Source: Maricaulis parjimensis
GTDB taxonomy: Bacteria > Pseudomonadota > Alphaproteobacteria > Caulobacterales > Maricaulaceae
Direction: 5' to 3'
Length of the DNA: 64,000 nucleotides
Assembly: GCF_016817355.1 (NCBI RefSeq)
Contig: NZ_JADOTT010000010.1
Span: 1 to 64,000 of the forward strand
The notes beneath the pieces are model-generated. The model had not been told where the DNA came from. It worked only from the letters and a program-made list of their open reading frames with translations, and made no database searches. Positions 1-64,000 of the stretch are shown piece by piece. Positions within the stretch are counted from its first letter, which is position 1. Every line of letters starts with the position of its first letter. Made by a program: the position numbers and the translations under genes.

Positions 1-140
1 GAGCCATCATCCAGCAGCATCTCGATCCGCTCGCGCGCCGTCAGCTTGCCCTTGGCATGCTGCGCTTCAATCCGCGCCTCACCACCACCCAGACGGGCCG
101 CAGAACGCTTGGCTTCCAGCTGATCGAGAACGTCTTTCAT
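1..140 (-). CDS. pccB: Propionyl-CoA carboxylase beta subunit, N-terminal fragment (cut by window edge)
   Basis: The first 46 codons of a minus-strand gene that runs out of the window. The start ATG is at 140-138, and the peptide begins [20 protein letters not shown] followed by a [13 protein letters not shown] segment, the recognisable N-terminus of biotin-dependent acyl-CoA carboxyltransferase subunits of the PccB type. The family transfers carboxyl from carboxybiotin to propionyl-CoA to give methylmalonyl-CoA in the cytoplasm. It is divergent from the acetyltransferase gene starting at 289. The identification rests on this short segment only; another acyl-CoA carboxylase beta subunit is possible but less likely. 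Confidence 0.8.
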
Positions 141-288
141 CAAAGGCTTCCTTCCCCGGAAAATCTTGTGTGTCTGCTCGATAGCAGAGGCCGGGCCGGA
201 CAGGCAATGAAACGAGTGTGCTTGGCCGCTCCGGATCGGCGCGCATTTTGCAGTGCCAACAGGGAAACCTCAGGGGGAGCAAGGCCAG

Positions 289-1380
289 ATGGCGCCGGGC
301 ATTTCGACGCAAATCATCACGGTGGATCAGCTGACAGACGGTCAGCGGATGGCCTGGAAGGCCATGCAGGACAGCAATTTCGCGCTGGCCTCACCCTATT
401 TTGCGCCTGAATTCACCGAAATCCTGGCCACCCACAGGGCCGATACGCGCATTCTGATCGTGTCCCGCAACGGAACGCTGGCCGGCTTCCTGCCGATGCA
501 TCTGTCCCGTTCCGGTGTGGCCCGTCCGATCGGGGGGCCGCTGGGCGATCATCACGGCTTCATCACCGACCAGCCGGAACTGGACCTGGAGGCCGCGCTG
601 ATGAGCGCCGGCTTCGGCGTCTTTGCCTTCCATGGGGCGCTGGCCGACCAGACCGCCTTCCTGAAGCATTGCGACGGCCCGCCGGAGATCTCCTGGGTGT
701 CCGACCTGACCCGCGGCTATGACGCCTTCATGGCCGAGTGCGCCGCCAATGACGCCAAGGCGATGCGCAATATCCGCGCCCGCCTGCGCAAGCTGGAAAA
801 TCTGGACGCCAAGGTCGTCTTCCGCATTGACGACCGTCGGCCGGAAGCCCTCGACGCGCTGATCACCGCCAAGCGCGAGCAATATCGCCGGACCCATGCC
901 CTCGACATTTTCGTCGCGCCCTGGGTCCAGGCCACGATCCTGGACCTGTTCGAGACCCGCGAACCGGGCCTGCGCGGCCTGCTCTCCACGCTGGAGATCG
1001 ATGGCCAGCTGGCCGCCGCCCATTTCGGCATGCGCTCCCAGAGCGTGCTGCACTACTGGTTCCCGGTCTTCTGGCCGGAACACGCCAATCTGGGGCCGGG
1101 CCTGTCGCTCTATTGCGAAATGGCGCGGGAGCTCAGCCGTGACGGGATCACACAGATCCACATGGGTCCGGGCGATTACGACTTCAAACGCCGTCTGGGC
1201 AATGCCGGTTTCGGCGTGGTCTCGGGCCAGGCGCAGCGCCCCTCCCTCACCCAGGCCGTCATTGCCGCGGGTCGCGGGCTGGACCGGTTTGCCCAATCCC
1301 TGCCCCTGGGCCGGGCGTCAAACTGGCCCGGCAAGGCGATCCGCCGGATCGACAAATGGGCCAGCGTGCACGCTCTCTAG
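289..1380 (+). CDS. GNAT-family acetyltransferase of the CelD/BcsL (FemAB-like) type
   Basis: A 363-residue cytoplasmic protein resembling the Acetyltransf_6 (CelD/BcsL) proteins, which carry a FemAB-like GNAT fold. The family-like C-terminal half has the DGQLAAAHFGMRSQSVLHYW strand-turn-strand and the HMGPGDYDFKRRLG segment typical of these enzymes, where the last part binds the acyl donor. Substrate is unknown; relatives act on exopolysaccharide or cell-envelope components. A GTG at 253 would add 12 residues, but the ATG at 289 has AGGGGGAG 9 nt upstream and is preferred. Its stop overlaps the stop of the converging secreted-protein gene by 3 nt. Confidence 0.7.
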   Translation: MAPGISTQIITVDQLTDGQRMAWKAMQDSNFALASPYFAPEFTEILATHRADTRILIVSRNGTLAGFLPMHLSRSGVARPIGGPLGDHHGFITDQPELDLEAALMSAGFGVFAFHGALADQTAFLKHCDGPPEISWVSDLTRGYDAFMAECAANDAKAMRNIRARLRKLENLDAKVVFRIDDRRPEALDALITAKREQYRRTHALDIFVAPWVQATILDLFETREPGLRGLLSTLEIDGQLAAAHFGMRSQSVLHYWFPVFWPEHANLGPGLSLYCEMARELSRDGITQIHMGPGDYDFKRRLGNAGFGVVSGQAQRPSLTQAVIAAGRGLDRFAQSLPLGRASNWPGKAIRRIDKWASVHAL

Positions 1381-1916
1381 CGTGCCGACGCCGTATACAG
1401 CGTCAGCCCTTCAGCGAAGTCGTAGAATGCCGTCATCCGGGGCAGGAGCTGGCCTCGCATGGTCGTGCAGGTCACCGTGACAAGCGTGTCCGCGCCACTG
1501 ATCGACACGATCATGAATTCCAGCTGTTGACCGCTGGCATTGGCCGCCAGGAGATTGCGCATGCTGGGACGGCCATTGATGGTGACGACTTCGGTCAGAT
1601 AGCCCTGCGTCGCATCCGTGCCGGCCGCACGCAATTGCTGGCGGAAACTCTCCGGCGTGACGCTGGAGAAATAATCATTCCATTCCGCGGCACTGCCATT
1701 CACCGGCGATGAGCCGATATTGCAATTGGAGCCATCCTGGGTCTGCGATCCATCGGACGGATACCAGGTCGGCAGTCCGGCAGCCTGGGAGCCGGATTCC
1801 GAATAGGTCCAGCCCGGAATGGAGCGGCCATCATAGAGACCGGATTGATAGGCCTGCGCCTGAACCCCGGCCATGCCGGCCAGCCAGACAATCCCCACTG
1901 CCAGAAGTGCACGCAT
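1377..1916 (-). CDS. Secreted hypothetical protein with signal peptide
   Basis: A 179-residue protein I do not recognise. Residues 1-22 form a classic Sec signal peptide ending in GVQAQA, so the mature protein is predicted to be periplasmic or secreted. The mature part is rich in Ser, Gly and Thr, with two Cys residues (one in GSNCNIGSS, one in VTVTCTTM) that may form a disulfide. It sits tail to tail with the acetyltransferase gene and overlaps its stop. No catalytic motif was seen. Confidence 0.65.
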   Translation of the reverse strand: MRALLAVGIVWLAGMAGVQAQAYQSGLYDGRSIPGWTYSESGSQAAGLPTWYPSDGSQTQDGSNCNIGSSPVNGSAAEWNDYFSSVTPESFRQQLRAAGTDATQGYLTEVVTINGRPSMRNLLAANASGQQLEFMIVSISGADTLVTVTCTTMRGQLLPRMTAFYDFAEGLTLYTASAR

Positions 1917-2059
1917 GATATCCCCCTTCGCTTGCTGAATGAGAGCCTAGACCATGCCGTCAGACAGACAAAGCCGGGAAGGTTCAGTCAGCCCGTATGG
2001 GGCCAGACGCCCAGGCGGGATCGTACGGCACGAGCCGGACAGACATCCGCAAATGCCCG

Positions 2060-2749
2060 TTACTGGAACGGGTTCAGCTTTTTCAGGAAATACTGCAGGC
2101 CACCGCGGTTTTCCTTGCGGTCGAGCTCTTCCTGGGAGGTCAGGAAGGTGGTCTGCACCACATAGCGCTCACCCTCGAAGGGCAGATGCCCGTGCCAGGA
2201 ATGATCATCGCGCAGGAAGGCGAAGACATAGCCGGCCAGCGGCGGGACTTCCTCGGTGAAGTCGTCGAAATCCTTCGGCCCGTTCAGCACGCGGATACAG
2301 CCGGCACCCGTGCCATCCCACTCGGCATTGAGATAGGTCAGCATGGTCAGGATTTTCGACTTCGAGTCATTGTGGATCGGACCGTCGGAGAGCTGCGACA
2401 GGCGGCGCACGGTGATCATGCGCGGCTTTTGCGTGAAATCGACGCCAAATTTCTCGGTCAGGACTTCGGCCAGTTCGGCGGAGTTGAGGTCTTCCATCAG
2501 GCGCTGGAACTCGCCTGTGGCCTCCAGCTTGGAGAGCGGCAAATAGCCCGGCTTGTTGATGGCGGGATAATCCCGGCGCACATCGGCGGCCTCATCCGAG
2601 GTGAGCGCGCCTTCGGCGACGAAATAATTATAGGGCTCGGTGCGCAGGCGGGCCGACCGCAGCGCGTCGAAATCCATCATGCCGCCCGGCCCGGTTTTGC
2701 CGGATTTGGGGGGTTCAGCGCTGGTGTTTTCGGCGACGGTTTCAGCCAT
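2060..2749 (-). CDS. 2-oxoglutarate/Fe(II)-dependent dioxygenase
   Basis: A 229-residue oxygenase with the jelly-roll metal triad: His126-x-Asp128 in GPIHNDSKSK, a distal His186 in HSWHGH, and Arg195 in GERYVVQ for the 2-oxoglutarate carboxylate. Substrate is unknown; the fold fits hydroxylation of a protein or small molecule. A GTG at 2758 lies in frame, but the ATG at 2749 has GGAG 8 nt upstream and is preferred. It lies between the ATP12 gene and the acetyltransferase/pccB region, separate from the two oxygenases of the sulfotransferase island at 46-51 kb. Confidence 0.8.
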   Translation of the reverse strand: MAETVAENTSAEPPKSGKTGPGGMMDFDALRSARLRTEPYNYFVAEGALTSDEAADVRRDYPAINKPGYLPLSKLEATGEFQRLMEDLNSAELAEVLTEKFGVDFTQKPRMITVRRLSQLSDGPIHNDSKSKILTMLTYLNAEWDGTGAGCIRVLNGPKDFDDFTEEVPPLAGYVFAFLRDDHSWHGHLPFEGERYVVQTTFLTSQEELDRKENRGGLQYFLKKLNPFQ

Positions 2750-2803
2750 CACATCCACTCCGATCAGTTTATGCGAGGCAATCTAACGCAGCTTGGCCCG
2801 GCT

Positions 2804-3571
2804 TCAAACCGCGCCAGCCGCGTCCAAAGCGCGCAGCATGGCATGGACCGCGACCAGCTCGGTCTTCAACAGGGCCAGACGTTCGGCGGCCTCGCTGTCC
2901 TCACCCCAATGACTGGCCTGGAAGGCTTCATCGATCGTGGACAGGGCAAAGGCCTTCTCGCCATCAATCTCGCCTTCCAGCAGGGCCAGGCCGAGAATGG
3001 CCGAACCACACACTGCCGTGGCATGGGCCAGAGCCGTCAGTCGCCATTTATCCTGCTCGCCGGCCTTGGCCATCACGCGCTGCAGGGCGATCGGATCCTG
3101 GTCGACCGGCAGCACGCCCGTCGCCGGCACGAAATGCGCGCCGAACCTCGTGTCCATCCAGGCCAGCATCGGATCCCAGGCTGCGGCCTGCGCAGCCACA
3201 AGCTCGGCCGGGTCCGGTGCCCGGAAGCACAAAAGATCGGTCGCGGCATAGCGCGTGACTTCCGCCACGGTGGCGTCCAGGGCCTCGCCCATCCGGTCCA
3301 GCGCGACAAAGCACAGGCGCGTGGTCGGCATGGACGGCGCATCGATCCGCTCGCCCTGGGCCTCCCATTCCGCCGCGATCAGCCGGGCCAGCGCCTCGGT
3401 CGGGACTTCCAGCGACGTCTTGGCCGGTGTCTTCACGGCGCGGCCATCCAGACGGACGGCATAGCCGGTCTCCACGGCTTCCACAGAGACGGTCTCGTAG
3501 AAGCGTTTCGGGCGGGCATCTTCCGGCTTGGGCAGGCGCACGCCGGGCTTGGTTTCGTATTTCTCGGTCAT
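2804..3571 (-). CDS. ATP12 family chaperone protein
   Basis: A 255-residue protein matching the ATP12 family: an N-terminal KRFYETVSVEAVE segment, the VRLDGRAVKTPAKTSLEVPT strand region, IAAEWEAQGERIDAPSMP and TRYAATDLLCFRAP. In mitochondria ATP12 binds the F1 alpha subunit during ATP synthase assembly, and the family is characteristic of Alphaproteobacteria and mitochondria. It starts inside the end of the upstream HAD gene (4-nt ATGA overlap), so the two are translationally coupled. The order HAD-ATP12 next to rluC and crcB is a common alphaproteobacterial arrangement (from memory). Confidence 0.92.
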   Translation of the reverse strand: MTEKYETKPGVRLPKPEDARPKRFYETVSVEAVETGYAVRLDGRAVKTPAKTSLEVPTEALARLIAAEWEAQGERIDAPSMPTTRLCFVALDRMGEALDATVAEVTRYAATDLLCFRAPDPAELVAAQAAAWDPMLAWMDTRFGAHFVPATGVLPVDQDPIALQRVMAKAGEQDKWRLTALAHATAVCGSAILGLALLEGEIDGEKAFALSTIDEAFQASHWGEDSEAAERLALLKTELVAVHAMLRALDAAGAV

Positions 3572-4263
3572 GCGACCCGTCCTTCCACACCTGCCCCGAA
3601 GGCGTCCAGCGCCGCATTCAGCGCGCCAAAGTCATGATGGATGGAATGCGCCCCACCCTCGCGGATCTCGTCCTCGGTATGGAAACCCCAGCTGACGCCC
3701 AGCGTATGGACACCGGCATTGCGGCCCATTTCCATGTCGAAACGCGTATCGCCGATCATCACCACCTGATGCGGATCGGTGCCGGTCTCGCGCATTGCAT
3801 CCAGCACCATGCGCGGATGCGGCTTGCCCGGTCCGCCATCCACCGTGTGCAGCGTATCGAACAGGCGGTGCAGATCATGATGACCGAAAACGATATCCAG
3901 GCCGCGCCGGGCCTTGCCCGTCGCCACACCCAGCAGCCAGCCCTCATCGGCCAGCCGCTCCACCGTCTCCAGCGCACCCTCATAGAGCGGTTCCTCGAAC
4001 CCGCTCTCGGCGCGCTGTTCCACGAAGGCTTCCTTGTAGAAAGTCGCCAGCTGCAAGATGCGCTCGGCGGGATAGTCTTCCGGCGCCAAGCGGGCGATCG
4101 CCTCGGTCAGCTCCAGCCCGACAATCGTGCGGGTGCGGTCATATTCGATCGGCGGCAGGCCGGCGCGGGCAAAGGCTCGTTCCATGGCTTGCTGGATCAC
4201 CTTGCGGCTGTCGATCAGCGTGCCGTCAATATCCCAGACAGCGAGTTTGAGCGGGGCGGACAT
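3568..4263 (-). CDS. HAD-superfamily phosphatase (phosphoglycolate phosphatase-like)
   Basis: A 231-residue HAD subfamily IA hydrolase. Motif I is WDIDGTLIDS with nucleophile Asp11 and acid/base Asp13; motif II is the VATGKARRGLD region; motifs III/IV are KPHPRMVLDA and VMIGDTRFDMEMGRNAG. It probably removes phosphate from a small sugar phosphate or phosphoglycolate in the cytoplasm; the exact substrate cannot be read from the sequence. The 3' end overlaps the ATP12 gene by 4 nt. Confidence 0.88.
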   Translation of the reverse strand: MSAPLKLAVWDIDGTLIDSRKVIQQAMERAFARAGLPPIEYDRTRTIVGLELTEAIARLAPEDYPAERILQLATFYKEAFVEQRAESGFEEPLYEGALETVERLADEGWLLGVATGKARRGLDIVFGHHDLHRLFDTLHTVDGGPGKPHPRMVLDAMRETGTDPHQVVMIGDTRFDMEMGRNAGVHTLGVSWGFHTEDEIREGGAHSIHHDFGALNAALDAFGAGVEGRVA

Positions 4264-4372
4264 GGCGTCTCCGGTTGGGGCTTGCCCGCGAGATAGAAGC
4301 CTGCTTGCCGCTTGGCAAGACAGGGGCGCGGCATGCTAGCTATGCATCCCCGCCGAACCGGAGTTGCGTGCC

Positions 4373-4693
4373 ATGACCTCACCCGCCGATCTCACCGACG
4401 CCCAGCGCACCGAACTGGACGCCGCCGCCTTCCGCCGTCTCCTGGCGCATCTGGACGCCCACAAGGAAGTCCAGAATATCGATCTCATGCTGCTGGCCGA
4501 TTTCTGCCGCAACTGCCTGGGCGATTGGTGGAGCGAAGCGGCCGCCGAACGCGGCCTGGAAGTTTCCAGGGAGGCTGGCCGCGAACGCGTCTACGGCATG
4601 CCCTACTCCGAGTGGAAAGCAAACCACCAGGCTGAAGCCAGTCCGGAAAAGATCGCGGCTTTCAAGGCGAAACAAGCGGCCAAGGCAGACTGA
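4373..4693 (+). CDS. DUF1244 domain protein
   Basis: A 106-residue conserved protein of unknown function. The core LLADFCRNCLGDWW, with Cys45 and Cys48, followed by RERVYGMPYSEWK, is the signature of the DUF1244 family of proteobacteria. The CxxC pair suggests metal binding or redox chemistry, which is not shown. The ATG at 4373 has GGAG 9 nt upstream; an in-frame TTG at 4364 is rejected. It is a single gene, convergent with rluC, with a 95-bp palindromic repeat in between. Confidence 0.85.
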   Translation: MTSPADLTDAQRTELDAAAFRRLLAHLDAHKEVQNIDLMLLADFCRNCLGDWWSEAAAERGLEVSREAGRERVYGMPYSEWKANHQAEASPEKIAAFKAKQAAKAD

Positions 4694-4712
4694 GTACCGG
4701 CGCTATTTTCAC

Positions 4713-4807
4713 CCGTCATCCCACGGGGCCCAAAGGGCATCCGGGGGACCTGAGCTAACCTGTCGGCAGGATGGGTGAGGTCCCCCGGACAAGCCGGGGG
4801 ATGACGG
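4713..4807 (+). repeat. 95-bp dispersed palindromic repeat, copy 1
   Basis: The element begins CCGTCATCCC and ends GGGATGACGG, a perfect 10-bp terminal inverted repeat. A second copy lies inverted at 63385-63479 and differs at 8 of 95 positions by hand alignment, with no gaps. This copy sits between the converging ends of the DUF1244 gene and rluC. The pattern fits a REP/MITE-like element; it could also act as a bidirectional terminator. Confidence 0.9.
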
Positions 4808-4838
4808 TGTTGGATCGGAACAAGTTCAGAGCGAAGAA

Positions 4839-5831
4839 CTAGGCCAGATCCTCTTCCACCGCCGCTTCTTCGATCTCATTGGCGAAGAAGCCCAGCGTGT
4901 CGAAAATCTTCTGGGTCTGGCGCGGCAGGTCCGCGGTCAGGACCAGCGGCTTCTTGCCCTCGCGCGGAATTTCCAGGCGGCGGGCATGCAGGCAGAGCCG
5001 GCGGTCGAGATCTTCCGGCGCTTCGCGGTCGCAGGTGTATTTGCGGTCGCCGAGAATGGCATGGCCCATGGCGGCCAGATGGACGCGCAGCTGGTGGGTC
5101 CGCCCCGTCACCGGGCGCAGGGCCACCCAGGCGGCTTTCTGGCCGGCCTCGCTCACCACGACATAGCGGGTCAGGGCGTGGCTGGCGCCCTCATCGCCAT
5201 GGCGGGCGGCGACCATGGTCTCGCGCTCTGAATCAGCGCCAGCTCCGGCGGCCTTCTTCATGAAGCCCTTGATCTCGCCCATTTTCGGCTTGGGCACACC
5301 CAGGGCGATCGCCCAATAGGTTTTCTTCGTCTTGTGCGACTGGAAGGCCTTGGCCAGTTTCGCCGTCGCCTTGGGCCCCTTGCCCACGATCACGACACCG
5401 GACGTATCCTTGTCGAGCCGGTGCACCAGGCGCGGACGCTCCAGCCCCTCGCCGAACGCATCCAGCAGACCGTCCAGATGGCGCGTCGTCTTGGATCCGC
5501 CCTGCACGGCCAGACCGGCCGGCTTGTTGAAGGCGATCAGCTCGGCATCCTCATAGATGACCAGCGAGCGGACGAAATCGATATCCTCGTCCGACAGGCG
5601 CGGCCTCGGCTTGCGCTCGCTCGGCTCGGGCAGCGGCGGAATGCGGATTTCCTGACCGGCAGAGACCCGGCTATCCCCTTTCACACGGCCGCCATCGACC
5701 CGGATCTGCCCCTTGCGGCAGAGCTTCTGGACCATGATCGCGGAGACATGGGGGAAGCGCCGCTTGAACCAGCGGTCCACACGGGAGCCATCCTCGGACG
5801 GCTCGACCTTGAGGGTCTGAACACCACTCAT
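4839..5831 (-). CDS. rluC: 23S rRNA pseudouridine synthase, RluC/RluA family
   Basis: A 330-residue protein with an N-terminal S4 RNA-binding domain (about 12-65) and a RluA-type catalytic domain. The catalytic motif HRLDKDTSG is at 137-145 with nucleophile Asp140, and GRTHQLRVHLAAMGHAILGD follows near residue 245. RluC isomerises uridines 955, 2504 and 2580 of 23S rRNA in E. coli; the exact sites here are inferred. Its start overlaps the crcB stop by 4 nt, a coupled pair. Confidence 0.88.
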   Translation of the reverse strand: MSGVQTLKVEPSEDGSRVDRWFKRRFPHVSAIMVQKLCRKGQIRVDGGRVKGDSRVSAGQEIRIPPLPEPSERKPRPRLSDEDIDFVRSLVIYEDAELIAFNKPAGLAVQGGSKTTRHLDGLLDAFGEGLERPRLVHRLDKDTSGVVIVGKGPKATAKLAKAFQSHKTKKTYWAIALGVPKPKMGEIKGFMKKAAGAGADSERETMVAARHGDEGASHALTRYVVVSEAGQKAAWVALRPVTGRTHQLRVHLAAMGHAILGDRKYTCDREAPEDLDRRLCLHARRLEIPREGKKPLVLTADLPRQTQKIFDTLGFFANEIEEAAVEEDLA

Positions 5832-6226
5832 GCCAACACCTTTCGCATCACGAACAATCCGACAAACACCGCGCCCAGGCAGAGCAGGACAGAGCCTGCA
5901 GCATAGGAAAAGGCCAGCATCATCTGCTTGCGCTCAATCATCTGGGCCAGCTCCAGCGAGAAGGCGGAGAAGGTGGTGAACCCGCCCAGTAATCCCACAG
6001 CGCCGAAGAGCCGGATATCATGATCCATCGCGCCCCGGCCCGACAGGGCCAGCCAACCGACCAGGAGCCCCATGATCAGCCCGCCCAGAACATTCGCCAC
6101 CAGCGTACCCCAAGGCAGACCCAGCGGCATGTCCGGCCCAAGCCAGCGCAAAGCGGCCCGCCCGACCAGATGGCGCGAGATTGCACCGAGTGCGCCCCCG
6201 GCGCCGATCAGCAAGAGATTTGTCAT
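5828..6226 (-). CDS. crcB: Fluoride ion exporter CrcB/Fluc
   Basis: A 132-residue membrane protein with four hydrophobic segments and the family motifs GGALGAISRH near the N-terminus and GGFTTFSAFSLE in the third helix, which contributes the phenylalanine/threonine lining of the fluoride pore. CrcB proteins form dual-topology dimers that export fluoride across the inner membrane. The ATG at 6226 gives the standard length; longer in-frame starts add a non-conserved tail. No fluoride riboswitch consensus is visible upstream. It is coupled to rluC by an ATGA overlap. Confidence 0.92.
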   Translation of the reverse strand: MTNLLLIGAGGALGAISRHLVGRAALRWLGPDMPLGLPWGTLVANVLGGLIMGLLVGWLALSGRGAMDHDIRLFGAVGLLGGFTTFSAFSLELAQMIERKQMMLAFSYAAGSVLLCLGAVFVGLFVMRKVLA

Positions 6227-6469
6227 GGCGGCTCGATACGGCGCAGGCGGACATGACGCAAGCAGAATGGCTTTCCAGCGGTCGCCCGCTATGTCTCGCC
6301 GCAGGCTCCGCCCAACCACCCTTTCTTATTTGTCATGCTAACAAACGTTTAATATGCATTTTTGCAATGCTGCATTCGCGAAATAGCTCTTCCGGAATTT
6401 CGCTAAGTCCTTATTTACCAAGACGCGAACCGGGAGGGCCCGGTCTCGCCAAGAGAAAAGGACTTCAAG

Positions 6470-6571
6470 ATGGACCGCGTCACTTCAACCCTGTCGACGG
6501 TGATCAACATCCTCTTCGTGGCCGGTGTGTTTGGGGCCATGACGATCGCGCTGTCCGGCGCGGTTGCCTAA
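6470..6571 (+). CDS. 33-residue small hydrophobic membrane peptide
   Basis: A small reading frame beginning MDRVTSTLSTVINILFVAGV, mostly one predicted transmembrane helix (about residues 9-33). AAAGGA lies 6-7 nt before the ATG, and a strong rho-independent terminator follows at 6658-6689, so it looks like a self-contained transcription unit. I do not recognise a family. The transcript could alternatively be a small RNA. It lies between divergent crcB and the DUF6624-like gene. Confidence 0.5.
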   Translation: MDRVTSTLSTVINILFVAGVFGAMTIALSGAVA

Positions 6572-6657
6572 GACCTGAACGGCTACGATCCCGGTCCCTG
6601 CTGCCTCACCGCCTCACGAGACAGCACGTACCGGTCGGATCGAGACCCTCAAACAAG

Positions 6658-6689
6658 AGCGGGAGCTGCCCCTACAGCTCCCGCTTTTT
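6658..6689 (+). terminator. Rho-independent terminator after the 33-residue gene
   Basis: A perfect 10-bp stem AGCGGGAGCT/AGCTCCCGCT around a short loop, followed by TTTTTGTTT. It ends the small transcript starting upstream of 6470 and insulates the DUF6624-like gene. Confidence 0.88.
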
Positions 6690-6752
6690 GTTTGCGCTCT
6701 TGGCAGTGGGCGTGAACACCCTAGACTGGCGCTTCAGTCAGGAGATCGTGTC

Positions 6753-7466
6753 ATGTTGCTCACAGCGCTCGCTGGAATCCTGCTTGTGCAGGATGCCCCG
6801 GCCCCTCAAACCGATGAGCCGCCCGCATCCGAAGTGAGCGAGCCGACCGGCCCGCCAACCGATGCGGCGACCCTGATCGAAGAGATCGGCTATCAGCATG
6901 TCTCTTACGTCGAGCTGGCCGCAGAGCTGGCCGCCCGGCGGGCCCGCGAACGCTATCTGCCCAGCCTGATCATTCCCGTCATCGGACGCACCGATCTGGA
7001 GGATGGGGCCCAGGTTGAGATCATGCGCGCCTTCTCCGTGGAGATCGCGCAGCTGGAAGCGGAGAATAATCGCTGGGCCATCGGCCAGCTGGATCCGGAA
7101 TACTTCCCCATTCTCTATGCGGAAGCGCCGGACATGGCGCAGCAAATCCTGCGCTGGGCCGAGCGGGACGACACCTCGCAGCCGGCCATTATCGCCGCCC
7201 TGGAACCCGTCGCGCTGAGCGGGAATTATGACGGCGCAGCCTTTGCCGGCATGGCCGACAGCCTCGCTGTCGCCGAAGGCCAGCCTCAGCCCTATGGCAC
7301 GCAGATGCTCTGCGAAGCGGGCCAGACCGCACTCGCCCCGATCCTGGAACCGGAAGCCCTGGACGAGCGCCGCGCGGCGCTGGGCCTGCCGCCGCTCGAT
7401 CCGGCGGCTTTCACAGGCGAAGCCTGCGAAAGCGAAACTGCCGAAACGGGCGACGGCGAGGACTAG
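6753..7466 (+). CDS. DUF6624-like protein
   Basis: A 237-residue protein with a short hydrophobic start (MLLTALAGILLVQ), a Pro-rich linker to about residue 40, and a helical body. The C-terminal part, with GQPQPYGTQ and the segment DERRAALGLPPLDPAAF, resembles the end of DUF6624 family proteins, whose function is unknown. AGGAG lies 8 nt before the ATG. The last 15 residues are acidic. Probably exported or membrane-anchored by its N-terminus, though the signal is weak. Confidence 0.6.
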   Translation: MLLTALAGILLVQDAPAPQTDEPPASEVSEPTGPPTDAATLIEEIGYQHVSYVELAAELAARRARERYLPSLIIPVIGRTDLEDGAQVEIMRAFSVEIAQLEAENNRWAIGQLDPEYFPILYAEAPDMAQQILRWAERDDTSQPAIIAALEPVALSGNYDGAAFAGMADSLAVAEGQPQPYGTQMLCEAGQTALAPILEPEALDERRAALGLPPLDPAAFTGEACESETAETGDGED

Positions 7467-7470
7467 CGCG

Positions 7471-7845
7471 CTAGAGCTTGGTCCGCAGCGTCTGGACGAT
7501 GACCAATAGCAGCGACACGATCACGCCAATCGCGGCGATGCCCAGGATCGGGCCCGTCACGGCGGGGTCCGCCAGCTGGCCGTACAGAAAGTAGAGCGCC
7601 ACGATCATGACCAGGCTGGCCAGCTGGTGCAGACCGGTCTGCACCCAGGCCAGCAGGCCGATCTGGACGTTGAACACTTTGTAGATCATGGCCCAGACGA
7701 TCGAGAGCACACCGCCCAAGAGCATGATGTGCGCATGGGTGGGCATTTGCCCGTGATCGCCGGACCGGCCCATATGCTCGCCCAGCAGCATGCCCAGCAA
7801 CAGCCAGAGCAGGCCCAAAGTCAGATTGATGCGGATCGGTGTCAT
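7471..7845 (-). CDS. Small four-helix membrane protein with HAH motif
   Basis: A 124-residue integral membrane protein with predicted helices at about 5-23, 38-56, 68-91 and 97-120. Helix 2 begins with THAHIMLLGG (His37 and His39), reminiscent of the heme-ligand HAH segments in NnrS- and cytochrome oxidase-like small proteins, but I cannot assign a family. A role in binding heme or a metal is a guess from these histidines. It converges on the DUF6624-like gene with 4 nt between stops. Confidence 0.6.
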   Translation of the reverse strand: MTPIRINLTLGLLWLLLGMLLGEHMGRSGDHGQMPTHAHIMLLGGVLSIVWAMIYKVFNVQIGLLAWVQTGLHQLASLVMIVALYFLYGQLADPAVTGPILGIAAIGVIVSLLLVIVQTLRTKL

Positions 7846-7912
7846 CGAATTCCCCCCAGAGTTTCGTGAACCGGGAGGATTCGCCTGTTCCCCGCTTCAG
7901 GCAAGCACCGCT

Positions 7913-9229
7913 TTATTCACGCGAATTCCGGCGCTGCTCGCGCAAGGCGCGCCAACGTGACAGGCGCTCGCGGATCGAGGCCTCACGGCCAACATCCTTG
8001 GGCTCGTACAGGACCGGCCGGCGTTTCAGCTCATCGGGGAAATAATCCTGGCCAGACACGCCGCCCTCGACATCATGGTCGTACTCATAGCCCTTGCCAT
8101 AGCCCTGGCTCTCCATGAGCTGGGTCGGGGCGTTGAGGATATGCGCCGGCGGCATGAGAGAGCCGGTCTCCTTGGCCAGACGCCGGGCCTTCTTGTACGC
8201 CGTGTAGACCGCGTTGGACTTGGGTGCTGTAGCCAGATGGACCACGGCATGCGCCAGCGCCAGCTCACCTTCCGGTGATCCCAGCCGCTCATAGGTCCGC
8301 GCGGCCTCTGCGGCGATCATCAGACCGGTCGGATCGGCCAGGCCGATATCCTCGGACGCCATGCGCACGAGACGCCGGGCGAGGAATAGCGGATCCTCGC
8401 CGCCTTCCAGCATGCGGGCAAACCAGTACAGCGCGGCATCCGGGTCGGAACCGCGGACGGATTTGTGGAGCGCCGAGATCAGATTGTAGTGCTCGTCCCG
8501 GTCCTTGTCATAGGCTTGCGGACGCTTGTTCAGGAGTTCAGCCAGACGCCGGGCCGTTACCGGTTCGGGGAAGTCGAACGTGAAGACCTCTTCGACCAGG
8601 TTGAGCAGATAGCGCCCATCCCCGTCCGCCATCGCCCGCAGGGCGGCTCGCGCGCCCTCATCCACGGGCAGTTCCCGACCCATTTCCTGTTCGGCCCGTT
8701 CCATGAGGAGGTCCAGCCCCTCATCATCCAGCCGTTTGAGCACCAGGACCTGGCAGCGCGACAGCAGGGCCGCATTCAGTTCAAAGGACGGGTTTTCGGT
8801 GGTGGCGCCGACCAGCGTCACTACCCCTTCCTCCACCACGGGCAGGAAACCGTCCTGCTGGGCGCGGTTGAACCGGTGGATCTCGTCGACAAAGAGCAGC
8901 GTGCCGCGGCCGGACTGGCGGCGGGCCCGCGCCCGTTCGAAGGCTTTCTTGAGATCGGCAACACCGGAGAAGACCGCCGAGAGCGGTTCGAATTCCAGCC
9001 CGCTATCCTCGGCCAGCAAGCGCGCCGTCGTGGTCTTGCCCACGCCGGGCGGTCCCCACAGGATCAGCGAGGCCAGCCGCCCCTGCGCCCGCATGCGGGC
9101 GATCGGCCCATCGCCCTTGAGCAGATGATCCTGGCCCACGACCTCGTCCAAAGTGCGCGGCCGCAGCCGGTCCGCCAAAGGACGCGGGGCTTCGGCCTCA
9201 AGGCCGGCTGATTCGAACAGGGTCGTCAT
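7913..9229 (-). CDS. rarA: Replication-associated recombination protein A (RarA/MgsA), AAA+ ATPase
   Basis: A 438-residue AAA+ ATPase of the clamp-loader clade. Walker A is GPPGVGKT at 59-66, Walker B LLFVDEIHRF at 111-120, sensor region GATTENPSF follows, and the C-terminal half has the RarA signature SALHKSVRGSDPDAALYW and the FLARRLVRMASEDIGLADP segment. RarA/MgsA acts at stalled replication forks and interacts with SSB. Position between the degQ-like gene and the crcB/rluC region is typical of the alpha-operon flank in Alphaproteobacteria (from memory). Confidence 0.95.
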   Translation of the reverse strand: MTTLFESAGLEAEAPRPLADRLRPRTLDEVVGQDHLLKGDGPIARMRAQGRLASLILWGPPGVGKTTTARLLAEDSGLEFEPLSAVFSGVADLKKAFERARARRQSGRGTLLFVDEIHRFNRAQQDGFLPVVEEGVVTLVGATTENPSFELNAALLSRCQVLVLKRLDDEGLDLLMERAEQEMGRELPVDEGARAALRAMADGDGRYLLNLVEEVFTFDFPEPVTARRLAELLNKRPQAYDKDRDEHYNLISALHKSVRGSDPDAALYWFARMLEGGEDPLFLARRLVRMASEDIGLADPTGLMIAAEAARTYERLGSPEGELALAHAVVHLATAPKSNAVYTAYKKARRLAKETGSLMPPAHILNAPTQLMESQGYGKGYEYDHDVEGGVSGQDYFPDELKRRPVLYEPKDVGREASIRERLSRWRALREQRRNSRE

Positions 9230-9280
9230 CGCGATAGTTTGCCATGCCGCCGCCTTGCGGACACCCGCCCGGACGGCCGG

Positions 9281-9571
9281 TCAGCAGTTGGCGCCGCCAC
9301 AGATCGCACCCTGGTTCTGGATACGCCGCACCGATTCCTGGGCTGTTGTGACCTGTTCGTCATTCACTTCGCCGCATTCATAGACCATGCGGGTGCGCTG
9401 TCCGGTGCGCGGGCGCTCCCGGCATTCGCCATTCGCGACCATTTCCTGCAGGCGCAGCCGCTCCTGCCGGCGCTCCTCGCGAACCAGTTCGGCGTCCGTC
9501 AAACATCCCGACAAGGCGCCACAGACGGCTGCCAGAGCGACGATTTGCAGCTCAGCCTTCCACCAACCCAT
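9281..9571 (-). CDS. Small putative lipoprotein
   Basis: A 96-residue protein with a hydrophobic N-terminus and lipobox LSGC placing the lipidated cysteine at residue 23. The mature part is highly charged (EERRQERLRLQEM) and has four further cysteines, in GECRER, YECGE and AICGGANC, which could form disulfides in the periplasm. No family recognised. It lies between the degQ-like gene and rarA. Confidence 0.6.
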   Translation of the reverse strand: MGWWKAELQIVALAAVCGALSGCLTDAELVREERRQERLRLQEMVANGECRERPRTGQRTRMVYECGEVNDEQVTTAQESVRRIQNQGAICGGANC

Positions 9572-9727
9572 ATTTCACCCTCCTGCCCTCTCACGGCGCT
9601 CAGCATGCGCCACAGGGCCGGATTACCGCAAGAGCGGGGCGAAACCGAGGCGCTCTTCGGCCAGCCTGCCAAGCTGCGGGACCCTTTCGGTCACGTCCGG
9701 AGCCTGGTCACGATGAAGCGCTGGACC

Positions 9728-11149
9728 TCAATAAAGCTGCAGGGCTGTCTCATAGCGGCGGCCCCGGCGCTCCACCACGACCGGCCAGACCCGTTCGCCA
9801 TCATGCCGGCTGAGCAGGTCCGCGAAATCATCCATGTCGCGGACCGGCTGGCCCATGACTTCCACCACAAGATCGCCCGGCCGGAAGCCGAAACGCGCTG
9901 CGATGGAACGGCGCGTTGCACCCGACACGATCACCCCGTCCAGGAAGGGGTCCAGTCCGACACGCTCATTGAAGGCCGGTGACATTTCCACCAGACCCGC
10001 CCCGTTGAACGGATTGCGGCCTTCCGGCTGGAAGGGAAGCGGATCACTGTTTCCCGGTGCCGCCTCGACATTCACATCGACCTCGACTTCCCGATTGTCG
10101 CGCAGGACCGTGAAGCGGGCCGCATCACCGGCGGCACGGGTCGCCATGCGGAACCGGGCCCCGGACTCATCATTGATGTCGCGTCCGTCGATGGCCAGGA
10201 TCACATCGCCCTGCTGCAGGCCGGCATCATCGGCAGCCGCATCCGGATAGATCTCGCCGACCAGAGCGCCGCGCGGCCGGTCCAGGCCGAGGGCCTGGGC
10301 GAGATCATTATCCACCGGCTGCAGACGGGCACCCAGCCAGGGCCGGATCAACTCGCCCTCACCCAGCGCCGTGTCGACGACGCGGCGGACCATCTCCACC
10401 GGAATGGCGAAGCCGATCCCGTTCGATCCGCCCGAGCGCGAGAAGATCATCGTGTTCACACCGACCAGCTCGCCATCCATGTCCACGAGGGCGCCACCGG
10501 AATTGCCCGGATTGATGGCAGCATCGGTCTGGATGAAGGAGCCAAAATCGCTGCGCCCCACATCGGTCCGCGCCAGGGCGGAAACAATGCCGGACGTAAC
10601 CGTCTGGCCGACACCGAAGGGATTGCCGATGGCCAGGACGAGATCACCGACCTCGATATCGCCTGACATGTCATAGTTCAGTACAGGCAGCGGCTCGTCC
10701 GTATTGACCCGCAGCACGGCCAGATCCGTGGCCTCGTCGGTCAGCAGGATTTCCGCCTCATACTCGCGGCGGTCGGCCAGGACGACCCGCAGCTCGGTGG
10801 CATTCGCCACGACATGATTATTCGTGACGATGACGCCCGACGGGTCGACGATCACGCCGGACCCGAGGGAATTCTGTTCCTGCGGCTGGCTGCGGAACAT
10901 GCGCGAAAAGACCGGATCATTCGCGAAGGGGTGCTGGTTCTGCACCACGCGGCGCGAATAGACATTGACCACGGCCGGCGTCACATCGCGCACAATCGGC
11001 GCAAAGGAGAGCTGAACCTCGGCCCGGCTGTCCGGAACAATCCGGTCCTGGGGCAAGGCGGCGTCGGGGGCAAAACCGGTCTCCTGCGCCGCAACCGGCG
11101 CGGAGATGAGGACGGAGGCAAGCAGGATATTCTTGATCATGGTGTCCAT
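9728..11149 (-). CDS. DegP/DegQ (HtrA/Do)-family periplasmic serine protease
   Basis: A 473-residue protein with a signal peptide (about 1-21), a trypsin-like domain with catalytic His112 (TNNHVVANA), Asp142 (TDLAVLRVN) and Ser217 (NPGNSGGALVD), and two PDZ domains (about 270-360 and 390-465; GLQQGDVILAIDGRDI and GFRPGDLVVEVMGQPV). These proteases degrade or refold misfolded envelope proteins. The start could be either of two ATGs, at 11149 or 11140. It follows rplQ on the same strand but beyond a terminator. Confidence 0.92.
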   Translation of the reverse strand: MDTMIKNILLASVLISAPVAAQETGFAPDAALPQDRIVPDSRAEVQLSFAPIVRDVTPAVVNVYSRRVVQNQHPFANDPVFSRMFRSQPQEQNSLGSGVIVDPSGVIVTNNHVVANATELRVVLADRREYEAEILLTDEATDLAVLRVNTDEPLPVLNYDMSGDIEVGDLVLAIGNPFGVGQTVTSGIVSALARTDVGRSDFGSFIQTDAAINPGNSGGALVDMDGELVGVNTMIFSRSGGSNGIGFAIPVEMVRRVVDTALGEGELIRPWLGARLQPVDNDLAQALGLDRPRGALVGEIYPDAAADDAGLQQGDVILAIDGRDINDESGARFRMATRAAGDAARFTVLRDNREVEVDVNVEAAPGNSDPLPFQPEGRNPFNGAGLVEMSPAFNERVGLDPFLDGVIVSGATRRSIAARFGFRPGDLVVEVMGQPVRDMDDFADLLSRHDGERVWPVVVERRGRRYETALQLY

Positions 11150-11172
11150 ATAGGCCGTGTTCGAGACATGAA

Positions 11173-11203
11173 AAAGGCGGCTTGCAAGAGCAAAGCCGCC
11201 TTT
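11173..11203 (-). terminator. Terminator of the alpha ribosomal operon
   Basis: On the minus strand an 11-bp stem AAAGGCGGCTT/AAGCCGCCTTT with a 9-nt loop runs into TTTTT, 26 nt after the rplQ stop. It separates the ribosomal block from the degQ-like gene. Confidence 0.9.
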
Positions 11204-11228
11204 CCCTGAACCTGTGCTGACCGAGAGC

Positions 11229-11651
11229 TTACTCTTCAGTCATGCCTTCTTCCGCCTCGAGGCGGGCACGATCGGCAGCGCCCTTGGCGGCCGGGTCGCG
11301 ATCAACCAGCTCGATGACAGCCATCGGCGCATTGTCGCCGTGACGGAAGCCGGCTTTCAGCACGCGGGTGTAACCACCATTGCGCTCGGAATAACGGCCG
11401 CCCAGCGTGTCGAACAGCTTCTTGACCTGGTCCTCGTTACGGACGCGCGACATGGCCAGACGACGGCCGTGCACATCACCGCGCTTTGCCAGCGTGATGA
11501 GCTTGTCCATGAACGGGGCCAATTCCTTGGCCTTCGGCAGGGTGGTGACGATCTGCTCGTGCTCGATCAGCGACGAGGCCATATTGGCCAGCATGGCTTT
11601 GCGATGCGAGTGCGTGCGATTGAGTTTGCGGTGTGCGATGCCGTGACGCAT
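11229..11651 (-). CDS. rplQ: 50S ribosomal protein L17
   Basis: A 140-residue protein beginning [20 protein letters not shown], the conserved L17 N-terminus, with [17 protein letters not shown] in the middle. The C-terminal 15 or so residues are an acidic Ala/Glu tail beyond the usual core. It is the last gene of the alpha operon, 45 nt after rpoA, and is followed by a strong terminator. Confidence 0.98.
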
Positions 11652-11696
11652 GGCTTTATCTCCTCAGGTCCGGTTCAGGCGCCTCCCGGCGGCTGC

Positions 11697-12716
11697 CTAG
11701 ACGTGATCCTCAAAACGTTTGGCAAGATCTTCGATGTTCTCCGGCGGCCAGTTCGGCGCTTCCATGCCCAGGTGGAGACCCATCTGAGCGAGAACTTCCT
11801 TGATCTCGTTAAGCGACTTGCGGCCGAAGTTCGGGGTACGGAGCATTTCCGCCTCGGACTTCTGGATCAGGTCGCCGATGTAGACGATATTGTCGTTCTT
11901 CAGGCAATTCGCGGAACGCACCGACAGCTCCAGCTCGTCGACCTTGCGCAGCAGCGCCGGGTTGAAGTCGAGCTCGGGCTTGTCGTCCTCGGCCGGGCGG
12001 GCCTCGACGGCTTCCTCGAAATTGATGAAGATCTGGAACTGGTCCTGCAGGATGCGCGCGGCGAAAGCCACGGAATCTTCCGGCGTGACCGTACCATCGG
12101 TCTCCACTTCAAGCGTCAGCTTGTCATAGTCCAGAACCTGGCCCTCACGGGTGTTCTCGACCTTGTAGGAGACACGCTTGACCGGGCTGTACAGCGCATC
12201 AACGCCGATCAGGCCAATCGGAGCATCTTCCGGACGGTTGCGCTCGGACGGGACATAGCCCTTGCCCGTATTCACCGTGAATTCCATGCGGATCTCGGCA
12301 CCTTCGTCCAGCGTGCACAGGACCAGGTCCTTGTTCACGATCTCGACGTCGGCGGTTTCCTCGATGTCACCAGCAGTGACGACACCCGGGCCGGACTTCT
12401 TCAGCACGACACGCTTGGGGCCTTCGCCATGCATGCGCAGGGCGATCTGCTTGATGTTCAGGACGATGTCGGTGACGTCTTCACGCACACCGTCGATCGA
12501 CGAAAACTCGTGCACCACGCCATCGATATGGACATTGGTGACAGCCGCGCCCTGAAGCGAGGACAGCAGCACGCGACGAAGCGCATTGCCGAGCGTCATG
12601 CCGAAGCCACGCTCCAGCGGTTCGGCGATGATCTTCGCGTGGCGCTCCGGGTCGTGGCCCGGTTCGATTTCCGGCTTCATCGGGCGGATGAGTTCTTGCC
12701 AGTTTTTCTCGATCAC
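11697..12716 (-). CDS. rpoA: DNA-directed RNA polymerase subunit alpha
   Basis: 339 residues, normal length. The N-terminal dimerisation domain (to about 235) includes [20 protein letters not shown]; the C-terminal domain (about 260-330) has [20 protein letters not shown] and [17 protein letters not shown], which contact UP elements and activators. It assembles with beta and beta' encoded at 29754-38132. The gap of 77 nt after rpsK is large for this operon. Confidence 0.99.
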
Positions 12717-12793
12717 GTTCTTACTGCCCCTTCATCAGCCGCGCGCTTTTCCAGCGGCGCGTTCAACAGGCGAAATGCGCTTGACGTCTAGAA

Positions 12794-13183
12794 TTAGACG
12801 CGGCGGCGTTTCGGCGGACGGCACCCGTTATGCGGGATCGGCGTGACGTCCTGAATGGTGGTGATGGTGAAGCCCACCGACTGCAACGCACGCAGCGCGC
12901 TCTCGCGCCCCGAACCCGGACCGGAGACCTTGACTTCCAGGGTCTTCATACCGTGCTCGATAGCCTTCTTGCCGGCATCTTCAGCAGCCATCTGGGCAGC
13001 ATACGGGGTCGACTTGCGCGAACCCTTGAAGCCCATGTGACCGGCGGAGGACCAGGAAATCGCATTCCCCTGGGCGTCCGTGATGGTCACCATGGTGTTG
13101 TTGAAGCTGGCATTCACGTGGGCCACGCCCGACGTGATGTTCTTACGTTCGCGCCGTTTGACGCGGCTCGGTTCTTTAGCCAT
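12794..13183 (-). CDS. rpsK: 30S ribosomal protein S11
   Basis: 129 residues with [19 protein letters not shown] and the conserved C-terminal [18 protein letters not shown]. It forms the platform of the 30S subunit near the mRNA exit. It follows rpsM by 11 nt in the alpha operon. Confidence 0.98.
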
Positions 13184-13194
13184 CTGTCAGGGCC

Positions 13195-13563
13195 CTACTT
13201 CTTCTTGCCGGCAATCGGCTTGGCCGGACCTTTGCGCGTACGCGCATTGGTGTGGGTGCGTTGACCGCGGACCGGCAGGCCACGACGGTGGCGCAGGCCA
13301 CGGTAGTTGCCCAGGTCCATCAGGCGTTTGATGTTCACGGCGACTTCACGGCGCAGATCCCCTTCCACGAGGTGATCGCGGTCGATCACTTCACGGATTT
13401 GCAGGACTTCTGCATCGGTCAGGTCGGCGACGCGGCGCTCGGGCGTGATGGAAACCTGCTCGCAGATCTCCTTCGCCTTGGCCGGGCCAATGCCGTGGAT
13501 GTAGCGAAGCGCGATTTCAACGCGCTTGTTCGTCGGAATATTGACGCCGGCAATACGGGCCAC
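13195..13563 (-). CDS. rpsM: 30S ribosomal protein S13
   Basis: 122 residues beginning [20 protein letters not shown], with the basic C-terminal tail [15 protein letters not shown] that reaches the decoding centre. It is the first ribosomal gene of the alpha operon, 143 nt after adk. That gap may hold a promoter, but I did not identify one with confidence. Confidence 0.98.
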
Positions 13564-13706
13564 TTTCCATCTCCTAAGTCAGAACGCCATTCACGGACGA
13601 ACCAATGGGCAACCTTTCGGTCGCCGCATGTGCTCGCCCGTTTCGCGAAGGGCGCTATCTACAGTCAGCGTTGCCACCCCGTCAATGGGGTTGCAACAGG
13701 TGTGTG

Positions 13707-14273
13707 TCACTTCTCATCCAGTGCCGTGGCGATACGAGCCGCGACTTCTTCCATGGAGCCCATCCCCTCCACTTCCCGCAGCTTGCCCTGATCGGCATAG
13801 AAGGGGAGCAGCGGAGCGGTCTGCTCCTGGTAGGCATTCAGGCGAACCTTGAAGGCCTCGATATTGTCGTCGGCGCGGCCTTCCTCGGCAGCCCGCTTTT
13901 CCATGCGCGCTACGAGTTCGGCATCATCCACCAGAAGGCGGACGACTGCGTCGACCTTGGTTGAGCGCTTGGAGAGCGCTGCATCCAGGGCTTCGGCCTG
14001 GGCCACGGTACGCGGGAAACCATCGAAAATGGCTCCGCCCGCCGCTTCGGCTTCCGGCAGCCGCTCTTCGATCAGTTCGATGACGATCTCGTCGGAAACG
14101 AGATTGCCGCCATCCATGATCGCTTTCACGCGATTGCCGAGTTCGGAACCGGACGCAACCGCGGCACGCAGCATGTCACCGGTGGAAAGCTGCACCCAGC
14201 CACGCTCGGTCACCAGACGCTTGGCCTGGGTTCCCTTGCCGCAGCCCGGCGGTCCGAACAGAATGATATTCAT
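13707..14273 (-). CDS. adk: Adenylate kinase, short LID form
   Basis: 188 residues. The P-loop [15 protein letters not shown] is at 5-19 and the [14 protein letters not shown] segment contacts AMP. The LID is short and lacks the zinc cysteines, as in other alphaproteobacterial short-form kinases. It catalyses ATP + AMP to 2 ADP. The start overlaps the secY stop by 4 nt, which couples the two in the spc operon. Confidence 0.97.
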
Positions 14274-15610
14274 CGCTTGCGCCCCCGCAGTTTCGACTTC
14301 TTGATCAGGCCCTCATACTGGTGAGCCAGCAGGTGGGACTGGACCTGGGACACGGTATCCATCGTCACCGAAACCACGATGAGGATGGACGTCCCGCCCA
14401 GGGCGATCGCAGCGCCACCACCCATCAGCATGGGAACCATGCAGATGATGACGAGGTAGATCGCACCGATCAGGGTCAGACGCGACAGCACGAAATCAAT
14501 GTACTCGGCGGTCCGGATGCCCGGACGGATGCCCGGCAGGAAACCGCCGTATTTGCGCAGATTGTCTGCAGTATCTTCCGGGTTGAACACAACCGAGGTG
14601 TAGAAGAAGCAGAAGAAGATGATCAGCGCGGCATAGAGCGTCAGGAAGAGCGGCGAACCGGCACCCAGATAGGCGACCACGGTCTGCAGCCATTGCGGGC
14701 CGGATTGGGCCTGGAACTGGGCGGCCGTTGCCGGCAGCAGCAGAAGCGAGGACGCGAAGATCGGCGGAATGACGCCGGCCGTGTTCAGCTTCAGCGGCAG
14801 GAAGGACGTATCCCCGCCCACCATGCGATTGCCCTGCTGGCGCTTGGGGTACTGGACCAGGAGACGGCGCTGGGAGCGTTCGATGAACACCACCAGGACG
14901 AGACCGGCCAGAACCATCAACACGCCGAAGAAGAAGACTGCCGGCGTGATGGCGCCCGAGGCGGCCTGACCGAAGGCATTGCCCAGCAGGCCCGGCACTG
15001 CGGAAATGATACCGGCGAAAATGATCAGCGAGACACCATTGCCGACACCGCGAGAGGTGATCTGCTCACCCAGCCACAGCAGCAGCATCGTGCCACCGAC
15101 CAGCGTGGTCACGGTGGAGACGATGAAGAAGGGTCCCGGGTGCACCGCCAGGGACAGGCCCTCCGGCGACACCGTATTCATCTGCAGCGCGATCGCCAGC
15201 GCCTGGCCCGTGGCCAGGACCACGGTAAGGTACCGGGTGTACTGGTTGATCTGCTGGCGCCCCTGCTCGCCGCCTTCCTTCTTCATCTTTTCGAGAGAAG
15301 GAATGGTGGCAGACATGAGCTGCATGATGATGGATGCGGAAATATAGGGCATCACATTGAGCGCAAAGATCGCCATGCGCTCGACCGCCCCGCCGCCCAG
15401 CGTGTTGAACATGCTCAGGATACCGCCCTGAAACTGTTCAAAGAGCTGAGCGTACTGTTCCGGGTCGATCCCCGGAATCGGCACGAAGGTTCCGATCCGG
15501 TACACGATCAGGATCCCGATCGTGAACAGGATACGTTGTTGCAGCTCCTTCGCTTTCGCGAAGGAGCTGAAACTCATGTTCTGTGCGAGCTGTTCAGCTG
15601 CTGAAGCCAT
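14270..15610 (-). CDS. secY: Protein translocase channel subunit SecY
   Basis: 446 residues with ten predicted transmembrane helices, plug and pore segments, and signatures [19 protein letters not shown] (helix 1) and [17 protein letters not shown]. It is the core of the Sec inner-membrane translocon with SecE (41356-41616). A TTG at 15613 is directly before the ATG at 15610; the ATG is chosen with GGGGAC upstream. It lies between rplO and adk as usual. Confidence 0.97.
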
Positions 15611-15643
15611 CAACCAGTCCCCGAAAGGTCAGCGTGAAGTCGC

Positions 15644-16120
15644 TTAGTCCGCGGCCTGCTCGGCAACGGTGACGGTCACTTTACCGCCAGCCTTCTCAAC
15701 AGCCTCGATGGCCGCCTTGGAGGCACCGGCGACGGTGATGTCTACTTTGGACTTGAGCTCACCTTTCGCAAGGAGGCGGATGCCGTCCAGTTCACGACGG
15801 ACCAGGCCGGCCGCGATGAGGACTTCGGCGTTGATCGCGGCTTTCGCATCGACCTTGCCTTCAGCAATGGCCTTCTCCAGGCGTCCGAGGTTCACTTCGG
15901 CATAGGCCTTGCGGTTCGGCTTGTTGAAGCCGCGCTTCGGCAGACGCATGTGAAGCGGCATCTGGCCGCCCTCGAAACCCTTGATGGCCACACCCGAACG
16001 GGATTTCTGACCCTTGACGCCGCGACCGCCGGTCTTGCCTTTGCCGGAGCCGATACCGCGACCCACACGGGTGCGAAGTTTTGCGGCGCCGTCATTGTCG
16101 CGCAGTTGATTGAGACGCAT
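15644..16120 (-). CDS. rplO: 50S ribosomal protein L15
   Basis: 158 residues starting [20 protein letters not shown], with the Gly-rich [20 protein letters not shown] that threads the large subunit. A possible ATG at 16132 is rejected because GGAG, 6 nt before the ATG at 16120, lies inside that extension. It follows rpmD in the spc operon. Confidence 0.97.
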
Positions 16121-16160
16121 GTCGTTCTCCATTCGAACGAGCGGTTTCCCCTGAAGGGAC

Positions 16161-16346
16161 CTACTCCTCGACGATTTCCACCATATGGCTGACTTTGGCG
16201 ATCATGCCACGGACAGCCGGGGTGTCTTCCAGTTCGCGCTCACGGCCGACCTTGTTCAGGCCGAGACCGACGAGCGTGGCACGCTGATCTTGCGGGCGGC
16301 GGATCGGGCTGCCCGTCTGGCGCACGCGGATGGTCTTGGTAGCCAT
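16161..16346 (-). CDS. rpmD: 50S ribosomal protein L30
   Basis: 61 residues, the normal bacterial size, with [20 protein letters not shown] and VGREREL. It lies 12 nt after rpsE and 40 nt before rplO in the spc operon. Confidence 0.97.
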
Positions 16347-16358
16347 TGAACCCGCTCC

Positions 16359-16976
16359 TTACGCTTCGATCGCTTCCGGCGAAGACGCACCGTCATTGCG
16401 GCGGTTCACCAGATCACCAACCTTCAGACCACGCTTGGCAGCAACCGAGCGCGGGCTCGACTGCGACTTCAGCGCGTCCATGGTGGCGCGGATCATGTTG
16501 TACGGGTTGGACGTGCCAACCGATTTCGCAACGACGTCCTGGACACCCAGGGTTTCCAGCACGGCACGCATCGGACCACCGGCGATAACACCGGTACCCG
16601 GAGGCGCAGCGCGCAGGATGACCTTGCCAGCGCCGTGACGGCCCTTGGTGTCGTGATGCAGCGTGCGGCCTTCGCGCAGCGGCACACGGATCATCGTCTT
16701 CTTGGCTTCGTCCGTCGCCTTGCGGATGGCTTCCGGCACTTCGCGAGCCTTGCCCTGACCGAAGCCGACGCGACCCTTGGTGTCGCCGACCACGACAAGC
16801 GCGGCAAACTGGAAGTTCCGGCCACCCTTAACGGTCTTGGCCACACGGTTGATGTGGACGAGCTTGTCTACAATCTCGTCATCGCGATCCTGATCACGGT
16901 CGCGCTCACGGCCACGGCCGCGACCACGGCCACCGCGGTCACCACGGTCGCGCTGTTGCTCGTTCTGATGAGCCAT
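16359..16976 (-). CDS. rpsE: 30S ribosomal protein S5 with Arg/Gly-rich N-terminal extension
   Basis: 205 residues. The S5 core starts near residue 37 with [20 protein letters not shown] and includes [20 protein letters not shown] and [17 protein letters not shown]. The first 36 residues are an unusual low-complexity stretch rich in Arg, Gly and Asp ([19 protein letters not shown]). S5 helps decoding accuracy and mRNA unwinding at the entry tunnel. Confidence 0.97.
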
Positions 16977-16988
16977 ACGTCCGCTCCC

Positions 16989-17351
16989 TTAGAAGTTCAG
17001 GCCGCCCTCGCGGGCTGCCTCTGCAAGCGCTTTGACACGCCCGTGATAAATGTAACCGCCACGATCGAAGACGACGTCCTTGACGCCTTCCTTGACAGCG
17101 CGTTCGGCAATCAGCTTGCCAACGATTTCCGCCGCCTTCGTGTCCCAGGACTTGCCGTGCTCTTTCAGAGCCGCTTCCTCGAGAGAGGAGGCCGAAGCCA
17201 GGGTCTTGCCCGCCACATCGTCGATGATCTGGGCATAGATGTTCTTCGAAGAACGGTGGACCGACAGCCGCGGACGCCCATTGGCGAATTTCCGCAGGCG
17301 GATCCGGTTGCGTTGGGCGCGCCGGACCTGTTTTTCGCGTTGAGTCTTCAT
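16989..17351 (-). CDS. rplR: 50S ribosomal protein L18
   Basis: 120 residues ending [26 protein letters not shown] (the last part shown only as a landmark), with [18 protein letters not shown]. It binds 5S rRNA. It lies 8 nt after rplF. Confidence 0.97.
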
Positions 17352-17359
17352 CGCTGGCC

Positions 17360-17893
17360 CTACTTCTTCTTGCCTTCTTTGCGGCGAATGTATTCGCCGA
17401 CATATTTGATGCCCTTGCCCTTATAGGGTTCCGGCGGACGGAAGCGACGGATTTCAGCCGCCACCTGACCGACTTTCTGCTTGTCGGCGCCGGCGATCTT
17501 CACTTCGGTCGGCTTCGGGCAGGAAATCGTGACACCTTCCGGGGCGTCATAGATGACGTCGTGCGACAGGCCGAGCGACAGCTTCAGGGACGAACCCTGC
17601 ATCTGGGCACGGTAGCCGACGCCGACCAGTTCGAGATCTTTCTCGAAACCGGCGGTGACGCCCTGAACCAGGTTGGCCACCAGCGCGCGCTGCATGCCCC
17701 ACATGGCACGGGACTTCTTGGACTCGTCGACCGGCGTGACGGTCAGACCGTCTTCGCCCTGCGACAGGCTGACTTGCTCGACGATCGGCATCGAGAGCTC
17801 GCCCTTGGGACCCTTAACCGTCAGGCTGTCATCCGCCAGAGTGACGTTGACACCGCCCGGAATGGCGACAGGGAGTTTACCGATACGTGACAT
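17360..17893 (-). CDS. rplF: 50S ribosomal protein L6
   Basis: 177 residues with the two-fold repeated L6 fold; the C-terminal [18 protein letters not shown] is the family signature. It sits near the factor-binding site of the 50S subunit. It follows rpsH by 12 nt. Confidence 0.98.
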
Positions 17894-17905
17894 TGGCTCG
17901 CTCCC

Positions 17906-18304
17906 TTAGCTGACGTGACACAGGATCTCGCCGCCCACATTGGCCTCGCGAGCAGTCGCATCCGACATCACGCCCTTCGGCGTGGAAAGGATGGCGATGC
18001 CCAGGCCATTTTGGACGAGCGGAAGGTCCTTGACGCCGGAATACACACGGCGGCCCGGCTTGGAGATACGCTTGATCTCGCGGATCACCGAGTCACCTTC
18101 GAAATACTTGAGCTCGATTTCGAACTCTTTCATGCCGGAGGCGTGGTCCACTTCCGCGTAATCGCGGATATAGCCTTCGCTCTTCAGCACATCGAGCACG
18201 CGGCGGCGCAGTGCCGAAGCGGGCGTGTTCACGGACCGCTTGTTACGCATCAGCGCGTTGCGGATCCGGGTCAGCATATCGCCGAGAGGATCATTCACGG
18301 ACAT
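17906..18304 (-). CDS. rpsH: 30S ribosomal protein S8
   Basis: 132 residues starting [20 protein letters not shown] and ending [17 protein letters not shown], both typical of S8. In E. coli S8 represses the spc operon by binding its mRNA; no equivalent site was verified here. Confidence 0.98.
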
Positions 18305-18320
18305 GTTTCGTCTCCCTCTC

Positions 18321-18626
18321 TTACCAGCTCGACTTGACCATGCCCGGGATCATGCCCTGGCTGGCCAGTTCGCGCAGCGCGATACGCGACATACGCAGCT
18401 TGCGGTAAAACGCACGCGGACGGCCGGTGATCTCGCACCGGTTACGCACACGCGTCACGGCCGAATTGCGGGGCAATTGGGCCAGCTTCAGCTGAGCAGC
18501 AAAACGCTCCTCAACCGGCAATTCCTGATTGCGCGCGATCGCTTTCAGTGCGGCACGCTTGGCAGCATAGCGCTGAGCCAGGCGTTCACGCTTGCGATTG
18601 CGTTCAACTGCGGAAGTCTTCGCCAT
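18321..18626 (-). CDS. rpsN: 30S ribosomal protein S14 (long, zinc-free form)
   Basis: 101 residues, the C- (zinc-independent) form. It has [20 protein letters not shown] and [20 protein letters not shown]. It lies 49 nt after rplE. Confidence 0.98.
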
Positions 18627-18675
18627 TTATATCCTCCTGCGTGCAGAACCCTCACGGTCCTGCTCTCCTGTTGCG

Positions 18676-19236
18676 TTAGTTCGAAAACGGAAAATCGAAC
18701 TCGGCCAACAGGGCCTTCGCTTCCTCATCATTGCCGGCAGTGGTGCAGACAACGATATCCATACCCCGGATCTTCTCGACCTTGTCGTAGTCGATCTCCG
18801 GGAAAACGATATGTTCTTTCAGACCCATCGCGTAGTTACCGCGACCGTCGAAGCTCTTACCATTGAGCCCACGGAAGTCACGCACTCGCGGCAGGGCGAT
18901 AGTGATCAGACGATCCAGGAATTCGTACATACGGTCCTGGCGCAGGGTCACCTTCGCACCGATCACCTGCTCCTCGCGGAGCTTGAAGCCCGCGATGGAC
19001 TTCTTGGCAACCGTCTTGACCGGCTTCTGGCCGGTGATGGCTTCCAGATCCTCAAGGGCACCCTTGATTTTCTTGGAATCCTGGGAGGCTTCGCCGACGC
19101 CCATATTGATCACGATCTTGTCCAGACGCGGGATCATCATGTCGTTGGCATAGCCAAACTTTTCCTTCATGCGAGCGCGAATCTCTTCGCGATACTTCGC
19201 ACGCAGGCGCGGGGAATAGGTCGCAACGTCAGACAT
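18676..19236 (-). CDS. rplE: 50S ribosomal protein L5
   Basis: 186 residues from the ATG at 19236 ([19 protein letters not shown]). It has [20 protein letters not shown] and the [20 protein letters not shown] segment. It binds 5S rRNA with L18. The start overlaps the end of rplX by 8 nt; the longer open frame upstream belongs to no conserved sequence. Confidence 0.97.
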
Positions 19237-19546
19237 CGATGACCTCGCCGGATGCTTTGGCGACCCGGACCTTCTCGCCCGCTTCATTCGTCGTGAAGCC
19301 GACACGGGTCGGTTCGCCGGTTTTCGGATCGGCCAGAGCCACGTTCGACACGTGGATCGGGGCCTCTTTTTCCTTGATGCCGCCCTGCTCGGTCTGGGTC
19401 GGACGCGTGTGGCGCTTGACCACATTCACGCCGGCCACGAGGACCTTGTTGTCGGACGGCAGCACTTTGGTGACTTCACCGGTCTTGCCCTTGTCACGGC
19501 CGGCGAGAATGACGACCTTGTCGCCCTTCTTGATCTTGGCAGCCAT
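19229..19546 (-). CDS. rplX: 50S ribosomal protein L24
   Basis: 105 residues with the KOW motif [19 protein letters not shown] and [17 protein letters not shown]. It is an early assembly protein. It overlaps rplN by 1 nt upstream and rplE by 8 nt downstream. Confidence 0.98.
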
Positions 19547-19914
19547 TACAGCACCTCCGGCGCCAGCGAGACGATCTTCATGTGGTTCTTGTTGCGCAGT
19601 TCGCGCGGAACCGGGCCGAAGATACGCGTACCGAGCGGCTCGTTATTATTGTTGATGATCACCGCAGCATTGGAATCGAAGCGAATGACGGAACCGTCCT
19701 TGCGCTTGATGTCCTTGGCCACGCGAACGACGACGGCCTTACGCACGTCACCCTTCTTCACGCGGCCGCGCGGAATGGCTTCCTTGACGGAGACGACGAT
19801 GATGTCGCCCACGTGGGCATAGCGACGCTTGGCACCGCCCAGCACCTTGATGCATTGCACACGGCGGGCGCCAGAATTGTCGGCTACGTCCAGATTGGTT
19901 TGCATCTGGATCAT
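19546..19914 (-). CDS. rplN: 50S ribosomal protein L14
   Basis: 122 residues starting [20 protein letters not shown] and ending [20 protein letters not shown]. It is a subunit-bridge protein and the first gene of the spc operon in the classical order, 32 nt after rpsQ. Confidence 0.98.
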
Positions 19915-19946
19915 GGCAGATCCTCCTTAGGAAAGGGTCCCGGGTC

Positions 19947-20189
19947 TTAGGCGTTGGCCTGAGCCGGAACGACCTCCCACCGCTTCAGTTTCGACTTGGG
20001 TGCACATTCCTGGATCTGGACCGTGTCACCCACTTTGAACGTGTTGGCTTCGTCATGTGCGTGGTAACGCTTGGTGCGACGAACCGTCTTGCGCAGCAGC
20101 GGGTGGAGGAAGGTCCGTTCCACACGCACCACAACGGTCTTGGCACCTTTGTCACTCACAACGACGCCTTGCAGGATACGCTTAGGCAT
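19947..20189 (-). CDS. rpsQ: 30S ribosomal protein S17
   Basis: 80 residues with the OB-fold start [20 protein letters not shown] and [20 protein letters not shown]. It binds the 5' domain of 16S rRNA. It lies 3 nt after rpmC. Confidence 0.98.
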
Positions 20190-20192
20190 CGC

Positions 20193-20414
20193 TTAGCTCC
20201 CTTGCTCTTGCTGCGACTTGCGCTCGTTCTGGACCGTCTGGATACGCGCGATATCGCGGCGGATCTGGCCGTAGCGGGCGGTGTTGTCCAGCTGGCCGGA
20301 GGCCTGCTGGAAGCGCAGATTGAATTGCTCTTTTTTCAGCTTCAGGAGCGTGTCCGTCAGCTGGTCTTCGGTCATGGCGCGAACATCGACGGCCTTGAGT
20401 TCAGACTTGCTCAT
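20193..20414 (-). CDS. rpmC: 50S ribosomal protein L29
   Basis: 73 residues with the coiled L29 helices [20 protein letters not shown] and [14 protein letters not shown]. It lies at the peptide exit tunnel near the SRP/trigger factor site. It follows rplP by 11 nt. Confidence 0.97.
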
Positions 20415-20425
20415 TGTCCGTGCTC

Positions 20426-20839
20426 CTACTCGCCCAGACGGGCGACGATCTTGGTCTTGACCGGCAGCTTCGCAGCGCCGAGTGCCAGAGCCTCACGCGC
20501 GACATCTTCGGGAACCCCGTCGATCTCGAACATGATGCGGCCCGGCTTGACCTTGCACGCCCAAAACTCGGGCGAGCCCTTACCTTTACCCATCCGGACT
20601 TCGGTCGGCTTCTTGGAAACCGGCACATCCGGGAAGATGCGGATCCACACGCGACCGGCACGCTTCATGTGACGGGTGATGGCCCGACGCGTGGCTTCGA
20701 TCTGGCGTGCGGTGACGCGTTCCGGCTGCAGCGCCTTGAGACCGTAGGAGCCGAAGTTCAGGGAGTAACCACCCTTCGCCTGACCCTTGATGCGGCCTTT
20801 GTGCGCCTTGCGGAATTTCGTGCGTTTCGGTTGCAGCAT
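20426..20839 (-). CDS. rplP: 50S ribosomal protein L16
   Basis: 137 residues starting [19 protein letters not shown], with [20 protein letters not shown]. It contacts A-site tRNA. It follows rpsC by 12 nt. Confidence 0.98.
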
Positions 20840-20851
20840 GGCTGTAATTCC

Positions 20852-21556
20852 TTACGCGGCTTGGCGGCCCGAGCGGGCGCGCTGCTCACCCGAGTCCTGG
20901 AGGCGACGCTCCTGGGCCATCGGGTCATGTTCCATGATCTCGCCTTTGTAGATCCAGACCTTGATACCGATGATACCCATCGCGGTCTTGGCTTCGGCGG
21001 TTCCATAATCGATGTCCGCGCGCAGCGTGTGGAGCGGCACGGAGCCTTCCTGATACTGCTCGGAACGGGCGATCTCAGCGCCACCCAGGCGGCCGCCGCA
21101 AAGGATCTTGCAGCCCTTGGCACCCATGCGCATGGCAGACTGCATCGAACGCTTCATGGCGCGGCGGAAAGCCACGCGGCGCTCGAGCTGCTGGGCGATG
21201 GATTCGGCCACCAGATTGGCGTCGATTTCCGGCTTGCGCACTTCGACCAGGTTCAGGAAGACCTCACCATCAACCATCTTGGACAGTTCACGGCGCAGGA
21301 CTTCGATGTCCGAACCCTTCTTGCCGATCACTACACCCGGACGCGCCGTGTGAATGGTGACGCGGCACTTCTTGTGCGGGCGTTCGATCACGATCTTCGA
21401 GACGCTGGCATTCTTCAGGCGCTTTTTCAGCATCGCACGGATCTTGATGTCCTCGTGCAGCAGCTTGGCGTATTCGCCGGCGCCCGCATACCAGCGGGAT
21501 TCCCATGTGCGGTTGACGCCGAGGCGCAGACCGATCGGATTAATCTTCTGACCCAT
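20852..21556 (-). CDS. rpsC: 30S ribosomal protein S3
   Basis: 234 residues with [20 protein letters not shown], the KH-type motif [19 protein letters not shown] and [20 protein letters not shown]. It forms the mRNA entry with S4 and S5. Its start overlaps the rplV stop by 1 nt. Confidence 0.98.
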
Positions 21557-21936
21557 CAGGCGGCCTCCTCGACTTCGCGCACCACGATGGTGAGCTCGGA
21601 AAACGGCTTCAGGATCTTCGCGCCGCGACCGCGTGCACGGGCCCGATACCGTTTCATGACCAGGTTTTTGCCGACGAAGGCTTCCGACACGACAAGGCTG
21701 TCGATGTCCAGGCCGTGATTGTTCTCGGCATTGGCAATCGCCGACTCGAGGGTCTTGCGAACCTCTTTGGCAATCCGCTTGCGCGAAAACTCGAGATCCG
21801 CCAGCGCACGCTCGACCTTCTTGCCACGGATCATTGCCGCGACGAGATTGAGCTTTTGCGGGCTGGTGCGGATCATCCGCAGCTTGGCGCGTGCTTCATT
21901 GTCAGCGACGCGACGGGGATTGGCAGACTGGCCCAT
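21556..21936 (-). CDS. rplV: 50S ribosomal protein L22
   Basis: 126 residues. It has [36 protein letters not shown] and [19 protein letters not shown], the last forming the hairpin that lines the exit tunnel and the macrolide site. It lies 3 nt after rpsS. Confidence 0.98.
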
Positions 21937-21939
21937 CGC

Positions 21940-22218
21940 TTATCTCCGCTTCGCTTTCTTGTCCGCTGCGTGACCGTAATAGGTCCGCGACGGCGAGAAT
22001 TCACCGAGCTTGTGGCCGACCATATCTTCGGTCACCAGCACCGGCACAAACTTGTTGCCGTTGTGAACCTGGAAAGTCAGGCCCACGAATTGCGGCATGA
22101 TGGTGGAACGGCGCGACCAGGTCTTGATCGCTTGCTTGCGTCCGCCTTCGTGCGACTTTTCCGCTTTCTTCAGCAGATAACCGTCGACGAACGGACCTTT
22201 CCAGACAGAACGAGGCAT
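21940..22218 (-). CDS. rpsS: 30S ribosomal protein S19
   Basis: 92 residues starting [18 protein letters not shown], with [20 protein letters not shown] and [15 protein letters not shown]. It is in the 30S head. It follows rplB by 12 nt. Confidence 0.98.
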
Positions 22219-22230
22219 CGTCTCGGCTCC

Positions 22231-23067
22231 CTATCGCTTCTTGCGCTCGTGGCGCGAGCGGATGATGAACTTGTCCGTAGACTTGTTCTTGCGCGTCTTG
22301 GCACCCTTGGTCGGCTTGCCCCAGGGCGTCACCGGGTGACGACCACCGGAGGTCCGGCCTTCACCACCACCATGCGGGTGGTCGATCGGGTTCATGACAA
22401 CACCGCGAACAGACGGACGCTTGCCCATGTGACGCTTGCGGCCGGCCTTGCCGAGATTGACGTTCAGGTGGTCCTGGTTGGACACGGCACCGACCGTCGC
22501 CATGCAGCTGTCCGGAACCATGCGCAGCTCGCCCGAAGCCAGACGGATCTGGGCGTAGCCGGCATCACGGCCGACCAGCTGGACATAGGCACCGGCGGAA
22601 CGGGCGATCTGACCACCCTTCTCCGGCTTCATCTCGACATTGTGCAGGATCGTTCCGACCGGAACGGCCTTCAGTGGCATCGCATTGCCCGGCTTCACGT
22701 CAGCCTTGGCGGACGCGATGACCGTATCGCCGACAGCCAGGCGCTGCGGCGCCAGGATGTAGGCCAGCTCACCGTCTTCATACTTGATGAGGGCGATGAA
22801 TGCGGTCCGGTTCGGGTCATATTCCAGACGCTCGACCGTCGCGGGGATGTCCCACTTGCGGCGCTTGAAATCGATCACACGGTACAGGCGCTTCGCACCA
22901 CCGCCACGACGGCGGGCGGTGATCCGGCCCGTATTGTTGCGGCCACCCTTTTTGGTGAGGCCTTCAACGAGCGTCTTCTCGGGACGGCCCTTGTGCAGCG
23001 CGGAGCGATCCACGAGCACGAGAGCGCGGCGGCCCGGAGACGTCGGTTTGAATGTTTTCAAAGCCAT
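22231..23067 (-). CDS. rplB: 50S ribosomal protein L2
   Basis: 278 residues, normal length. It has [20 protein letters not shown] and the catalytic-region signature [20 protein letters not shown], whose histidine lies near the peptidyl transferase centre. It is 1 nt after rplW. Confidence 0.99.
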
Positions 23068-23068
23068 C

Positions 23069-23365
23069 TTAGAGACCCGTCGTCACGTCGATCGAGTGAC
23101 CCTCTGCGAGAGTCACGACCGCTTTCTTCTGGTCATTGCGCTTGCCGGCAATACCCCGGAAACGCTTGGTCTTACCGTGAACCTTGATCGTGTTCACCGC
23201 CGTCACCTTGACCTTGAAGAGTTGTTCGACCGCATCAGCGATCTCTTTCTTGTTGGCCGACAGCGGGACGAAGAAGACAACCTTGCCGTCTTCAGACAGC
23301 AGGGTGGACTTTTCCGTGATCACCGGTTGCAGGATCGTGTCGTAATGGCGCGCAGCAGCCGTCAT
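23069..23365 (-). CDS. rplW: 50S ribosomal protein L23
   Basis: 98 residues with [20 protein letters not shown] and [20 protein letters not shown]. It docks trigger factor and SRP at the tunnel exit. It is 1 nt after rplD. Confidence 0.98.
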
Positions 23366-23366
23366 C

Positions 23367-24002
23367 TTAAGCCTCCTTCGCGCTCAGGCGTTCGTGGATT
23401 TTCTCCACGGCGGCCTTCGTCAGCACCAGCGTATCGCGGCGCAGCACGTCGTACACGTTCAGGCCCTGTGCAGGCAGGACGTCGACGCACGGCAGGTTGC
23501 GAGCCGCCATGGCGAAATTCTCATCGACCTGCTCACCGGAGATGAACAGGGCGTTGGAGATGCCCAGGCCTTCCAGCGAGGTGCGCAGATCCTTGGTCTT
23601 CGGTGCCTTCAGGGCGGCATCATCCAGGATGATGAGCGCCTTGGAGCCGGCCTTGGCCGACAGGGCATGCTTGAGACCCAGGGCCCGGACCTTCTTGGGA
23701 AGATCATGAGCGTGGGAGCGCACACGCGGGCCGTGCGCCTTGCCGCCGCCAACGAAGATCGGAGCCGAGCGAGCGCCGTGGCGAGCGCCACCGCCGCCCT
23801 TCTGGCGACCGAACTTCTTCTTCGTGCGAGCGATTTCAGAGCGGCCGAGCGTCTTGTGCGTGCCTTGCTGGCGGGCGGCCAGCTGCCACTTCACAACGCG
23901 CTGCAGGAGGTCGGAGCGCACCTCTTCAATGCCGAACACGGCATCGTCGAGATCGATAGCACCGGCGTCCTTCGCCGCGAGGGTTTTTACCTCGATCTTC
24001 AT
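23367..24002 (-). CDS. rplD: 50S ribosomal protein L4
   Basis: 211 residues. It has the conserved loop [20 protein letters not shown] and [20 protein letters not shown], which enters the exit tunnel. In E. coli L4 autoregulates the S10 operon; the stem-loop before rpsJ at 25168-25199 might serve a related role here. It overlaps rplC by 4 nt. Confidence 0.98.
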
Positions 24003-24808
24003 GCTTGCGTTCCTTCTTCACCGTCGGCAGCCGCTTCCGGCGCCGCAGCTTCAGCCTCAGCCGGCGCGGCGTCGTTTTCGACAGCCGGAGCGGCTTCAGC
24101 CGGTGCGTTCATTTCGTCCAGCGTGCGGAACTTGCCCGGCAGCGGGAGCTCGGCATCGCCGTGGCCCTTCACTGCATCGCGCAGTTCAACCCAACCGCCG
24201 GCCGAACCCGGAACCGCACCCTTCACGAGGATGAGGCCACGTTCGACATCGACACGGACGACTTCAATGTTCTGGGTCGTGACACGAACGGCACCCATAT
24301 GGCCGGCCATCTTCTTGCCCTTGAACACCTTGCCCGGGTCCTGACACTGACCGGTGGAGCCGTGCGAACGGTGGGAGATGGACACGCCGTGCGAGGCGCG
24401 CAGACCACCGAAATTGTGCCGCTTCATGGCACCGGCAAAACCCTTACCGATCGAGATGCCCGCGGCATCGATCTTCTGACCCGGAACAAAGTGATCGGCC
24501 GTCAGCTCAGCGCCGACCTCGATCAGATTGCCTTCCGGGACGCGGAATTCGACCAGCTTGCGCTTGGGCGCAACCTTGGCCTTGGCGAAATGGCCGCGCA
24601 GCGCCTTCGGCGTCCGCTTGGCCTTGGCCTCACCCGCCCCGAGCTGCATTGCGACATAACCGTCACGATCCGCCGTCTTGTGCGCGACAACCTGGAGGGA
24701 CTCCAGCTGCAGCACGGTGCAGGGCACGTGGGCCCCGTCATCGGCGAAGACTCGCGTCATGCCCAGTTTGCGGGCGACAACGCCGGTTCTGCGATCTTCC
24801 TGGCGCAT
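23999..24808 (-). CDS. rplC: 50S ribosomal protein L3 with acidic C-terminal extension
   Basis: 269 residues, against about 210 in E. coli. The L3 core contains [20 protein letters not shown], whose GQ glutamine is the methylation site of the family. After the core, from about residue 225, a tail of mostly Ala, Glu and Pro ([19 protein letters not shown]) extends the protein. It lies 4 nt after rpsJ and overlaps rplD by 4 nt. Confidence 0.98.
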
Positions 24809-24812
24809 AATC

Positions 24813-25127
<315 letters not shown>

Positions 25128-25167
25128 CAAACCGATCCCGTGTCTAAACTTTCAAAAAGAGCGAAGA

Positions 25168-25199
25168 TCGGGGCGGATACCGCTGAGGCACCGCCCCGA
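25168..25199 (-). promoter_or_regulatory. Stem-loop between tuf1 and rpsJ, possible attenuator
   Basis: On the minus strand a perfect 9-bp stem TCGGGGCGG/CCGCCCCGA encloses a 14-nt loop that can pair further. TTTTT follows 8 nt later (25155-25159). It lies 14 nt after the tuf1 stop, where a partial terminator could set the level of the S10 operon relative to tuf1. The function is inferred. Confidence 0.55.
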
Positions 25200-25213
25200 C
25201 CAGTTGTTTACAA

Positions 25214-26404
25214 TTACTCGACGATTTTGGAGACGACGCCGGCGCCGACGGTGCGACCGCCTTCACGGATAGCGAAGCGCAGCTTCTCTTCCATGGCGAT
25301 CGGCGTGATCAGCTCGACATTCATTTCCACATTATCGCCCGGCATCACCATCTCGGTGCCTTCCTTCAGCGTCACGACGCCGGTCACGTCGGTCGTGCGG
25401 AAGTAGAACTGCGGACGGTAGTTCGTGAAGAACGGCGTGTGACGGCCACCCTCTTCCTTCGTCAGGATATAGGCTTCAGCCACGAACTTGGAGTGCGGCT
25501 TGATCGAGCCCGGCTTACACAGAACCTGACCACGCTCAACGCCTTCACGGTCGATACCGCGAAGCAGGACGCCGACATTGTCACCCGCCTGGCCCTGATC
25601 GAGCAGCTTGCGGAACATTTCAACGCCCGTACACGTCGTCTTCTGCGTGTCGCGAATACCCACGATCTCGATTTCTTCGCCGACCTTGACGATACCGCGC
25701 TCAACGCGACCCGTCACAACCGTACCCCGGCCAGAGATCGAGAACACGTCTTCGATCGGCATCAGGAAGGGCTGGTCAATCGGACGATCCGGCGTCGGGA
25801 TGTACTCATCCACAGCCGCCATCAGCTCAAGGATCTTCTCCTTGCCGATGTTCTCGTCACGGCCTTCAACAGCCGCCAGAGCCGAACCCGCAACGATCGG
25901 AATATCGTCGCCCGGGAAGTCGTAGGAGGACAGAAGTTCGCGAACTTCCATTTCCACGAGCTCCAGAAGCTCTTCATCGTCGACCTGGTCAACCTTGTTC
26001 AGGAACACAACCAGGGCCGGAACGCCAACCTGGCGGGCCAGCAGGATGTGTTCACGCGTCTGCGGCATCGGGCCGTCAGCAGCGTTCACAACCAGGATCG
26101 CGCCGTCCATCTGCGCCGCACCCGTGATCATGTTCTTCACATAGTCAGCGTGACCCGGGCAGTCCACGTGCGCGTAGTGACGGTTTTCCGTCTCATACTC
26201 AACGTGAGCCGTCGAGATCGTGATACCGCGCGCCTTCTCTTCCGGCGCCGAGTCAATCTCGTCATAACCCTTGGCCGTGCCGCCACCGGCCTCAGCCAGA
26301 ACCATCGTGATCGCAGCCGTCAGCGTCGTCTTGCCGTGGTCAACGTGACCAATCGTGCCGATGTTCGCGTGCGGCTTGGTGCGCTCAAACTTTTCCTTCG
26401 CCAT
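25214..26404 (-). CDS. tuf: Elongation factor Tu, copy 1
   Basis: 396 residues with G1 GHVDHGKT, G3 DCPGHADY and G4 NKVD. EF-Tu with GTP brings aminoacyl-tRNA to the ribosome. It is in the str operon, 51 nt after fusA. The coding sequence is identical in protein to tuf2 (51022-52212) and appears nearly identical at nucleotide level; the two differ only in the last few codons and then diverge outside the gene, which points to recent gene conversion. Confidence 0.99.
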
Positions 26405-26455
26405 GATCTCGCTCCGAAATCCGTATCTTCGTGTTCTACTCTGCCAGAGGTCCGC

Positions 26456-28531
26456 TTAGGCGGACTTGGCGATAACTTCTTGTTCGACGGCTTTGGGGAC
26501 CGCCTCATAGTGATCGAACAGCATGGTGAACTGTGCCCGGCCCTGCGTCGCAGAGCGGAGGTTGTTCACATAGCCGAACATGTTGGCCAGCGGCACCATC
26601 GCGTTCACGACGGTCGCATTACCACGCATTTCCTGGCCGGCGATCTGACCCCGACGGGAGTTCAGGTCACCGATGACACCACCGGTGTATTCGTCCGGCG
26701 TCACGACCTCGACCTTCATGATCGGCTCGAGGAGACGCGGTGCACACTGGTTCTTGGCTTCGCGGAAAGCAGCACGGGCTGCGATTTCGAAGGCCAGAAC
26801 CGAGGAGTCCACATCGTGGTACGCGCCGTCGACCAGGGTCGCCTTGACGTCGATGACCGGGAAACCGGCCAGCAGACCATTGTCCATGACAGACTTCAGG
26901 CCCTTTTCGACGCCCGGGATGTATTCCTTCGGCACCGAACCACCAACGATCTTGGATTCGAAGACAAAGCCCGAACCCGCCTCGCCCGGCTCGAAATCGA
27001 TCTTCACGCGAGCAAACTGACCGGAACCACCGGACTGTTTCTTGTGCGTGTAGTCGACGTGACCGGCCTGGCCCAGCGATTCACGGTAGGCCACCTGCGG
27101 CGCACCGACATTCGCTTCGACCTTGAATTCACGCTTCATGCGGTCAACCAGGATGTCCAGGTGCAGCTCGCCCATGCCGGCGATGATGGTCTGACCGGAT
27201 TCCTCGTCCGTCTTCATGCGGAAGGACGGGTCTTCGGCAGCCAGACGCTGCAGGGCAACGCCCAGCTTCTCCTGGTCAGCTTTCGACTTCGGCTCAATGG
27301 CCAGCTCGATCACCGGATCCGGGAATTCCATGCGCTCCAGGATCACCGGCTTCAGCGGATCACACAGCGTGTCGCCCGTGGTGGTGTCCTTGAGGCCCGC
27401 AATGGCGACGATATCGCCAGCGTAGCATTCCTTGATGTCTTCACGGGAGTTGGAGTGCATCAGCAGCATACGGCCGATACGCTCTTTCTTGTCCTTCACC
27501 GTGTTCAGAAGCGACACGCCCGTTTCCAGATGACCGGAATACATGCGCGCAAAGGTCAGCGAACCGACGAACGGGTCGTTCATGACCTTGAAGGCCAGCA
27601 GGGAGGTCGGCTCTTCGTCGCTCGCCTTGCGGACAACTTCTTCTTCGGTCTTGTAGTCGATACCCTTGATGGCCGGCACTTCGACCGGGCTCGGCAGGTA
27701 ATCGACAACAGCGTCCAGCAGCGGCTGGACACCCTTGTTCTTGAACGCGGTGCCGCAGAGGATCGGGTTGAAGGCCAGATCGATGCAACCCTTGCGGATC
27801 AGCGACTTGAGCAGCTCTTCGGACGGCTCTTCGCCTTCCAGATAGGCTTCCATCGCGGCTTCATCGAGCTCGACAGCGGTCTCGACCAGCTTCTCGCGAT
27901 ACTCGGCAGCCTGGTCGGCCAGCTCGGCGCGGATTTCGCGGACTTCCCAGGTGGCACCCAGGTTTTCACCCTGCCAGACCAGTTCTTTCATGGTCAGCAG
28001 GTCGATAAGACCTTCAAAATCGCCTTCGGAGCCAATCGGCAGCTGAATGCACAGCGGCGTCGCACCGAGACGATCTTCGATCATCTTCACGCAATTGAAG
28101 AAGTCGGCGCCCAGCTTGTCCATCTTGTTGACGAACACCATACGCGGAACCTTGTACCGGTCGGCCTGACGCCAAACGGTTTCGGTCTGCGGCTCAACAC
28201 CGGCATTGGCGTCCAGGCAGCATACGGCACCATCAAGCACACGCAGCGAACGCTCGACTTCAATCGTGAAGTCCACGTGGCCGGGGGTGTCGATGATGTT
28301 CAGGCGCTTCTCGTTCCAGAAACAGGTCGTCGCAGCGGACGTGATCGTGATGCCACGCTCCTGCTCCTGCTCCATCCAGTCCATGGTGGCGGCGCCATCG
28401 TGCACTTCACCAATTTTGTGGGACTTGCCGGTGTAATAGAGGATCCGCTCGGTCGTCGTCGTCTTGCCAGCATCAATGTGGGCCATGATGCCGAAGTTGC
28501 GGTAGTCCTCGATTTTGTAGTCGCGGGCCAT
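26456..28531 (-). CDS. fusA: Elongation factor G
   Basis: 691 residues, normal length. G1 is [19 protein letters not shown], then [16 protein letters not shown] and [11 protein letters not shown] drives translocation of tRNA and mRNA on the ribosome. It lies 39 nt after rpsG and 51 nt before tuf1 in the str operon. Confidence 0.99.
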
Positions 28532-28570
28532 TTCTAGGGTCCTTGATACGGGGTCTGAGCCTGGGGCTTG

Positions 28571-29041
28571 TTACCAGCGATAGTGCGAGAAGGCGCGGTT
28601 GGCTTCCGCCATCCGGTGCGTGTCTTCGCGCTTCTTGACGGCGGTACCGCGATTGGCGGACGCATCCATCAGCTCAGCAGCGAGGCGCTCGCGCATCGTG
28701 TTTTCGTTGCGGCCGCGCGCAGCCCCCGTCAGCCAGCGAATGGCCAGGGCTTTCTTGCGGTCGGCACGAACCTCGACCGGAACCTGGTAGGTCGCACCAC
28801 CAACACGGCGGGAACGGACCTCAACTTCCGGCGAGACATTGTCCATGGCTTCGTGGAAGACGCGGATGGGTTCGCGCTTCAGCTTCGCTTCGACGATGTC
28901 GAGCGCGCCATACACAATGCGCTCGGCGACAGATTTTTTGCCGTCGAGCATGATGTAGTTCATGAATTTCGTGAGATCGCGATCCCCGAACTTCGGGTCC
29001 GGGTGAATTTCGCGTTTCTCTGCGCGGTGACGACGCGACAT
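28571..29041 (-). CDS. rpsG: 30S ribosomal protein S7
   Basis: 156 residues starting [20 protein letters not shown] with [20 protein letters not shown]. It nucleates the 30S head and in E. coli represses the str operon. It lies 11 nt after rpsL. Confidence 0.99.
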
Positions 29042-29052
29042 GGACGTCTCCC

Positions 29053-29424
29053 TTACTTAGGACGCTTGGCGCCGTACTTGGAACGGCGTTGCTTGCGGTC
29101 CTTGACGCCCTGGGTATCCAGAACGCCGCGAAGAATGTGATAGCGGACACCCGGAAGGTCCTTCACGCGGCCACCGCGGATAAGGACAACAGAGTGTTCC
29201 TGCAGATTGTGACCCTCACCCGGGATGTAGCTCACAACTTCATGCCCGTTCGTCAGACGCACTTTGGCGACTTTACGGAGGGCCGAGTTCGGCTTCTTCG
29301 GGGTCGTGGTGTAGACACGCGTGCAGACACCGCGGCGCTGCGGGCAAGCCTGAAGGGCCGGCACCTTGTTGCGCTTCGGCTTGTCTTTCCGCGGCTTGCG
29401 AATGAGCTGGTTGATTGTGGGCAT
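29053..29424 (-). CDS. rpsL: 30S ribosomal protein S12
   Basis: 123 residues. It has [20 protein letters not shown] and [20 protein letters not shown], with lysines at the two positions where streptomycin-resistance changes occur, so the sequence looks wild type. It is the first gene of the str operon, with a leader of about 175 nt from the promoter at 29608-29636. Confidence 0.99.
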
Positions 29425-29607
29425 CCCGCTCTAATCCGTTCCTAATCTCAAAGACCACGCCCCTCAGCACGCGATTGCACTGATGGACGCAAATAACGAC
29501 ACCGGCGCCCAAGCTTGTGGCTCGAACGGCGGTCTCTAGGGCTATTTCCGTTACCGTGGATGACGTCTAACCGCGTGGGTTACGGCTCATCCTCAAAACG
29601 AGCGCGG
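29425..29607 (-). promoter_or_regulatory. rpsL (str operon) leader region
   Basis: The stretch from the predicted start site to the rpsL ATG; with the promoter and the rpoC terminator it fills the 329-nt gap 29425-29753. Near its 5' end is a seven-codon frame ATG-AGC-CGT-AAC-CCA-CGC-GGT-TAG (29591-29568) with GAGG directly against its ATG, so ribosome use is doubtful. No other gene was seen. Confidence 0.4.
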
Positions 29608-29636
29608 AAACTACGCATGCGACTCGCTTCCGTCAA
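29608..29636 (-). promoter_or_regulatory. Predicted sigma-70-type promoter for rpsL-rpsG-fusA-tuf1
   Basis: Minus strand: -35 TTGACG (29636-29631), a 17-nt spacer, and -10 TAGTTT (29613-29608). This is the only good promoter in the gap between rpoC and rpsL, placed after the rpoC terminator relative position on the same strand. Confidence 0.65.
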
Positions 29637-29686
29637 GCGCTTGTGCAGAGATTTTCAGCCGCATGTCCCGTTAACGCTGACTCACA

Positions 29687-29717
29687 GAAAAAGGCCGCCG
29701 GTATTCCGACGGCCTTT
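29687..29717 (-). terminator. Terminator of rpoBC
   Basis: Located upstream (plus-strand coordinate below) of the rpoC stop is the converse case: in fact the gene's stop is at 29754, and reading the minus strand onward gives a stem AAAGGCCGTCGG/CCGGCGGCCTTTTT with a 4-nt loop, 37 nt after the stop. One G-T pair breaks an otherwise complete stem. It ends the rplJL-rpoBC transcript before the str promoter. Confidence 0.85.
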
Positions 29718-29753
29718 CCCTTGTTTTTAAAGCAGAATATAGGCTGAATGGCC

Positions 29754-33968
<4,215 letters not shown>

Positions 33969-33991
33969 CGCGCGTCTCCCAAAAGGGGTAA

Positions 33992-34017
33992 GCGGGACAG
34001 GCCGCCGCCTGCCCCGC
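33992..34017 (-). other. Stem-loop in the rpoB-rpoC gap
   Basis: An 11-bp inverted repeat with one mismatch (GCGGGACAGGC / GCCTGCCCCGC, plus strand) and a 4-nt loop. There is no T-tract, so an RNA-stability or processing role is more likely than termination. Confidence 0.5.
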
Positions 34018-34034
34018 GCAATATGTGTTCAGTC

Positions 34035-38132
<4,098 letters not shown>

Positions 38133-38262
38133 TGCGCAATATGAAGCGGGGATCGTCCCCGCGCCGCCGTTCCGGTGGATCAGGGTGTGACCCCTTCTCC
38201 GGTTTTATGCGGCCCTGCCTGGAACGGCAGCGGCAGAACCGCGAAACAGCGAAGACGGGCTA

Positions 38263-38292
38263 ACGGGCGCGCAGGAATCCCCGCGCGCCCGT
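38263..38292 (-). promoter_or_regulatory. Stem-loop in the rplL-rpoB gap, possible attenuator or RNase III site
   Basis: A perfect 10-bp GC-rich stem ACGGGCGCGC/GCGCGCCCGT with a 10-nt loop, 29 nt after the rplL stop on the minus strand, with no long T-tract. In E. coli the same gap has an attenuator and an RNase III site that reduce rpoBC expression relative to rplJL; a comparable role here is inferred. Confidence 0.55.
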
Positions 38293-38321
38293 TGCACCGT
38301 CTCGGTCACGCCGAAGCGTGA

Positions 38322-38696
38322 TTATTTCAGCTCGACAGAAGCGCCTGCAGCTTCGAGCTTGGCTTTGATGTCCTCGGCCTCGGCCTTCGGAGCGCCTTCT
38401 TTGACAGCCTTCGGAGCGCCTTCGACGAGTTCCTTGGCTTCTTTCAGGCCCAGGCCCGTGATGGCGCGGACTTCTTTGATGACGTTGATCTTCTTGTCGC
38501 CGGCAGAAGCCAGGATGACGTCGAATTCGTCCTTCTCTTCAGCAGCGGCGCCAGCGTCGCCACCACCGGCCGGGCCAGCAACCGCAACAGCAGCAGCGGC
38601 CTTGATGCCTTTTTCTTCGAGAAGATCGTTCAGTTCCTTGGCTTCAAGGATGGTCAGCGAAAGCAGTTCTTCGCAGAGTTTAGCTACATCAGCCAT
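38322..38696 (-). CDS. rplL: 50S ribosomal protein L7/L12
   Basis: 124 residues. An N-terminal dimerisation helix ([20 protein letters not shown]), an Ala/Gly hinge (about 34-52) and the C-terminal domain with [20 protein letters not shown], which recruits translation GTPases. It follows rplJ by 54 nt. Confidence 0.99.
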
Positions 38697-38750
38697 TTGT
38701 TCAATTCCTTGCAGAGTTCAGTGTGTCAGTTCGATAAGCGGAGAATGACG

Positions 38751-39266
38751 TTACGCGTCGGCCTTTTCCTGGATGACGGCAATTGCGCCAGCCAGACCCT
38801 GACCCGGCGCCATAAGGCGCTGAGCAACCTGGGATGCCTGCCCCATGAGGCGGGCAGAAATGGTGGCAATAAGCTCTTCGCGGGACGGCATCTTGGAGAG
38901 CGCTTCGATACCGCTGGCATCGAAAACGTCTTCTTCCATGAAGCCACCGAGAATAACGAGCTTCTTGTTGTCCTTCGCGTAGTCCACCAGCACCTTCGGC
39001 GCCGCGACAAAGTCTTCCGAATAAGCGATGGCGACCGGACCTGTGAACAGGTCGGCAGCGCCCTCACCCGGCTTGCCTTGAAGAGCGATCTTGGCGAGGC
39101 GGTTGCGAACCACCTTGAACGTGCCACCAAGCTCGCGGAGCTTGGCGCGCAAATTCGTCATTTCCGCAACGGTCATGCCCGTATAGTGGGTCATCACCAC
39201 GGATCCAGCGCTCGAGAAGATGCCTTCCAGCTCTTCGACGGACGCTTCTTTTTGTGTGCGATCCAT
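38751..39266 (-). CDS. rplJ: 50S ribosomal protein L10
   Basis: 171 residues from the ATG at 39266 ([20 protein letters not shown]), with GGGAG 7 nt upstream; the open frame extends further but without conservation. It has [20 protein letters not shown] and [12 protein letters not shown]10 anchors the L7/L12 stalk and in many bacteria represses its own mRNA leader, for which the 39267-39537 region is the candidate here. Confidence 0.97.
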
Positions 39267-39524
39267 TGCGGACTCCCTGTTTGAACCGTCCACCGCGGAC
39301 GGTTCGGTGAAAACGCCATGCGGAGCGCCTTCCCCTGTGCACAGGTTGGGCACGCCGTACGGCGCGTCCTGTCCCAGGGCTTGAACCGACAGACCCCCCT
39401 GCAAAAAGGATGGTCAGATCGATCTCGCTCTGTCTCACCCAGGGCCCAAATTGGATTAAGGCAGAACCTTCGCAGGCCCCGCCCCCTGAGATCTCGGACA
39501 GGCCGGCCTCTTTCCAAAACGCGG
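39267..39524 (-). promoter_or_regulatory. rplJ leader region, candidate L10-binding leader
   Basis: Most of the 314-nt gap between rplA and rplJ. Besides the terminator-like stem at 39525-39567, it holds a perfect hairpin AACCGTCC/GGACGGTT close to the rplJ start (39284-39304) and further pairing segments. L10-L12 autoregulation through such a leader is known in other bacteria; the consensus fold was not confirmed here. No gene was seen in the gap. Confidence 0.45.
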
Positions 39525-39567
39525 AAAAAGACCGGGTCAGCCCGGCCGGATAAAGCCTGCCGGGCTG
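39525..39567 (-). terminator. Terminator-like stem-loop after rplA
   Basis: On the minus strand a perfect 9-bp stem CAGCCCGGC/GCCGGGCTG (39567-39538), then 8 nt and TTTTT. It lies 13 nt after the rplA stop and could act as a partial terminator or attenuator between the L11 and L10 operons. Confidence 0.6.
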
Positions 39568-39580
39568 AAACTCAAGTCTT

Positions 39581-40276
39581 TTACGCCGAAACGGCGTCAG
39601 ACGTGTCGATTTTTACGCCCGGGCCCATCGTGGAGCTCAGAGCAATGCGCTTGACATAGGTGCCCTTGGCCCCCGTCGGCTTGGCCTTGACGACTGCCGA
39701 GATCAGCGCGCGGACATTTTCCGCCAGCTGGCCTTCAGTGAAGCTCGCCTTGCCGACACCGGCGTGGATGATACCAGCCTTCTCGACGCGGAACTCCACA
39801 GCACCGCCCTTGGAGGCGCCGACAGCCTTGGTCACATCCATGGTCACCGTACCGACCTTCGGGTTCGGCATCATGCCGCGCGGACCGAGGATCTTACCCA
39901 GACGGCCGACCAGCGGCATCATGTCCGGGGTCGCAATGACCTTGTCGAAATTGATGTTGCCGCCCTGGATCTGTTCCATCAGATCTTCGGCGCCAACGAC
40001 GTCGGCACCGGCCTTCGTGGCCTCTTCAGCCTTCGGGCCCTTGGCGAACACTGCGACGCGGACGGAACGGCCCGTGCCGTTCGGCAGTTCGCAGACACCG
40101 CGAACCATCTGGTCGGCGTGGCGCGGGTCAACACCCAGATTGATCGCCAGCTCGATGGTCTCATCGAACTTGGCCTTGGCATTGGCCTTCACGTGCTTGA
40201 CAGCATCGTCGACCGTGTAGAGCGCGTCGCGATCAATGGTTTCGCGCGCAGCAGAAAGACGCTTTCCGATAGCCAT
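39581..40276 (-). CDS. rplA: 50S ribosomal protein L1
   Basis: 231 residues with [35 protein letters not shown] and [21 protein letters not shown]1 binds 23S rRNA at the E-site stalk and in E. coli represses its own operon. It is 4 nt after rplK. Confidence 0.99.
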
Positions 40277-40280
40277 GATC

Positions 40281-40709
40281 TTACTCCGTCACTTCCAGAC
40301 CCATGGAACGGGCGGAACCGGCGATGATTTTCGTCGCCTGGTCCAGATCGTTCGCATTCAGGTCCTTGAACTTCGCTTCAGCGATCTCACGGCACTGCGC
40401 CATGGAGACCGAACCAGCCACGGAAGAGCCCGGAGCCTGGCTGCCCTTTTGGATCTTCGCAGCCTTCTTCAGATAGAAGCTGGCCGGCGGGGTTGCGATC
40501 TCGAAGGTGAAGGACTTGTCCGAGAAGACGGTGATGGTCGTCGGGATCGGCATCCCTTTTTCCATCTCCTGGGTCTTCGCGTTGAAGGCCTTACAGAATT
40601 CCATGATGTTCACGCCGCGTTGACCCAGAGCCGGGCCGATCGGCGGAGACGGGTTTGCAGCGCCAGCCGGCACTTGCAGTTTGATATAGCCGTCGATTTT
40701 CTTGGCCAT
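40281..40709 (-). CDS. rplK: 50S ribosomal protein L11
   Basis: 142 residues with the N-terminal proline-rich switch [20 protein letters not shown]. It binds the GTPase centre and is the thiostrepton target. It lies 101 nt after nusG, and a GC-rich stem-loop is in that gap. Confidence 0.99.
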
Positions 40710-40729
40710 GTCACCACTCCAAAGTTAAA

Positions 40730-40748
40730 GGCCGCGCCTGTCGCGGCC
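40730..40748 (-). promoter_or_regulatory. Stem-loop in the nusG-rplK gap
   Basis: A 7-bp perfect stem GGCCGCG/CGCGGCC with a 5-nt loop, followed on the minus strand by TTTAACTTT, about 20 nt before the rplK start. It could be part of an L1-binding leader or a weak attenuator; neither was verified. Confidence 0.4.
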
Positions 40749-40810
40749 CCGGTGGGTTTGCGGTACGGCCCGGCATGGACTTGGCGCCGGCACCTCCCGC
40801 AGATTTACGC

Positions 40811-41344
40811 TCAGGCGGTTTTTTCGACCTGGGCGTATTCCAGCTCGACCGGGGTGGCCCGGCCGAAAATATTGATGGCAACCTTCAGGCGGCCATTCTC
40901 GTCATCAACCTCTTCCACGACGCCATTGAAGCTCTGGAAGTGACCGTCGATGACATTGACGGTTTCGCCGATCTCGTAGGAGACGGTGGGACGCGGGCGT
41001 TCTGCATCCTCTTCCATCTGGCCGAGGATCCGCTTGACCTCATTCTCGGACACCGGGAGCGGCTTCTTGCCGGACCCCAGAAAGCCGGTGACTTTCGGCG
41101 TCGAGGTGACGAGGTGATAGGCTTGGTCCGTCATGTCCATCTTCACCAGGACATAACCGGGGAAATACTTGCGTTCGGAGTTGACCTTGCGGCCCTTGCG
41201 GACCTCGACAACATCCTCGGTCGGAACCAGGATTTCCTCGAACTTGTCTTCGAGCCCCTGGATCGCGGCCTCAATCTTGATGGCCTCAGCGACCTTCTTT
41301 TCGAAGTTCGAATAGGCGTGCACGATGTACCACTTGGCAGACAT
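40811..41344 (-). CDS. nusG: Transcription antitermination factor NusG
   Basis: 177 residues: an NGN domain (WYIVHAYSNFEKKVAEAIK; RKYFPGYVLVKMDM) and a C-terminal KOW domain (IGETVNVIDGHFQSFNGVVE). NusG binds RNA polymerase and links it to Rho or to S10. It lies 11 nt after secE. Confidence 0.99.
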   Translation of the reverse strand: MSAKWYIVHAYSNFEKKVAEAIKIEAAIQGLEDKFEEILVPTEDVVEVRKGRKVNSERKYFPGYVLVKMDMTDQAYHLVTSTPKVTGFLGSGKKPLPVSENEVKRILGQMEEDAERPRPTVSYEIGETVNVIDGHFQSFNGVVEEVDDENGRLKVAINIFGRATPVELEYAQVEKTA

Positions 41345-41355
41345 ACAGCCTCCTC

Positions 41356-41616
41356 CTATGGGCGCAGGGACAGCAGGAAATTCACGGCCGTGCGAATTCC
41401 GAGGTCCACACCCCAGAAGAACAGCATCGCGATGACCGACAGGACCAGGACCATGATCGTCGACACGATCAGTTCCTGACGGGTCGTCCAGGTCACCTTG
41501 CGGGCTTCCTGGCGCACCTGGGCCAGATACTGGAACGGTCCAGCCCGGCGCTTCTTCGGCGCCGCCGTATCAGCCTTGGCCTGAGCCGGCGTCTTATTCT
41601 TCGCGTTCCGCGTCAT
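41356..41616 (-). CDS. secE: Protein translocase subunit SecE
   Basis: 86 residues with a basic N-terminal extension and the short single-helix form of SecE. The amphipathic conserved part is YLAQVRQEARKVTWTTRQEL, followed by one transmembrane helix. It clamps SecY in the inner membrane. The ATG at 41616 is preferred over the TTG just before it. It lies 79 nt after tRNA-Trp. Confidence 0.96.
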   Translation of the reverse strand: MTRNAKNKTPAQAKADTAAPKKRRAGPFQYLAQVRQEARKVTWTTRQELIVSTIMVLVLSVIAMLFFWGVDLGIRTAVNFLLSLRP

Positions 41617-41695
41617 CAAAGTCCATCTGGCCCCTCAGGGCCCTGTTTTCAATCGGTTCAGGCGAAATGCCTGGCCTAATTCCGTCGAAGCGGCA

Positions 41696-41771
41696 TGGCA
41701 GGGGCGGAGGGACTCGAACCCCCGACCCTCGGTTTTGGAGACCGATGCTCTACCAACTGAGCTACACCCCT
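41696..41771 (-). tRNA. trnW: tRNA-Trp (CCA)
   Basis: A 76-nt cloverleaf with acceptor AGGGGTG/CGCCCCT, discriminator G and an encoded CCA. The anticodon loop is CTCCAAA (anticodon CCA), and the T-arm has GGTTCGAGTCC. The position directly before secE is conserved in Alphaproteobacteria (from memory). Confidence 0.98.
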
Positions 41772-41828
41772 AGGCCGCGCGCGCGGAATAGCACGGTGAC
41801 AAGGCCACCGCCACATCCGAAGCGCAGC

Positions 41829-41857
41829 TGTCTACAATGCTATCGGGGAGATGAAAA
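41829..41857 (-). promoter_or_regulatory. Possible promoter for tRNA-Trp-secE-nusG
   Basis: Minus strand: TTTTCA (41857-41852), a 17-nt spacer, and TAGACA (41834-41829). It lies 57 nt upstream of the tRNA 5' end. The match is moderate, so this is a candidate only. Confidence 0.35.
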
Positions 41858-41904
41858 CAGCTAAATCGCAGATTTGTGCGGTCGTCCGCACACGCCGCGA
41901 CAGC

Positions 41905-42900
41905 TTATTCCGCGCGCCGGGCGTCGAGCACCCAGGCCAGAGGCGCCCCCCCCTCGCCCATGGATACCGTGCCGACACGGGTCACAGACAGCCCCCCGGC
42001 TGACAATTGCCCGGCCAGTGCGGACATATCTGCCTCGGTCTGAGCGACCCTCAGCATGGACGTCATCCGATGATGAAAAGCGTCCAGTTCCGCCGCCTGT
42101 CCGGCAATCCAGGCCTCCAGATCCTCGGTCCGGTAGGCGCCCAGCCGACCGGCGGCAGCCTGGATGTCCTGCACCAGCCGGCCCACAAAATCCCGGGCCG
42201 GTCCCGGTGCCGCCGGACCGACTGTCCGGGCGACGGTTTCAAGCGCCTGGCGAAGTGCATCGGCGCAGGCCTGGCCGTCCTCGCGACTGACAGAACCGGA
42301 AACGGCCTTCGGGATGGTGATGACATAGTCTCGCATCCGGTCGAGCAGTTCCGCCCCGACCACCGCCTCCAGCACGTCGGCATCCGCCTGACAGGCGTGC
42401 TCGACAGCCCCGCCTGCCACATGGACCAGCGCATTAAAACGCCCGCTCGGCCTGACGATCCGGCCGGCTTCGCCGAATGCCGCGGGCCCGGCATATTCCA
42501 GGCCGAACTGACTGACGACGACATCAAAACTACTGCTCGCAAAAGGAAGTTGGGCGCAATCCGCCACGGCCGCGTTTGCATCCAGCTGTCCGACGCTTGC
42601 CGCAGCGAGGCTGACGGCATCAAGGGAGACATCGCTGACCACGGCATTCAGACGGACGTCCGGCAGCGAGCCTGCGACCCTAGCCGCCAGCTGGAGCACC
42701 TCGCCCTCGCCACACGCCAGATCGATCAGGTCGACCTGACCCGACGCCGGCAAGGCATCAGCCAGCACAGCGGACCAGTGGGATTGAAGTCGGCCGGCAG
42801 TCCCGGCATCCCGGAACCGGTGCTCGGACCCGGCGGCACGCCCCGTCCAGAACTGTTTCCAGGCCTTTGCCTCGGTGTGGTTTTCAGTGTTGAGCCCCAT
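41905..42900 (-). CDS. Class I SAM-dependent methyltransferase
   Basis: A 331-residue protein with a Rossmann methyltransferase domain (about 50-170). Motif I is LIDLACGEGEV (58-68); AVADCAQLPFASSSFDVVVS carries motifs for the adenine pocket and post-I acid; GRIVRPSGRFNALVHV is typical of Methyltransf_11-type enzymes. The C-terminal 160 residues are helical and might choose the substrate. The substrate is unknown. It lies between tRNA-Trp and the terminator of the TonB-receptor gene, within the accessory island. Confidence 0.82.
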   Translation of the reverse strand: MGLNTENHTEAKAWKQFWTGRAAGSEHRFRDAGTAGRLQSHWSAVLADALPASGQVDLIDLACGEGEVLQLAARVAGSLPDVRLNAVVSDVSLDAVSLAAASVGQLDANAAVADCAQLPFASSSFDVVVSQFGLEYAGPAAFGEAGRIVRPSGRFNALVHVAGGAVEHACQADADVLEAVVGAELLDRMRDYVITIPKAVSGSVSREDGQACADALRQALETVARTVGPAAPGPARDFVGRLVQDIQAAAGRLGAYRTEDLEAWIAGQAAELDAFHHRMTSMLRVAQTEADMSALAGQLSAGGLSVTRVGTVSMGEGGAPLAWVLDARRAE

Positions 42901-42977
42901 GCGGGAAGCCTAGGCGGCGGCTTGAAGCCTGACAATGCAAACACCTGCGCTTGCCGTCCCGCATCAGCACAAAAGAA

Positions 42978-43003
42978 AAGGGCGGGTCAAATGACCCGCC
43001 CTT
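42978..43003 (-). terminator. Terminator of the TonB-dependent receptor gene
   Basis: A perfect 12-bp stem AAGGGCGGGTCA/TGACCCGCCCTT with a 2-nt loop, running into TTTTCTTTT on the minus strand, 25 nt after the receptor stop. Confidence 0.92.
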
Positions 43004-43028
43004 CCCTGATTTGATGTTCTCGCTTCGA

Positions 43029-45821
43029 TTAGAAGCGCAGGCGTGCGCCCATGAACAGACGACGACCGAACGGATCGTACGTGGCCGGCCAGGTGTTGGC
43101 CTGCTCGGACGACGTGGAGGTCAGTTCCGGCGGCTGCTCGTCGAAGATGTTCTGGACACCCATCGTGACAGTCGCGGTTTCGCTCACATCGTAAGCAAAG
43201 GTCGCATCGAAGTAGCTGTAGGAGTCGATGCTCAGCTCGCGCTCGGAGACCTGACCAACGAGGGAACCCTCGATGTCCACGCCACCGTTGTAACGCCAGC
43301 GCAGGGAGGACGTCAGAGCACCCCAGTACCAGCTCGCCTGAACGACGTGCTTGTATTCCGGGGTCGGCTCGCCGCACTGGCCGCCGAAGAGGCCTTCGCA
43401 CGAAACGTAACCGGCGATGACAGACGTCTGGTAGCCGTTGTCGAGCGTGAACGTGGAGTAGTAGTTCACAGCGAACGAGCCGAGGTCCGAAGACAGGCCC
43501 ATTTGCTCGGCATCCCAAGCATAGTCGGCGCGAACGTCGACACCTTCAGCCGCGAAGACGGCCAGGTTGGAAGACGTCAGTTCCGGCATGAACGGGTTCG
43601 CCATTTCACCGGTGGACGGGTTACGAGCACCGTTGAAGAAGTCGCACGACGTGGAGATGTCCTGGATGTAGCACTCGTCCAGCAGGTTTTGCAGGGACGG
43701 AGCCGCAATCGCGTTCTCGATCTCGATGTCGTAGTAGTCGACTTGCAGGGTGAAGCCAGCCAGGAAGGACGGCTGCCACACAGCACCGATGGTGAAGGTG
43801 TCAGCGGATTCTTCCTGAACGTTCGGGTTACCACCGAACAGGGCTTCGATCTGAGCGTTCGACTGGAACGCCGTTCCAACGGCAGCAGCCGGAACACCGG
43901 TTGCGATACAGTTGGCGTCGATCGTGGCCGAGGAGTAGGAACCCAGACCGCCGGAGCACGGGTCTTGTGCACCCGGGAAGCCGTTGGTGGCCGGAGCGAA
44001 CAGGTCGCTCACGTTCGGCGCACGGACAGCGCGGTTGAACTGAGCGCGGAAGCGCAGATCTTCAACCGGCTCCCAGCCGAAGCCAGCAGCGTAGGTCTGA
44101 GCCGTACCGATCGTGGAGTAATCCGAGAGACGGAAAGCGCCGGTGAAGTTCAGGCTTTCGATACCCGGACGGTCCGTGATGAGCGGCACGTCGACTTCGG
44201 TGAAGAACTCGTAGACGTCGAAGGAGCCTTCGATCGGCAGCGACTGGTTGAAGCCGCGAACATCCGGGCCGAGCACGGAGTCCGGACGGATGGAGGCGCT
44301 GTTCTCACGGTATTCAACACCGAAGACCAGAGCCGGAGCGACGTTCGCCATCGGCGAAGCCATGTTCTCCAGCGTGCCGGAGATCGCAGCAACAGCCTGG
44401 GTGGCTTCGATCACGTCGATCTGGGCACCCGTACGAGCGATGAAGTCAGCAGCGGCAGCGGAAACAGAGTCCGGGCCGTTGAAGACGTCGAGAGCCGGAG
44501 CCGTACAACCGCTGGCGATGGCCGTCGGGCCGCCGTCGCAGAGCAGAGCTTCCTGGAAGGCCGACACGGAAATGTTGCCGGACAGGATCTGGGAAACCGA
44601 CGAGCGCGAATAGTTGTAGAACGCGTCGTAGGACCAGTTTTCGCTCAGATCGCCGCGGAAACCGAAGACACCCTGGAAGGTGTTCGTGTCACGCAGCGAG
44701 TTACGCGTGGAGATTTCCTGCATACGGCGGTTGATGCGAATATCAGCCGTACCGTCACCATTGTTGGAAGCGGCGTCAGCGGAGATCAGCGCGGCCAGAG
44801 CCGGGGACAGGAACGGGTTGTCCAGGTTGATCGTCATGCCGAGCGTACCCGTCGGCGTCGGAGCCAGCTGGGAATCGACCACGTTGTTCGCGAACAGGCC
44901 GCGAGCATACATTTCGATGTTGTCGGCGATCTCGTACGTGGCGAAGCCAGAGATCATGTGACGTTCCTGCGGCAGTTGCAGGTAGTTGGTCGGCGCGTAG
45001 TTGTACGGCGTCCAAGCAACCGGAGCACCGGAGGTGTCGGTCGTCACGTCAAAGGCAGAACCAGCAGCCGGGCGGATACGCGAACCCGGAATGTTGGAAG
45101 AACCACCCGGATAGTAATCCGTGGAACCCGGACCGTTCGACCACCAGGCCTGCTGCGAGAAGGAGCGGGAGCCCTGGAAGACAGCTTCACGGTTGGTGTA
45201 ACCGAAGTTCAGCACGGCATTACCACGACCATTGTCGAAGTTACCGCCAACCGTAACGGTCACGTCGGTGATGGCAGCGTCGCCTTCTTCGAGGGAGAAC
45301 TCGTGCGAAGCCGAGAACTCAACACCTTCGAAGTCATCACGCAGGATGAAGTTCACAACACCGGCAACAGCGTCAGAACCGTAAACGGCGGACGCACCAC
45401 CGGTCACAACGTCGACGCGCTCAACCATGGCAGCCGGGATGTTGTTCAGGTCGACGACCTGGTTGGCACCGGCGCCAACCATGCGCTGACCGTCAACCAG
45501 GACCAGCGTACGCGTGGTGCCCAGGCCGCGGAGCGACACGGTGGCCGTACCGTTACCCGGGTTGTTCGACGTAGCGTCGAAAGCCGGGATCAGCTGCGGC
45601 AGCGTGTTGAGAAGGTCTTCGGTGTTGACGACGTTGTTCAGCTCGAACATTTCCTCGTCAACCGAGGTGATCGGGCTCGGCGCCACGGTGTCGGTACGCT
45701 GAATGCGGGTACCGGTGATGACGACGATGTCGTCGTCCTGTGCCATCGCCGGCGCGGCCGCAGCCATGCCACCGATAAGCGTGCTGGCCATCAGGCAAGC
45801 TTTAAGGGAAGTCGGTCTCAC
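43029..45821 (-). CDS. TonB-dependent outer-membrane receptor
   Basis: A 930-residue receptor. A signal peptide (1-27, ending in AAPAMAQ) is followed by a possible TonB box DDDIVVITG, the plug domain (about 50-170; LVLVDGQRMVGAGANQVVDL, GGASAVYGSDAVAGVVNFIL) and a large beta barrel ending in RRLFMGARLRF with the terminal Phe. The start is GTG at 45821 with GGAGGG 7 nt upstream; the longer frame upstream is not conserved. Its ligand is unknown. It lies downstream of the oxygenase/sulfotransferase set but is probably transcribed from its own promoter (45925-45953), and it ends in a terminator. Confidence 0.95.
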   Translation of the reverse strand: MRPTSLKACLMASTLIGGMAAAAPAMAQDDDIVVITGTRIQRTDTVAPSPITSVDEEMFELNNVVNTEDLLNTLPQLIPAFDATSNNPGNGTATVSLRGLGTTRTLVLVDGQRMVGAGANQVVDLNNIPAAMVERVDVVTGGASAVYGSDAVAGVVNFILRDDFEGVEFSASHEFSLEEGDAAITDVTVTVGGNFDNGRGNAVLNFGYTNREAVFQGSRSFSQQAWWSNGPGSTDYYPGGSSNIPGSRIRPAAGSAFDVTTDTSGAPVAWTPYNYAPTNYLQLPQERHMISGFATYEIADNIEMYARGLFANNVVDSQLAPTPTGTLGMTINLDNPFLSPALAALISADAASNNGDGTADIRINRRMQEISTRNSLRDTNTFQGVFGFRGDLSENWSYDAFYNYSRSSVSQILSGNISVSAFQEALLCDGGPTAIASGCTAPALDVFNGPDSVSAAAADFIARTGAQIDVIEATQAVAAISGTLENMASPMANVAPALVFGVEYRENSASIRPDSVLGPDVRGFNQSLPIEGSFDVYEFFTEVDVPLITDRPGIESLNFTGAFRLSDYSTIGTAQTYAAGFGWEPVEDLRFRAQFNRAVRAPNVSDLFAPATNGFPGAQDPCSGGLGSYSSATIDANCIATGVPAAAVGTAFQSNAQIEALFGGNPNVQEESADTFTIGAVWQPSFLAGFTLQVDYYDIEIENAIAAPSLQNLLDECYIQDISTSCDFFNGARNPSTGEMANPFMPELTSSNLAVFAAEGVDVRADYAWDAEQMGLSSDLGSFAVNYYSTFTLDNGYQTSVIAGYVSCEGLFGGQCGEPTPEYKHVVQASWYWGALTSSLRWRYNGGVDIEGSLVGQVSERELSIDSYSYFDATFAYDVSETATVTMGVQNIFDEQPPELTSTSSEQANTWPATYDPFGRRLFMGARLRF

Positions 45822-45913
45822 TCTTAATCCCTCCGAGTAAGGTTGGTATGGGAAGCCCGCCCCTTCACGTTTGAAGGCAGAATCCCCCGCTCGGCGGAGC
45901 TCACGTTTCTCCG

Positions 45914-45944
45914 CCTTATTTGCAAAGTACCCATGCGAATAAGG
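45914..45944. promoter_or_regulatory. Inverted repeat overlapping the receptor promoter, candidate operator
   Basis: Arms CCTTATTTGC and GCGAATAAGG, matching at 9 of 10 positions, spaced by 11 nt. The repeat covers the predicted -10 and most of the spacer of the receptor promoter, a natural place for a dimeric repressor. The regulator is not encoded nearby. Confidence 0.5.
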
Positions 45945-45953
45945 AAGGGTCAA
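45925..45953 (-). promoter_or_regulatory. Predicted promoter for the TonB-dependent receptor
   Basis: Minus strand: -35 TTGACC (45953-45948), 17-nt spacer, -10 GTACTT (45930-45925), giving a leader of about 95 nt before the GTG start. The -10 is imperfect. Confidence 0.5.
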
Positions 45954-46101
45954 TGACACGGGACTGTCACAAGCGGCCCCGGAGCGCCATTCACGCCGCA
46001 CTGTTGCGATTTTGCCTCAGACCTATCCAGAAGCTCTCGAAAAAGCACGCATTCGCTTTCGATTTGCCACCCTGCTCACGATTAGCCGGGCAAATCGTGC
46101 G

Positions 46102-47892
46102 TCAAACGGGCAAAAGGTCGAAAGGTGCTGTCACGCGCACCTCATCCGCCTCGAAAGGCTCCACGCCATGCCACATATAGGACGGGAAAAGGATGGCTGA
46201 CCCGGCCTCGGGAAGGATGTAGCGCTCGGCATCCAGCTCAAGTCCGGCCACGCCCGGCACACCCAGGCGCAACCAGCCGGCCCGCTCACCTTCGGCCACC
46301 GCCTGGGGCACCTGCACATAATAGCTGGCACTGATCCATCCGGCCGGATGGATATGATCCACATGCCCGCCGCCGGAGGTGAGCCGTACCGACCAGGCGC
46401 CGGTCAGCTTCAACTGATCGGACTTGCGGCACAGGAAGGGATGGTCCGGATCATCCGGCAGTTCCGACACGAATCGCTTCGCCATGTCGAGCAGGGCCGT
46501 GCCCAGGGCCTGAATGACCGGGTCATCGACATCCCACAAGCGCCCCGGCGACTGGGTCCCGCCGAACAGGGTCTGCTCGATGGGCTGCACGCGAGTGGAA
46601 TGAAGATGTTCGATCCGCGCAGCGAGTTCCGCATTGAACGCGTCCAGCGATTGGAAACCAGGCGGGGTTTCAATGAAGCGCTTCGCCGTCAGCAGGTCGT
46701 AATCATAGAATCGCTTGTAGCGCTCATCGCCCAGACACCGCCAGGCCGTGACCTGCAGGGCCACATGTTTCTGCAAATGCTCCGCTGGCGGCACCGCATC
46801 CAGTGCCTGTTCCGCCTCATCATACCGGCCAGCCGCCAGACAGGCTTCCGCCAATTGGTGACGGATCGCAAAGTCCTTCCCGTCCGACATGTCCAGAGCC
46901 GCACGGATTTCATTGATGGCGATGCCCGGATCACCGAGCTTGCCGAGAATCTCCCCCCGCAGCGCCTTGGCATCCGCATGTCGCGCATCAAGCGCCAGCG
47001 CTTCGCTCGCCGCCTCCAGGGCCGCCTCCGGCCGGCCGGTTCGCATCAGGACACGCGCTCGCGTATGGAACAGGTCAGCCGTGGGTTGCTGCGCGAGGGC
47101 CTGGTCCAGCACGGCGGTGCTCCCCTCTCCCTCACCCATTTCCCAGAGCAGGCCCGCGAGATCACGATGAATGTCTGCCCGCTGTGGCGCGCAGGAAACC
47201 GCCTGACGGTAGGCCTCGCGGGCTGCTTCGGTCTGGCCCAGAGTGCGCAGGGTGTGACCGCGCTGGAAATGGGCCTCGGCAAGACGGGGGGCGAGACGGC
47301 AGGCTTCCTCAAGATCCGCCAAAGATGCGTCAGCCTGGTTTCGTCCGCGCAGCAGAGCGCCCCGGTTGATTCGTGGCATGATCACGCCTGAATTGGCAGA
47401 AACGCACTGGGAATACGCTTCAAGTGCACCGTCTTCATCGCCTTGGTGGGTCAGCACAATGCCCAGCCCGTTGAGCGCTGCTGTGTGGCCAGGTTGTTGC
47501 CTGATTACCGCCTCGAAGGCCGCCGCCGCCTCTGAAAAGCGGCGCAGATCAGTCAGGGTTATCCCCATATTGACGCGCGCATCAGCAAAGCTCGGCTGTT
47601 TTTCCAGAGCCGCTTCGTAGGCTGCCAGTGCACCTTCCAAATCACCGGCCCGCCGTTTGAGATTGCCCAGATTGCTCAGCACGGCATGGGGCTGGCTGTG
47701 CCGGACAGCCGCTGCCTGGAAATCTGCCAGGGCTCCTTCAAACTGCCCGGCCCTGCCCCGCGCCAGGCCTCGAAGGTGCAGGGCTTCAGGCTCTTGCGGA
47801 TATTGCGCAAGAATCGCATCGAGGCGCGCAATCGCCTCTTCCGGGCGCCCCTGCTGCAGCAATTGTGCTGCAATCTGCAGCTCGCGCATCAT
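46102..47892 (-). CDS. TPR protein with C-terminal 2OG-Fe(II) oxygenase domain
   Basis: A 596-residue protein. About residues 1-370 are tetratricopeptide repeats (for example QGRPEEAIARLDAILAQYPQ and FEGALADFQAAAVRHSQ). The C-terminal 100 residues have the 2OG-FeII_Oxy_5 pattern: HVDHIHPAGWISASYYVQVP with metal histidines at about 513 and 515, WHGVEP with distal His575, and Arg586 in VRVTAPFD. Such fusions resemble TPR-bearing protein hydroxylases. Its start overlaps the stop of the upstream sulfotransferase gene by 4 nt. Substrate not known. Confidence 0.85.
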   Translation of the reverse strand: MMRELQIAAQLLQQGRPEEAIARLDAILAQYPQEPEALHLRGLARGRAGQFEGALADFQAAAVRHSQPHAVLSNLGNLKRRAGDLEGALAAYEAALEKQPSFADARVNMGITLTDLRRFSEAAAAFEAVIRQQPGHTAALNGLGIVLTHQGDEDGALEAYSQCVSANSGVIMPRINRGALLRGRNQADASLADLEEACRLAPRLAEAHFQRGHTLRTLGQTEAAREAYRQAVSCAPQRADIHRDLAGLLWEMGEGEGSTAVLDQALAQQPTADLFHTRARVLMRTGRPEAALEAASEALALDARHADAKALRGEILGKLGDPGIAINEIRAALDMSDGKDFAIRHQLAEACLAAGRYDEAEQALDAVPPAEHLQKHVALQVTAWRCLGDERYKRFYDYDLLTAKRFIETPPGFQSLDAFNAELAARIEHLHSTRVQPIEQTLFGGTQSPGRLWDVDDPVIQALGTALLDMAKRFVSELPDDPDHPFLCRKSDQLKLTGAWSVRLTSGGGHVDHIHPAGWISASYYVQVPQAVAEGERAGWLRLGVPGVAGLELDAERYILPEAGSAILFPSYMWHGVEPFEADEVRVTAPFDLLPV

Positions 47893-49982
47893 TGCGAACC
47901 CCGCCCCATCATGCGCGACAGGAAACTCTGCTTGGGCGTTCCCACGCCACCGCTTGAAGGCTCCGCCGCATCCGCGCCGGTCCAGGCACCGGTCTCCGGA
48001 TCAACCGGATAACCAGCCAAGGCCTGCTGGAAGCCCTCCAGATGCGCTGCATAGGGTGTTGTTGAATCAAGATGGTCAGCTGACGGCGGCTTGCGCACCT
48101 GCACCGCGCTGAAGGTCATTACAGCACGGTCCGCCTCGTAATAGCGCAGGCATTTCTCATCCCAGGCAAGGCCGCAGCGCTCGACGACATGACGCAGCTT
48201 CGGTTCAAACTCCCGGACCAGCTCCTCGTATTGGAGCGGGGTCACCCAGTCCGGATCAGCCTTCGCCCAATGGGCGCCGAGGCGCGCCTGTTGGGCATAG
48301 ACATGAGCGATGTCGTCAAGGTCATGGGCGTAGGGCCACATGCGTGAAAAATTGCGGCGATAAATGGAAAAAGCCACTTCCACGGGCTTGCGGCGGATAT
48401 GGATCACCGGCGAGTCCGGGAAAATCCGCCGCATCAGGCCTACAGCAATGAAATTGGCCGGCTGTTTGTCCGTCACCCATTTCGACCCCGTCAGGCCGTA
48501 ATCGCGATACTGGGACAGATAGCGCCCACGCCAATGGGCCAGCCTGTCTTCGGGAATATCACCACCAGACCAGCCGGTCTCCCGCGCCCACCGCATGAAG
48601 TCCTCGAACAGCGAGGGCATCATGCTCAGCTCACCGCCGGCAATCACATCGTCATGCGCGGCAATCGCCGCTTCGATCAGCGTTGTACCCGAGCGTGGCA
48701 TGCCCACGATGAATAGCGGCTGCTGCTCCAATTCACGCCTGGTCGAGATTGAAACCGGGCCGGGAAAGACCTGTTCCAGCCAGCCGGAGCGCCGTTCCTG
48801 CTCGGCACGGTCATAAGCCGACACAATGGCACCATTGTGCTGCAGCTTCTTGGTCTCATTGGCCCGATCCCAGGTACGGAATGCCTCTTCATGGCGCTTG
48901 CGCCGGTGATAGGCATCGCCGAGGGCGAACAGGCCGATCGACAATCGATCCGCAGGCTGGCCCGGCTTCTCGACCTCGATTTCCAGCTGTTCCAGTTCCG
49001 CATCCGTCAACCGGCCGCCGGTAACTTCGGACAATTGGCCATAGGCTTCGAAATTGCCCGGGTCGATCTCCAAGGTCCGCCGGCACATCCGCGCCGCCTC
49101 GTCCGTATCCCCCATGAAGGTGAGGATGCGGGACAATCCGAAACAGGCCTCCGCGCAAGCCGGGTCGATGGCCAGCGCCGTGTCGAAGGCTTCCCGCGCG
49201 CCCTGAAAGTCCCGCGTCCCCAGAACCAAGCGTCCCATTGCCGCCCAGTTCTCGGCCGTCCCGTCCGCGTCGACGACAGGCTGGAAGACGCGCACGGCGC
49301 GCCGGTAGAGACCCTGCTGGCCCAATCCCATCGCCAGCGCGCCCATGGCCTCCAGATCTTCCGGTGCCTGATCGAGCCAGGCCTGGGCCGTCTGGGCGAG
49401 GACGTTCCAGTCGCCGGCATGACGGGCAAGTTCGGATTTCAGACGCAGCACATCCAGCGTTCCGGCAAGCCCACCCCGCTCCGCCACTTCGAGCGCGGCA
49501 TGCGTTCCGGGCAAGTCCAGCTGCTCCATGCACGCGCCGGCCAGCCGCAGTGCGACCTGGGGTGCGGCGGGATGATCCGGTTCGGCCTCAAGCGCCTTGC
49601 CGAGCGCGAAGGCGCAAGTTTTGAAATCCATCTGCTTGCCGGCGAGGTCGCCATATCGCCCCCACGCGTCGAACCGGTCAGGAGCAAGTTCGCTGGCCCG
49701 CCGGGCTGCTTCCACACCTCCGGCCAGATCACCCTGCGCTTCCAGCTGCACGGAACGATAGAGATGGACGAGAGGCTCAGCCCCGTCGGCCTGCTCGGCT
49801 TGGTCGAGCATCTTCCGACCGGTTTCCACATCTCCGGTCTCGATGGCGCAGATGGCCATGATGCTCATGGCCGCCGCATTCCCGGGCTGCTCCTGCAACA
49901 CCGCCTGACACAAGGCCCAGGCGCCGCGAAAATCATCCGCAAGTCTGCGTTGGGCTGCCTCGGCGAGACGCGGATCCTGCAT
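47889..49982 (-). CDS. TPR-repeat sulfotransferase
   Basis: A 697-residue protein with TPR-like helices to about 400 and a PAPS-dependent sulfotransferase domain at about 420-640. The 5'-phosphosulfate loop is GMPRSGTTLIE (427-437), a candidate catalytic base Glu451 sits in GGELSMMP, and the 3'-phosphate site is VIHIRRKPVEVAFSIYRRNF (526-545). This arrangement resembles tyrosylprotein sulfotransferases with TPR substrate-recognition regions. Target is unknown: a protein tyrosine, a peptide or a glycan are possible. It shares 1 nt with the upstream oxygenase stop and 4 nt with the downstream gene. Confidence 0.88.
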   Translation of the reverse strand: MQDPRLAEAAQRRLADDFRGAWALCQAVLQEQPGNAAAMSIMAICAIETGDVETGRKMLDQAEQADGAEPLVHLYRSVQLEAQGDLAGGVEAARRASELAPDRFDAWGRYGDLAGKQMDFKTCAFALGKALEAEPDHPAAPQVALRLAGACMEQLDLPGTHAALEVAERGGLAGTLDVLRLKSELARHAGDWNVLAQTAQAWLDQAPEDLEAMGALAMGLGQQGLYRRAVRVFQPVVDADGTAENWAAMGRLVLGTRDFQGAREAFDTALAIDPACAEACFGLSRILTFMGDTDEAARMCRRTLEIDPGNFEAYGQLSEVTGGRLTDAELEQLEIEVEKPGQPADRLSIGLFALGDAYHRRKRHEEAFRTWDRANETKKLQHNGAIVSAYDRAEQERRSGWLEQVFPGPVSISTRRELEQQPLFIVGMPRSGTTLIEAAIAAHDDVIAGGELSMMPSLFEDFMRWARETGWSGGDIPEDRLAHWRGRYLSQYRDYGLTGSKWVTDKQPANFIAVGLMRRIFPDSPVIHIRRKPVEVAFSIYRRNFSRMWPYAHDLDDIAHVYAQQARLGAHWAKADPDWVTPLQYEELVREFEPKLRHVVERCGLAWDEKCLRYYEADRAVMTFSAVQVRKPPSADHLDSTTPYAAHLEGFQQALAGYPVDPETGAWTGADAAEPSSGGVGTPKQSFLSRMMGRGSQ

Positions 49983-50746
49983 CAGCTTTTCCGATAGGGT
50001 TGATCATTACGGAACCAGCCCGTGATCTGGTGCCGTGACCCGCCCGCGAAGGGCGAAACCGGGCTGACGGAATGGACTTTCCGCCCGTCGAAGATCGACA
50101 ACACGTTGAAACGCGGCAGGAAGGCGCGCGAGATGTCCATATTCTCGTCCAGCAGCATCAGCAGACCACCCCAATCAGGCTGCCAATTGCGCGTGAAGCC
50201 GAATGTGTAGGCCGCCACCCGCTCCTTGTCGTGCCCCTCATCGACATGACGGGTCAGGAAATGCCCACGCGAATAGCGCGTGGCCTGGGCGTCCGCCTTG
50301 GTCACGACCGGTGCCCCTGTCACCTGACGGCCGAATTCGAGAAATTCCGGCGAGTTGAGGAATTCCGTAAGACCGTGGATCGGGTGTCCCGCATCCCAGC
50401 CAGACGTATAGGCCTCGATCATCGGATAGGCATCATAGAGATAGCCGTAATTGTCGCGGGCACGCTCCATGACATGCGCCAGCTTGCGACCGACACCGTC
50501 CCGGCCCAGCTGCATCATGTCCTGCTGGGTCAGCTGAACGACGCGCTCACCACCCGGCGCAGACGGATCCGCTTCCACGAACACCATGCGCCATTGCAAG
50601 TGCCGGCTCAGCAGCCCCTCGATCTCATTCGCGAGCTCCGGCTCCAGCACGTCCGGGATCTGCACCAGCTGATCCCGAGCATAGATTTTCGCCCAGGGTT
50701 CCGGGTCGAGCGCAGGATTGAGACGGAGTTCGAGCGTAGTGGTCAT
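49982..50746 (-). CDS. 2OG-Fe(II) oxygenase (prolyl hydroxylase-like)
   Basis: A 254-residue oxygenase with His167-x-Asp169 in LTRHVDEGHD, distal His225 in RKVHSVSPVSPF, and Arg238 in GGSRHQITGW. The layout resembles the SM-20/prolyl-hydroxylase-like 2OG-FeII_Oxy_4 group, which hydroxylates proteins. It is the first gene of the coupled set oxygenase, TPR-sulfotransferase, TPR-oxygenase, and starts just after the tuf2 terminator region. Confidence 0.87.
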   Translation of the reverse strand: MTTTLELRLNPALDPEPWAKIYARDQLVQIPDVLEPELANEIEGLLSRHLQWRMVFVEADPSAPGGERVVQLTQQDMMQLGRDGVGRKLAHVMERARDNYGYLYDAYPMIEAYTSGWDAGHPIHGLTEFLNSPEFLEFGRQVTGAPVVTKADAQATRYSRGHFLTRHVDEGHDKERVAAYTFGFTRNWQPDWGGLLMLLDENMDISRAFLPRFNVLSIFDGRKVHSVSPVSPFAGGSRHQITGWFRNDQPYRKS

Positions 50747-50851
50747 GATTACTCAACGCGATCGCTTGGATGGCCCAAACTGGTAAAGCCGGCACCCGGA
50801 CCTGTCCAGATCACAGCCTGCGATGCGACGCTGGGGACGCAGGCAAAAAGA

Positions 50852-50878
50852 AAGCGGCGTGCCAAGGGCACGCCGCTT
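50852..50878 (-). terminator. Terminator downstream of tuf2
   Basis: A perfect 12-bp stem AAGCGGCGTGCC/GGCACGCCGCTT with a 3-nt loop, followed on the minus strand by TCTTTTT. It is 144 nt after the present tuf2 stop but only 25 nt after the displaced tuf1-like tail. Confidence 0.92.
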
Positions 50879-50902
50879 CCCAAATCCGGTATCGCGAGTG
50901 TC

Positions 50903-50922
50903 TTACTCGACGATTTTGGAGA
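50903..50922 (-). pseudogene. Displaced tuf 3' tail (20 bp identical to the end of tuf1)
   Basis: The 20 bases here are identical to 25214-25233, the last codons of tuf1 encoding SKIVE plus stop. They lie 100 nt beyond the working tuf2 stop and directly before the terminator, exactly where the end of tuf2 would be expected. This looks like the original 3' end of tuf2, cut off by the hairpin-rich segment 50923-51041. Confidence 0.8.
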
Positions 50923-51041
50923 TCGTATTTGCCCCGAAGGGCGAGAAGGTCCGGGGGACCTTCTCGAAAATGCGGGCCGGTGCGCCCAAGCTAGCTTGGG
51001 CACGCCGTCGTTTTTCGAAGATTACTCTACAATCTTCGAAA
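50923..51041. repeat. Hairpin-rich segment at the tuf2 3' end, possible small palindromic element
   Basis: Four inverted repeats follow one another: a GCCC-CGAA-GGGC hairpin (50931-50942), CGAGAAGGTCC/GGACCTTCTCG with a GGG loop (50942-50966), the perfect 18-bp palindrome GCCCAAGCTAGCTTGGGC (50984-51001), and TTTCGAAGATT/AATCTTCGAAA with a 7-nt loop (51013-51041). The last covers the tuf2 stop codon. On the minus strand the first reads C(TTCG)G, the very stable tetraloop. The segment separates working tuf2 from its tuf1-like tail. Confidence 0.75.
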
Positions 51042-52212
51042 CAACGCCGGCGCCGACGGTGCGACCGCCTTCACGGATAGCGAAGCGCAGCTTCTCTTCC
51101 ATGGCGATCGGCGTGATCAGCTCGACATTCATTTCCACATTATCGCCCGGCATCACCATCTCGGTGCCTTCCTTCAGCGTCACGACGCCGGTCACGTCGG
51201 TCGTGCGGAAGTAGAACTGCGGACGGTAGTTCGTGAAGAACGGCGTGTGACGGCCACCCTCTTCCTTCGTCAGGATATAGGCTTCAGCCACGAACTTGGA
51301 GTGCGGCTTGATCGAGCCCGGCTTACACAGAACCTGACCACGCTCAACGCCTTCACGGTCGATACCGCGAAGCAGGACGCCGACATTGTCACCCGCCTGG
51401 CCCTGATCGAGCAGCTTGCGGAACATTTCAACGCCCGTACACGTCGTCTTCTGCGTGTCGCGAATACCCACGATCTCGATTTCTTCGCCGACCTTGACGA
51501 TACCGCGCTCAACGCGACCCGTCACAACCGTACCCCGGCCAGAGATCGAGAACACGTCTTCGATCGGCATCAGGAAGGGCTGGTCAATCGGACGATCCGG
51601 CGTCGGGATGTACTCATCCACAGCCGCCATCAGCTCAAGGATCTTCTCCTTGCCGATGTTCTCGTCACGGCCTTCAACAGCCGCCAGAGCCGAACCCGCA
51701 ACGATCGGAATATCGTCGCCCGGGAAGTCGTAGGAGGACAGAAGTTCGCGAACTTCCATTTCCACGAGCTCCAGAAGCTCTTCATCGTCGACCTGGTCAA
51801 CCTTGTTCAGGAACACAACCAGGGCCGGAACGCCAACCTGGCGGGCCAGCAGGATGTGTTCACGCGTCTGCGGCATCGGGCCGTCAGCAGCGTTCACAAC
51901 CAGGATCGCGCCGTCCATCTGCGCCGCACCCGTGATCATGTTCTTCACATAGTCAGCGTGACCCGGGCAGTCCACGTGCGCGTAGTGACGGTTTTCCGTC
52001 TCATACTCAACGTGAGCCGTCGAGATCGTGATACCGCGCGCCTTCTCTTCCGGCGCCGAGTCAATCTCGTCATAACCCTTGGCCGTGCCGCCACCGGCCT
52101 CAGCCAGAACCATCGTGATCGCAGCCGTCAGCGTCGTCTTGCCGTGGTCAACGTGACCAATCGTGCCGATGTTCGCGTGCGGCTTGGTGCGCTCAAACTT
52201 TTCCTTCGCCAT
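51022..52212 (-). CDS. tuf: Elongation factor Tu, copy 2
   Basis: 396 residues, identical in protein to tuf1. The start is the ATG at 52212; a longer frame to 52338 is not conserved. The coding DNA matches tuf1 up to the last seven codons, where tuf2 has GTT-GTT-TCG-AAG-ATT-GTA-GAG against GTC-GTC-TCC-AAA-ATC-GTC-GAG in tuf1, the same peptide with less usual codons. Outside the gene the two loci diverge at once. It lies alone between two accessory islands. Confidence 0.99.
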
Positions 52213-52620
52213 CGATCTTACCTCATGCGATGTCGATCTGGAGACGAATGGCCGATCGACTGAGTGGTGGTACAAAAGGATGTGAACACATCCAAATTCA
52301 GTGCGGGCCTGATACACAAGGAATTGCCGGCTAGGCAAGCCCGAATGCAGACTGACGCCTGCTGCGGGGAAGCGCGGGACGATTCACGCATCCGGCAAAG
52401 GCCGATTTCCGGTACGATTTACCGCGTCGGCCGATCGCAAAAACAGGCCGAACCCGTCGTCGCAGCGCTTGAGAAAACGCCCGCAAAACGTTTCCCCACC
52501 ACGTGAAAACATTACGAACGGACAAAAATACGTGTGATTTCAAGTAAATAGAATTTACGCATTCGGGTTTTTTGCTTGCCTAGCGCAAATCCTCCTGCCT
52601 AGGGTTTGCCGACAGGCAAA
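52213..52620. promoter_or_regulatory. Divergent intergenic region between tuf2 and the KAS III operon
   Basis: 408 nt without a gene, AT-richer than its surroundings. It holds a tuf2 promoter candidate (52267-52295), palindromes GGATGTGAACACATCC (52278-52293) and GTAAATAGAATTTAC (52544-52558), and a long-range inverted pair, 52330-52348 and 52559-52584, in which GCATTCGGG and CTTGCCTAGC recur with a 7-nt insertion in the second. GCCTAG also recurs at 52601. No clear -10/-35 pair for the plus-strand operon was settled. Confidence 0.6.
52267..52295 (-). promoter_or_regulatory. Possible tuf2 promoter
   Basis: Minus strand: TTGGAT (52295-52290), 17-nt spacer, TACCAC (52272-52267), with the palindrome GGATGTGAACACATCC filling the spacer. 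The -10 is poor; TTGTGT further upstream is an alternative -35. Confidence 0.3.
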
Positions 52621-53694
52621 ATGAGGCCCGACACCATGACGCTGATCCGTCAGATTGAACCGGCCGCCGCAACCCGGATCGCCACGGCCCGGATAACCGG
52701 CATGGCCCACCATCTTCCGTCCAGAATTCTCGAATCGAAATCTGTGGACCAACGGTACGGAAAACCGGACGGCTGGCTGGAAAAACTGTGCGGGGTCCGC
52801 TCGCGCAGCATCGCCGCGGAAGCCGACACTCAAGAAAGCATGGCTGTGGCGGCTGCCCGCGCGGCAATCCGGCAGGCCGGCATCGGCACCGACGACATCG
52901 ACCTTCTCCTGTTCGGAGCGGCCGTCGGACGCCAACCCATTCCCGCGACTGCCCCCCTCATCAAACGCGAACTGGGCCTCTCCCACCTGAGCTTTCCGGC
53001 CTATGACGTCAACGCAACCTGCCTGAGCGCGCTGGTCGCGCTGGATCTCGCGAATCTGCAGATCGCGTCGGGCCGGGCCCGTACCATTCTGGTCGTCACC
53101 TCCGAGATCGCGTCCCGGGCTCTGCCATGGGACAGCGATCCCAAAACAGCAGGCCTGTTCGGAGACGGTGCGGCCGCACTGGTTGTCTCCTCCGATGCCC
53201 CCTCCGTCGAAGAAACGTCGGGCGTCTCGCTACACTTGCGGGACTTCTTCATGGAAACCTATTCGGAGGCCTATGATTGCTGTGCTCTTCCATCTGGCGG
53301 AACGCGGTACGACTTTCACCAGGACCCGGGTCAGTTCGCCGAGAACGCCTATTTCCGGATGGACGGCCCAGGCTTGTTCGGCCTGACAGCCGCCAAACTC
53401 CCTGACTTCCTCGATACACTCCTGAACCGCCTGGGATGGTCGCGTGAGGACGTCGACTTGATCATCCCCCACCAGGCATCCCCGCTCGCGCTCACCCATA
53501 TGGCGCGACGCAGCGGATTTGCCCGTGACCGAATTTTCAACCAGGTCGCCACGACCGGAAATCTGGTTGCCGCCTCACTGCCAGTCGCCCTCTCAAGCGC
53601 CCTGTCAGAAGGCCGAATCTGGCCCGGAATGAAAATTCTGATGATCGGCACATCGGCCGGCGTATCCCTGGCGGGTGCCGGACTGGAGAGCTGA
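52621..53694 (+). CDS. KAS III-type condensing enzyme (FabH/OleA-like thiolase fold)
   Basis: A 357-residue condensing enzyme. The Cys-His-Asn triad is visible: Cys134 in DVNATCLSAL, His284 in IIPHQASPLAL, Asn314 in TTGNLVAASLPVAL. These enzymes join an acyl thioester to malonyl-ACP (FabH) or join two acyl-CoAs (OleA). The gene is the first of a coupled five-gene operon with no other fatty acid gene, which argues for a special product rather than housekeeping FabH. ATGs at 52621 and 52636 are both possible starts. Confidence 0.87.
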   Translation: MRPDTMTLIRQIEPAAATRIATARITGMAHHLPSRILESKSVDQRYGKPDGWLEKLCGVRSRSIAAEADTQESMAVAAARAAIRQAGIGTDDIDLLLFGAAVGRQPIPATAPLIKRELGLSHLSFPAYDVNATCLSALVALDLANLQIASGRARTILVVTSEIASRALPWDSDPKTAGLFGDGAAALVVSSDAPSVEETSGVSLHLRDFFMETYSEAYDCCALPSGGTRYDFHQDPGQFAENAYFRMDGPGLFGLTAAKLPDFLDTLLNRLGWSREDVDLIIPHQASPLALTHMARRSGFARDRIFNQVATTGNLVAASLPVALSSALSEGRIWPGMKILMIGTSAGVSLAGAGLES

Positions 53695-53698
53695 CACG

Positions 53699-54667
53699 AT
53701 GCGCATTCTTCTGTCCGGCGCGACGGGCTTTCTTGGCGGGCATTTGCTGCGCCGGCTTCATCAGGACGGACATTCGGTGATCGCCCTGGGGCGCAACAAG
53801 ACACGGCTTGCTGAGCTGGCAGGGCTCGCGGATGCGTGCTTGCTCCATGATCTGGCCGACGGCATTCCGGATGGTGTTCCCAGCGTAGACGCCGTCATTC
53901 ACGCTGCCGCACTCTCAAGCCCTTGGGGGAGCCGCGCTGCCTTCCAGCGCGCGAATGTCACCGGGACCGAGACCATGATTGCTCTTGCCCGCCAGTGCAG
54001 TGCCCGGCGTTTCGTCCTGATCTCCTCGCCCAGCGTCTATTTTAAATTTGCCGATCAGCACGCCTTGGCCGAAGCCAGCCCATTACCGCCACCCGTGAAC
54101 GCCTATGCCGCCACGAAACGGCAGGCCGAAAAATTGGTCGAGGCGGCCACAGACCTCGACCCCGTGATCTTGCGTCCGCGCGGGCTGTACGGGCGCGGGG
54201 ATACATCCCTGCTGCCGCGATTGCTCAAAGCGGCCCGGAACGGTCCCCTGCCCCTGATGCGGGATGGCAAGGCCGCGACTGACCTGACGCATGTCGAGGA
54301 CGTGGTTTCGGCGGTTCTGGCAGCGCTGGATGCTCCGTCCAGCCTGCCGCAACGTGTGTTCAATATCTCAGGCGGCCAAGCCCTGAAGATCCGGGATGTC
54401 GCTGAGGCCGCAGCCCTTCGAAGCGGGATCTCACCAAGATGGCGGCGCCTTCCCGTCACCCCCGTTCTCGCCGCGGCGCGTCTGGCCGAATGGAGTTGCC
54501 GGCTTGCTCCAGGCCAACCGGAGCCGCCCGTCACGGCGTATGGCGTCGGCCTGTTCGCCTATCACCAGACACTGGATCTTACGGCAGCGCGTACCTGGTT
54601 GGGCTGGAACCCTCAAATCGATTTCGAGACCGGGCTTGCCCTCACTTTCTCTCAGGAGGCGGCATGA
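53699..54667 (+). CDS. NAD(P)-dependent epimerase/dehydratase (extended SDR, 3-beta-HSD/OleD-like)
   Basis: A 322-residue extended short-chain dehydrogenase. The nucleotide loop GATGFLGG has Gly7, Gly10 and Gly13, and the catalytic pair Tyr136-x3-Lys140 is in NAYAATKRQ, with the serine in LISSPSVYF. GGAGAG stands 8 nt before the ATG. Next to a condensing enzyme it most likely reduces the 3-keto group of the condensation product, as OleD does; this is inference. Its stop overlaps the next start (ATGA). Confidence 0.85.
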   Translation: MRILLSGATGFLGGHLLRRLHQDGHSVIALGRNKTRLAELAGLADACLLHDLADGIPDGVPSVDAVIHAAALSSPWGSRAAFQRANVTGTETMIALARQCSARRFVLISSPSVYFKFADQHALAEASPLPPPVNAYAATKRQAEKLVEAATDLDPVILRPRGLYGRGDTSLLPRLLKAARNGPLPLMRDGKAATDLTHVEDVVSAVLAALDAPSSLPQRVFNISGGQALKIRDVAEAAALRSGISPRWRRLPVTPVLAAARLAEWSCRLAPGQPEPPVTAYGVGLFAYHQTLDLTAARTWLGWNPQIDFETGLALTFSQEAA

Positions 54668-55467
54668 TCGAGGAACTCCGCTTTCCCAGTTCCGCGACGG
54701 TTCGGGCTCCGGAACGTCTCGTTCTCAAAGGCGGACGAAGCGACTGGATCGATATTCCCGTCCGTTACGGTGTCTTCCGACACGCAAAAGCGGGGACCTG
54801 CCTGATCGATACGGGATATTCACGACGGGTCACGGCAGGCCGCCGGTCCTTGTCGCTCAATATCTACAATATGCTTCTGCGGCCGCGCCTGACGCCAAAC
54901 TGCCTCCCGGATGCCGTCCGGAATGTCGATACAATCCTGATCACGCATTGGCATGCCGATCACATATCGGCGCTGCTCGACTATCCGGAGGCACGGATCA
55001 TCGCAGACCGGAAGAGTCTCGACCATTACCTCCGCGTCGGCGCCTCGCGTTTGCGCCATGGCGTGTTCGCCGAACTCTTGCCGGACGGGCTTATCGACCG
55101 GATCGATGATCTCGCCAGCCGCCCACAGAAAGAAGCGCCGCTTGGCTTGGGCGCTGGACTGGACGTGTTTGGCGACGGCTCTGTCTTTGCGATTCCGCTG
55201 CCCGGGCACATGCGTGGTCACACCGGCTATTGCTTTGCCCGAAGAGACCGCCCTCTGCTTTATGCGGCCGACGCCCAATGGCTGGAGCAGGCTGTCATGG
55301 AAGACCGGTTGCCGGGTGCTCCGGCGAGCTGGGTTCTCGATAACGAAGCCGCCAACCAGGATACTGCCCGGCGTATCCGCGCCTTTGCCGAGTCTGGAGG
55401 CGACGTCGTTTATTGTCACGATCCCGTCGTACCTCCCTGTCTGGATCGGGAGGCTCTTCCGGAATGA
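54664..55467 (+). CDS. MBL-fold metallo-hydrolase
   Basis: A 267-residue protein with the metallo-beta-lactamase motif His95-x-His97-x-Asp99-His100 (THWHADHIS), the LPGHMRGHTGY histidine region (182/186) and Asp203 in AADAQW. It should bind two metals and hydrolyse a thioester, lactone or phosphodiester. Within the operon it could release the acyl chain from ACP or CoA. It overlaps the SDR gene before it and the ligase-like gene after it by 4 nt each. Confidence 0.87.
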   Translation: MIEELRFPSSATVRAPERLVLKGGRSDWIDIPVRYGVFRHAKAGTCLIDTGYSRRVTAGRRSLSLNIYNMLLRPRLTPNCLPDAVRNVDTILITHWHADHISALLDYPEARIIADRKSLDHYLRVGASRLRHGVFAELLPDGLIDRIDDLASRPQKEAPLGLGAGLDVFGDGSVFAIPLPGHMRGHTGYCFARRDRPLLYAADAQWLEQAVMEDRLPGAPASWVLDNEAANQDTARRIRAFAESGGDVVYCHDPVVPPCLDREALPE

Positions 55468-56735
55468 GTTCCGTGTTCGCTCAAACCCGGATCATGGCGG
55501 CTTATGCGCGCGCACGATGGCAGACAGCGCGCCTGAAAACGCGTGCCGATGTGGAAACCTGGCAGGAGAAGCGGCTTGAGCGTTTCCTGTCCGGACCGGT
55601 TGCACGGGTCGCAGCGTATCGGGACATGGCCGGACAACCGCTCAATGCGTTTCCCCTCCTCGACAAGGCGGCGCTCGTGGCGCGCTACGACGGGTTCAAC
55701 CGAATGGGACTGACCTGTGCCCAGGCACGGCATGCCTGGTCCGAAGGCATATCCCCGAAGGGCTATGCAATCGGCGCCAGTACCGGCACCAGTGGCAATC
55801 GCGGTTTCTACATTGTGTCCGATGCCGAACGCTATGCCTGGCTAGGTACGATCCTGGGCCGCGGCCTGCCCGGGTTCTGGAGAAACAGGCTCAAGGTCGC
55901 GGTCATGCTGCCGGCCAATAGCCGCCTCTACGACGCTGCCAATGAAAGCAGACGTCTGGCGCTTCGGTTTTTTGATCTTCACGATGGCGTTGAGGCGCAG
56001 GCGAAGGCGGTGGAAGACTGGCTGCCGGATGTTCTCGTTGCCCCGCCAAAAGTCCTGCGTTTGCTGGCCGAGCGCCGGTCTGACCTGGCGCCCCGGCATG
56101 TCTTCTCCGGAGCAGAAGTGCTCGACCCCAAGGACCGCGCCCTGGTCGAGGGCCGCTTTTCAACCGTCGTGCGGGAAATCTACATGGCCACGGAAGGACT
56201 GTTCGCCATCGCCTGCCCGGCCGGGACGCTTCATCTGCTGGAAGACTTCATCAAGTTCGAATGGGATCCGGATCCGGGCGGTGGCAATCTGCGCGCTCCG
56301 ATCATTACAGATTTCACCCGAAGAACGCAGACAATGGTGCGCTACCGGATGAATGACCTTCTCGAACTGCAAGAGGAAGCCTGCTCCTGTGGCTCCCCCT
56401 TCACGGCGGTGAAGGCGGTTGTGGGCCGGATGGATGATGTCCTCCGACTGATCGGTCAGGACAGACGTGCGGTTCTGGTCACGCCGGATATCATCCGCAA
56501 TGCCGTTGTCGATGCTGACGCCCGGATCGACGACTTCCGCGTCATTCAGCGTGCGGACGGACAGGTTGAGTTGAGCCTGCCTCGAGCTCGGGCCGAGGCC
56601 CTGCCGGCAGCCCGTGAGGCGCTGGTGTCCTTGTTCTACGCCCTGGGAACGAGGACACGCGTCGAGGCGACAGCCTGCGACCTGCCTCCGGCTGACAGTC
56701 GCAAACTGCGCCGTGTAATGCGGGAAACCGCGTGA
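55464..56735 (+). CDS. F390-synthetase-like adenylate-forming enzyme (PaaK-like)
   Basis: A 423-residue protein resembling F390 synthetase/phenylacetate-CoA ligase-like adenylating enzymes. The ATP-binding loop ASTGTSGNRG is at 105-114, the FSGAEVLDPKDRALVE and EIYMATEGLFAIAC segments match the adenylate-forming core, and DFTRRTQTMVRYRMNDLLEL precedes ACSCGSPF, a possible metal-binding cysteine pair. It probably activates a carboxylate as an acyl-adenylate; acceptor unknown. It overlaps both neighbours by 4 nt. Confidence 0.82.
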   Translation: MSSVFAQTRIMAAYARARWQTARLKTRADVETWQEKRLERFLSGPVARVAAYRDMAGQPLNAFPLLDKAALVARYDGFNRMGLTCAQARHAWSEGISPKGYAIGASTGTSGNRGFYIVSDAERYAWLGTILGRGLPGFWRNRLKVAVMLPANSRLYDAANESRRLALRFFDLHDGVEAQAKAVEDWLPDVLVAPPKVLRLLAERRSDLAPRHVFSGAEVLDPKDRALVEGRFSTVVREIYMATEGLFAIACPAGTLHLLEDFIKFEWDPDPGGGNLRAPIITDFTRRTQTMVRYRMNDLLELQEEACSCGSPFTAVKAVVGRMDDVLRLIGQDRRAVLVTPDIIRNAVVDADARIDDFRVIQRADGQVELSLPRARAEALPAAREALVSLFYALGTRTRVEATACDLPPADSRKLRRVMRETA

Positions 56736-57973
56736 AGATCTCGATCCAGACCTTGGGCACGCTGGGCGATGTCATGCCATTTTTGACTGTGGCCAAAGCC
56801 CTGCAGGCCCGCGGCCACAGCGTCAGCGTGCTGGCACCGCGGGATCATTCTGAAACCATCCAGGCATGGGGTGTGGACGTCGCCGAACCGCCCGGCTTTT
56901 CCGTGGCTGACTGGATGCAGGAAGCCGAGGCCCGTGGAACCCTGTCCGGACCCTTCAGTTTTTTCCGGGACTGGCACGAGATGATCGAGCCGCATGCCCT
57001 TGATGTCCTTGATCGGTCGATTGATGCTGCGGGGCAGGCTGAGCTTGTTTTGGCCAATCCGATCGCGATGCCGGCCCGGATTGCGGCAGAACATTGTCGC
57101 AATCCTCTGGTTCTCATTGCGCTGCAGCCGGTCATTACGCCGTCGTCAGCCCTGCCCTGTGCCATGATCGCCCGCCAGGGGCTTTCCGGGCCCGGCAACA
57201 AGGCCAGCTATATCGCCGTGGCAGGGGCTCTTGCCGGTCTGGCCAGCGTTTTGGGACGGGAGAGACAGCGGCTTGTGCCCGAACCCAGGCCGGCCTTCTG
57301 GCGGCTTGACCGGCATCTCGGCCGCCCCCTGCCCCGGATTACCGCCCTTCCCGCCATATTCGGCATCAAGCGCCCGGACGATTTCACGGCCTCGGACCAT
57401 CTGGTCGACTATCCCCCCCTGCAATCCTCCAACGGCCTTGACCCGGCTCTGGAAGCCTTCCTGAAAGCCGGACCAGCCCCGCTCCATGTTTCACTGGGCT
57501 CCATGCCGACCCGGGAGGTCGCCCATGCCCTGCCAGTCTGGCTTGAGCGGATAGAAAGATCCGGTCACCGCGCCATCTTGTCCACCAGCCTGGCCGGCCG
57601 GCCGGCGGGGGGGATGGGTGTGCATTTCGTTTCCGGGCCCGCGCCGCACGACCGGCTTTTCCCGCATTGTTCGGCGGTGATCCATCACGGGGGAGCCGGC
57701 ACTTTGGACACGGCCGCGCGGGCCGGCGTGCCGCAGATCATCTTGCCCCAAGTGCTCGATCAATTCTGGAATGCCCGGCAATTGGCAGACACAGGCGCCG
57801 GCATCATCTTGCGCAAAAAGGATCACACAGCCGAAAACATCGATGCCGCCCTGCAAACGATCCTGTCGGACAGCGTCCAGGACACCGCGAGACAGGCGGC
57901 CGAACGGCTCAAAGCCCGGGCGTCGACGGCGGAGCTTGTTTCGCTCATCGAGGCGTATGGCGTCGCACGCTGA
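56732..57973 (+). CDS. Glycosyltransferase, GT1/UGT family
   Basis: A 413-residue GT-B glycosyltransferase. The N-terminal domain starts MKISIQTLGTLGDVMPFLTV; the donor-binding domain has HVSLGSMPT and the UGT signature HHGGAGTLDTAARAGVPQII (318-337). These enzymes move a sugar from a nucleotide donor to a lipid or small molecule; antibiotic, macrolide and sterol glucosyltransferases are relatives. The GTG start overlaps the ligase stop (GTGA), completing the coupled operon. It converges on the DedA gene with a 29-nt overlap. Confidence 0.88.
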   Translation: MKISIQTLGTLGDVMPFLTVAKALQARGHSVSVLAPRDHSETIQAWGVDVAEPPGFSVADWMQEAEARGTLSGPFSFFRDWHEMIEPHALDVLDRSIDAAGQAELVLANPIAMPARIAAEHCRNPLVLIALQPVITPSSALPCAMIARQGLSGPGNKASYIAVAGALAGLASVLGRERQRLVPEPRPAFWRLDRHLGRPLPRITALPAIFGIKRPDDFTASDHLVDYPPLQSSNGLDPALEAFLKAGPAPLHVSLGSMPTREVAHALPVWLERIERSGHRAILSTSLAGRPAGGMGVHFVSGPAPHDRLFPHCSAVIHHGGAGTLDTAARAGVPQIILPQVLDQFWNARQLADTGAGIILRKKDHTAENIDAALQTILSDSVQDTARQAAERLKARASTAELVSLIEAYGVAR

Positions 57974-58565
57974 TCCAGCGCCAGACGAAAATGGCCAGCA
58001 TGCCGAGCAGGTTGGCAAACACGATCAGGGCGAGCGCATGCTGCTCGACGAAGGCACCGAGATCGCCGCCAGCCAGATCGATCCCGGCGGCCAGCATCCA
58101 GCCATACACGACGAATTGCCCCACCCCGATCAACACACCCAGGAATGAGCCGAGCGTGAAACGGGACCAGGACGCGCTCAGGCTGCCGGCCAGGGCCGGT
58201 GTGATCCAGGCGACCGGTCCCAGCAGCCGGCTGATGGCAACAAACAGGACCAGGCGGGCTGTCAGCCCGGCCCGCGCCCGGCGATAGGCCTTGCGCCGTC
58301 CGGACCGGGCAAGCACGAGTTTTTTCAAGGGTGTCGCCGCTCTCCGGCCACCCCAATAACCGGCCTGATCGGCCAGGAAAGCCCCTGCGAACACGGCCAG
58401 TACCGGCCAGAGCGATCCCGTTTCCTGAACCAGATTGCCGGCCAGGACAAAGAAGACTTCCCCGAAGACGAAGAGACAGGGCCCCGGCAGGGCGTCCAAG
58501 AACGCCCCGGCAAAGAGGACCAGAAGCACAAGACTGTCCGGCGCTGATTCCAGTACACCTGTCAT
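57945..58565 (-). CDS. DedA/VTT-domain membrane protein
   Basis: A 206-residue membrane protein with the SNARE-associated (VTT/DedA) domain: FLDALPGPCLFVFGEVFFVL, LADQAGYWGGR and SRLLGPVAWITPALAGSLS. Family members move lipids such as undecaprenyl phosphate or phosphatidylethanolamine across the inner membrane; Glu36 and Arg113 are at the conserved charged positions. A TTG at 58616 would add 17 residues, but the ATG at 58565 is more normal. Its 3' end overlaps the end of the glycosyltransferase gene by 29 nt. Confidence 0.85.
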   Translation of the reverse strand: MTGVLESAPDSLVLLVLFAGAFLDALPGPCLFVFGEVFFVLAGNLVQETGSLWPVLAVFAGAFLADQAGYWGGRRAATPLKKLVLARSGRRKAYRRARAGLTARLVLFVAISRLLGPVAWITPALAGSLSASWSRFTLGSFLGVLIGVGQFVVYGWMLAAGIDLAGGDLGAFVEQHALALIVFANLLGMLAIFVWRWISVRRHTPR

Positions 58566-58665
58566 GGCCAGAGCATAGGCGGCAAAAGCCGGTCCCGATA
58601 CTCCGTCCCCGGCCAACCACGAAAATAGCGTGATGGCACAAACCGGAATGATTTCAGGGGAGTTA

Positions 58666-58739
58666 TGGAGCGGGTAGCGGGAATCGAACCCGCATCCTCA
58701 GCTTGGAAGGCTGCTGCACTACCATTGTGCTATACCCGC
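58666..58739 (-). tRNA. trnG: tRNA-Gly (TCC)
   Basis: A 74-nt cloverleaf with acceptor GCGGGTA/TACCCGC, discriminator T, encoded CCA, anticodon TCC in the loop CTTCCAA, and the T-arm GGTTCGATTCC. It lies 105 nt after tRNA-Tyr, which supplies the nearest promoter. Confidence 0.98.
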
Positions 58740-58844
58740 CCTGAAAGAGCGTCCGACACTTGGCCGGATCGTGGTGTTTAGCCAATTCGAACCAAGGCGT
58801 CGAGAGGGCTGATGCGCCTGACCATTCTGCCGGATGTCGGGAAA

Positions 58845-58929
58845 TGGTGGAGGGGGCTGGATTCGAACCAGCGTACGCTATGCGGGCAGATTTACAGTCT
58901 GCTGCCTTTAACCACTCGGCCACCCCTCC
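58845..58929 (-). tRNA. trnY: tRNA-Tyr (GTA)
   Basis: An 85-nt class II tRNA with acceptor GGAGGGG/CCCCTCC, a long variable arm, anticodon GTA in the loop CTGTAAA, and an encoded CCA. A good promoter lies 19 nt upstream. Confidence 0.98.
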
Positions 58930-58947
58930 AAGGGTGTCTTCGCTCCG

Positions 58948-58976
58948 GACATAACCGGCTGAAGAAGCTCCTGCAA
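58948..58976 (-). promoter_or_regulatory. Promoter for tRNA-Tyr (and tRNA-Gly)
   Basis: Minus strand: -35 TTGCAG (58976-58971), 17-nt spacer, -10 TATGTC (58953-58948), ending 19 nt before the tRNA-Tyr 5' end. Confidence 0.65.
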
Positions 58977-59056
58977 CGAAGTCTCTCAGCTTTCCTTCAG
59001 CCGTGTTAGGACACGCGAAAAGCGGGCAGAGCCCCGAAACAGGAGCGCGGACTATA

Positions 59057-59869
59057 GTGACGAAGAACCCAAGGCGCAACAGCCCGAAACGGGCCGATTA
59101 CAGCCGCCGCTCCAGGCCTGCTGGAACAGGCGATTCCGGCTGGATCTGGGGCCGCCACGCCGTGCTCGCTGCGCTGGCCAATCCGAAACGGAAAATCATC
59201 GAGCTGCGGGTGACGCGCAATGCCGCCCGGGATCTGCCGGAGGGTGTCCAGGCCCAGACGGTCGAGCCGCATGCGATCGACAATGATCTGCCGCCCGGGG
59301 CCGTTCACCAGGGATTCGCACTCAAGGCAGAAGCGCTGGAACCGGAACCGGTCAGCGCCGTCACAGATCCGACCCATGGCCTTGTCCTTGTGCTCGATCA
59401 GATCACGGACCCGCATAATGTCGGCGCCCTTCTGCGTTCGGCCGCCGCTTTCGGCGTCAGGGCCGTGGTGATGCAGGATCGCAAGGCCCCGCCCCTGTTC
59501 GGGACGGTTTGCAAAAGTGCCGTGGGAGCAGCAGAGCGTGTGGCCCATGTCCGCGTGACGAATATCGCCGACACTTTGCTGGACATGCGCAAGGCTGGAC
59601 GGACGGTTCTGGGCCTGGCAGGCGAAGGCGAAACCGAGCTGGCAGACGCGCTGGCCGGTCCCGACAAACAGGGATTGGGCCCGGGCGTGGTTCTGGTGAT
59701 GGGTTCGGAAGAGAAGGGTTTGCGACCGCGGGTGGCAGAGGCTTGCGACTGGCTTGTCCGCATCCCCATGACCGGTGATGTGGAGAGTCTCAATGTCTCC
59801 AACGCCGCAGCTATCGCCTTGTATGAAGCAGCAAAATGGCGCCCGGTGAAACACCGGGCGCCCGCTTGA
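59057..59869 (+). CDS. rlmB: 23S rRNA 2'-O-methyltransferase RlmB (SpoU/TrmH SPOUT family)
   Basis: A 270-residue SPOUT methyltransferase. It has an N-terminal L30e-like substrate domain and a catalytic domain with motif 1 DPHNVGALLRSAAAFG, motif 2 GSEEKGLRPRV and motif 3 IPMTGDVESLNVSNAAAIAL, which form the SAM knot. RlmB methylates G2251 of 23S rRNA. GTG at 59057 with AGGAG 11 nt upstream is preferred over a GTG at 59003 that has no ribosome site. It is divergent from the tRNA genes. Confidence 0.93.
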   Translation: MTKNPRRNSPKRADYSRRSRPAGTGDSGWIWGRHAVLAALANPKRKIIELRVTRNAARDLPEGVQAQTVEPHAIDNDLPPGAVHQGFALKAEALEPEPVSAVTDPTHGLVLVLDQITDPHNVGALLRSAAAFGVRAVVMQDRKAPPLFGTVCKSAVGAAERVAHVRVTNIADTLLDMRKAGRTVLGLAGEGETELADALAGPDKQGLGPGVVLVMGSEEKGLRPRVAEACDWLVRIPMTGDVESLNVSNAAAIALYEAAKWRPVKHRAPA

Positions 59870-59896
59870 GAGGCACGCTAGCGCGGGGGCTGTGCG

Positions 59897-60889
59897 CTAG
59901 TCTGTGCTGCCCACTCGAAGGATGGACCGGCCATTACGACGCCAGTCGATCGCACCTTCGATTTCCTCGATTTCCACATCGCCGCCGCCGCTTTCGCGGA
60001 CGGTGACATTCACGGCCGTGCCGCGGAAGGCGATATCGCCGGAGCCGTTGATGCGGGCTTCGAACGGTTCAGCGCGGCCGCCGCGGACCAGAACATCGCC
60101 GGAGCCGGAGATGGAGGTGGAGAAGGCGCCATTCACCGCGTCCGCCTCGACATCGCCAGAGCCGGAAATATCGATTTCCAGAGCAGCCAGACGGCCCAGT
60201 TCGATGTCACCGGAACCATTGATATCAATGGCCGTGGCACCGCCGACATTGCCAGCATCGATATCGCCGGAGCCGTTGATATCGATCTCGGCATCCCCGG
60301 AAATATTGCCGGCATCAATATCGCCGGAGCCGTTCACATTGAGCACGGCATCGCCGCCAATCCCGCGCAGATCGACATCACCGGACCCGTTGATGCGGAT
60401 GCTGGCATCGCGCGCAATATCGCCGGCGGAGAACTTGCCGCAGGAATTCATCGACAGGTCGATCGAACCGAGATCCCCGGCTTCACCGACGAAGGCACTG
60501 TCATCGATGGAGAAATTCACAGAGGCCGGAGCCGTGATGATGAGAAGCGGATATTCATTGATCGAACGGGAGCTGGTCCAGCGGCCGATGAAGACCTCGT
60601 CGCGGCGGGTGCGGCAATTAAGATTGCGCACGCGCTGACCGCCATCAATGGCCACGCCATTGCCGGATGCCGTCATCATCGGGTCTTCCGCGGCATCCCC
60701 CGGATTTTGCACCTGGACCTGAAGCGTCGACCCGCCGGTGCGGACCTCCACACGGCCGATGAAATTCTCGATGCTGACACTGTCACCATCAAAGCTGTTC
60801 TGCGCCACCGGCTGGGCCGAGGCGGTCATGGCCAGGGCGCCGATACCGGCCAGGGTTACAAGGCCACCCGTGATCAGTTTCACACTCAT
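59897..60889 (-). CDS. Secreted GIN-domain (DUF2807) protein with tandem GSGD repeats
   Basis: A 330-residue protein with a signal peptide (1-26, TASAQP). The head is a DUF2807 GIN domain. Residues 166-310 contain eight tandem units of 18-20 residues, each with an xxGSGD core (INGSGDVD, VNGSGDID, INGSGDID and so on, the last being GGGD); this should form a beta-helix with an Asp/Asn ladder. Function is unknown; family members are described as putative adhesins. It is convergent with rlmB. Confidence 0.85.
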   Translation of the reverse strand: MSVKLITGGLVTLAGIGALAMTASAQPVAQNSFDGDSVSIENFIGRVEVRTGGSTLQVQVQNPGDAAEDPMMTASGNGVAIDGGQRVRNLNCRTRRDEVFIGRWTSSRSINEYPLLIITAPASVNFSIDDSAFVGEAGDLGSIDLSMNSCGKFSAGDIARDASIRINGSGDVDLRGIGGDAVLNVNGSGDIDAGNISGDAEIDINGSGDIDAGNVGGATAIDINGSGDIELGRLAALEIDISGSGDVEADAVNGAFSTSISGSGDVLVRGGRAEPFEARINGSGDIAFRGTAVNVTVRESGGGDVEIEEIEGAIDWRRNGRSILRVGSTD

Positions 60890-61241
60890 TTTGATCCCTC
60901 CAAGATCGCTTTCCCCCTGTGATGCCCGGGAGGCACCGATTGGATGCAGTCATGACGCAGTCCGGCCGACGAGGCTGTGTCTGCACAATGACGATGGTGT
61001 AATCTTGGCAGGAAAAATCCGGAGGATAAGCGGGACGCTTCAAGCCTGAATACCGCCCGCAAAGACCGCTTATTTTAATGAAATAGCGCCCAAAACACTG
61101 TCGGAACCCGCACAGGACGGGTGTCCGACAGGTCCAAAACCGCACTCATCCGGTATCAGACCGGTATCAGCGCGGCCTTAGAACTGACCCGAAACCCACT
61201 CAAACCGGAATCAGGACAGCCCCAGGACTGTCCGGACCCGA
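60890..61241. other. Intergenic region between DUF819 gene and GIN-domain gene
   Basis: 352 nt without a gene. It contains the DUF819 terminator (61099-61130), a direct repeat CCGGTATCAG twice (61150-61170), and a small inverted pair GGACAG/CTGTCC near the DUF819 stop. The part next to the GIN-domain gene should hold its promoter, but no clear match was found. Confidence 0.5.
61099..61130 (-). terminator. Probable terminator of the DUF819 gene
   Basis: A stem TGTCGGA-ACCCG/CGGGT-TCCGACA, 12 bp with one bulged base, followed on the minus strand by GTGTTTTG. It is 112 nt after the gene's stop. Confidence 0.6.
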
Positions 61242-62423
61242 TCAGCCCGGCCAGAATTCGAAGACGAGCGTCGCGATCGGCGTGCCGATGGCATAGCCGA
61301 GCACACCGACCAGCACGCCCGGCGTGACCAGATCCTTCCAGCCTTTCGCGGCGGCCAGGGCCGGTGCCGTGGTGGCACCGAGAATGGCGGCGTTGGAGGC
61401 GGTGATCAGTTCCGGCAGGGAGAGCCGTGCCAGGGAGCCAACACCGAAGAGGACCACGGCGTGCACGACCAGGAGGATGCCGATCAGCGGCAGCAGGATC
61501 GGGGCCTGGGAGATGAGCGACATGACGTCGGCGCCCGCGGCGATCATGGCGAAGAAGACAAAGGAAATGCCGATCCCGATCTCATAGCCACCGGACAGGC
61601 GGCCCATCGTCTTGGGAAAGGCGGTCGCCGGGATCAGGGCCAGGACCGAGATGATGGCGAATTTCCACTTGCGGCCGGCATCATCCCAGATCGCATCAAG
61701 CTGGTCGGCAATCAGGCTACCAATGGCCACGATGACCAGCGCATAGGCGAGCGAGAGGGTGAGCGAGGCCGGGGTGATCGGGTCTTCTTTCTCCATCTGC
61801 ACGCCCTCGCCGGAATGATCGACCGTCTTGAAACGGCGCGACAGCCAGGCCCAGCCCGGCAGCAGGGCGAGCAGCATGAGGAAGAAGCCGGAATAGAGAT
61901 TGTCGACGGCGGTCATGGCGGACGCGAAGCTGGGATCAGCCTCGCCCAGACCGGTCGAACTCATCAGGGCGCCATAATTGACCGAACCGCCGATATAGGT
62001 GGCGGTGAAAGCGCCCACGGCCGCGGCTTCGCGCGTGCCCAGATCCGCCGCAGCCGTTCCGGCCGGATAGTCGGGCAGGCCGATGAGGGCAAAGGCGATC
62101 ACGGCGCCCAGAACTGTGCCCAGCGAGGCGATCATGAAAGCGCCCGCCATGCGGGAGGTCTCGAAAAAGATCTTGCGCAGATCCGCCTTCATCAGGAAGA
62201 GCGGGATCAGGACCGGCACGAAATAGGTCCAGACGAAATCATAGGCCGGTGCGCTGGAGGGGATGAGGCGGATATTGGAGGCCAGAATGGCCAGGAAAAT
62301 CGCCATCACCGTACCGGTGACCAGTTTGCCGATCTTCGTCTTCTCCAGAAGGAAGGCGAGCGCTGCAATGGCAAACAGGGCGGCCATCACCGCCAGATGG
62401 TTGTCAGCCGGAATCAAGGACAT
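61242..62423 (-). CDS. DUF819 family membrane protein
   Basis: A 393-residue integral membrane protein with about ten to twelve hydrophobic helices; AATYIGGSVNYGALMSS-like TATYIGGSVNYGALMSS and ALLPLIGILLVVHAVVLFGV-like segments place it in DUF819 (YjcL-like), related to bile acid/carboxylate transporter folds. Substrate unknown. The ATG at 62423 has GGGGGAAATCC upstream and is preferred to a longer frame. It is divergent from the hydrolase gene. Confidence 0.82.
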   Translation of the reverse strand: MSLIPADNHLAVMAALFAIAALAFLLEKTKIGKLVTGTVMAIFLAILASNIRLIPSSAPAYDFVWTYFVPVLIPLFLMKADLRKIFFETSRMAGAFMIASLGTVLGAVIAFALIGLPDYPAGTAAADLGTREAAAVGAFTATYIGGSVNYGALMSSTGLGEADPSFASAMTAVDNLYSGFFLMLLALLPGWAWLSRRFKTVDHSGEGVQMEKEDPITPASLTLSLAYALVIVAIGSLIADQLDAIWDDAGRKWKFAIISVLALIPATAFPKTMGRLSGGYEIGIGISFVFFAMIAAGADVMSLISQAPILLPLIGILLVVHAVVLFGVGSLARLSLPELITASNAAILGATTAPALAAAKGWKDLVTPGVLVGVLGYAIGTPIATLVFEFWPG

Positions 62424-62571
62424 GGATTTCCCCCTCACATGGTCGCGGCGCACGGTAGTGAATGGGGGGCGGAGTGGCAATTGACGGGGGTGTGATGGAG
62501 TGAACGCCAGAAAGCGCATTGCCCCCTCTCCCCACCTCATTAAGCTTCGGCCCAACACGAAGGGGACGCGC

Positions 62572-63336
62572 ATGAAATACTGGACGGCGGATGACGGGGT
62601 GAAGATTGCCTATGAAGTGTATGGGGAGGCCGGCCATCCGGCGGTGATCCTGCAGCACGGTTTTGCCTCCCACCTTCAGGGGGAATGGAAATCGTCCGGT
62701 ATTGCGCAGACGCTGGTGGATGGCGGGCGCTATGTGATCATCATGCATGCGCGCGGGCATGGTGCCTCCGACAAGCCGCATGACAGCGCCTTCTACGGCG
62801 AAGTGCGCATGGCGAAGGATTTGCGCGGTGTCGCCGATGCGGAAGGGCTGACCGCGTTCGACCTGGGCGGCTATTCCATGGGCGCCGTGATCTCGCTTCT
62901 GGTGGCTTCCGAGGAAACGCGAATCGGCAAATTGCTGATCGGCGGTGTGGGCGAAGGCATTCTGGCGCGTGGCGGCGTGGATACGCGGGCCGCGCCGAAC
63001 CAGCTGATCGTCGACGCCCTGACGGCGGAAACGCCGGAGGAGGCACCGGAGATCACGCGCGGCTTCCGCCTGTTTGCCGACAGTGTCGGTGCCGACCGCC
63101 TGGCCCTGGCGGCGCAGGCGCGGGTCGTGCACCAGGACAAGATCCCGCTGGAACAGATTTCCGCCCAGTCCTGTCTCGTTGTAGCCGGTGATGACGACTA
63201 TCTGGCCATCAATCCCGGAGCCCTTGCCGAGGCCCTGCCCAATGCCAGCCTGTTTGTCGGCAAGGGCGACCATTTGGGCATTTTCGGGAATGCGGAGTTC
63301 CGCGATGCGATTACGAGGTATTTTTTGGGCGAGTAG
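62572..63336 (+). CDS. Alpha/beta-fold hydrolase
   Basis: A 254-residue cytoplasmic alpha/beta hydrolase. The nucleophile elbow is GGYSMGA with Ser102, the acid is Asp208 or Asp209 in VVAGDDDYL, and His234 is in GKGDHLGIF. The oxyanion side is ILQHGFASH. Ester, lactone or other substrates are possible. AAGGGGACG lies just before the ATG at 62572; an upstream frame from 62500 is rejected. Confidence 0.87.
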   Translation: MKYWTADDGVKIAYEVYGEAGHPAVILQHGFASHLQGEWKSSGIAQTLVDGGRYVIIMHARGHGASDKPHDSAFYGEVRMAKDLRGVADAEGLTAFDLGGYSMGAVISLLVASEETRIGKLLIGGVGEGILARGGVDTRAAPNQLIVDALTAETPEEAPEITRGFRLFADSVGADRLALAAQARVVHQDKIPLEQISAQSCLVVAGDDDYLAINPGALAEALPNASLFVGKGDHLGIFGNAEFRDAITRYFLGE

Positions 63337-63384
63337 TAGAGAGGCTGCCGGGCGCATCCCCCTGTCACGCTTCCCCCAAATTCA

Positions 63385-63479
63385 CCGTCATCCCCCGGCT
63401 TGTCCGGGGGACCTCGCCTAGCCTGCCGACAGGTTGGCTCAGGTCCCTCGGATGCCCTGCGGGCACCGTGGGATGACGG
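63385..63479 (-). repeat. 95-bp dispersed palindromic repeat, copy 2 (inverted)
   Basis: Matches copy 1 (4713-4807) in reverse orientation at 87 of 95 positions. It has the same 10-bp terminal inverted repeats CCGTCATCCC/GGGATGACGG and is again between converging genes. Confidence 0.9.
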
Positions 63480-63604
63480 AGCTTGGGTTTCAAAAAAGCA
63501 AAACCCATTTCTCCCGGAAGCGCGCAGCGCTGTCCGGGACCAACGGGAATCTCATCGCTTGGGATTGCATTGAGTGGGCCCCGGACCTTCGTCCGGGGGA
63601 AATG

Positions 63605-63627
63605 GAGTGTGATTTCAAATCACACTC
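63605..63627. terminator. Perfect 11-bp inverted repeat, possible bidirectional terminator
   Basis: GAGTGTGATTT-C-AAATCACACTC is perfect over 11 bp with a one-base centre. It lies 18 nt after the amidohydrolase stop. No T-tract flanks it, so an operator or a repeat arm is also possible. Confidence 0.45.
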
Positions 63628-63645
63628 ACCGTCACCTCCCCAGAC

Positions 63646-64000
63646 CTATTCCGTCCCCAGAATGTCCAGGGCGACGGCCGTCATGGCTTCGGCGGCCTGG
63701 ACGATGGTGCCTTCCGGGTCGTCCGGGGCGAAGAAGGGGGAGTGGTTGGAAGGCGGGGTGACGCCGTCATCGACATAGGATTGGAGACGTTCCCGTGTCG
63801 TGCCGCCGACCCAGAACATGAAGGTCGGGATATTGTGTTCGGTACGGTGGTATTGGGAATAATCCTCGCCGCCCATGACCGGATCGGTCTCGATGACGTT
63901 GGCGGCCCCGAAACGCTCGCGCATGGCGGCAACGGCGCGGTCGGCCAGTTCCGGCGAATTGTAGAGGGCCGGCGTGTAGATCTCTTCGATCTCGACGCGC
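63646..64000 (-). CDS. M20-family amidohydrolase/peptidase, C-terminal part (cut by window edge)
   Basis: The last 118 codons of a gene continuing past 64000; the frame is open to the edge (VEIEEIYTPALYNSPELADR). PVMGGEDYSQYHRTEHNIPT and the SNHSPFFAPDDPEGTIVQA end are typical of M20D amidohydrolases (hippurate/N-acyl amino acid hydrolases); the GGED glutamate and NHSP histidine are metal or catalytic residues. The start lies outside the window. Confidence 0.85.
   Translation of the reverse strand, partial: RVEIEEIYTPALYNSPELADRAVAAMRERFGAANVIETDPVMGGEDYSQYHRTEHNIPTFMFWVGGTTRERLQSYVDDGVTPPSNHSPFFAPDDPEGTIVQAAEAMTAVALDILGTE

Follow-up and report, generated by a model that had tools for sequence, protein, structure and literature searches.

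A four-gene KAS III–SDR–MBL–ligase core with lineage-specific modules, and its glycosyltransferase form in Maricaulis

An operon of Maricaulis parjimensis encodes a condensing enzyme, a reductase, a hydrolase, an adenylating enzyme and a glycosyltransferase, which raises the question of what such a set of enzymes makes, and which of its genes belong together. The operon lies in a 64,000-nucleotide stretch of DNA (the window). The author of a preliminary description knew of no assigned product for the gene set. In agreement with this, the parts of the literature that were searched, with subscription papers mostly outside their scope, contained no description of the operon or its product, which is weak evidence.

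Layout of the operon

The operon consists of five open reading frames, all on the + strand, at positions 52636–57973. They encode a KAS III-like condensing enzyme (P0001, 352 aa, 52636–53694), an extended SDR (P0002, 322 aa, 53699–54667), a metallo-beta-lactamase-fold (MBL) hydrolase (P0003, 267 aa, 54664–55467), a PaaK-like adenylate-forming ligase (P0004, 423 aa, 55464–56735) and a GT1/GT28-type glycosyltransferase with a GTG start and an EryCIII-like C-terminal domain (P0005, 413 aa, 56732–57973). The family names of all five proteins are backed by NCBIfam or Pfam, that of P0004 by NCBIfam only; P0004 gave no Pfam match at 0.001. The KAS III reading frame has an in-frame alternative ATG at 52621, which had been taken earlier as the start. 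The start at 52636 is aligned with the first start codon of the KAS III reading frame at two other loci (L006 and L086).

A 4-nt gap separates the P0001 and P0002 genes, as described previously; of the four overlapping junctions also claimed, three were found, each of 4 nt (ATGA, ATGA and GTGA). Overlaps of 4 nt also make up 53 of 89 junctions at 26 other genome loci with genes in the Maricaulis order (starts chosen automatically, duplicate locus L091 excluded). The ratio dN/dS was 0.03–0.30 across the five genes in the pairs tested, excluding one pair with infinite dS, showing that all five are under purifying selection. No sigma-70-like promoter was found upstream of the operon. The layout, the junctions and conserved co-occurrence (below) confirm a five-enzyme operon on the + strand.

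A four-gene core with exchanged modules

The preliminary description had proposed a search for co-occurrence of the genes in other genomes. The KAS III, SDR, MBL and F390/PaaK-like genes were found together at 43 of 44 loci, window included, and were adjacent in KAS III–SDR–MBL–ligase order at 37 of the 44. Five loci were dropped before counting: L021 (contig edge), L090 and L091 (from the genomes of L006 and L005), and L092 and L093 (weak matches). Conserved gene order at low sequence identity rules out chance neighbours, and a phage origin was rejected after a blastn comparison with 50,697 phage records gave no DNA match. Carriers of the core include Bacillota plasmids, and its E. coli form was matched in 672 of 5426 complete E. 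coli genomes; the 15 E. coli matches listed include several urinary isolates, judged by strain name. At the level of the genus the spread of the operon is patchy (8 of 19 genomes).

The genes next to the core vary. We found a GT1 module at 12 of the 44 loci, ATP-grasp with or without Rieske/GNAT at 17, PAP2 with fatty-acid hydroxylase and desaturase at five, DUF3419 at four, sulfotransferase at three, GT21 at one and no recognised module at two; these counts are not frequencies, because 13 plasmid loci were chosen by hand from sets of 27 and 44 records. In the KAS III tree, read by eye, L009, a locus of the DUF3419 type, clusters with the glycosyltransferase loci of Maricaulis (97/86), and outside that group branch two other DUF3419-type loci from the same genus. 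Modules have therefore been exchanged on a fixed core.

In Maricaulis/Hyphomonadaceae, the module consists of the glycosyltransferase, of GT1 type, together with a DedA-like gene convergent to it. The latter encodes a DedA/VTT-domain membrane protein (P0006, 57945–58616, – strand; VTT match 35.0 bits, cut-off 33.9) and shares 29 nt with the 3′ end of the glycosyltransferase gene. A P0006 homologue adjoins this glycosyltransferase at all 11 loci with flank sequence, window included; none was present in the sequence examined around the 32 loci that do not carry this glycosyltransferase. The true unit is thus the core of four genes, joined by a module that differs between lineages, and not the five genes described at first: the glycosyltransferase is lineage-specific, and the convergent DedA-like gene had been overlooked.

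The condensing enzyme is neither FabH nor OleA

P0001 scored 192 bits against TIGR00747, under the 292-bit FabH cut-off, and the FabH-family models among its top NCBIfam matches (207.7 and 192.4 bits) were both below their cut-offs. The true fabH of this genome lies elsewhere (G000:C12:142962-143921) and scored 407 bits against the same cut-off. Residues were compared in the window and 31 genome-locus rows, with plasmid loci excluded and L005 and L091 representing one gene. All 32 core rows had an intact Cys/His/Asn triad. At the position of FabH Phe304, all 32 had V, I or L, and the FabH rows had F (9 of 11) or L (2 of 11). The catalytic glutamate of OleA (Glu117), whose role is described in PMC7064751 and PMC4578411, was I, L or V in every core row (32 of 32) and E in all three OleA rows; PMC7064751 also notes two OleA proteins that do not have it.

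A KAS III tree of 50 rows, built on the same core rows, separated the C13 pair and all 11 rows of FabH from the core by a 98/93 branch, and set the three OleA rows apart on a long branch (100/100). The core rows formed a clade with support of 91/89, below the starred level, and were joined with the alpha-pyrone synthases MxnB/CorB at 97/84 in this tree, which samples few KAS III types (PpyS, PqsD, CerJ and others were left out) and carries long-branch and composition warnings. Tree placement and the separate fabH rule out a housekeeping FabH, a result that would have counted against the preliminary description. The 'OleA-like' label of that description does not hold, given the missing glutamate and the separate OleA branch.

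The SDR, hydrolase and ligase

OleD models lead the NCBIfam matches of P0002, so that its description as 'OleD-like' stands as a top match; its score of 169.7 bits misses the NF042422 cut-off of 580. Its top PDB matches were sterol-4-alpha-carboxylate 3-dehydrogenase (76.5 bits) and, behind it by a small margin, MoeE5 (75.2 bits).

P0003 contains the HxHxDH motif and downstream His, Asp and His of metal-dependent MBL hydrolases, and these residues (H95, H97, D99, H100, H182, D203 and H252) were invariant in 24 aligned rows out of 32 available sequences. The predicted structure is nearest to pyridoxo- and AHL lactonases, and P0003 may therefore open a lactone instead of a thioester.

P0004 scored 276.0 bits against TIGR02304 ('F390 synthetase-related'), over the curated cut-off of 251.9. 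ANL motifs A3, A5, A7 and A8 were invariant or nearly so in 23 aligned rows out of 32, and the C-terminal Lys414, the A10 lysine of ANL ligases, was invariant. The predicted P0004 fold is nearest to PaaK1; further among the closest folds are AjiA1 and NatL2, PaaK-family ligases with natural-product roles. Six weak TIGR02304 matches were rejected as members: G078 and G079 (98–108 bits) have no other core gene within 19 kb, and G620, G649, G734 and G760 (75–94 bits) have none in flanks of about 1.5 kb.

A proposed pathway and its alternatives

Our best reading is a scaffold-building lipid cassette, finished by glycosylation in Maricaulis, for which we infer every substrate and product. An acyl chain would be loaded onto the Cys of P0001 and condensed with a second thioester, probably by a mechanism other than the glutamate-dependent one of OleA. 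The SDR would reduce the beta-keto to a beta-hydroxy group, the MBL enzyme would hydrolyse a thioester or lactone to a free acid, and the PaaK-like ligase would convert this acid to an acyl-AMP for transfer to CoA or an acceptor. The glycosyltransferase could then place a sugar on the hydroxyl, and the DedA protein may move the glycolipid across the membrane. We give an even chance to the proposal that the core builds a fatty-acyl-derived scaffold with a hydroxyl and an activatable carboxylate, which the fifth gene of Maricaulis/Hyphomonadaceae glycosylates and the DedA-like protein handles. Support comes from gene order, conservation, catalytic motifs, the leading SDR matches, module swapping and purifying selection, and the predicted folds are consistent with the hydrolysis and activation steps. 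Most of the accompanying modules are lipid enzymes or group-transfer enzymes, which fits one scaffold being completed in several ways. On the other side, a FabH (4ryb) gave the best PDB score for P0001, 160.5 bits, with MxnB (156.5) and CorB (152.5) close behind, P0002 matches MoeE5 almost as well as the sterol dehydrogenase, the lactonase-like fold of P0003 leaves room for lactone opening instead of thioester hydrolysis, and a product containing an amide or amino acid would suit the ATP-grasp/GNAT modules, the commonest kind, as well as a lipid would.

That FabH match, like the sub-threshold FabH-family models, would suit a rhamnolipid-like 3-hydroxy-fatty-acid glycolipid, in which a FabH-type KAS III uses malonyl-ACP, the SDR makes the 3-hydroxyacyl group, the MBL enzyme releases it and the glycosyltransferase glycosylates it; P0005 also weakly matches rhamnosyltransferase structures (50–53 bits). 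However, 3-hydroxyacyl-ACP is a product of ordinary fatty-acid synthesis, so that this product would need no KAS III and SDR of its own, and the Phe304 position is aliphatic throughout the core; we consider this route unlikely. Somewhat less doubtful is a secreted signal or antibiotic of the pyrone, butenolide or amide type, masked or tuned by the glycosyltransferase, to which the grouping with MxnB/CorB and their shared non-Glu residue, the lactonase-like MBL fold, the AjiA1- and NatL2-like ligase fold and the patchy distribution all point. The PAP2, fatty-acid hydroxylase, desaturase, DUF3419 and DedA modules nevertheless suggest membranes. A diverged ole pathway to a beta-lactone or olefin, with the MBL enzyme and PaaK-like ligase in place of OleB and OleC, appears very improbable. 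The SDR has OleD as its leading NCBIfam match, and an adenylating enzyme comes after it in the manner of OleC, but the OleA glutamate is missing, the OleA rows stand apart in the tree and the OleD cut-off is missed, and on these grounds membership of the ole pathway was rejected. Moreover, a Pfam scan of the five proteins gave no alpha/beta-hydrolase or AMP-binding (PF00501) match, and no OleD at E<=1e-60 was found in the Maricaulis genome among the 8 of 28 first-look candidates scored.

The scaffold-building cassette can be extended, tentatively, to a widespread and unrecognised pathway, in which four enzymes might make one lipid-like scaffold and each lineage might cap its hydroxyl or carboxyl differently, with a sugar, sulfate, aminocarboxypropyl, phospho group or amide. 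Maricaulis would then have the glycosylated, DedA-handled form, and the carriers would comprise Alpha-, Beta- and Gammaproteobacteria, Bacillota and about one-eighth of complete E. coli genomes. If the core does make one scaffold, it represents an overlooked class of bacterial molecules with genes in those 672 E. coli genomes, and a function could be assigned for the first time to TIGR02304 and to a KAS III clade of its own. The comparison makes an unknown operon directly testable, as a shared core product changed by the module.

Comparison with known systems

OleABCD of Xanthomonas and others likewise combines a condensing enzyme, an OleD-like SDR and an adenylating enzyme in one cluster. The Maricaulis set differs in having neither OleA Glu117 nor OleB and a ligase that is PaaK-like rather than OleC-like, and four-gene-core loci add the MBL gene and variable modules. 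PqsA, PqsD and PqsE bring a CoA ligase, a KAS III and an MBL thioesterase together in quinolone signal synthesis, a pathway not known to include an SDR or glycosyltransferase; P0001 matched PqsD at 94 bits, against 152–157 for CorB and MxnB. The latter two share the KAS III Cys-His-Asn triad, are the nearest relatives of the core in the tree and have V at the OleA-Glu position, where the core has I, L or V. PMC5724707 and PMC4578411 describe them as the alpha-pyrone ketosynthases of myxopyronin and corallopyronin. Both enzymes act with large PKS clusters and are not known to be associated with an SDR–MBL–PaaK core.

An F390 synthetase-like ligase gene inside a lipid cluster also has a parallel: Kuenenia stuttgartiensis and D. 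psychrophila carry an F390 synthetase/phenylacetyl-CoA ligase-like gene in FASII lipid clusters, with a proposed part in attaching the chain to glycerol (PMC2649909). For a plant pathogen, PMC9823363 lists a mutant in a coenzyme F390 synthetase. The enterobacterial narI-tyrT cassette (e.g. ECABU_RS07620-07650) occurs in the asymptomatic E. coli ABU 83972 and is missing at narI-tyrT from the laboratory strain E. coli K-12 MG1655. It has the four core genes in unchanged order, and behind them, in place of a glycosyltransferase, stand genes of the PAP2, sterol-desaturase-family and acyl-CoA desaturase kinds; its core proteins (locus L137) are 26–36% identical to their Maricaulis counterparts.

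Operon layout

The preliminary description had placed five open reading frames in one operon, and these were confirmed with small coordinate corrections. On the plus strand they encode a KAS III (52636-53694, with an in-frame ATG at 52621 as an alternative start), an SDR (53699-54667), an MBL protein (54664-55467), an F390/PaaK-like ligase (55464-56735) and a glycosyltransferase (56732-57973). A 4-nt gap separates the KAS III and SDR genes and the remaining junctions are 4-nt overlaps; the overlaps thus number three, not four as first counted. By our own count, with gene starts chosen automatically, 4-nt overlaps occur at 53 of 89 junctions in 26 other genome loci sharing the gene order. A divergent EF-Tu gene (within 51022-52263) lies upstream. 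Downstream, a convergent membrane gene with a VTT/DedA domain (57945-58616, minus strand; VTT 35.0 bits, cut-off 33.9) overlaps the 3′ end of the glycosyltransferase gene by 29 nt, and beyond it are tRNA-Gly and tRNA-Tyr genes. Elsewhere in the window, the minus strand at 43029-50746 carries a row of TonB-dependent receptor-like (labelled from sequence alone), TPR/2OG-Fe(II) oxygenase, TPR/sulfotransferase and 2OG-Fe(II) oxygenase genes, possibly a peptide-modifying group.

Conservation of a four-gene core

A search with the ligase gave 17 loci, of which L021, at a contig edge, was dropped. Matches were present in 8/137 genomes of the family, all eight in the genus Maricaulis (8/19 there), and TIGR02304 was matched at E<=1e-20 in 14/398 genomes of the phylum. 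The core, KAS III-SDR-MBL-ligase, was present in all nine genomes, besides the window's own, that scored at least 154 bits with TIGR02304; the four matches at 75-94 bits had no other core gene in short flanks. Manual selection added 13 plasmid loci, nine through the ligase and four through the KAS III, and the comparison set comprised 44 loci, window included. As had been predicted, the core genes occur together, inside one stretch in 43/44 loci; they are adjacent and in the same order in 37 (one, L144, is unannotated and was read by tblastn only). In the seven exceptions the SDR gene follows the ligase gene (L014), the ligase gene is inverted and some kilobases away (L015-L017), an ATP-grasp gene is inserted after KAS III (L138/L139), or the ligase was not found and there is an extra small gene (L140). 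L140, on a Pseudomonas amygdali megaplasmid, has KAS III-SDR-MBL with the small gene between them at 7974-11224, and no ligase in the stretch examined. At L083 the SDR (6982-7991) is in two reading frames, reflecting a frameshift or sequencing error.

With our own Nei-Gojobori script, dN/dS came to 0.03-0.24 for the four core genes in six related pairs. The core genes of the window, compared with those of L005, L006 and L086, gave 0.10-0.27, and the range for the glycosyltransferase was 0.12-0.30; in the window pairs dS is high, near saturation, and one MBL pair with infinite dS was left out. These ratios indicate that selection maintains the protein products of all five genes. We conclude that the operon is real, conserved and under selection; no function assignment for it was found in the sources searched.

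Relationship of the KAS III to FabH and OleA

The best NCBIfam/Pfam match of the KAS III was PRK07204 (270.7 bits, below the cut-off of 402), and FabH models scored 192-208 bits, also below cut-offs. FabH above cut-off was found in 9/10 genomes searched. A KAS III tree was built from 50 rows: 32 core (two being the same gene), 11 FabH, three OleA, MxnB/CorB and a pair from contig C13 of the same genome. It is small and lacks PpyS, PqsD and CerJ; the program flagged OleA, the C13 pair and one FabH for their long branches, and four rows for unusual composition. The core rows fall on one side of a branch with support 91/89 (not starred), and MxnB/CorB join them at 97/84 (starred). The C13 pair (181112-184340) consists of two more KAS III-like genes spaced ~3 kb; similar pairs occur in genomes G350, G353 and G358. 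In the tree the C13 pair has long branches on the FabH side.

The Cys/His/Asn triad is complete in 32/32 core rows. The position of FabH Phe304 is V (15), I (12) or L (5) in core rows and F (9) or L (2) in the 11 FabH rows. Because the OleA-glutamate position is I (24), L (6) or V (2) in the 32 core rows, and a 100/100 branch separates them from the three OleA rows, the OleA label proposed earlier does not hold. The role of this glutamate is described in PMC7064751 and PMC4578411; according to the latter, MxnB/CorB also lack it and have Val instead. The suggested check against housekeeping FabH favoured a separate enzyme, since a clear fabH lies elsewhere in the genome (contig C12, 142962-143921; 407 bits, cut-off 292) and a 98/93 branch separates the core rows from the 11 FabH rows and the C13 pair. 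Yet in a single-sequence search the best PDB match was FabH (4ryb, 160.5 bits), followed by MxnB (156.5) and CorB (152.5), which counts against a non-FabH reading. Caution over our small tree also comes from PMC4578411, where MxnB/CorB fall inside the FabH clade in a tree of 284 ketosynthases.

The other enzymes

The SDR is of the extended type, with OleD as its best NCBIfam match (169.7 bits, cut-off 580). Its top solved relative is sterol-4-alpha-carboxylate 3-dehydrogenase (76.5 bits), with MoeE5 near-equal (75.2). This dehydrogenase and OleD act on beta-keto/beta-hydroxy acids, so a beta-ketoreductase step would suit the SDR, without being proved by these relatives. The third protein has an MBL fold (NCBIfam/Pfam), and none of the seven metal-ligand positions varies across the 24 aligned rows. 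Its predicted structure (mean pLDDT 94.0) best matched 4-pyridoxolactonase and AHL lactonases (query TM 0.68-0.76 in the first eight), and a profile search agreed in placing lactonases best. The ligase matched TIGR02304 above cut-off (276.0 against 251.9 bits, NCBIfam) and had no match in a Pfam scan; ANL motifs and Lys414 are conserved in 23 aligned rows. Its model (mean pLDDT 89.8) was closest to PaaK1, then AjiA1, BT_0428 and NatL2, with 2-hydroxyisobutyryl-CoA ligase lower. The glycosyltransferase has an EryCIII-like C-terminal domain (NCBIfam/Pfam), and its nearest solved structures are GtfA/GtfB/GtfD and sterol glucosyltransferases.

Exchange of modules

The operon stands as described, but the five-gene unit does not, since the modules accompanying the core differ. 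The GT1 glycosyltransferase is found in 12/44 loci (the window, L005, L006, L007, L008, L010-L013 and L085-L087; the L005 contig stops within this gene). ATP-grasp, alone or together with Rieske and GNAT genes, accounts for 17 loci, PAP2 with fatty acid hydroxylase and desaturase for five, DUF3419, which takes in the betaine-lipid enzyme BtaA, for four, sulfotransferase for three and GT21 for one; two (L079, L140) have no recognised module. By tblastn at 1e-8, the DedA-like gene lies beside GT1 in 11/11 loci with the flank covered, and was not found in the covered stretch of 32 other loci. The copy in the window shares 66% identity with the one in L090 and 41% with the one in L007.

In the KAS III tree, read by eye, L009, which carries a DUF3419 module, clusters with the glycosyltransferase loci of Maricaulis, whereas L088/L089, from the same genus and also with a DUF3419 module, branch outside that group. 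These placements indicate that modules are exchanged on a fixed core. L009 is a MAG contig labelled Candidatus Sulfopaludibacter (Acidobacteriota), but its operon nests among Alphaproteobacteria, and binning error or transfer is therefore likely. In Ketogulonicigenium and Paracoccus loci (L141, L148, L150) the core is accompanied by a sulfotransferase gene and by a TetR regulator gene that is divergently oriented.

In E. coli the core lies with PAP2, hydroxylase and desaturase genes between narI and tRNA-Tyr genes. This seven-gene stretch was matched by megablast in 672/5426 complete genomes, 671 over at least 80% of its length; in MG1655 the small ychS stands alone between narI and rttR. Literature searches aimed at the E. 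coli cassette found nothing relevant. 'Plasmid unnamed1' of E. coli KE48 (NZ_CP141085.1) carries narGHJI...galU-hns and so looks like a piece of chromosome.

Proposed pathway

Gene order, conservation, motifs, two predicted folds and module swapping form the established part of the mechanism. In the pathway that we propose, the KAS III would join two activated chains, the SDR would reduce, the MBL protein would release, the ligase would re-activate, and the module would finish the product, in Maricaulis by glycosylation and with the DedA-like membrane protein. The family of the latter is reported to carry lipids across membranes. We give roughly even chances to a membrane glycolipid as the product. 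A secreted small molecule seems rather improbable, and a simple 3-hydroxy-acid glycolipid is unlikely. The proposed pathway resembles the ole pathway in its logic of condensing, reducing and adenylating, but the operon is not a member of the ole family.
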